DNA of 30,374 nucleotides from IMG/VR virus record IMGVR_UViG_3300021142_000126, positions 1 to 30,374 of that record; one strand, 5' to 3'. How positions within the stretch are numbered: the first letter of the stretch is position 1; every line of letters begins with the position of its first letter. A program made the translations under genes and the position numbers. Positions 1 through 30,374 of this stretch are shown piece by piece. The DNA comes from a virus. The notes under the pieces were generated by a model that worked only from the letters and a program-made list of their open reading frames with translations, did not search any database and was not told the origin of the DNA.

Positions 1-843
1 CGATTTGGTGCTAGAGGTGTTTCTAGTCTGGAAAGTTCTGCAATTGGTGGGGCCGCGCACCTCATCAATTTTATGGGTACTGATAACATTAATGGTCTTC
101 TTTTTGCAAGGGATTATTATAACGCTGGGGTTGCAGGATATAGCGTCTCAGCTATGGAACACTCCACTGTAACGTCTTGGGGTAAAGAAAATGAGTATGA
201 ATCGTATAGAAATATGATTAAACTCAATAAAGGGAAAACTATCTCTATCGTTAGTGATAGTTATAATATATTTGAAGCGTGTAAAGCATTTGGTACGGTT
301 TTAAAGCAAGATATTATTGATAATAATGTTAATCTAGTAATTCGTCCAGATAGTGGCAAACCATCTAAAATTGTAGAGCAATGTTTAAAAATTGTTGATG
401 AATATTTTGGGCATACTGTGAATAGTAAAGGATTTAAAGTTTTGAATAACGTTAAAATTCTTCAAGGAGATGGTATTGATCATGATAGTATAGATGAAAT
501 TCTTTATTTTGCTGATGCTTCTGGATATAGTTCTGATAATATTCTGTTTGGGCAAGGAGGAGCATTACTTCAGCAAGTAAATAGAGATACTCTTAAATTT
601 GCTATGAAATGTTCTGCTATATGTGTAAATGGAAAGTGGAGGGATGTGTTTAAAGATCCAATCACTGATTCTGGAAAATCGTCTAAAAAAGGTAGAGTTA
701 CGTTATATAAAGATAACCAAGGTATGTATCAATCTGGTGTGGAAGATTGGCCTAAATCTGAACTAATTACTATTTTTATAGATGGTAAATTGTTAGTAGA
801 TCAATCTTTTGATCAAATTAGGTATAGGAGTAATGTACATTAA
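1..843 (+). CDS. nadV: Nicotinamide phosphoribosyltransferase, 3' part
   Basis: The reading frame is open from base 1, so the 5' half lies outside the window and the ATG at 73 is internal; about 280 C-terminal residues of a roughly 490-residue family are present. Family members condense nicotinamide with PRPP to give NMN, the first step of NAD salvage. Seen in order: FGARGVSS (active-site Phe and Arg region), GTDNI (substrate Asp), GYSVSAMEHST (catalytic His region), VSDSYNIFEAC, IRPDSG (phosphate/ribose Arg and Asp), LQGDGID, FGQGGALLQ and FKDPITDSGKSSKKGR near the C-terminus. All recognisable active-site blocks are intact, so the enzyme is probably functional. It is transcribed towards the capsid gene and ends in a shared terminator. 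T4-like phages such as KVP40 carry NAD-salvage genes; the role is probably to keep NAD available during infection (inference). Confidence 0.92.
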   Translation, partial: RFGARGVSSLESSAIGGAAHLINFMGTDNINGLLFARDYYNAGVAGYSVSAMEHSTVTSWGKENEYESYRNMIKLNKGKTISIVSDSYNIFEACKAFGTVLKQDIIDNNVNLVIRPDSGKPSKIVEQCLKIVDEYFGHTVNSKGFKVLNNVKILQGDGIDHDSIDEILYFADASGYSSDNILFGQGGALLQQVNRDTLKFAMKCSAICVNGKWRDVFKDPITDSGKSSKKGRVTLYKDNQGMYQSGVEDWPKSELITIFIDGKLLVDQSFDQIRYRSNVH

Positions 844-876
844 CTATAATTAATTTATCTTATTATTGAAGTAAAT

Positions 877-900
877 AAAAAAGGGGCCGAAGCCCCTTTT
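877..900. terminator. Bidirectional intrinsic terminator
   Basis: GGGGC at 883-887 pairs with GCCCC at 892-896 around a four-base loop, flanked by six A at 877-882 and four T at 897-900. Read on the minus strand the loop is the very stable C(UUCG)G tetraloop followed by six U, the stronger direction, ending the gp23 transcript. On the plus strand it ends the nadV transcript with four T. It is the only hairpin in the 83-base gap between the convergent genes. Confidence 0.8.
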
Positions 901-926
901 ATCAACAACGTAAGTAGTTGATTTAC

Positions 927-2264
927 TTACATTATATTGCGAACAGTAAAAATACGATAATACACATTCTTACGAGCGTTTAGAGCACCACCACCGATTC
1001 CAGATCCAGAACCGTTATCAGCACCTTCAGCAAAAGGATTTGCTACCATGCCATAACGAGTCTTGAAACCAATCTTAGGTTGGAAGGTAGCAGGATCTAC
1101 CGCACGAACCATCTGGAGAGGAACATAAGGACAATAGAACAGACCAGCATCATAAGGAGATGTACCCTTATAACCAACGGTAACAAGTTCAGTATTGTTG
1201 ATCATACCACCGAAGTAAGGATCGATATAAACCTTAATACGGCCATGTAACATACCAGCAAAAGTATTACCAGTATCGTCTACTTGTAGATCTGCAGAAA
1301 GCGCAGGGGTGTAAGAAAGAACACCAGCCATTGCAAGAGCAGAAGCTACGTCAGAAGAAACGATAAGGATATTGCCTTTCCCTCTACGTGTTTCTTTCGC
1401 AATCGCGTTGCATTCACGTTCAATCTGATAGATCAGACCCTTGAAACGTTCAACAGACCAACGACCATTAGAATCGGTGTCAAGATCGAATACACCAGGA
1501 GTAACAGTACCCCATTGTGCACCTGGCTTAGCAACTGTGTAGATAGTACGAATAACTTCACGGTTGATTTCAGCAAGGATTTCAGTAGAAAGGATGTTAG
1601 AAAGTTCAGTTTCTGCATCCAGACCATGAATAGCCTTGAGGTCTTGCGCTAATTCTAGCGAATATTCTGCCTTTAATGCGCGGGTATTCGCAGTAACAGT
1701 AACTTTGTCGATAGACAGAGCCATTTCTGGGAATACAACAGCACCACTTCCTAAAACTTCACCAGCGTTAGTGGACATACCACGACCAGTAGTAAATGCA
1801 CCGCTGTTAGCAACGTTAGCAACTGGGTTATTAGAAGTATCAGAGCCACCAGCGTTACCAGTAGTACCAACAATACCAGAGAAGATGGTATTAGCTTCGT
1901 AATAGAAAGCTTCAGGACCAGTCATTCCGCTATTGATTGGGTTAGAGTAACGTGAACGCAATGCGAAAATTAACCCAGTAGGACCAGACATTGGCTGTAC
2001 ACCAGCAACGTCATAAGCGATCAGGTTAGGAAGCGCACGGCGAACGAGACTGATAAGGATTGGATCGAAGTTAGAAACTGCAGAACCAGTAACGTTGGTT
2101 GGTGCGGTTTCGTTGATTGCCATCCTTTCAGATTCCATAGCAGCCTGTTGGTTCTCAAGAACCATAGCAGTAACTGCTCTCTTATAAGGATCTTTAATTG
2201 GGTCGAGTTCTGGATGGTCCAGAACAGGTGACCACTTATTAACTACACTTTCGTCTAAGTACAT
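927..2264 (-). CDS. 23: Major capsid protein gp23
   Basis: 445-residue precursor of the T4-type hexameric capsid protein (HK97 fold by family; T4 gp23 is 521 residues). Diagnostic stretches are APTNVTGSAVSNFDPILI and YDVAGVQPMSGPTGLIFA just after the N-terminal propeptide. The sequence MAINE at residues 48-52 fits the prohead protease consensus (I/L-x-E), so maturation probably cuts after Glu52, directly before the conserved TAPTN. The C-terminus KIGFKTRYGMVANPFAEG is also typical. The start ATG at 2264 has a GGGGTAA ribosome-binding sequence about 10 bases upstream. The gene follows the scaffold gene by 26 bases, with no exact late promoter in that gap, so it is probably read from the promoter at 3688-3695. 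No separate vertex protein gene (gp24) is visible here. Confidence 0.97.
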   Translation of the reverse strand: MYLDESVVNKWSPVLDHPELDPIKDPYKRAVTAMVLENQQAAMESERMAINETAPTNVTGSAVSNFDPILISLVRRALPNLIAYDVAGVQPMSGPTGLIFALRSRYSNPINSGMTGPEAFYYEANTIFSGIVGTTGNAGGSDTSNNPVANVANSGAFTTGRGMSTNAGEVLGSGAVVFPEMALSIDKVTVTANTRALKAEYSLELAQDLKAIHGLDAETELSNILSTEILAEINREVIRTIYTVAKPGAQWGTVTPGVFDLDTDSNGRWSVERFKGLIYQIERECNAIAKETRRGKGNILIVSSDVASALAMAGVLSYTPALSADLQVDDTGNTFAGMLHGRIKVYIDPYFGGMINNTELVTVGYKGTSPYDAGLFYCPYVPLQMVRAVDPATFQPKIGFKTRYGMVANPFAEGADNGSGSGIGGGALNARKNVYYRIFTVRNIM

Positions 2265-2290
2265 TTGAGATTACCCCTTTTTTGTTTTTA

Positions 2291-3658
2291 TTAAAATTTA
2301 TTTAATTGTGCAATTTTCTTAGCGTAAGAATCGATTAACGGATCAACTGCTTTAGTTGAAGTATCTTCATCGAATTCAATTTCTTCATTTAAAGCTTCAG
2401 AAGTAGCAGGAACAATACCAGCATTAGATGGGAAATAAGATTCCTTAATAATACCAAGCTTGTTAGCAAAATCTTCATTAGACTTAAATTCAACATTTTC
2501 TGCTAAAGACTTAATCTTTTCGCTTTGAGAAAGAGTTAATCCTTCGCAGATATTGTGAATAACGTCTTGCTTTTTATGCTCAGCGATCTGGTGTTTAAAT
2601 TCGACATTCTTGTTGATTTCTTCGTTAAGCTTAGTTTCTAATGATTCAACCTTTTCAACTAATCCTTCAACTAAGTCAACTTTTTCTTCTGGAACGTCGA
2701 TATAATGTTCAACAAACACATCGCGTAATGCTCCGATGAAATCTTCTGCGATTTCTGTGCGAAGTCCTTTAGTGACGGCTAATTCGTTTTCAGCCATCCA
2801 ATTTTCTACAACGTAATCAAGATAAGAGTCCATCTTTGTAGCTAAATCTTCAACGATGGTAGCTACAGCTGATTCAAATTCAGCAGCATAGCTTTCTTCT
2901 AATTCAACCTTGATATCGTCAACTCTTGTTTGTACTGCAGCTTCAAAAATAACAGCAGCTTTATCTTTAAATTCTTCAGAGAGAGTTTCTCCAGAGAAAA
3001 GAGCGTCCATGTCTTCTTTTACTTTAACAGAATGTTCTTTCTTTTTAGCTTCTTTAGTTTTTTCAGAACATTCAGCTTCTGATTCTTCGTACATATAGTC
3101 GATTGCATCAGTCTTTGACATGCCATACTTTTCTGCAAATACGGATTCTTCCATATTTTCAATATCGTCAAGCACTTCTTCTTCTGAAGCTTCTTCTGTT
3201 TCGAAATCTTCATCTTCTTCTGATTCGGGAACATAAGGCTTAACTGCTCCTTTATTGGTGAAACCAACTTCAGAATGAGTCTTACTCTTCTTACGATCAA
3301 CGAGATTTTTATCGTGCGGAGATGCTTCGATTTCGCTAGCAATAGCAGAAGGCATTAAATCCTTGCGTCCGTCTGTTTGTTCTGGTTGTGTAGGCAGCTT
3401 TTCCATTGGCTCACCTTTACCAAGACCAGGATAAGAAGTTTGCTTAACGAGACTAGCTGGATCTTTGTATGCTTGAGCGTCATTTTCGCCAGCCTTACCT
3501 AAATCTTGTTCGCCTTGTTCATCAGCAGTGATTTTCTTGCCTTGTCCGAACTTGTCTTGCTTTGCATTTTTGCTTGCAATATTGCCATTAAAAATCTGCT
3601 CAGCTGATTCTTCTTTTAGAATAGCAGCAGCAGCATCAGATAACTTTAAATTAGCCAT
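2291..3658 (-). CDS. 22: Prohead core scaffold protein gp22
   Basis: 455 residues, highly charged and rich in Glu and Lys, with long predicted helices/coiled coils. It lies between gp21 and gp23 as in T4. The region from about residue 213 (EDMDALFSGETLSEEF, KAAVIFEAAVQTRV) to the C-terminus SYAKKIAQLNKF matches the usual gp22 pattern of an acidic helical core protein. T4 gp22 is 269 residues; the extra length is an N-terminal segment of about 210 residues with an acidic run at 145-172. Scaffold cores assemble inside the prohead and are then digested by gp21. IEFDE at 427-431 near the C-terminus resembles the repeated motif in the core polyprotein at 5358-6359. The start has a GGGAG ribosome-binding site and a late promoter upstream. 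Confidence 0.87.
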   Translation of the reverse strand: MANLKLSDAAAAILKEESAEQIFNGNIASKNAKQDKFGQGKKITADEQGEQDLGKAGENDAQAYKDPASLVKQTSYPGLGKGEPMEKLPTQPEQTDGRKDLMPSAIASEIEASPHDKNLVDRKKSKTHSEVGFTNKGAVKPYVPESEEDEDFETEEASEEEVLDDIENMEESVFAEKYGMSKTDAIDYMYEESEAECSEKTKEAKKKEHSVKVKEDMDALFSGETLSEEFKDKAAVIFEAAVQTRVDDIKVELEESYAAEFESAVATIVEDLATKMDSYLDYVVENWMAENELAVTKGLRTEIAEDFIGALRDVFVEHYIDVPEEKVDLVEGLVEKVESLETKLNEEINKNVEFKHQIAEHKKQDVIHNICEGLTLSQSEKIKSLAENVEFKSNEDFANKLGIIKESYFPSNAGIVPATSEALNEEIEFDEDTSTKAVDPLIDSYAKKIAQLNKF

Positions 3659-3687
3659 TTAATTCTCCCTAATAGGTTTTATTATAT

Positions 3688-3695
3688 TATTTATA
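3688..3695 (-). promoter_or_regulatory. T4-type late promoter for genes 22-23
   Basis: Exact TATAAATA on the minus strand, 30 bases before the gp22 start, in the context TATAAATAATATAATAAAA that is nearly the same as at the gp18 promoter. In T4 this box is the only core element read by the gp55/gp33-modified polymerase. It probably drives scaffold and capsid genes together. Confidence 0.75.
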
Positions 3696-3708
3696 AAAAA
3701 TGAGTTTC

Positions 3709-4356
3709 TTAGAGTCTGTTGATATAATTTTCGAAAATTTGTAGCGCAACTCTTTCGATATCTTTTGAAGACGTTTTACGGATTATTTTTTGTGCTTGTT
3801 CTTTGTATTGTTCTGTCCAGCCTTTGCCTTCAACGAATACCCAATCAGCACCTTCGTAAATACCTTCAACATAACAAGAGATTCCAGATGGAGCTAAAAC
3901 TGCGTCAACTGTTGCAATAACAAAATCATCTTGAACAATTTTAATGCCATTTTGTCCTTCTTTGAGAGAACCTAATGCTCTTGAACTGCAACCGAAAGAT
4001 ACGCCACCTTCGATTAATGCAGACAATTCTTTACCAGCAGAAGTTTCTAAAACCTTTGCTTTGCCAATTACATCATTACCTTCGAATTTTAAGCTGGTAA
4101 TAAGATGCGAAACTTTATTTTCGGAAACTTTGGGAGTATCTTCGTGGCCTAAAGTACCAACTGCCCTGTTTTTTTCTACGAATTCTCTAGTGAAATTATT
4201 AACTGCATTTTCCATTACAGACATTGGATACATCCTACCATTTCTGTTAGGAGTTTCTGCTTGCATGAATGGACCAGTTATATAATGGTATTTTTTACCA
4301 TTATCTGATTCAGTAAGAATTTCGAAATTTTCGATATCCTCTATAAGTAATTTCAT
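3709..4356 (-). CDS. 21: Prohead maturation protease gp21
   Basis: 215 residues, matching T4 gp21 (212 residues), a serine protease that cuts capsid, scaffold and core proteins after assembly. Seen: the N-terminal part GPFMQAETPNRNGRMYP, the catalytic His in LGHED at His71, and the Ser block FGCSSRALG with Ser124 or Ser125 as probable nucleophile. GRMYP and SSRALG are typical of the family. The N-terminus carries LIEDIENFEILTE, ending in a consensus self-cleavage site (L-T-E, about residues 14-16); T4 gp21 is autoprocessed. A closely similar N-terminus occurs in the small protein at 4948-5358. It has its own late promoter at 4385-4392 and a modest AAGG ribosome-binding site. Confidence 0.93.
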   Translation of the reverse strand: MKLLIEDIENFEILTESDNGKKYHYITGPFMQAETPNRNGRMYPMSVMENAVNNFTREFVEKNRAVGTLGHEDTPKVSENKVSHLITSLKFEGNDVIGKAKVLETSAGKELSALIEGGVSFGCSSRALGSLKEGQNGIKIVQDDFVIATVDAVLAPSGISCYVEGIYEGADWVFVEGKGWTEQYKEQAQKIIRKTSSKDIERVALQIFENYINRL

Positions 4357-4384
4357 TTTAATGCCTTTTTAGTTATTATTAGTA

Positions 4385-4392
4385 TATTTATA
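4385..4392 (-). promoter_or_regulatory. T4-type late promoter for gene 21
   Basis: Exact TATAAATA on the minus strand, about 30 bases before the gp21 start codon and after the stop of the upstream gene at 4411. Confidence 0.75.
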
Positions 4393-4410
4393 AAATAGAC
4401 GTTTGTTAGA

Positions 4411-4944
4411 TTATTCGCCTGACATAATAACTAAATTAGTATTATTACCAATTGAAGTAACGTTAGCTCTGAAATATGCCCAACCTGGTTTAATGGTAAT
4501 GGCTGCCGTGTTTTGATCTACTGACGCGTGCGCTACATTACTTACTGGAATCCAATGAGTCTTGTCTAAAGATACTTCTACCACGTATGATGCTCCGTTT
4601 GCACCATTAACATATGACTGAATTATAGTGTCTGTACCTGTTGCTCTTGGTAAAGTTTGCTCTGCTTGTGGTCCAGATGTATTTGGTAAATATCCATTTA
4701 TTTCATAATTAGTAATATCATTATTATAATTTGAATATTTTACAGTAAATGTATTAGCAGAAATAACATTAGCGACTCCATAAGAAGCCCCATATGATAT
4801 ATTAGATACTAATGATACGTATAATCCAGTCCATACATTATGATTAACTGGTGTCACTATAGTAATTACACTATTAGCAGTATCATATGTATACGACTGA
4901 ATTGGGTAATATTGTTTTATGTATTTTACTCTTGATAACGACAT
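4411..4944 (-). CDS. Beta-rich virion protein of unknown function
   Basis: 177 residues, not confidently assigned. The composition (many Ser, Thr, Asn, Val, Tyr; few charges; no membrane segment) is that of a beta-sandwich virion protein. Two parts can be seen: residues 1-90 with alternating hydrophobic strands (NSVITIVTPVNHNVWTG), and residues 100-177 (ATGTDTIIQSYVNGA, YVVEVSLDKTHWIPVS, TIKPGWAYFRANVTSI). The second part reads like the small beta domains found in phage decoration or fibre proteins. It sits in the prohead gene block, 3 bases after the upstream gene stops, so it is probably cotranscribed with the core genes. A head decoration or head-fibre role is inference only. Confidence 0.6.
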   Translation of the reverse strand: MSLSRVKYIKQYYPIQSYTYDTANSVITIVTPVNHNVWTGLYVSLVSNISYGASYGVANVISANTFTVKYSNYNNDITNYEINGYLPNTSGPQAEQTLPRATGTDTIIQSYVNGANGASYVVEVSLDKTHWIPVSNVAHASVDQNTAAITIKPGWAYFRANVTSIGNNTNLVIMSGE

Positions 4945-4947
4945 GAG

Positions 4948-5358
4948 TTAGTCCTTATTATTGTTTAGTTTTGAATACTTTAAAGCATTCAGAAAATTAA
5001 CATCGCTTTCTTGAATGTAATCTAAAAATTCTTCTTTTTCTTCTGTGGATTCATATAGAGATAGAATTAACTCAGCACAAGTTAAGTCGATATTTAATGT
5101 GCTTTGATCGTTAAATGTTATTTCTTCTACGTCTTCTATTAATTTTAATTGCTCTACAATATTGCATTCTTCTGAAATAATTCCTTCTTTGCCATACACA
5201 AAAGAAAAATACTTCTTAATTGTTGGGCAAAAATATAATGCAACTTTTTGTCCGTTAGGAAATTGTTGAACGTTTTTTAGCTGAAGCATCAATTGAGATG
5301 GTGCTTCAGCTATATTTTTCTTCTCAGAAAGAATTTCGATATCTTCTATAAGAGACAT
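4948..5358 (-). CDS. Small acidic prohead-region protein, unknown
   Basis: 136 residues, acidic, with no recognised domain. The N-terminus MSLIEDIEILSE resembles that of gp21 (LIEDIENFEILTE) and ends in L-S-E, a match to the prohead protease consensus, so removal of about 12 residues by gp21 is plausible. The middle (QKVALYFCPTIKKYFSFVYG) suggests a compact mixed domain and the last 40 residues are mostly helical and charged. Its ATG overlaps the stop of the upstream core polyprotein (TAATG, shared base 5358), a translational-coupling arrangement. Position and terminal motif suggest an internal head protein; this is inference. Confidence 0.6.
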   Translation of the reverse strand: MSLIEDIEILSEKKNIAEAPSQLMLQLKNVQQFPNGQKVALYFCPTIKKYFSFVYGKEGIISEECNIVEQLKLIEDVEEITFNDQSTLNIDLTCAELILSLYESTEEKEEFLDYIQESDVNFLNALKYSKLNNNKD

Positions 5359-6359
5359 TATTTTGCCTTTTTAGCCGCGTAATATGAACCAAGAGCCATT
5401 TGAATACGTTCTTTCTTAGATTTTCCAGCAAACTTTGGATTCTTTGAATGTACGAAATCGTGAATATACTTCTCTGCACCCATCGAAGGATCTAAAGTTT
5501 CATCAATCTCAATACTTTCTGCAATAGAATATTGATGAGGATGTAAAGTTAGAGGTAATGTTTCGGGCCACTCGGGATGTTTTACTAAAAGTGGGCCTGA
5601 TTCAGATCCACTAATAACTTTTAATTTTTTCCCATGAAGATCCGGATGAGCAGGTACATTAACGATTACATGACTAAAAGAAGGTTTATTTTTTTCGCCA
5701 TCTTTATCGCAAGAAGAACACATTTCATCAATCTCAATATTTTCGCCAATGGTCTTATCAACCATGACAGAGTTATTCTTGGATACCCGCATCACTTTTA
5801 AACCATGCTTTTTAGCCATACCATGAGCATCATTAACCGCTGACTTATCACTGTCTGCATTGATTAACATTTTACCAACCCATTCTCCTGATTCTGGATT
5901 AGAAAAATGCACTGTGTGTGTATGCATAGTATGTTCGTCTAACTCGATATCTTCAAACGCAAGTTTATTGGTTGCTTTTGCAATACCTGCTGATCTCTTT
6001 TCTCTTTTTTCAATATGTTTACCTGTCTTGGCATATTCTCCGTGTTGAGAACTCTTACTAGCAAGTCCAGAATGTGTTATTGCGGATTTATTTGCTTTTA
6101 CGATATATGAGCCAAGAGTTTTCTTAGAAATTTCATCTAATTGTTCTTCATCAAGATCGAAATCTTCAAGTTCTATGTCATCTTCTTCAGATTCTTCTTC
6201 TGATTCAGCAACAGGGTTGAACATATTTTGTGCAACTTCAGCTTTCTTAGCTTCAATTGCTCCTAATACTTTATCTCTGATGGCAGATTCTAAACTGGCT
6301 GTCATATCAGATAATTTACCATCTAGTGCATATTCAACTGCGTCTCTTACTTTTGACAT
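5358..6359 (-). CDS. Modular prohead core polyprotein (gp67/gp68 position)
   Basis: 333 residues in the place between gp20 and gp21 where T4 keeps the small core genes 67 and 68. Four near-identical acidic motifs recur at similar spacing: DIELED (61-66), DIELDE (137-142), NIEIDE (207-212) and SIEIDE (282-287). Each contains I/L-x-E, the cleavage consensus of T4 gp21. They divide the protein into an N-terminal helical acidic piece and four modules: 67-136 (SKKTLGSYIVKANKSA), 143-206 (HTVHFSNPESGEWVGKM, then a helix and strand), 213-281 (starting CSSC, then a small beta domain) and 288-333 (KFAGKSKKERIQMALGSYY, basic helix). The simplest reading is a core protein digested into peptides that stay in the head. 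It has a CGGAG ribosome-binding site 6-10 bases before its ATG. Confidence 0.65.
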   Translation of the reverse strand: MSKVRDAVEYALDGKLSDMTASLESAIRDKVLGAIEAKKAEVAQNMFNPVAESEEESEEDDIELEDFDLDEEQLDEISKKTLGSYIVKANKSAITHSGLASKSSQHGEYAKTGKHIEKREKRSAGIAKATNKLAFEDIELDEHTMHTHTVHFSNPESGEWVGKMLINADSDKSAVNDAHGMAKKHGLKVMRVSKNNSVMVDKTIGENIEIDEMCSSCDKDGEKNKPSFSHVIVNVPAHPDLHGKKLKVISGSESGPLLVKHPEWPETLPLTLHPHQYSIAESIEIDETLDPSMGAEKYIHDFVHSKNPKFAGKSKKERIQMALGSYYAAKKAK

Positions 6360-6383
6360 TTGGTTTCTCCGATTTTAATATAT

Positions 6384-6391
6384 TATTTATT
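6384..6391 (-). promoter_or_regulatory. Variant late promoter upstream of the core genes
   Basis: AATAAATA on the minus strand, one base from TATAAATA, overlapping the portal stop codon. The following bases (AATATATTAAAA) match those downstream of the exact boxes at the gp18 and gp22 promoters, which supports a weaker member of the same set. Confidence 0.4.
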
Positions 6392-9182
6392 GTCCATATG
6401 GATTCATTGGATTAACTGGGGTTCCGATTGGAGGAAGTTCTTGTGGCTGTTGTTCAGCAGCTTGTGGATTCAACTCAGCTTGGTATTGTTGTAATTGTGT
6501 TTGTACCAAAATTTGTTTTTGCGCTTTATCGAAATTTTCATTCATTTCTTTTTCGATTTGAGCTTCCATTTCTTTGATTTCTTCTTCGTCTAACCGGAGT
6601 ACCTTCTTTCTAACCCATTCTAATGAGAAATATTTTCCAACATATGGATCAATCGTAGCAAGAAGACCTAATCTTTCTTGCATTAATTCTGCTTCTTTTA
6701 ATTCGACAAAATTATTATCTTTAATGAAGTCGAAATAAACATGTTCTTTGTATTCTTTCCACTCTTCTTCTGTGCAAATACCTTTAAGAACTAATTGGAT
6801 TCTTAAAATTTGATCGAAAAGTTCTGCAAATTTATTCCTAAGTTTATCAATAAATTTTGCAAATTTTAATTCGTCTCTGGTGATTTCTGCCGTTCTACCG
6901 ATACTAAACGCTTGTTGAGGATCTAGTCTGGTTACAGGAACATTAAGAGATTTGTATAATTTCTTTTCAAAATATTCCACCATAGACATATCAGTGAAAG
7001 TATCTGCTGATTCAAGAGTTCTGATTTCAGTGGACTTGCCGTCAGAATTCTTTACATAGATGCCGCAAGATAAAGCAAAGTTATGGTAATCATGGAACTC
7101 ATGATTTTCATCGATAGTCAATGTACCAGTATCAATCTTATAATCTAAGAATTCTACTGAAACTACTTTATGATTAGTATATTTAGGATTAGTTCCTCTC
7201 TTGAAATTATCTCCAAACATATCTTTCAACAAGGCATACATATTTTGATAGCCATGATATGGAAGGAATTTAGCTAAAGTCTTATACTTAAACTCAGGAT
7301 ATGTTTCTTGTATTTTTTGAAGAATTTCTTTAACTGTAATTTTAGGATAAAAGTGTTGATCGATAATATCTTTGATGATATTAATATCGAACGAATCTTC
7401 TTTGATCCTTGTTTTTTCGTTGTGGACAAGTAAAGGAGCTGCATTAACCCATTTTTCTCTATATTCTTCTTCTGAAAGATTTTGTTTATCAAATTCTCTC
7501 AATTCCTTAATTCTTTCTCTTCCTTTTATTAATCCGTTGATAATAGATTCGGAAGATTTATTGAATTCTGAAATTTCCTGTCTTCTGATTAAGCCAGCTT
7601 CAGTTTCGAAAAACTTCTTTCCAGAAATAGATAGATTTAACTTGTGTTCTTCAACGTTTCCATTTTTCCAAGAATTAGTTCCTAATCTGCTATGTAGATC
7701 AAAATGTTCCTTCTTGTCCATAAGAACGAGATTGGTAGGATTATTATTGTATCTATCGAAATCTACATGATGTACAACAATATCTCCTCTTTGTTCTCCA
7801 TTAGCAAATTCTGAAATATATCTATGGGTAAAATTCCATCTATTGGTTTTATTATTAAAGAATTGCTCGTATTTGCCATTATACTTGTTTGAGATATTAT
7901 GTTCTCTTGTGTATAAAGGCATTAAAGAAGTTTCAGCTTCCAAGTACTGGGCTTCGCATAAAGAACCATCCCTAAGAACGAATTTATGATCTGGAGTACA
8001 GATAATTTCTTCGCCGCTATCAATAGTAACTTTAACTACTTCCGCATCTCTTCTTGTAATACCAGCCCAAGAAATTTTACCTGGGACCATTTCACCTTCA
8101 GGAGATACTGAGTATACCCAGTTTTCTTTTCCTTCATCATATTCTGCAATAAGATCAGAAAGTTCAACGTCTCTGCCATCAAGAAGTTTGATCTTGGTAT
8201 CAAGAGATAAACAACGACGAGGCAACCAGTAATCTTCAAGCATTGTCATGAAAGTTCTTGAATCTTGAACTTCACCAGTAGTAGGATTATAATTGACCTT
8301 ATTTTTATATTTGGTCATAATATCTCTAACGTACTGTTCTGCTTTAGCTTTAGGAAGACTTCCAACATCAATGTAGAAAATTCTTCTTTGCGGCGCTCTT
8401 GCAAGCTTATTGATTACAGAAGCATCTTCAATCATTCTTAACTGATTCAATGGCTTAATTGCTTTATGCAAATAACTTAAAACCATTGATCTACGAGTAT
8501 CCATCAACCCAGAATTAATATTGATAATTGAATCTGGAGCAATCTTTACTCCTGTTAGTGATGATTGTACAGCAGAAACTTTATCGTTATATAAATAAAA
8601 TTCATTAACGTCTAGGATCATTTCAACGCCAGTAACTTCATCTTTCTTTTTCTTGATCTCTTTAATCTTTTTAATCTTTCTGGGATCAATATACCTTAAT
8701 TCAAGAATTCCTCTTTGTGGATTATTTACATCAATAATTGCATGATAAAATAATCTACCATCGATGTAAAATCTTCTGAATATATCGGATGCCATATTAT
8801 TGAAATTCAATAATCTAAGAGTATTGTTAAATTCTTCTCTTATTGCATCTTTGATTTTGTCTGATTGTTTAAGATCATCTAATACGATGTGAACGTTATT
8901 ACCGTCATCGTCTTGTACTATTGATTCGTTTATAACATCTTCAATTGCAGCTTCAATTTCTGGTTGAACTGACATTTCTCTATAACGAGAAATTAATTCA
9001 ACTTCATTCTTAACTGATCCATCTTGATCGATGGATGTGCCCATGAACGCCGATGACGATATGGTTATTGCACCGTCATCGGACGCTGGTGGTGTGAATG
9101 ATGTGTTAGTATCTTCTTGTTTGTCGGTTTCTTTTTTACCTATTTTGAAACCGAACAAACTAAAGCGATTTTTTTCACTCAT
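6387..9182 (-). CDS. 20: Portal protein gp20 interrupted by an HNH intein
   Basis: 931 residues: a T4-type portal of about 542 residues (T4 gp20 is 524) plus a 389-residue intein. The portal dodecamer forms the head vertex through which DNA is packaged and to which the neck binds. N-extein (1-323): SRYREMSVQPEIEAAIEDVI, RFYIDGRLFYHAII, ELRYIDPRKI, KAIKPLNQLRMIEDASVI and TMLEDYWLPRR. C-extein (from 713): STEIRTLESADTF, then KSLNVPVTRLDPQQAFSIGR, and a Gln/Pro-rich tail. T4 gp20 has YWLPRR followed directly by a Gly-rich TEITTLPGG segment, so the intein sits inside a conserved loop. Start ATG at 9182 has an AAGGAA site. It follows gp19 by 18 bases and probably shares its late promoter. Confidence 0.95.
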   Translation of the reverse strand: MSEKNRFSLFGFKIGKKETDKQEDTNTSFTPPASDDGAITISSSAFMGTSIDQDGSVKNEVELISRYREMSVQPEIEAAIEDVINESIVQDDDGNNVHIVLDDLKQSDKIKDAIREEFNNTLRLLNFNNMASDIFRRFYIDGRLFYHAIIDVNNPQRGILELRYIDPRKIKKIKEIKKKKDEVTGVEMILDVNEFYLYNDKVSAVQSSLTGVKIAPDSIININSGLMDTRRSMVLSYLHKAIKPLNQLRMIEDASVINKLARAPQRRIFYIDVGSLPKAKAEQYVRDIMTKYKNKVNYNPTTGEVQDSRTFMTMLEDYWLPRRCLSLDTKIKLLDGRDVELSDLIAEYDEGKENWVYSVSPEGEMVPGKISWAGITRRDAEVVKVTIDSGEEIICTPDHKFVLRDGSLCEAQYLEAETSLMPLYTREHNISNKYNGKYEQFFNNKTNRWNFTHRYISEFANGEQRGDIVVHHVDFDRYNNNPTNLVLMDKKEHFDLHSRLGTNSWKNGNVEEHKLNLSISGKKFFETEAGLIRRQEISEFNKSSESIINGLIKGRERIKELREFDKQNLSEEEYREKWVNAAPLLVHNEKTRIKEDSFDINIIKDIIDQHFYPKITVKEILQKIQETYPEFKYKTLAKFLPYHGYQNMYALLKDMFGDNFKRGTNPKYTNHKVVSVEFLDYKIDTGTLTIDENHEFHDYHNFALSCGIYVKNSDGKSTEIRTLESADTFTDMSMVEYFEKKLYKSLNVPVTRLDPQQAFSIGRTAEITRDELKFAKFIDKLRNKFAELFDQILRIQLVLKGICTEEEWKEYKEHVYFDFIKDNNFVELKEAELMQERLGLLATIDPYVGKYFSLEWVRKKVLRLDEEEIKEMEAQIEKEMNENFDKAQKQILVQTQLQQYQAELNPQAAEQQPQELPPIGTPVNPMNPYGQ
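7047..8213 (-). mobile_element. HNH-containing intein in gp20 (389 residues)
   Basis: Residues 324-712 of the portal reading frame. It starts with Cys324 (CLSLDTKIKLLDGR, block A), has block B TPDHKFVL with Thr396 and His399, and ends in block F/G DENHEFHDYHNFAL then GIYVKN with terminal Asn712; the +1 residue is Ser713. The residue before the terminal Asn is Lys rather than the usual His, a variation known to be tolerated in some inteins. An HNH nuclease lies in the middle: VHHVDFDRYNNNPTNL, then a His in KKEHFDLHS (about 470-498), so this is a full intein with a probably active homing nuclease. Excision would join YWLPRR to SDGKSTEI. Confidence 0.92.
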
Positions 9183-9200
9183 AATATATTATTCCTTATT

Positions 9201-9740
9201 TTAGGTAGTAGCTGCACTAGACCAATACTGCATAGCAAAGGTAACGTTGAACTCTGCGATTTGATTATCAAGAGCCCAATCAAGATTTACTGGTCCGATA
9301 TCAATAGGGAAACATTGAACCATATTATACATAGCGATAACTTCACCTTCCTTACCGTATTGCCAGATTTGTGCATCTTGCATATAAGATAACGGATTTA
9401 GTAAACCTACCCGAATATTTCCAATGTGACTATTTACTTCATTAGACCAACGCTCAAACGCATATCTTGGTCCTGTTTGAAAATCCAGTTCATCTAGCAT
9501 TACAGTAATAGTCCAATTATCAAAAACTCTATTACCAGCAAGCTTTACTTGTCTGCCGAAATAATTAACTGGAGTAATGCCCACAGTTGATGAAGGAAGC
9601 GAAGTTGCTCTTGCTTTGAACCTTAGTGAACCTAATGAAGTATCTCCAAAATTAGTAAGAGCTGGAAAAATCACTTCGAATAAATTAGGTCTGGCTCCAT
9701 CATATTGCATATTAGCCAGAAAACTCTGTACGTTAAACAT
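9201..9740 (-). CDS. 19: Tail tube protein gp19
   Basis: 179 residues, close to T4 gp19 (163), whose hexameric rings stack to form the inner tail tube that DNA passes through. Recognised features: N-terminal FLANMQYDGARPNLFEVIF, then RATSLPSSTVG and PVNYFGRQVKLAGNR, a beta-hairpin region with FDNWTITVMLDE, and the C-terminal pattern QCFPIDIGPVNLDWALDNQI followed by EFNVTFAMQYW. The fold is shared with the sheath-tube family and gp54. It lies between sheath and portal genes as in T4, has a CGGAG ribosome-binding site 6 bases before the ATG, and its own exact late promoter. Confidence 0.96.
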   Translation of the reverse strand: MFNVQSFLANMQYDGARPNLFEVIFPALTNFGDTSLGSLRFKARATSLPSSTVGITPVNYFGRQVKLAGNRVFDNWTITVMLDELDFQTGPRYAFERWSNEVNSHIGNIRVGLLNPLSYMQDAQIWQYGKEGEVIAMYNMVQCFPIDIGPVNLDWALDNQIAEFNVTFAMQYWSSAATT

Positions 9741-9772
9741 TTTTTTCTCCGAAAAACTTTATATTAATTTAT

Positions 9773-9780
9773 TATTTATA
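9773..9780 (-). promoter_or_regulatory. T4-type late promoter for genes 19-20
   Basis: Exact TATAAATA on the minus strand, 33 bases before the gp19 start, immediately downstream of a strong hairpin that follows gene 18. It probably also supplies gp20. Confidence 0.78.
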
Positions 9781-9788
9781 TAATATTT

Positions 9789-9812
9789 GGGAGGCTACCT
9801 GAGTAACCTCCC
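9789..9812 (-). terminator. Hairpin after gene 18
   Basis: GGGAGG pairs with CCTCCC, with one C/A mismatch and a further three-pair stem (TAC with GTA) around a four-base loop. It lies 13 bases past the gp18 stop. There is no U-run behind it on the minus strand (the next bases are AAATATT), so it may be a pausing, attenuating or RNA-protecting structure rather than a full intrinsic terminator. Confidence 0.5.
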
Positions 9813-9825
9813 TATCATTATGCAA

Positions 9826-11598
9826 TTAGGATGTTTGTCCTGTGATATAATTAAACGTTACAGAAGATTTTGTTCCGTAGAAATTCAGCTGAATATAATT
9901 GATACTGTTGTTAGGTAAGATAAATATATCTCCAACAAATCCATTAGCAGCTACTACAGCATCAGTGTTGTTTGTATCATCGCAAACAACCTTAAAGTTC
10001 TGAATTCCTCTTCCACCTTTAACGGTTCTTAGATATGGTTCTACCATAGTAACAAAACTTGCTCTAGAGAAAGAATCGTTAAATTCAAACATTTCATTAA
10101 TTGATGCTTGTTCAATAGCTTGTTCAATAGTACAGAATAATCTACGAACTCCAATTCTATCAAATACGGAAGGTCTGACTAATGCGGTCTTATCACCAAA
10201 TAAGACAGTACCTTGTCCTTGTAATGATATTACAGGATTGATTCCGTTTGAATACAGAGTATCTCTATCTGCCTTTGATGCGTTCCAAGCTAACTTAATA
10301 ACATTCTTTATATTACCTCTATTAACTCCTGCAGGAGAATACCAAGGACCAGCAACGCTATCAGTATATGCACATAGTCCTGCGATATCTGCGTTTAATG
10401 GAATCCAACGATAAATGTTAGAATATTTATCATATTGATATTTCCAATTGTTATCTAACACAAGGTATGAAGATGATGAGTTTAATGCAGGTAAGAAATT
10501 ATTAATTATGTTATTTAATTCGTTTCCTGAGCTGTATACAACATCAGATAATCTTGGAGAAGCAAAAACGATTGCACTTTTAACTTCTTGAGATACACCA
10601 CCAACTTGTGATAATATAACATTATTCAATACATAGCTGGCAACATTTGCTGAAGCTCCACCAACAAACGCTAATGAATATGGATATACTTGTCTATTTA
10701 CTAACTTAGTCCAATTGAATTCTAATTCTCCATCAGTTGGAATAGAACCATTAACACCGTTGATTAACGGAGCAGTATAGTTGAAATTAGGTGATGGATA
10801 TGAAGTTACATCAGTAGATATAGCACCCCAAGGATTACTAACTAATGCTGTGTTTGCATAGTCTACTGGGTCGATAGCATAGATATAATTTGAATTATTC
10901 ATCAGGAAATTCTTATAATAAGAACTATTTCCATTGAAGTCTACTGCATCATATGCCTTTGAAAGGAATGGCCAAATTTCAAGAACAGTATTTGCAGTTC
11001 CTGTGAATTGTCCTAATGTATCGATGACGATAACGTGCATTTCGTCATAAACATTATTTCTTCCTAAAGTTGAAGTGATGTAAGATGATGTGTTTGGCGC
11101 TGATGGGAAATATTTTGAATATGCCCAACTAGAGAATAATTGATTATTAGCGCAAACAGATACTGTTAAACTATTACCGTACTTACCTGGATATTTTGCA
11201 ATAAATGCGCCATATTGGTTATTATTGTTAACGTTTAAATATGTGTTAGCAAATGAATTTTCGTTCTTAATTAAAATAGCTGTGTTACCGCTTACAGAAG
11301 CGTTGACAGCTGTTGCTGCATTAACAGTTCTTACGTTATATAAACTATCAGCATATGAAAGGAAATTAGCAGCTGAAAAGAACGATGTTCCGATAAAAGA
11401 CTCTGATACGTTTGCACTCGGCGCTCCAAAAATTCTGACTAATCCGCCTTCGTCAGAAATTTTGATTGGCGTGTCACATGGGCCCCATGCAAATTGGCCT
11501 ACAAATGCGCCAGTAGAAGTAGATACCCCAGGTACTACAGAATTCACCTCAATTTCATTAATCTGAAATCCAGGGCTTACTTGGTTAATAATGCTCAT
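9826..11598 (-). CDS. 18: Tail sheath protein gp18
   Basis: 590 residues (T4 gp18 is 659), the contractile sheath subunit that drives the tube through the host envelope. The N-terminus SPGFQINEIEVNSVVPGVST followed by GAFVGQFAWGPCDTPI is the classic sheath opening; IFGAPSANVSESFIGTSFF also fits. The conserved C-terminal domain contains NGINPVISLQGQGTVLFGDKT, then SVFDRIGVRRLFCTIEQAIE, FEFNDSFSRASF and the final strand LNFYGTKSSVTFNYITG. The middle (about 120-330), rich in Ser and Asn, is the variable surface domain. It has AAGGAG eight bases before the ATG and an exact late promoter 41 bases upstream, consistent with high expression. Confidence 0.96.
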   Translation of the reverse strand: MSIINQVSPGFQINEIEVNSVVPGVSTSTGAFVGQFAWGPCDTPIKISDEGGLVRIFGAPSANVSESFIGTSFFSAANFLSYADSLYNVRTVNAATAVNASVSGNTAILIKNENSFANTYLNVNNNNQYGAFIAKYPGKYGNSLTVSVCANNQLFSSWAYSKYFPSAPNTSSYITSTLGRNNVYDEMHVIVIDTLGQFTGTANTVLEIWPFLSKAYDAVDFNGNSSYYKNFLMNNSNYIYAIDPVDYANTALVSNPWGAISTDVTSYPSPNFNYTAPLINGVNGSIPTDGELEFNWTKLVNRQVYPYSLAFVGGASANVASYVLNNVILSQVGGVSQEVKSAIVFASPRLSDVVYSSGNELNNIINNFLPALNSSSSYLVLDNNWKYQYDKYSNIYRWIPLNADIAGLCAYTDSVAGPWYSPAGVNRGNIKNVIKLAWNASKADRDTLYSNGINPVISLQGQGTVLFGDKTALVRPSVFDRIGVRRLFCTIEQAIEQASINEMFEFNDSFSRASFVTMVEPYLRTVKGGRGIQNFKVVCDDTNNTDAVVAANGFVGDIFILPNNSINYIQLNFYGTKSSVTFNYITGQTS

Positions 11599-11638
11599 GA
11601 GTTAATTCTCCTTTGAAAAAGATCATTTTTTATTATAT

Positions 11639-11646
11639 TATTTATA
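11639..11646 (-). promoter_or_regulatory. T4-type late promoter for gene 18
   Basis: Exact TATAAATA on the minus strand with the same downstream ATATAATAAAA context as the gp22 promoter, located in the 61-base gap between genes 17 and 18. Confidence 0.78.
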
Positions 11647-11659
11647 AAATAATCATTTT

Positions 11660-13783
11660 CTAAAAGTCGAACATTTCCTTTATTAAACTGTCGTATGGAC
11701 TCTTATTATTGGTTTCTATCCATACAGATCCATCTTCGACAAAAAATTGTGTATCATATCCCATGTTATATTCGCCTGTTGGTAATTGATCTTCTTCAGC
11801 GTATTCGAAATGTTCTAATTGTAACTGTTTTCTTATGTCATGATCTACGATTTCTTTGAATAATTTTTGAGTAGCCAACCAAGCAAAAATTACTAGAGTC
11901 ATTGCAAGATCGTCATTACATCCTTCTTCTGCTGCAAAACTTGGTCCTGTTTGGATAAACGTAGTTAATTCGGAATACGTGTCAAAATCTTGTATTAATA
12001 ATTTATCATTTTCTATTAATGTTTTTAAAGACGAACAACCAGTTCTTTTAACCAATGGAGTCATTTTTAACCCCATTTGAACGTTTCTCCCAAATCCTAA
12101 TGTTATTGTTTGCCCCTTTTTATTACCTGATGTTATTTTCAGTACATTTTCATATTCCAAATCTTCTTGTAATATTTGAGCCACTTGTGGACTGTTGTTG
12201 ATTTCTATTAGGACATGCGCATTGTTATAATATTCAGCGCAATGTTTGATTACTGTAGGATAGAGAATAGGAGCTATTTCGTTGTTTCTGTATACAGCAA
12301 CTTGTTTATATGGAACTACAGAAATATCAAATACAGAAAAAGCTGAATAATCTAAATTCTTACCTTCAGCTACGTCTACTGCAATTGCATATAAATGTTC
12401 CGTTGTTAATTGCTGGCCAGTATCATCGTCAAACGTTTCTTTTACTGGTTCGTCATAAATTAACATATTAAAATATTTGTTGATAGGTTGTTTATACGTT
12501 AATGTAGCTATTTTTTCACCAGCAATAAGCGTATTTGACGAACCTAAGAATTCACAATTATGAGAAAGAATTCCATTAGTGAAATATGAACGTTGTTCTC
12601 CTGCGTTAATAACGTCGAATACGTCTTCATAAGATACATTTGTTTTAATAGCAATTATAGTATCAGTGCCTTTTACTGTTTCTATAATATCACCGTCTGA
12701 TAATCTATGAATTTCAATCCATCCAGCAGGAGTTTTTAGTTTATGTTCTTCAGTACAATCAAGAACTCTGCCGTTTTGTGTTATTACTGTAAATATTTTT
12801 CTATTTTCACTTTTCTTTATTCCAGAAAAATGTTCATAACCTAATGAAGTTCTAACTTTATAATCAGTATTTTTACTATAAAGATATTCTTTATTTGGGC
12901 CAAGATAGTCGTAAAAATCTCTAATTCTTGTTTGTACAATTTTTCCAGACTGATCTTCTATTTCAATAATAGTGTTTCCTGAAACACATTCCATTTCTTG
13001 AGACCACTGTCTCTGACTGGTATTTTTAATAAATTCTTCTTTCCAAACCTCATCTCTTCCTGGTACTAGTGACCAATGGATATTGAATGGTACGTAATTG
13101 TTTTTCTTAGTAACAGCTTCTGTCCATAACTTATAGAATAGATTCATTCCATTAGGAGTAGACGTGATAATGATTTTAGTGGTTTTACCAGAAGTAATTA
13201 CAGGATATACAGATGTATAGAAATTTTCAGCTATGTTGTTTGGTACGAATGCGAATTCATCTAGTAGAACTAAATTGAAACCTTCACCACGAACACCGCT
13301 TGATGATGTTGGCGCAGAAGTTACTATTGAACCATTTTCTAATTCAACAGAAGTTTTATTCCATTCTTTGATTCCTTGCTGCATCCAAATAGGAAGATTT
13401 TCATATGCCAATTGGTACATGTACAGGAGTTTTTGTGCTAATTTTTCTTTATTGGCTAATATAACGATATTTTGATTTGAACTGAACAAAGAAAGCCATA
13501 AAACGAATGCAATAGATACAGTACTTTTCCCAACACGTCTAGGACATTTAACGATATTATATCTATGATCTTGGAAATTTTTTATCATATCCTTTTGAAA
13601 ATCATACATTTCAAAAGGAACGATACCGTGATCAAGGCTTATGATTTTAATATATTTCGCTGCAAAATATACAGGATCATTAGCGCATTTGATCATTTCT
13701 TCTACTTGTTCTTGGGTGAACTGTATTTGGACTCCTTCCTTTTTAAGGTTCGGATTCGCTCGGTATGCAGTATCTTTCATCAT
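11660..13783 (-). CDS. 17: Terminase large subunit gp17 interrupted by a mini-intein
   Basis: 707 residues: a terminase of about 563 (T4 gp17 is 610) plus a 144-residue intein. The protein is the ATP-driven packaging motor and headful nuclease. ATPase domain: Walker A region KCPRRVGKST (79-88), Walker B LVLLDEFAF (171-179, catalytic Glu176) and the coupling motif ITSTPNGMN (206-214). Nuclease domain, RNase H-like: AIAVDVAEGKN with Asp470, LIEINNSPQ with Glu527, and GCNDDLAM with Asp624/Asp625. The intein interrupts the segment just after the ATPase domain, before CEFLGSSNTLI. The start overlaps the gp16 stop by four bases, and two ATG codons in tandem (13783 and 13780) are possible; AAGGTG precedes both. 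Confidence 0.95.
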   Translation of the reverse strand: MMKDTAYRANPNLKKEGVQIQFTQEQVEEMIKCANDPVYFAAKYIKIISLDHGIVPFEMYDFQKDMIKNFQDHRYNIVKCPRRVGKSTVSIAFVLWLSLFSSNQNIVILANKEKLAQKLLYMYQLAYENLPIWMQQGIKEWNKTSVELENGSIVTSAPTSSSGVRGEGFNLVLLDEFAFVPNNIAENFYTSVYPVITSGKTTKIIITSTPNGMNLFYKLWTEAVTKKNNYVPFNIHWSLVPGRDEVWKEEFIKNTSQRQWSQEMECVSGNTIIEIEDQSGKIVQTRIRDFYDYLGPNKEYLYSKNTDYKVRTSLGYEHFSGIKKSENRKIFTVITQNGRVLDCTEEHKLKTPAGWIEIHRLSDGDIIETVKGTDTIIAIKTNVSYEDVFDVINAGEQRSYFTNGILSHNCEFLGSSNTLIAGEKIATLTYKQPINKYFNMLIYDEPVKETFDDDTGQQLTTEHLYAIAVDVAEGKNLDYSAFSVFDISVVPYKQVAVYRNNEIAPILYPTVIKHCAEYYNNAHVLIEINNSPQVAQILQEDLEYENVLKITSGNKKGQTITLGFGRNVQMGLKMTPLVKRTGCSSLKTLIENDKLLIQDFDTYSELTTFIQTGPSFAAEEGCNDDLAMTLVIFAWLATQKLFKEIVDHDIRKQLQLEHFEYAEEDQLPTGEYNMGYDTQFFVEDGSVWIETNNKSPYDSLIKEMFDF
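12557..12988 (-). mobile_element. Mini-intein in gp17 (144 residues, no nuclease)
   Basis: Residues 266-409 of the terminase frame. It opens with Cys266 (CVSGNTIIEIED), has block B DCTEEHKLKTPAGW with Thr344 and His347, block F YEDVFDVINAGEQRSYFTNG, and ends GILSHN with His408-Asn409; the +1 residue is Cys410. All splicing residues are present. There is no room for, and no trace of, a homing nuclease domain. Splicing would restore QEME joined to CEFLGSS, as expected from T4-like gp17 proteins (HECEF region). Confidence 0.93.
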
Positions 13784-14235
13784 TCACCTTCTATAATATC
13801 TTTTGTATTCAAATCTTTAACTAATTTAGTTAATTCGGTTGTACTGCCTACAAATAACGCATTCTGTATAGTTGTTTTTGATTGTTCTGTTGGTTCTGCT
13901 TGCGTATAGTTAGCAATATCCCTTACTTTTTTATGTACATTGATTAATTGTTCATTGGCATCAAGCATACTTTTTAAAAGGTTCGCAGCAACTTCGAAAT
14001 CTCTGGCTTTTTCAGATTCTCTAGCAATACTCAATATATCATCAACAGCATCATTTCCTTTTTGTATTAATTCTTGGAAATTTTCTCTAACTTTGATGTA
14101 ATCGTTTTTAAAATCAACGTCTAAAGTTTCATGAGGAATTATATTTGTTGGATTTCCTTGTGCTGGTAGGTTTGATGTATTTGACGTTGGTTCAACGTCA
14201 AAAAATTCTGACATTTTTTTATCAAATTTACTCAT
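13780..14235 (-). CDS. 16: Terminase small subunit gp16
   Basis: 151 residues, close to T4 gp16 (164), which forms rings that recognise DNA and regulate the gp17 ATPase. The central part (about 43-110) has the gp16 signature: FKNDYIKVRENFQELIQKG, then DAVDDILSIARES, KARDFEVAANLLKSMLDAN and QLINVHKKV, a long helical hairpin that oligomerises. The N-terminal 40 residues are Pro/Asn-rich and probably disordered; the C-terminal part is variable. The stop overlaps the gp17 start by four bases, giving translational coupling of the two terminase subunits. Only a poor ribosome-binding sequence precedes it, and it begins five bases after gp15, so coupling to gp15 is likely. Confidence 0.9.
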   Translation of the reverse strand: MSKFDKKMSEFFDVEPTSNTSNLPAQGNPTNIIPHETLDVDFKNDYIKVRENFQELIQKGNDAVDDILSIARESEKARDFEVAANLLKSMLDANEQLINVHKKVRDIANYTQAEPTEQSKTTIQNALFVGSTTELTKLVKDLNTKDIIEGE

Positions 14236-14239
14236 AAAA

Positions 14240-15262
14240 TTAATAATATGTTGTTGTTATAGTATTCGTAGTCCAATAAGAATTAGCTGATGCGGTATTT
14301 GGATTCGGTGTTGTGATTGCTGTAAATTCTATAGTGTTATTTGCTGCGTAAGAATTGGGTATATGAACTGCTAATGAATCTACTCCTATAATTGGTTGAT
14401 TCAATTTAAACCCTCCACAAACATTTCCTATAAAAATTGTGTTTGATTTATTATTCCAACTAGTCACTTTTCCAGTAGCATAAGCATTATCTAAATTTAA
14501 TCCTTGATAAACTAATTCTTGATTAAAATAATCTCCGTTACCATTTGGTAACATGACAAATGCTGAATTTAAACCGCTTGAACAACAAGCAGAATCAGCA
14601 TCTAAAGAATTTGATCCACTATTAAGGTTTACTTGTACATTATTGATAATTGGAGATTCTTTAATTGCTCCAAATATAAATCCTTTTACTGTAAATCCTA
14701 AAGTCCACATTACTGTACGTACTTCTGAATCAAACAATCCTTCTGAATCTATTATTTGTTGTACTGAGTTTAATGTGATTGGAACAGTTTTAGTTATTCC
14801 CATTTCAGGAATAAGATTTAATCTTAAAGAATAATCAGGACAAAAATATGGTAAAATATGTTCTAATATTTGATTTCCGTCATCTATTGTTCTTGTGTAT
14901 ATTGTTACACCGAAATCAAAATCATATGGTACTGGATTATATTGTGCTAATACCGTATCTGCACTACCAGAATTACCAAAATTCATATTATTAGTATTCA
15001 ATTTTCTGGACGAATCATATTTAAATCCAGTTAATTGATATGATATTCTAGGTAATGCTAGTTGCACTTTTTTATTAAGATTTATATCTCCCTGTAACCG
15101 TTTTACCCATTTCTCTTTATCTGCAAAATCTACTGGAACTATAAATCTTTGATTTTCGCTTCCGTCTTCGTTGTATCTTATTATAGTGATGTTAGAAAAT
15201 AAACTAGCAAATGCAGTCGTAATCTTTCTAATAACTTTAAAGTATTGTGTGTTAGATGACAT
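14240..15262 (-). CDS. 15: Proximal tail sheath stabiliser gp15, C-terminally extended
   Basis: 340 residues; T4 gp15 is 272. In T4 the hexamer caps the tail and joins it to the neck. Matching blocks: QYFKVIRKITTAFASLFSNI and RYNEDGSENQRFIVPVDFA, VQLALPRISYQLTGFKYD followed by SSRKLNT, YNPVPYDFDFGVTIYTR, ILEHILPYFCPDYSL, IPEMGITKTVPITLNSV and VMWTLGFTVKGFIFG (to about residue 200). After the normal end there is an additional segment; residues 240-297 resemble a segment of gp14 (188-246). The ATG at 15262 lies inside the end of the homing endonuclease gene (11-base overlap) and lacks a good ribosome-binding site, so translation may depend on readthrough from that gene. Confidence 0.9.
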   Translation of the reverse strand: MSSNTQYFKVIRKITTAFASLFSNITIIRYNEDGSENQRFIVPVDFADKEKWVKRLQGDINLNKKVQLALPRISYQLTGFKYDSSRKLNTNNMNFGNSGSADTVLAQYNPVPYDFDFGVTIYTRTIDDGNQILEHILPYFCPDYSLRLNLIPEMGITKTVPITLNSVQQIIDSEGLFDSEVRTVMWTLGFTVKGFIFGAIKESPIINNVQVNLNSGSNSLDADSACCSSGLNSAFVMLPNGNGDYFNQELVYQGLNLDNAYATGKVTSWNNKSNTIFIGNVCGGFKLNQPIIGVDSLAVHIPNSYAANNTIEFTAITTPNPNTASANSYWTTNTITTTYY

Positions 15263-16313
15263 TTTCTGTATACTTCGTATATCCTTTATAGGAATCTAAT
15301 TTACCATTAATTAACTTACCTAATCTGTTTTTATTTAACCCATTTTCTTTTGAAAAAAGAGATATATTGTAAATATCTATAATTTCTCCGTTTGGGTTTA
15401 TAACTTTACATTCTTTTTTATATTTGTATTTGTAATCGTAAGGAGTATTTATGTTTTTATATCCTTTATGACTTATCCTTTCTCCTCTCAATACTTTATG
15501 TATGTTTTGCGAAGATAGACTATTTTCTTTACAGAATTTAGGAATATCTGTAATTTCAATTATTTCTCCGTTAGAATTCATTAAATGTACTGGAGGATTT
15601 TTATAAATTTTTTCTTTTTTCGGTTTCGGTATATTGAAAATTGTATTTGGATTTTGTTTTCGATAACCTTTGTACGTTTCAATTTTTTCATTGTTTAATG
15701 AAACCATACTCCCGTTATTTAAATCATTCTCTTTACAATACAGCGATAGATTAGAAATTGTAATATTGTTACCGTTTGGATCTATAAAATGATATTTTTT
15801 ATATTTTTCTTTCCCGTTTACTGCAGTATATCCTTTATATGATATCATTTTTCCGTAAAATAATGAATTCATATTTCCTTGGCTAAGATTATTAATTCTA
15901 CAATATTCTGTAAGATTAATGATAGTTATTTTATTTCCTTCTGGATTTATAAATTGGTATTCTTTAGCTTGTTTATTTGGATTTTTGTTTTTATATCCGT
16001 TTAAACCATCTCCTCCAAGAGTCATATTATATCCGTTAGACTCTTCGAAATGAATAAATGATTTGTGCTCTCTTATAAAAAATGACTCCATTTCTTTAAC
16101 GTGGGCTACGTTTAGCGTTTGGTAAATTATATCAAATGAAAAATTATTCCAACCATATTTCCTTATTGCTTTATATAAAACATAATTTTGTTTTTTACTA
16201 TTATTTTTATGATCCAATAATCTTTTATTTGGATTTTTAGAAATCCCAACGTAAACTTTTGAGTTTATGATATTCTTTATGACATAAACGCTATAAATTA
16301 TTTCAGGTATCAT
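15252..16313 (-). CDS. GIY-YIG homing endonuclease (Seg-like) between genes 14 and 15
   Basis: 353 residues. Catalytic domain 1-100: IYSVYVIKN (Tyr10), KVYVGISKNPNKRLLDH (Tyr21, Arg31) and KEMESFFI (Glu76), which line up with the I-TevI Tyr, Arg27 and Glu75 positions, then NGYNMTLGGDG. The rest is a DNA-binding tail of four repeats of about 55 residues, each with the pattern F/V-I-x-P-x-G, an I-x-I strand, a YC-x-x-N-x-L helix-turn-helix and ending in YKGY or HKGY. All catalytic residues seem intact. The ATG overlaps the gp14 stop by one base (TAATG) and the end overlaps gp15 by 11 bases, so it fits between two essential genes without disrupting them. Freestanding enzymes of this kind usually cut the homologous site of relatives that lack the insert. 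Confidence 0.88.
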   Translation of the reverse strand: MIPEIIYSVYVIKNIINSKVYVGISKNPNKRLLDHKNNSKKQNYVLYKAIRKYGWNNFSFDIIYQTLNVAHVKEMESFFIREHKSFIHFEESNGYNMTLGGDGLNGYKNKNPNKQAKEYQFINPEGNKITIINLTEYCRINNLSQGNMNSLFYGKMISYKGYTAVNGKEKYKKYHFIDPNGNNITISNLSLYCKENDLNNGSMVSLNNEKIETYKGYRKQNPNTIFNIPKPKKEKIYKNPPVHLMNSNGEIIEITDIPKFCKENSLSSQNIHKVLRGERISHKGYKNINTPYDYKYKYKKECKVINPNGEIIDIYNISLFSKENGLNKNRLGKLINGKLDSYKGYTKYTENVI

Positions 16314-17188
16314 TATAATAAGCCAAATGGATTTGATTCAGAAGTATCTATTACTTGTTCAGATTCTGTTTCGATTTCTTTATTGTCCCAAGCATTTTCA
16401 TATGCTGGATAATTTAACGGATCATAAACAACCAACGAGTATGTTGTATTACTAATTTCACCAACAATAGTACCTGTATTAGAAAATTCTCCAACAATAT
16501 TAGTTAAACGTAACGTCAACGTCGAATCATTCCAATCTTGTACGATACCGTAAGCTGTGGCGGTATCAACAGAAGATCCTTGATAAGCCGTTTCCGAAAT
16601 ATAATAATCTCCAGTTCCAGATCCCATAGAATATACTATAGTGTATGCGTCCAAACTATTTACAGAATCTATTCCTGGAATGCCAGTATCAATTTCTTCG
16701 TTAGAATATTTGAATAATTCTAATTCAAGTTCCCAATAATACGGATACGTTCTGCCTAACGTGAAAAAATCTACAGAATCGTTTACATATTTTATTTCGT
16801 ATAATTCGCCTTTTATTGATAAATGCGGAACAAAAATCAAATCCCCTTCTTTAGGTCTATCGTAATTACTGTTAACCTGTGATACTTGTTTCATGAATTC
16901 TCTTCTTGAAACTTGCATTTTTATAGAATTACGTATTTCAAGACCAAATTTAGAAAAGAAATCTTGATTCATTCCTGGATCAATCTGGTTTTCTAATCTC
17001 ATAGCACAAATATATGCTACGGGGAATGTTTTTAAAACATCTTCTCCGTATATTATATCAATGTCTCCATATCTTGGTATGTAATAACCATTAAATCCGA
17101 AAATATTTAATGATTCATTAACAAGATCTTCGACTAAAGATTGCTCTGGTCTATTTTTATAAAAATTAAAGAAAGGAGATACTGTCAT
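16313..17188 (-). CDS. 14: Neck protein gp14
   Basis: 291 residues; T4 gp14 is 256. In T4 it forms, with gp13, the neck that closes the filled head and receives the tail. Diagnostic stretches: SPFFNFYKNRPEQSLVEDLV, ESLNIFGFNGYYIPR, FSKFGLEIRNSIKMQVSRRE, RPKEGDLIFVPHLSIKGELY, and VDFFTLGRTYPYYWELELELF. Residues 188-246, near the C-terminus, resemble the extension of gp15, sharing GDYY/GDYF, YQG, a W and G-x-F landmarks. The acidic C-terminus SEQVIDTSESNPFGLL is typical. It starts five bases after gp13 with only a weak AAAG ribosome-binding sequence. Confidence 0.92.
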   Translation of the reverse strand: MTVSPFFNFYKNRPEQSLVEDLVNESLNIFGFNGYYIPRYGDIDIIYGEDVLKTFPVAYICAMRLENQIDPGMNQDFFSKFGLEIRNSIKMQVSRREFMKQVSQVNSNYDRPKEGDLIFVPHLSIKGELYEIKYVNDSVDFFTLGRTYPYYWELELELFKYSNEEIDTGIPGIDSVNSLDAYTIVYSMGSGTGDYYISETAYQGSSVDTATAYGIVQDWNDSTLTLRLTNIVGEFSNTGTIVGEISNTTYSLVVYDPLNYPAYENAWDNKEIETESEQVIDTSESNPFGLL

Positions 17189-17193
17189 GTTCT

Positions 17194-17943
17194 TTAACCG
17201 CAGAAAAACGCTGGTGGTTCAGAATATAAATCTTGGAATTCCGATTCTATACGTTCAATTTCATTAACTGCGTCATCATATATTTGTTGTCCGTTAAGAG
17301 TTAATCCTCCAGGAAGATTTAAATCACCTTTATATTTAATTAGATTTTCTCCATATTGACGTTTAATATATGCAGTAGCTAGTTCTTTTAAAACACGATC
17401 ATTCCATACGTCTGTGAATTGGTCTGGATCAATTACTTGATATGCTTCTAATACAATTACTGTTCCTGATGGAAGTTCGTCTGTGCCCCAAGCAGCATCA
17501 ATATAAACTCTATTCTGATGGCGTTCAAACCTAATAGGAACTTGTCCTTGGAACATTTGCTCTAATAAACTGATATGTTGCATGGACATATAGTACGAGG
17601 TCATTTGAGTTGATGTCAAATCCCAAAGATTATTCAATACTAATTGATATCTAATGTCCCACATATAGCTTTGTGTCATCAAAGCGTTAATTGGTAATAA
17701 TCGAGTAACGCCAACGATTGAATCGGGTACAGTAATATATCTATTTGTTACATCGTCATCGTTTACCGTGTATTGATAGTATACTGACGAGACTGCATCG
17801 TAATGATAATCTGTGTAAAATAGAATCGCGTCACTGATGCGATCTTCTAGTTGCGTGTCTTCGACTGGAATTTCTATGATAGGAAATCCTAATCTTCTTA
17901 AACAATATTGTTTTAATTGCTCTCTTGACGTTACTCTAGACAT
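17194..17943 (-). CDS. 13: Neck (head completion) protein gp13
   Basis: 249 residues; T4 gp13 is 309. It acts with gp14 to complete the packaged head. Recognised: N-terminal SREQLKQYCLRRLGFPIIEI, then EDRISDAILFYTDYHYD (a helical region typical of gp13), ITVPDSIVGVTRLLPIN, and LKELATAYIKRQYGENLIKY with NLPGGLTLNGQQIYDDA near the end. The C-terminal PPAFFCG closely resembles the usual PPxFFxG ending. The start codon follows the stop of the 56-residue protein by five bases and has no clear ribosome-binding site, so it probably depends on translation of that gene. Confidence 0.92.
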   Translation of the reverse strand: MSRVTSREQLKQYCLRRLGFPIIEIPVEDTQLEDRISDAILFYTDYHYDAVSSVYYQYTVNDDDVTNRYITVPDSIVGVTRLLPINALMTQSYMWDIRYQLVLNNLWDLTSTQMTSYYMSMQHISLLEQMFQGQVPIRFERHQNRVYIDAAWGTDELPSGTVIVLEAYQVIDPDQFTDVWNDRVLKELATAYIKRQYGENLIKYKGDLNLPGGLTLNGQQIYDDAVNEIERIESEFQDLYSEPPAFFCG

Positions 17944-17948
17944 ATAAA

Positions 17949-18119
17949 TTAACTTTTTGGTATTTGTTGATCTGCTTGTTTGTGAATTTCATCAATAATT
18001 GATCTACTAAATTTATGAGGAATTTCATTTAACGCTGCTAATATTGTATTCAGTTGTGATACTGGTAACACTAGCGTAATTGAAATTTCTTCTTGTTGTG
18101 TTTGCGCTTGTTCTGTCAT
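17949..18119 (-). CDS. 56-residue leader protein of the neck operon
   Basis: An ATG at 18119-18117 opens 56 codons ending in TAA at 17951-17949. It has the best ribosome-binding site of the unit (AAGGAG, seven bases upstream) and is the first gene after the late promoter at 18172-18179. The sequence reads MTEQAQTQQEEISITLVLPV, then SQLNTILAALNEIPHKFSR and SIIDEIHKQADQQIPKS: an acidic start, a strand, and two amphipathic helices. Similar short proteins (strand, then N-x-IL-x-AL-x-x-IP and a final helix with Gln) recur in phage genomes, but no function is known to me. It may be a structural accessory or may serve to load ribosomes for gp13. Confidence 0.7.
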   Translation of the reverse strand: MTEQAQTQQEEISITLVLPVSQLNTILAALNEIPHKFSRSIIDEIHKQADQQIPKS

Positions 18120-18130
18120 ATCAGTCTCCT

Positions 18131-18136
18131 TATAAT
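18131..18136 (+). promoter_or_regulatory. Candidate sigma-70 -10 box before the epimerase gene
   Basis: TATAAT on the plus strand, 45 bases before the epimerase ATG. A -35 match 17 bases upstream is poor (TTGTTC against TTGACA). There is no exact plus-strand late box in this gap, so an early-type promoter is the only candidate for this reversed gene. Confidence 0.25.
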
Positions 18137-18171
18137 GTAAATGATAATTAAGTATATATAGTTTTATTTAG

Positions 18172-18179
18172 TATTTATA
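18172..18179 (-). promoter_or_regulatory. T4-type late promoter for the neck-terminase operon
   Basis: Exact TATAAATA on the minus strand, 53 bases before the 56-residue gene and directly abutting the start codon of the divergent epimerase. It would drive the 56-residue gene, gp13, gp14, the homing endonuclease, gp15, gp16 and gp17, since no other exact box lies in the gene gaps down to 11660. Confidence 0.75.
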
Positions 18180-18180
18180 T

Positions 18181-19017
18181 ATGATAATAGTCACTGGCGC
18201 GTCTGGATTTATTGGTTCTAATCTTGTGAGAAGATTATATGAAATTGGTGAGCGTAATATTATATGTGTAGATTATGTTAATAGACATGAATATTATAAG
18301 GATATTCCTGGAATATTTACTCCTCCTGATGATTTCTACAATAATACAGAAACGTATAAAAACATAAAAGCCGTTTTCCACGAAGGTGCAATATCTTCTA
18401 CTACTGAAACGGACGCCAATAAATTATTTAATTATAATACAAATTGTACTTGGAAACTTATTTACTATTGCAGAGATAATCAAATACCGTTACAATATGC
18501 TTCGTCTGCTTCTGTTTATGGAAACCCAAGTATTGAAGAGTGGCATAATCCTAATAAACCTACAAATCCTCTTAATCAATATGCAACTACCAAGATGCAA
18601 ATAGATTATGTTGCTGGTTGCGTGATTAATAGTAAAAGACCTCCTGTACTATTACAAGGTATGCGATATTTTAACGTATATGGGCCAAACGAAGATCACA
18701 AAGGTGATCAAGCAAGCCCATATTCAAAATTTGCGAAACAATTAAAAGAAACAGGTAGGATCAAATTATTTGAAGGCTCTAAAGATTTCTACAGAGATTT
18801 TATTTCAGTTGATGATGTGATAAGCAAAAAGTTAGATATTTTTTATAATAGATCGTCAGGAATATATGACGTAGGTACTGGAACTCCAAAATCGTTTTAT
18901 GACGTTGCTATTGAAGTAGGTGGTTCTGATAGCGTTATTGACTGGGTGCCAATGCCAGATAATTTAAAAAAACACTATCAGAAATATTCCTGTGCTATTG
19001 ATCATTCAAATTTGTAA
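18181..19017 (+). CDS. hldD: HldD-like ADP-heptose 6-epimerase, C-terminally shortened
   Basis: 278 residues; bacterial ADP-L-glycero-D-manno-heptose 6-epimerases are about 310. Extended short-chain dehydrogenase fold: NAD loop TGASGFIGSN (5-14), the HldD-specific FHEGAISSTTETD (66-78), YASSASVYGN with the catalytic Ser region (106-115), Tyr134-x3-Lys138 (QYATTKMQ), MRYFNVYGPNEDHKGDQAS, KLFEGSKDFYRDFISVDDV and VPMPDNLKKHYQ. The protein stops at a point equivalent to roughly 30 residues before the normal C-terminus, and its last 16 bases overlap the converging gene. It is on the opposite strand to its neighbours. The ATG has no Shine-Dalgarno sequence within 15 bases. Epimerisation of ADP-heptose for LPS or capsule is the family role; the substrate here is not proven. 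Confidence 0.88.
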   Translation: MIIVTGASGFIGSNLVRRLYEIGERNIICVDYVNRHEYYKDIPGIFTPPDDFYNNTETYKNIKAVFHEGAISSTTETDANKLFNYNTNCTWKLIYYCRDNQIPLQYASSASVYGNPSIEEWHNPNKPTNPLNQYATTKMQIDYVAGCVINSKRPPVLLQGMRYFNVYGPNEDHKGDQASPYSKFAKQLKETGRIKLFEGSKDFYRDFISVDDVISKKLDIFYNRSSGIYDVGTGTPKSFYDVAIEVGGSDSVIDWVPMPDNLKKHYQKYSCAIDHSNL

Positions 19018-19721
19018 ATCCCATTATCTGCGGTATATCCTTCCACATGAATTGTTTCCATTTCAAAAATTTTATCTCTTGGCGTTAATTGCCAATGGGA
19101 CATTTCTAAATTACACATAGGTTCACCGATACTTGAAACCATTACTTTGAATATATCCTTTAGTAATACTTTATAATCGTCAAATATTGTGCTACAAAAT
19201 GACCATAATCTAGTTTCAAAATACACAACTCTTTCTCTATGGGTTACGAAGTTATCTTTACTTACGTCCCATTGATTGATTTTGTGCGCAAACTTACCTA
19301 TTAAATTTGGATTATCATAATATGATATATCAAAGGAATCTGCTAGAAAATATCTACCTGTTATTTTAAATACCCTTTTCCCCAATAGATCATTTTCTTC
19401 AATAAGTTTTAATGCCTCTTGCATAATATATGCTTCGCCTAGACCTTTGGAGCCAATATCATTGACAAATAAAGTGAAAATATTATGATCAAGTTGACGA
19501 AAAACATCAACTTGATCTTCTATGGTATTTCTCCATTCATCTTTTAATGGGATGGTTGAGTTATCAATAAAGATTATCTTTGAATTTGGTACTTTTTCCT
19601 TTATTGATTCTATAGTTTTTAACGTTTCTTTATATCTGTTATCTTGGTCAAATACATTAACCGCACTCATTTTAGGTGCATTAATACAAGAAGTGATTAT
19701 GAAAGTGTAAAAATCATTCAT
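19002..19721 (-). CDS. Putative glycosyltransferase-like protein
   Basis: 239 residues with a GT-A-like flavour but no certain family. Residues 1-100: FYTFIITSCINAP, then KVPNSKIIFIDNSTIPL, the kind of strand-Asp-Asn pattern seen near the nucleotide-sugar site of GT-A enzymes, and NDIGSKGLGEAYIMQEAL. The middle has RVFKITGRYFLADSFD, a motif common in phage and bacterial sugar-transfer proteins, followed by a Trp-rich stretch (RLWSFCSTIFDDY) and the end HVEGYTADNGIYKF. It overlaps the preceding TPR-GT9 gene by four bases (ATGA) and converges on the epimerase with a 16-base overlap. Context among GT9, methyltransferase and sulfotransferase genes supports a role in glycan building. Confidence 0.5.
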   Translation of the reverse strand: MNDFYTFIITSCINAPKMSAVNVFDQDNRYKETLKTIESIKEKVPNSKIIFIDNSTIPLKDEWRNTIEDQVDVFRQLDHNIFTLFVNDIGSKGLGEAYIMQEALKLIEENDLLGKRVFKITGRYFLADSFDISYYDNPNLIGKFAHKINQWDVSKDNFVTHRERVVYFETRLWSFCSTIFDDYKVLLKDIFKVMVSSIGEPMCNLEMSHWQLTPRDKIFEMETIHVEGYTADNGIYKFE

Positions 19722-21133
19722 GGTAAAAAGTTATTCTGTATAAATGCTTTTGCTTCCAACATAGGTTCATCCCAAACTTTAGGTTTAACTTGCCTAAAGA
19801 ATCTAAAATTATCTCCATACCAAGGACTGGTATGTGGTGGTCTACCTTCTAACGTTGGAGTTAGGTACGTGAAATATGCCGCAATAGGAACGAATACTAC
19901 AGTTTTTGTTCCTACAGCACCTGCCAAATGCACAACAGATGTACAAGTAGAAATAACAATGGCTAGATTTTCTATTAATGCTAAAGTATCGTCAAATGAA
20001 TTGATTTGATCAGCAACATCAATAAGTTCAGAACACGCTCTTGCTTCTTCTTCGCCATCGCCTTTCTGTAATGAATAATATTCTACATCATATCCTTGGA
20101 AAGTATCGTGTAGGAAATTCATCATATTGTCTACTTCAATATGGCGATATAATAGTTGATTGTTTCTTTTATTGCCAATAAACCGAACGCCAACTTTGAG
20201 TTTTTTACGTTCTTTTAACCAACTCCATTTATCTCTTGCTTCATCTGAAGCCCATAGATAGTTTTCAGTCAACATTTGTTCCGGTTTCATATTAAGATAT
20301 AGAGGAACTTCAAACGCAAAACACCATAATGGATCTGGATCTTTAACGTCTCTCCAATCTGTTACTGAAGTGTATCCGCAACGGTTGAAAATATCGACAA
20401 TATCCTGATTCGCATTACAATAAACTGGATTAAATCCTGCTTCTTTTAATTTATTCCAATAAGAGATTGCAATGAATGAATCTCCAAATCCACCACCGGA
20501 CATGTAGAATATTAAGGTTCTACCAGGATATAATCCACCGCTCCAATACTTTAATGGAATTTCCGCATTATTAAACCAAAGATCCAGTTTTTTTACATTA
20601 ATAAGAAATCCACCAAGACCTTTTAAGAAATGTCCTGCCTCCATTTGATATGTTGCTCTGTTAAAATCTACTATAGTTCTGTGTCTTTCGCTGAGTTCTA
20701 TTTCTCGTTCTTTCAATTCGTTTAATATTTTTTCTGCTGGTTCTTTTTGACCATTTAAGAAATATGAAAATACCATTTCCAGTAGAGTATCTGGATTATT
20801 TGGATTTATGGCAATATTCTGTTTAGAATAGAATAATGATTTAACTGGTTCATTAAAATTGTTATACATTTTACCTAGATTTGCGCGAACATTGTATTTC
20901 TGTTCATTTGTTTCGCACATGTCTAATGTTTTTAATGTAAATTCTTCTGCTTTATCGTAATTTCTAACATCATAATAAAGTTTGGAAATACAATTAACTT
21001 GTTCTATATGCATTGCTGCTGGAGCAAAGGCATCGATGACTTGTTCTGCTAAATCTTCGTATTGTCCTTTAATTAATTGTTTCACAACAAGTACCAAAGG
21101 ATCGTCTAAACCGTAAGTATCATTCTGGTCCAT
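19718..21133 (-). CDS. TPR protein fused to a GT9-like glycosyltransferase
   Basis: 471 residues. Residues about 30-165 form tetratricopeptide-like helical pairs (YDVRNYDKAEEFTLKTLD, NLGKMYNNFNEPVKSLFYS, FSYFLNGQKEPAEKILNEL). Residues about 200-471 form a GT-B fold resembling heptosyltransferase-type GT9: YMSGGGFGDSFIAISYW (210-226, first glycine-rich loop), KVGVRFIGNKRN, and STCTSVVHLAGAVGTKTVV (395-413), the donor-site pattern with His402, then PWYGDNFRFFRQ. The start has AAGGAG. It shares four bases with the next gene and begins two bases after the methyltransferase stop, so the unit is one operon. TPR-GT fusions usually act on protein or surface glycans; the acceptor is unknown here. Confidence 0.75.
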   Translation of the reverse strand: MDQNDTYGLDDPLVLVVKQLIKGQYEDLAEQVIDAFAPAAMHIEQVNCISKLYYDVRNYDKAEEFTLKTLDMCETNEQKYNVRANLGKMYNNFNEPVKSLFYSKQNIAINPNNPDTLLEMVFSYFLNGQKEPAEKILNELKEREIELSERHRTIVDFNRATYQMEAGHFLKGLGGFLINVKKLDLWFNNAEIPLKYWSGGLYPGRTLIFYMSGGGFGDSFIAISYWNKLKEAGFNPVYCNANQDIVDIFNRCGYTSVTDWRDVKDPDPLWCFAFEVPLYLNMKPEQMLTENYLWASDEARDKWSWLKERKKLKVGVRFIGNKRNNQLLYRHIEVDNMMNFLHDTFQGYDVEYYSLQKGDGEEEARACSELIDVADQINSFDDTLALIENLAIVISTCTSVVHLAGAVGTKTVVFVPIAAYFTYLTPTLEGRPPHTSPWYGDNFRFFRQVKPKVWDEPMLEAKAFIQNNFLP

Positions 21134-21135
21134 TA

Positions 21136-21729
21136 TTACTCCTTAATTGCTACCATTTTCATTTTAGTATTCATACACACATTGGTTGCTTCTCTTAATA
21201 ATCTCTGGATTGCAAAATCTTCTTCTGCTGTTACATTACCTTCTTCTTTTCTTTTAAAGAAATCTTCCAACATAGGAACATAGAATTGATCATATTCAAA
21301 TTCGTAATGAATCATATCAAAGTCGATATCAAACTGTAATCCCATTCCGGAACTTGAATTGATAGTTTCGATATGATCTCTATTGAATTTCTTTCCAAAC
21401 ATTAACATACCATTAACAGTAATAGGACGTTTGTGTGTAGGATCACCGTAATATACTTCATGGAAATGATGAGGTACAATAATATCTAAGATACATCCAT
21501 GTTCTGCAACACGATATAATTCTTTCATTAAAGGAATAAACCCATCACCAATGTGTTCAAAAATGTGATGCGCTTTAATTTCTTCTACTGTATTATCGTC
21601 AAATGGTAAACGAATATTTACATCATCTAGATTTACAACATAATCAGGATTAACTAATTCATCATAATCCAAACTAAGAAAATCGTCAAACTTCTTTAAC
21701 CCACCGCCCAAATTTATTTTAAGTCCCAT
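21136..21729 (-). CDS. SAM-dependent methyltransferase (class I-like)
   Basis: 197 residues from the ATG at 21729. A longer frame back to a TTG at 21756 exists, but motif I (INLGGG, residues 5-10) follows directly after the ATG, so the shorter start is preferred. Class I features: INLGGG for SAM binding, FLSLDYDE, NLDDVNIRLPFDDNTVEEI, then HHIFEHIGDGFIPLMKELYRV (motif IV-like region) and GCILDIIVPHHFHEVYYGD. This pattern is that of small methyltransferases in sugar and surface-polysaccharide clusters. It overlaps the upstream GT9-like gene by 16 bases. A target on a sugar is inferred from context only. Confidence 0.7.
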   Translation of the reverse strand: MGLKINLGGGLKKFDDFLSLDYDELVNPDYVVNLDDVNIRLPFDDNTVEEIKAHHIFEHIGDGFIPLMKELYRVAEHGCILDIIVPHHFHEVYYGDPTHKRPITVNGMLMFGKKFNRDHIETINSSSGMGLQFDIDFDMIHYEFEYDQFYVPMLEDFFKRKEEGNVTAEEDFAIQRLLREATNVCMNTKMKMVAIKE

Positions 21730-22442
21730 GTCGCATTTCCCATAAAATCTAACCAAAACGTTCTAAAATTGCCCTTATTTTCGTTCAAATAATAAAACGG
21801 TATTGTGTGTATTAAGCATCTATTCGAATATATATAGTTCAATTCTGGTCCGTTGTCTAGAGCAGAAGCAAAATGTGACACGCCTGTATCACCGCCATAA
21901 AATACCATAGACGTTTTTATATGATGTATATTTTCTATAAAATCTGTTGATATCTCAAAATCGGAATAATCAAATAGTCCTTCTGGCGGTTCATCCTTAC
22001 AACAAATAACTTTTCTATGATGAGGATATTTTTTTCTACATTCGTCTAGAATACTATTCAAACAATCAATACTCCAATTTCTTTGATTATTATATTCAGC
22101 ATCATATAACGGGAAAACAACTACCTTATACTCCATATTACCAATTGGATTTTTAATAATTACATGATCGCCAATAATTGATCTAAAATCCCATACAGAA
22201 ACGTTATAAAAAGGTAATTCTAGAAATCCTTCTTCTTTTGAAAAATAATCTGTATTTTCACAAAGATAATTATGAAATTTGTGAATGTAGTCGTCATCAT
22301 TTAGTACGTTTTCGGGGATATAGAATTGAATATTTGGATTTTTAGTTTTTCTCAAATATTCAACAATATTACAGATAGCAATCAAATCTCCACATCTAGT
22401 ACCCATGGTACCAAATGTGGATTTAGTTATATTGTAAATCAC
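21714..22442 (-). CDS. GT9-like glycosyltransferase
   Basis: 242 residues. The start is GTG at 22442, chosen because AAGGAG stands about five bases upstream. The N-terminal half begins [20 protein letters not shown], resembling the first nucleotide-binding half of a GT-B fold. The second half has [30 protein letters not shown], and [18 protein letters not shown] with Gly184-Asp185 and His190, the GT9/heptosyltransferase-type donor motif, similar to that of the TPR-GT9 protein. It is short for the family (about 320-350 residues), so one lobe may be reduced. It is the first gene of the minus-strand sugar operon, with a late promoter box 90 bases upstream. Confidence 0.65.
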
Positions 22443-22459
22443 TTCAGCTCCTTTAATTA

Positions 22460-22467
22460 TATAAATA
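22460..22467 (+). promoter_or_regulatory. T4-type late promoter for the homing endonuclease
   Basis: Exact TATAAATA on the plus strand, 60 bases before the ATG at 22527, which has an AGGAGT ribosome-binding site. It makes this homing endonuclease an independently transcribed late gene. Confidence 0.68.
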
Positions 22468-22470
22468 GAT

Positions 22471-22501
22471 ATAGGTCACGGAATTACGAGTTCCCACCTA
22501 T
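22471..22501. other. Inverted repeat between divergent late promoters
   Basis: ATAGGT at 22471-22476 pairs with ACCTAT at 22496-22501, and GGAA at 22480-22483 with TTCC at 22491-22494, separated by small internal loops. It would fold in the 5' leaders of both divergent transcripts. The role is unknown. Confidence 0.4.
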
Positions 22502-22526
22502 TCTAATACTAAACAGGAGTACCAGC

Positions 22527-23138
22527 ATGGATATTTATAACACCAATTCAACACAAAATTATTACGTTTATGCATATATCAGAAACAAGGATTCTGAAAC
22601 AGCTAAAAAGGGAACTCCATATTATATAGGTAAAGGTAAAAACAAAAGAGCGTGGAATAAACATACATTTCCTATACCAAAAAATAATTATCAGATAGTT
22701 ATATTGGAAACTAATTTAACTGAAATTGGATCTATTGCCTTGGAAAGAAGAATGATTTCTTGGTGGGGCAGAAAGGATCTTGGAACTGGAATTCTTATTA
22801 ATTTGACGGATGGCGGTGAAGGTTCTTCTGGAAGAGTATTTAAACATTCTGAAGAATCTAAACGGAAGACTTCTAATTCTATGAAAGGAAAGAATATGAA
22901 AGAGTCTACTAAAAAATTAGTAAGTAAAATTCATTCTGGTAAAATATTATCTACCGAGACGAAAAATAAAATAAGTTCGGCAAATAAAGGAAGAAAATTA
23001 TCTGATGAAACCAGACAAAAGATGAAAAATAAAAAATTGTCTGATGAAACCAAGAAAAAGATTTCTGAATCTCTGAAGGGAAAATCAAGGTCTGATGAAA
23101 CTAAGAAAAAAATCAGCGATTCAAAAAAGAATCGCTGA
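22527..23138 (+). CDS. GIY-YIG homing endonuclease with NUMOD3 repeats
   Basis: 203 residues. The frame is open back to 22326, but the ATG at 22527 has AGGAG nine bases upstream, is preceded by a late promoter, and the domain begins just after it; the earlier part is antisense to the GT9-like gene. Catalytic domain: [25 protein letters not shown] (Tyr32/33, Arg41) and [12 protein letters not shown] (Glu73), then [12 protein letters not shown]. Residues about 106-203 contain a series of NUMOD3-type DNA-binding repeats ([58 protein letters not shown]). It is on the plus strand within a minus-strand operon, typical of an independently acquired T4-type Seg enzyme. Its last codons form a hairpin serving the opposite gene. 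Confidence 0.88.
22532..22539 (-). promoter_or_regulatory. T4-type late promoter for the sugar operon
   Basis: Exact TATAAATA on the minus strand, inside codons 2-5 of the plus-strand endonuclease and 90 bases before the GTG start of the GT9-like gene. The long leader is unusual, but it is the only exact box for this operon. Confidence 0.5.
23106..23138 (-). terminator. Intrinsic terminator of the sulfotransferase transcript
   Basis: A perfect 10-base-pair stem (23129-23138 with 23113-23122) with a six-base loop, followed on the minus strand by seven U (23112-23106). It begins 12 bases after the sulfotransferase stop. The same bases encode the last codons and stop of the plus-strand endonuclease. 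In the plus direction there is no U-run after the stem. Confidence 0.82.
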
Positions 23139-23149
23139 ATTCATAATCC

Positions 23150-23923
23150 TTAACGCCATACCTCCATTCCGCGAACTTGATTCCAGATATCTGGAGGAAT
23201 GACTGTATCTCTTTGGATAAACGATACTTTCTTTCTGGTAGTATGTAGACCAGGAAGTTGTACATCTTCATCAAATTCGTCGTATGATGCTCCCACAGAA
23301 TCGAAATCATGATCGAAATAGGGTTCTCCAATAAAGTTATACAGAGTCTTCATCATAAATTCTGGATTCTTGGCTAACTTATCATACTCGATAATCATAA
23401 TAGATGATTTATGTTCTGATGTGATTGCTTGTTTTACTGCATTATACGCAAATCCAAGAGTTCTTCCTGGGTTCATTAACGTTTCGCAACGAGTATAAAC
23501 GTTAACGTTTTCATCAACAGAAAACATTGATGTAAACGAATACGGATTCTTTCTATAAAGAGTTTCAAAAGAATCCAATACCCAACCAATATCACGAACA
23601 CAAAGAATTAATTTTGCGTCAGGATAAAGATCCTTTACGGTTGGAAGTAATAATCCCCAACCTCTATTGGTATTAAACGCAACTTCTTTCGATGGATCAT
23701 CATAATAATTTTCAAATAGCCCATTAATTAATTTCTTGCGTTTTTCTGGAGGACATTCAAACCGATAACCTCCCTGTGAAGAAGATTCTTGAATGATTGC
23801 TCTAGTGAATCTTGCTAAAGGTCCAGAAATGGATGCTTCGAATCTTGGATTCTGTTTTAGAATTGTGGAAAGAAGGGTGGTCCCACTTCTAGGAAGACCA
23901 CCGATAAAGTGATATTTTTTCAT
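23150..23923 (-). CDS. PAPS-dependent sulfotransferase
   Basis: 257 residues of the sulfotransferase family, which moves sulfate from PAPS to a sugar, lipid or tyrosine. The 5'-phosphosulfate loop GLPRSGTTLLSTIL is at 9-22 and the 3'-phosphate block CVRDIGWVLDSF at 108-119 with Arg110 and Ser118; both are intact. A later segment, IEYDKLAKNPEFMMKTLYNF and IGEPYFDHDF, is also typical of the family's C-terminal part. The ATG at 23923 has TTAGGAG. No exact late box lies in the 47-base gap upstream, so it is probably read from the fibre genes. Its placement between sugar genes and fibre genes suggests a sulfated glycan on the virion or host surface, but the acceptor cannot be told from sequence. 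Confidence 0.87.
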   Translation of the reverse strand: MKKYHFIGGLPRSGTTLLSTILKQNPRFEASISGPLARFTRAIIQESSSQGGYRFECPPEKRKKLINGLFENYYDDPSKEVAFNTNRGWGLLLPTVKDLYPDAKLILCVRDIGWVLDSFETLYRKNPYSFTSMFSVDENVNVYTRCETLMNPGRTLGFAYNAVKQAITSEHKSSIMIIEYDKLAKNPEFMMKTLYNFIGEPYFDHDFDSVGASYDEFDEDVQLPGLHTTRKKVSFIQRDTVIPPDIWNQVRGMEVWR

Positions 23924-23970
23924 TGCAAACTCCTAATAATGTAAACATAACAATAATATATAGTAATGCT

Positions 23971-25167
23971 TTATGGAAGGTCTGGCGAGGATATCGCGCC
24001 TTTTGAAGAAACCTGTTTCCAGTTAGTTAACGATCCTACTTGAATCGGTGAAGAATAATGTATACCGTAAGTATTATTCCCTAATTGCCCATATGTATTA
24101 AAACCCCATGTCCATAAAGTACCATCAGTTTTGATTGCTGAAACGTTAAAGTACCCACAAGCGACTTGTTTCCAATTATTTAACGTTCCTATTTGGATTG
24201 GAGAAGAATAATTTATTCCTGACGTTCCGTTACCTAAAATACCATAATTTCCGCCACCAAATCCCCATAAAGTTCCGTCGGTTTTAATTGCAAACGTTGT
24301 CCACACATCACAAGCAACTTGTTTCCAATTAGTTAATGAACCAACTTGTATTGGGGAGGAATATGCTGACGTAGATCCATTACCCAATTGGCCATATCCA
24401 TCGCTTCCCCACGTCCATAAAGTGCCGTCAGTTTTAACCGCTGCTGTATAAGATATTGATGAATTCGTTCCGCAAGCAACTTGTTTCCAATTAGTTAATG
24501 CTCCTATTTGGATTGGTGATGAATACCGTACAGTGGTTCCGTTACCTAATTGACCATATCCATCGCTTCCCCACGTCCATAAAGTACCATCGGTTTTGAT
24601 TGCTGCTGTGTGTTTATACCCGCAAGCAACTTGTTTCCAATTAGTTAATGATCCTACTTGTATCGGAGAAGAATATTTGTTAGTTGTTCCATTACCCAAC
24701 TGACCGGCATTGTTATAACCACATACCCATAAAGTACCATCGGTTTTAATTGCCGCAGTACTTTGTGATCCACAAGCAACTTGTTTCCAATTAGTTAATG
24801 TTCCTATTTGTATAGGTGACGAATACTGCGTTGTTGTTGCGTTACCTAATTGTCCATTACCGTTATACCCGCACGCCCATAAAGTACCGTCAGTTTTAAC
24901 TGATGTTAAAAAGGACATATTAGGATTAACATTACTAATAAACACTTGTTTCCAATTGGTTAATGCGCCCACTTGGATTGGAGAAGAATAATATACTGTT
25001 GTCCCATTACCCAATTGGCCAAAATTATTAAATCCCCAAGTAAACAATCCAGCATTCAAAAACAGTTCCTTACGAACAAACATATCTGCAATATCAACGA
25101 CAGTAGATGAATATGTTCCATCTGAATTTAATATTGGAAACTTATAACCTGCTGGAAACTGCGCCAT
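23971..25167 (-). CDS. Seven-bladed RCC1-type propeller fibre protein
   Basis: 398 residues. A short N-terminal cap (1-40, [18 protein letters not shown] then [18 protein letters not shown]) is followed by seven RCC1-type blades of about 50 residues, each reading roughly LWTWGYNxxGQLGNG, then [19 protein letters not shown] and AIKTDGT. Seven blades is the closed RCC1/BLIP-II-type propeller number. Blades differ mainly in the loop after QLGNG and in the 5-10 residues after the ACG motif. No enzyme motif, membrane segment or signal peptide is seen. The ATG overlaps the stop of the upstream cupin-like gene by one base. A receptor-contacting tail fibre or tip role is inferred from the position beside an S74 fibre gene. 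Confidence 0.8.
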
Positions 25168-25673
25168 TACTCTTCCTTAATTTCTTGATTTAATAGAAAT
25201 ACTTGAATTAATTTGTTTTCTTCCAATGAATGCCAAAACCAAGGTCTAATGAAAACAAAGTTGTTTTTCTTAATATTTATAGAATTAACCGTAGTCCATT
25301 TAGATTTATCAAAGGAGTTATTCAATACAAAATCTTCTATATTTTGTACGTTAAAGAATGTCTTTATTCCTTCTTGTTCATGAATATGTAAAGTAGTATC
25401 TTCTAATGCAACAATACATTTCCATAATGCATGTTGATAAAAACTTTCAAATAGAATACCAGAGTTTGGTTTTCTGAATACTCCTGTATTTGGTTGAATT
25501 TCTACAGGTTCAAGTACAATAGATTTGAACATATTAGTTAATGGTTCTGGAATATAGGTGAAGTCTTTGATTTCTTCTCCATATAAATTCTGTTCAAATT
25601 CCATTGTTGAAATGATATTGTGTAACGAATCAATATCAGAATAAAAAGAGTCGCAAATAATAATGTTTTTCAT
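25167..25673 (-). CDS. Cupin-like (double-stranded beta helix) protein
   Basis: 168 residues, tentatively a cupin-fold protein. Residues 83-101 ([19 protein letters not shown]) contain an H-x-H-x3-G-like first cupin motif with His96 and His98; residues 144-153 ([10 protein letters not shown]) resemble the second cupin motif P-x3-H-x3-N with His148. Phage and bacterial cupins include sugar isomerases and oxygenases, but no specific member is recognised, and an Fe/2-oxoglutarate oxygenase is an alternative. It lies between two propeller genes, four bases after one and sharing one base with the next, so it is cotranscribed. Ribosome-binding is poor, suggesting coupling. Confidence 0.5.
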
Positions 25674-25677
25674 ATTT

Positions 25678-27984
25678 TTAAATGTATCCGTCTGCTATTG
25701 TAATCGTACAATGATTTACACCAGCAACTTGTTTCCAATTGGTTAATGCTCCTACTTGTATTGGAGAGGAATAATTTATACTTGTTAAATTGCCTAATGT
25801 ACCATAATTATTATACCCCCATGCCCATAGAGTACCATCGGTTTTAATTGCAGCTGTATGATAATATCCGCCAGTAACTTGTTTCCAATTGGTTAATGCT
25901 CCTACTTGGATTGGAGAGGAATATGATATATTTACTGTTCCATTACCTAATTGGCCAGTACTATTTAGTCCCCATGTCCATAAAGTGCCATCTGTTTTAA
26001 TTGCAGTTAAGTGTCCAAATCCACAAGCAACTTGTTTCCAATTAGTTAATGCACCTACTTGGATTGGCGAGGAATAACCAATGCCAGATGTTCCATTACC
26101 TAATTGTCCATAAATATTATATCCACATGTCCATAATGTACCATCAGTTTTAATTGCTGCAATATTTTCTCCTCCGGAAGAAACTTGTTTCCAATTAGTT
26201 AATGATCCTACTTGAATCGGTGAAGAATAGTACATTCCTTGTGAATTATTACCAAAAATACCAAAAATACCCCATCCCCATCCCCATAAAGTACCATCTG
26301 TTTTAATTGCTAGAGTATACCAAGATCCCGCAGAAACTTGTTTCCAATTAGTTAATGCACCAACTTGAATTGGTGAAGAATAGTACATTGCTTGTGAATT
26401 ATTACCTAATTGTCCAGAAGTTTTTGATACTGAATAAGCGAAATTATTTCCCCATGTCCATAAAGTACCATCTGTTTTAATTGCTGCTGCATGAGAGAAT
26501 CCAGCAGAAACTTGTTTCCAATTAGTTAATGCACCAACTTGAATTGGTGAAGAATAATATACAGTTGATCCGTTACCCAATTGACCATATTTATTATATC
26601 CGCACATCCATAATTGACCAAGATTATTAATTGCTGCCAATGTTGATCCAGAATAACAAGAAGAAACTTGTTTCCAATTAGTTAATGCACCAACTTGAAT
26701 TGGGGATGATACTGGCGATATACTTCCAATACCTAATTCACCATAAGAATCATGTCCCCAAGAGAATAATCCGGGACTTGTTCTATTGCCTATCTGACTT
26801 GCAATATTAGGATAAACATCAAGTAAATATGATTTACTGGTATATCTCTGACCCAAATCTTGGTTGTAATTGTAGGTTTGGATTGCTAATATATAATAGG
26901 AAGATCCTGTAGCAACTTGATTCCAAGTAGTTAATGATCCTACTTGAATTGGTGAAGAATAATATACTCCTGTCCCATTACCTAATAATCCAGAACCATT
27001 ATATCCCCATGTCCATAAAGTGCCATCAGTTTTAATAGCTGCTGTGTGAAGTGTTCCACATTGAACCTGTTTCCAGGTGGTTAATGTTCCTACTTGGATT
27101 GGTGAATAATAATTAATTCCGTTTGTTCCATTGCCCAATTGGCCATTAACATTAAATCCCCATGTCCATAAAGTGCCATCTGTTTTAATAGCTGCTGTGT
27201 GAGATGATCCTCCAGCAACTTGTTTCCAATTGGTTAATGATCCTATTTGAATCGGTGAGGAATAACTGGTGTTCGTTCCATTACCTAATTGCCCTTGGCT
27301 ATTATATCCCCATGTCCACAAAGTACCATCAGTCTTAATTGCTGCTGTGTGAGATGATCCTCCAGCAACTTGGTTCCAATTAGTCAATGATCCTACTTGG
27401 ATAGGTGAGGAATAACTTACTGTTGTTCCATTACCTAATTGACCACCATTACTTCCCCATGTCCATAAAGTACCATCTGTTTTAATAGCTGCTGTAAAAT
27501 ATGTTCCAAAAGCAACTTGGTTCCAATTAGTCAATGATCCTACTTGGATAGGTGAGGAATAACTTACTGTTGTTCCATTACCTAATTGACCATAATTATT
27601 ATAACCACATGTCCACAGAGTACCATCTGTTTTAATAGCCGATATAGAATCACCAGCACATGCCACTTTACTCCAATTGGTTAATGATCCAACTTGGATT
27701 GGTGAGGAATAATTTGCTGTTGTTCCATTACCTAATTGTCCAGAAAGATTACCTCCCCATGTCCACAGAGTACCATCTGTTTTAATAGCTGATGCTTGAA
27801 AATATCCACAAGAAACCTGGGTCCAATTGGTTAATGATCCAATTTGTATGGGTGAAGAATAATATACTACTGTTCCATTACCTAATTGACCATAATTGTT
27901 TTGCCCACATGTCCATAAAGTATTGGTCTGATATGCGGTATTGAAACCAGTATATGGTTGATATGGTCCAAAATTACTAGGCAT
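25678..27984 (-). CDS. Tandem double RCC1 propeller protein (7+7 blades)
   Basis: 768 residues. Seven blades (about 20-365) are followed by a non-repeat linker (about 370-420: YNQDLGQRYTSKSYLLDVYP, then SQIGNRTSPGLFSWG), then seven more blades to the end. The linker resembles the N-terminal caps of the two neighbouring propeller genes (IDLDDEYITDQWLVDQFVG and [18 protein letters not shown]), so the gene looks like a fusion of two formerly separate propeller genes. The second half carries longer loops in some blades (NNSQAMYY, NNSQGMYY). The start has AGAGGAA. The role is probably in fibre assembly or receptor contact, by context. Confidence 0.8.
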   Translation of the reverse strand: MPSNFGPYQPYTGFNTAYQTNTLWTCGQNNYGQLGNGTVVYYSSPIQIGSLTNWTQVSCGYFQASAIKTDGTLWTWGGNLSGQLGNGTTANYSSPIQVGSLTNWSKVACAGDSISAIKTDGTLWTCGYNNYGQLGNGTTVSYSSPIQVGSLTNWNQVAFGTYFTAAIKTDGTLWTWGSNGGQLGNGTTVSYSSPIQVGSLTNWNQVAGGSSHTAAIKTDGTLWTWGYNSQGQLGNGTNTSYSSPIQIGSLTNWKQVAGGSSHTAAIKTDGTLWTWGFNVNGQLGNGTNGINYYSPIQVGTLTTWKQVQCGTLHTAAIKTDGTLWTWGYNGSGLLGNGTGVYYSSPIQVGSLTTWNQVATGSSYYILAIQTYNYNQDLGQRYTSKSYLLDVYPNIASQIGNRTSPGLFSWGHDSYGELGIGSISPVSSPIQVGALTNWKQVSSCYSGSTLAAINNLGQLWMCGYNKYGQLGNGSTVYYSSPIQVGALTNWKQVSAGFSHAAAIKTDGTLWTWGNNFAYSVSKTSGQLGNNSQAMYYSSPIQVGALTNWKQVSAGSWYTLAIKTDGTLWGWGWGIFGIFGNNSQGMYYSSPIQVGSLTNWKQVSSGGENIAAIKTDGTLWTCGYNIYGQLGNGTSGIGYSSPIQVGALTNWKQVACGFGHLTAIKTDGTLWTWGLNSTGQLGNGTVNISYSSPIQVGALTNWKQVTGGYYHTAAIKTDGTLWAWGYNNYGTLGNLTSINYSSPIQVGALTNWKQVAGVNHCTITIADGYI

Positions 27985-27986
27985 TA

Positions 27987-28652
27987 TTATTCCTCTTTAA
28001 CTGGAAACATACTATTATAAATGTTCTTTAATTCTTCAACAGTAGATGCATTATTTACTTGATCATCAATATTCTGTTCCCACGCAAATTGGGATTGTAC
28101 ATATGCAACACCAGCACCAACACAAATACCTAAATCAGATTTAGTTAAATTCAACCAACATTCAGGGAATTTCCATCCAATAACATCAGAATCTCCCATA
28201 GTAGAATATGCTTGAACAAAGATTGCACGACCATCTCTTGATGTATCTATTGTTACTGTTGTGCCTTGAACTATTGTAATTGTTCCTGCAATTTCTTTCG
28301 TATATCTAAGTGATGCAGCAACAGTTTTTATGGTATTTTGTATATCAATGATATTTCTATCAGTTTTTTGATATGTTGCAGTTGCTTCGTTATTATCGTA
28401 GGTATAGAATGGACCAATAGGTTGTTCAAAATTAGGATCAATATCAGGAGAAACTATATTGGTAAGCGGAAAGATTTCATAACCTCCACCAACATCAATA
28501 TATCCAGTATCAATTGGAGCAACTTGATATTTAAAAGAGATTTCTTCATTCTCATATAAATCATCAAATTCTGACTGAATATAACGTTGTTTCCAATCAA
28601 ATGGACCTAGAATTACTTGTTCTTGATTTAATACTAAAAGATATTGTGCCAT
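27987..28652 (-). CDS. DUF4376-like tail-fibre-associated protein
   Basis: 221 residues. The C-terminal half, with ITIVQGTTVTIDTSRDGRAI, FVQAYSTMGDSD, GWKFPECWLNLTKSDLGICV and VAYVQSQFAWEQNIDDQVN, followed by a short helix (TVEELKNIYNSM), matches the pattern of a domain of unknown function (DUF4376) frequent in phage tail-fibre regions, often with assembly chaperones. The N-terminal half (YLLVLNQEQVILGPFDWKQR, GGGYEIFPLTNIVSPDIDP) looks like a beta domain similar to those of fibre proteins. The ATG at 28652 has AAGGAC. It lies between propeller genes and ends two bases before the next start. It might be a fibre assembly factor or a structural piece. Confidence 0.6.
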   Translation of the reverse strand: MAQYLLVLNQEQVILGPFDWKQRYIQSEFDDLYENEEISFKYQVAPIDTGYIDVGGGYEIFPLTNIVSPDIDPNFEQPIGPFYTYDNNEATATYQKTDRNIIDIQNTIKTVAASLRYTKEIAGTITIVQGTTVTIDTSRDGRAIFVQAYSTMGDSDVIGWKFPECWLNLTKSDLGICVGAGVAYVQSQFAWEQNIDDQVNNASTVEELKNIYNSMFPVKEE

Positions 28653-28661
28653 GATTTGTCC

Positions 28662-29843
28662 TTATGTTATATCTGCGAATTTGATTCCGAGTGTGTTATA
28701 TTGTCCACACGCAACTTGTTTCCAATTAGTTAATGATCCTACTTGTATCGGAGAAGAATATTTGTTAGTTGTTCCATTACCCAGTTGTCCTTTACCATTA
28801 TAACCACAACTCCATATTGTACCATCAGTTTTAGTCGCCAGAAAGAAATTTATGCCACAAGAAACTTGTTTCCAATTAGTTAATGTTCCTATTTGAATCG
28901 GTGATGATACGCTACCAATAGTACCTTGACCCAACTGACCAAGGTTGCCGGTCCCCCATGTCCATAAAGTACCATCAGTTTTAATTGCGGCGGAATGTAC
29001 CATTCCACTTGAAATTTGTTTCCAGTTAGTTAGTGATCCAATTTGAATTGGTGAAGAATAACCTCCTGGCCATGATATCGATGCGCTGTTGCCTAAGGTT
29101 CCTCCTGCGTCATATCCACATGCCCATAGAGTTCCATCTGTTTTAATACCAAACCAATGATAATATCCACTGTAAACTTGTTTCCAATTTGTTAATGATC
29201 CTACTTGGATAGGCGATGAATATTTGATATTTGTTCCGTTTCCTAGGCACCCAGTAGTATTATACCCACATGTCCATAAAGTACCGTCGGTTTTAATTGC
29301 TGCTGTGAATGAATTTCCGCATGATATTTGTTTCCAATTAGTTAATGATCCTACTTGGATTGGAGAGGAATAATATACTGTTGTTCCATTACCCAATTGT
29401 CCATTGTTATTATATCCCCACGTCCATAAAGTACCATCTGTTTTAATTGCTGCCGTATGCTGTCCACCAGAAACTTGACTCCAATTTGTTAATGATCCTA
29501 CTTGGATTGGAGAAGAATAATATACTGTTGTTCCATTACCTAGTTGACCATACCTATTATAACCACATGTCCATAATGTGCCATCAGTTTTAATTGCTGC
29601 TGAATGGGTAAATCCACAAGCAACTTGTTTCCAATTCGTTAATGATCCAATTTGGATTGGTGATGAATAATTAGTCGTGTTTCCATTACCTAAGAATCCA
29701 AACCCGTTATATCCGCAAGCAAATAAATTATTACCAACAAACTGATCAACTAACCATTGATCTGTGATATACTCATCATCCAGATCAATACTTCCAAATA
29801 TAGGATCATCTTTCCAATAGTTACTTGGATTACCAGTAGCCAT
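28662..29843 (-). CDS. Seven-bladed RCC1-type propeller fibre protein
   Basis: 393 residues: an N-terminal cap (1-37, PSNYWKDDPIFGSIDLDDE then YITDQWLVDQFVGNN) and seven RCC1-type blades. Framework as in the other two propeller genes; loop variants include TTNYSS, TTVYYSS, NIKYSS, a longer WPGGYSS and IGSVSS. The last blade closes with GQYNTLGIKFADIT. The ATG overlaps the stop of the S74 fibre gene by one base (TAATG), so it is translated directly behind it. Its cap may anchor it to a fibre or baseplate. Confidence 0.8.
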   Translation of the reverse strand: MATGNPSNYWKDDPIFGSIDLDDEYITDQWLVDQFVGNNLFACGYNGFGFLGNGNTTNYSSPIQIGSLTNWKQVACGFTHSAAIKTDGTLWTCGYNRYGQLGNGTTVYYSSPIQVGSLTNWSQVSGGQHTAAIKTDGTLWTWGYNNNGQLGNGTTVYYSSPIQVGSLTNWKQISCGNSFTAAIKTDGTLWTCGYNTTGCLGNGTNIKYSSPIQVGSLTNWKQVYSGYYHWFGIKTDGTLWACGYDAGGTLGNSASISWPGGYSSPIQIGSLTNWKQISSGMVHSAAIKTDGTLWTWGTGNLGQLGQGTIGSVSSPIQIGTLTNWKQVSCGINFFLATKTDGTIWSCGYNGKGQLGNGTTNKYSSPIQVGSLTNWKQVACGQYNTLGIKFADIT

Positions 29844-30374
29844 TACTTATTCTCCAACTTCTCTATTCTATCTGCTAATTCTTTATTTGATTCTATTAGA
29901 TATGCAATTAAACCAGCATAGTTAACACTCTTTATTCCATCATTCTCAGAAACTAACCAAGGTAATATCTTTTCTAATTGTTGTGCAATAGTACCAGCAG
30001 ATTTTTGTCCATTATCTTTCCAATCGAATTCAAACCCGCCAATCTGTTTAATTGTATCCGTTGCATTAATAATAGGAACAATATTTGTTTTCTGCGTTTC
30101 ATCAGATAATGATTGGAATATAGTTGCATATAAAGTTCCAATACTTGGATTATAATATAATTTCGTTGATGATGTATTAGCAGCAGTATATGCGCCAGAT
30201 GTAGCAGAACCTAACATTATATATCTGGTGGCATTTGTTGTTGTATCATCAGTAATAGTTGCGCCAGCAGAAATGGTGGTTGATCCGCCAAGAGAAACTA
30301 ATGATCCATTAATAGTAACTGATGAATTAGCTAATCCGGAATTTGGAATGTTGGTTAATCCAGTACCAGAACCA
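29843..30374 (-). CDS. Tail fibre with S74-type intramolecular chaperone, 3' part
   Basis: The frame is open to the right edge, so the 5' part lies outside; the ATG at 30217 is internal. The visible N-terminal side is repetitive Ser/Thr/Gly/Asn (GLTNIPNSGLANSSVTINGS and similar), typical of a fibre shaft. The C-terminal part is a peptidase S74 / endosialidase chaperone: SLSDETQKTNIVPIINATD, IKQIGGFEFDWKD, AGTIAQQLEKILPWLV, VNYAGLIAYLIESNKEL. The Ser-Asp-x3-Lys dyad (Ser at 30104-30106, Lys at 30089-30091) is where self-cleavage normally occurs, releasing an 87-residue chaperone after trimer folding. The end is a coiled-coil helix (ELADRIEKLEN). Confidence 0.85.
   Translation of the reverse strand, partial: GSGTGLTNIPNSGLANSSVTINGSLVSLGGSTTISAGATITDDTTTNATRYIMLGSATSGAYTAANTSSTKLYYNPSIGTLYATIFQSLSDETQKTNIVPIINATDTIKQIGGFEFDWKDNGQKSAGTIAQQLEKILPWLVSENDGIKSVNYAGLIAYLIESNKELADRIEKLENK

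Follow-up and report, generated by a model that had tools for sequence, protein, structure and literature searches.

What does a phage gain from three genes built of RCC1-type repeats, and why do they lie beside a tail fibre gene? The window, by which we mean the whole 30,374-nucleotide stretch of viral DNA analysed here, is part of a T4-like phage: it encodes the major capsid protein, scaffold, protease, portal, sheath, terminase, neck protein and tail sheath stabiliser. The capsid protein is approximately 60–63% identical to those of Stenotrophomonas, Methylophilales, Pelagibacter and Synechococcus phages, and a megablast search of the window against phages returned no matches. The three RCC1 genes occupy positions 23971–29843, all on the minus strand, and carry 7, 14 and 7 repeats; we refer to them as genes A, B and C.

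The original prediction, made from the sequence alone, described 28 RCC1 blades arranged as 7, 7+7 and 7, and this arrangement is borne out. All 28 repeats score above the Pfam cut-off for RCC1 (PF00415), and in gene B the step from blade 7 to blade 8 is 83 residues, as against 49–58 elsewhere, a spacing that fits 7+7 and suggests, as far as sequence can, that the product forms two separate seven-bladed rings. Since the longest exact repeat in the region is just 82 nt, misassembly is an unlikely source of the blade number here. Structure prediction had been proposed as a check for a closed propeller; the AlphaFold2 model of the gene A product (pLDDT 89.8, pTM 0.86) has seven times four strands, and we confidently predict from it a closed seven-bladed propeller of the RCC1 type. 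With Foldseek, the nearest solved folds to this model are UVR8, HERC2, RPGR and RCC1, with TM-scores of 0.81–0.89 to solved RCC1-like domains. The model of the gene B product, built on an alignment of only four sequences, was unusable (pLDDT 47.5). Kinship with the chromatin regulator RCC1 is limited to the fold, Ran and histones not being expected in a phage-infected bacterium. The framework codons of the window's blades have diverged silently, which indicates that selection on the protein maintains the framework and that its constancy does not merely reflect a recent expansion. The products had also been called fibre proteins; they are not long fibre proteins but propellers that bear short tags at the N terminus.

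The features of the locus are collected in Table 1. The stop codon of the S74 gene and the start of gene A overlap by one base. The prediction of three adjacent fibre genes is right about the neighbouring S74 fibre, but the RCC1 genes do not adjoin one another, a DUF4376 ORF and a small cupin-like ORF interrupting them. The product of the DUF4376 gene is probably fibre related; Pfam and PHROG searches with the small, 168-residue ORF gave no matches.

Table 1. Features of the RCC1 locus and its flanks, in window coordinates
Feature	Coordinates	Strand	Basis
S74 (endosialidase-chaperone) tail fibre gene, C-terminal part	29843..30373	-	PF13884, E 1.3e-12; many PHROG tail fibre/baseplate matches; cut by window end
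RCC1 gene A, N-terminal tag and one seven-bladed propeller, 393 aa	28662..29843	-	7 RCC1 repeats; AlphaFold2; Foldseek
Class-A tag (proposed docking element), residues 1-39 of gene A, contains DLDDEYITDQWLVDQFVGN	29727..29843	-	39/39 residues identical in L021, where the propeller is 67% identical
DUF4376 gene, flanked by RCC1 genes A and B	27987..28652	-	PF14301, E 6e-7; phrog_10508 tail fiber protein
RCC1 gene B, 768 aa, 14 blades interpreted as two propellers of seven	25678..27984	-	14 RCC1 repeats; gap between blades 7 and 8
Class-B tag, begins QDLGQRYTSKSYLLDVYPNIAS, internal, between the two propellers of gene B	26770..26868	-	Comparison with L016, L022 and L021
Small ORF between B and C, 168 aa, cupin/2OG-oxygenase-like by eye only	25167..25673	-	Recurs at the same place in relatives
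RCC1 gene C, N-terminal tag and seven blades, 398 aa	23971..25167	-	7 RCC1 repeats; final blade without the usual end
Class-C tag, residues 1-40 of gene C	25048..25167	-	Kept in L013, L016, L021 and L023
Sulfotransferase gene, closes the block in relatives	23150..23923	-	PF13469, E 1e-16; recurrence

A scan of viral contigs yielded 68 RCC1 loci, and the order S74, RCC1 A, DUF4376, RCC1 B, (small ORF), RCC1 C, sulfotransferase is found in dozens of contigs. All of the close relatives were assembled from metagenomes, where repeats may be put together wrongly. The predicted association with an S74 fibre gene recurs among them: that gene immediately precedes gene A in 27 relatives, sharing one base with it in 15, in loci that were themselves collected through an RCC1 search. 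Every one of 38 distinct DUF4376 genes is flanked on both sides by RCC1 genes, a figure partly built in by the same manner of collection. Photosystem reaction-centre genes in 2 of 12 large relatives indicate that some of these phages probably infect cyanobacteria; none were seen in the contigs of the window's closest relatives. Nearly the same order is also present in a cultured Synechococcus phage, S-SRM01 (NC_070963, Kyanoviridae), whose gp334–gp345 run S74 fibre, RCC1, DUF4376, RCC1 and, later, RCC1 with a sulfotransferase. A tblastn search of phages with the DUF4376 protein gave no matches at 1e-5, and the S-SRM01 copy was found by a profile-type search. S-SRM01 differs from the window in having 6, 7 and 7 blades and other genes between B and C. 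Its RCC1 genes carry no annotation beyond regulator of chromosome condensation, and the part of the S-SRM01 paper available to us does not discuss them. In the window, as in S-SRM01, a cluster of epimerase, methyltransferase-like, TPR and sulfotransferase genes (17900–23923) adjoins the RCC1 block; its products perhaps modify surface sugars or fibre proteins.

If these propellers bind something, the pattern of variation along the blade should indicate where. Aligned, the 28 units show a nearly fixed framework and three variable windows: the WG-Y-N-xx-G segment, the stretch following GNGT and the stretch following ACG. Two variable windows had been predicted. Their clustering is upheld, the lag-1 autocorrelation of column entropy being 0.46 (permutation p 0.0004); their number is not, the first two of the three lying in one loop. 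In the gene A model that loop connects strands 1 and 2, and the third window falls in the loop connecting strands 3 and 4. Column entropy averages 1.52 in loop 1-2 and 2.53 in loop 3-4; for loops 2-3 and 4-1 the averages are 0.47 and 0.68. In an up-and-down blade the strand 1-2 and 3-4 loops share one face, and the variable windows would therefore lie together on one face of the propeller, as deduced from strand order and not from model coordinates. Variation is accordingly not even along the blade, in agreement with the prediction that an alignment of the units would reveal concentrated loop changes. Close relatives diverge in the same way: of the codons in the two variable-face loops, 48% and 59% encode a different amino acid, compared with 5% of those in loop 4-1. 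In nearly all pairs of relatives, loops of blades with the same index are no more alike than loops of blades with different indices; that is, there is no positional orthology.

How this variation arises is best seen in pairs of relatives that are otherwise almost the same. Between L046 and L048, the DNA is 98–100% identical upstream of gene A and over most of gene C, whereas the A propeller is only 67–79% and the B propeller 79–89% identical, behind tags that are 97% identical in protein. In L034 and L043 the propeller is likewise replaced behind a fixed tag. Identical codons at conserved residues amount to 74% in the A propeller versus 96% in the tag for the first pair, and to 62% versus 89% for the second; since silent sites differ too, these segments were replaced, not mutated in place. 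Gene A of L016 and that of L020 are separated by five base changes, all nonsynonymous and all within blade 5.

Whole propellers also appear to come and go. A multiple of seven blades (7, 14, 21 or 28) is held by 122 of 131 distinct complete RCC1 ORFs, and gene B taken by itself ranges from 7 blades (L016 and L022) through 14 (the window) to 21 (L013 and L021). The class-B tag, internal in the window, is near the N terminus in single-propeller relatives (L016, L022 and L021 were compared), and the extra gene B propellers of the window and L021 are placed after the opening residues of the protein (MPSNFGPYQPYTGF) and before this tag, a position which implies that whole propellers were inserted near the N terminus. 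The exceptions have 4, 6, 8, 20, 27 or 30 detected blades; some of these counts reflect overlooked blades, the end of a contig or a possibly collapsed assembly. We did not count as blade loss the 6 versus 7 blades of gene C in L016 and L023, where an exact 150-bp tandem repeat with a 215-nt exact match may reflect assembly collapse. Two class-C ORFs (L034:13524–15095 and L044:13500–14960) stand outside the rule of seven with 8 detected blades and a gap of 93–96 residues, which may hold a further degenerate blade or an inserted domain.

At a finer scale, exact tracts of at least 60 nt are shared by 88 of 12,716 pairs of blades within genomes and by 22 of 473,875 pairs between genomes, making them about 150-fold commoner within a genome. 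Such sharing was seen in 29 of 44 genomes, and 38 of the 88 tracts join different genes. Among the window's own blades, a Sawyer-type gene-conversion test restricted to silent sites was not significant (8 columns, p 0.83); the same test on all polymorphic codons (p 0.002) is confounded by the clustering of variable codons, and we do not use it. Recombination between repeats had been predicted as the way in which the surface is changed. Differing blade copy numbers and shared exact tracts speak for it, but the main exchange seen between close relatives is the replacement of a whole propeller behind a fixed tag, together with whole-propeller steps in copy number (7, 14, 21 or 28 blades), and not the shuffling of single blades. 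Reverse transcriptases above the cut-off were found in none of 12 relatives (their contigs are fragments, so that this absence is not final), and G012 contains one degenerate reverse transcriptase fragment with stops. Taken at the level of sequence, these comparisons point to diversification by cassette exchange and not by a retroelement.

Three lines of evidence tie the propellers to the fibre: the gene order, ORFs in relatives in which 7 or 28 RCC1 blades are fused to collagen repeats and to an S74 domain at the C terminus, and an RCC1 region in the unrelated podovirus PollyC, where it is part of a protein encoded at the tail-fibre position (a T7 tail-fibre N-terminal match in that protein is below the Pfam cut-off). 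Fusions and synteny place propellers in the fibre without proving contact with a receptor, and they can also be cited for a reading in which the RCC1 proteins are structural parts or spacers, not touching a receptor, whose loops vary through tolerance to change. We consider this improbable: the variation is confined to one face, the five changes separating gene A of L016 and L020 are all nonsynonymous and in one blade, and drift does not explain the replacement of whole propellers between nearly identical tags and flanks.

RCC1 proteins are also found in virions. Mass spectrometry detected three (phrog_4219) in W70 virions (PMC11370258) and one in the virion of GAP32 (PMC5259590). The W70 genes sit among small genes away from the structural cluster, which shows that virion RCC1 proteins need not be encoded beside fibres. 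In fEgEco12 and Ecwhy_1, jumbo coliphages of one species, 2 of the 7 products with less than 50% identity are annotated as chromosome condensation regulators (PMC13070987), a divergence that fits a role in host contact. The presence of RCC1 proteins in purified W70 and GAP32 virions, together with the ORFs that fuse them to fibre domains, makes it quite unlikely that the proteins act in the infected cell or at its surface, for example by blocking other phages or inhibiting a host protein. It can be said for such a function that the three genes encode stand-alone proteins and that their neighbours encode sugar-, sulfo- and methyl-transfer enzymes acting on metabolites or surfaces. BLIP-II-type propellers, moreover, inhibit enzymes.

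It seems likely to us that the locus encodes receptor-binding heads that can be exchanged, that owe their diversity to cassette exchange and recombination between repeats, and that work with the S74-type fibre of a T4-like phage. We infer that, in this lineage, the heads would be carried on the virion, dock through their tags, bind receptors and affect host range. Each head would be a seven-bladed RCC1 propeller behind a short class-specific tag (A, B or C) that probably anchors it to a constant site on the fibre or baseplate. These tags are kept within a class and differ between classes, and when models of tags A and B were used to look for tagged proteins other than RCC1, only RCC1 ORFs matched. 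Framework, strands and one face of the propeller are conserved, and it is probably through the differing loops on the opposite face that the host surface is contacted. Diversity would have three sources: (i) replacement of a whole propeller behind a fixed tag; (ii) insertion or loss of whole propellers, in steps of seven blades; and (iii) exchange of short tracts between repeats of one genome. A bolder reading, which we rate as somewhat less likely than not, is a multi-head form of host recognition in T4-like phages, in which heads of three tag classes are swapped, added or lost whole and the genome's own repeats serve as a donor pool; one phage would then display several binding specificities, changed by homologous recombination without a reverse transcriptase.

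Such heads bear comparison with several known systems. The gene for gp38, the fibre-tip adhesin of T-even phages, directly follows the distal fibre gene, and hypervariable segments on a constant scaffold set host range. Gene A likewise lies directly downstream of a fibre gene and has hypervariable segments on a constant scaffold. It differs in that the scaffold is an RCC1 propeller and not a glycine-rich fold, there are several heads and not one, and the fibre is of the S74 type. No protein of the window matches gp38 (PF05268), and by analogy the RCC1 heads may work like gp38 without being members of its family. Among the fusions, just one (L074:6904–8892) joins a class-A propeller to a region that weakly matches gp38, at an E value of 1.5e-4 that is below the cut-off; that region may be merely glycine-rich. 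Targets of diversity-generating retroelements, such as phage tentaclins (PMC10743442), are similar in that receptor-binding proteins are diversified in a targeted manner on a stable scaffold; they differ from the window's lineage, which has no reverse transcriptase above the cut-off in 12 relatives and in which silent sites differ too. Surface RCC1 proteins of honeybee-gut Bifidobacterium have about seven repeats per domain, two to four domains per protein, tandem genes and strong strain diversity (PMC4449606), but they are bacterial cell-wall proteins with LPxTG anchors, not phage proteins.

The virion RCC1 proteins of Vequintavirinae and Rak2-like phages (W70_237–239 and GAP32 gp001; phrog_4219) are approximately 40 kDa in size, and W70 encodes several side by side. 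The GAP32 protein matches the gene A model in fold; sequence identity is only about 24%, the W70 genes are away from fibre genes, and their authors read the proteins as DNA-packing. That the window's RCC1 proteins organise DNA and are packed with the genome, as proposed for phAPEC6 (PMC7247149) and W70 (PMC11370258), as might be gathered from the placing of RCC1 families under DNA metabolism in PHROGs and from a fold shared with the nucleosome binder RCC1, is very improbable: the suspicion of condensation or packing in phAPEC6 and W70 rests on the family name, many propellers of the same fold (e.g., UVR8 and HERC2) bind no DNA, and fusion to collagen and S74 fibre domains, a constant position beside the S74 gene and strong diversification of one face would be unexpected of a DNA-packing protein.

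The remark that no phage system of this form had been described was too strong, since S-SRM01 has nearly the same layout, already annotated, and RCC1 proteins had been found in other virions by mass spectrometry. Phages with RCC1 proteins were known before, as were hypervariable fibre adhesins; class-specific tags, whole-propeller swapping and a one-face variable surface have, to our knowledge, not been described together. In the literature searched, the coverage of which was incomplete, we found no description of RCC1 propellers as phage receptor-binding heads. Mentions of RCC1 in papers on Ostreococcus viruses are strain codes, as far as the accessible portions of those papers go, and those in RcGTA papers are probably gene numbers.

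Regulator of chromosome condensation is the label widely given to phage RCC1 proteins, which are counted among DNA-metabolism genes. On the evidence presented here, many such proteins of cyanophages and of other T4-like phages from aquatic settings probably belong with the tail fibre instead, and their variable, probably host-binding face is located. Host recognition would become testable in phages whose receptors are not known, and the loops of one face could serve as a sequence mark linking phages to host strains in metagenomes. The locus would also provide a case of diversification through cassette exchange instead of a retroelement.

Several other features of the window deserve mention. 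The portal protein gene (6387–9182, minus strand; 931 aa) contains an intein: Intein_splicing is above the cut-off at residues 333–696, with an HNH endonuclease inside. The large terminase gene (11660–13783, minus strand; 707 aa) has an Intein_splicing match of 22 bits, below the cut-off, located between the N-terminal and the C-terminal domain; this may be a second intein that has diverged. A gene of the nicotinate phosphoribosyltransferase family (NAD salvage) lies at 1–843 on the plus strand, open at the window end. Likely homing endonucleases with a NUMOD3 motif, of the HNH/GIY-YIG type by PHROGs, are encoded at 15252–16313 (minus strand) and at 22326–23138 (plus strand), the latter on the strand opposite to its neighbours.
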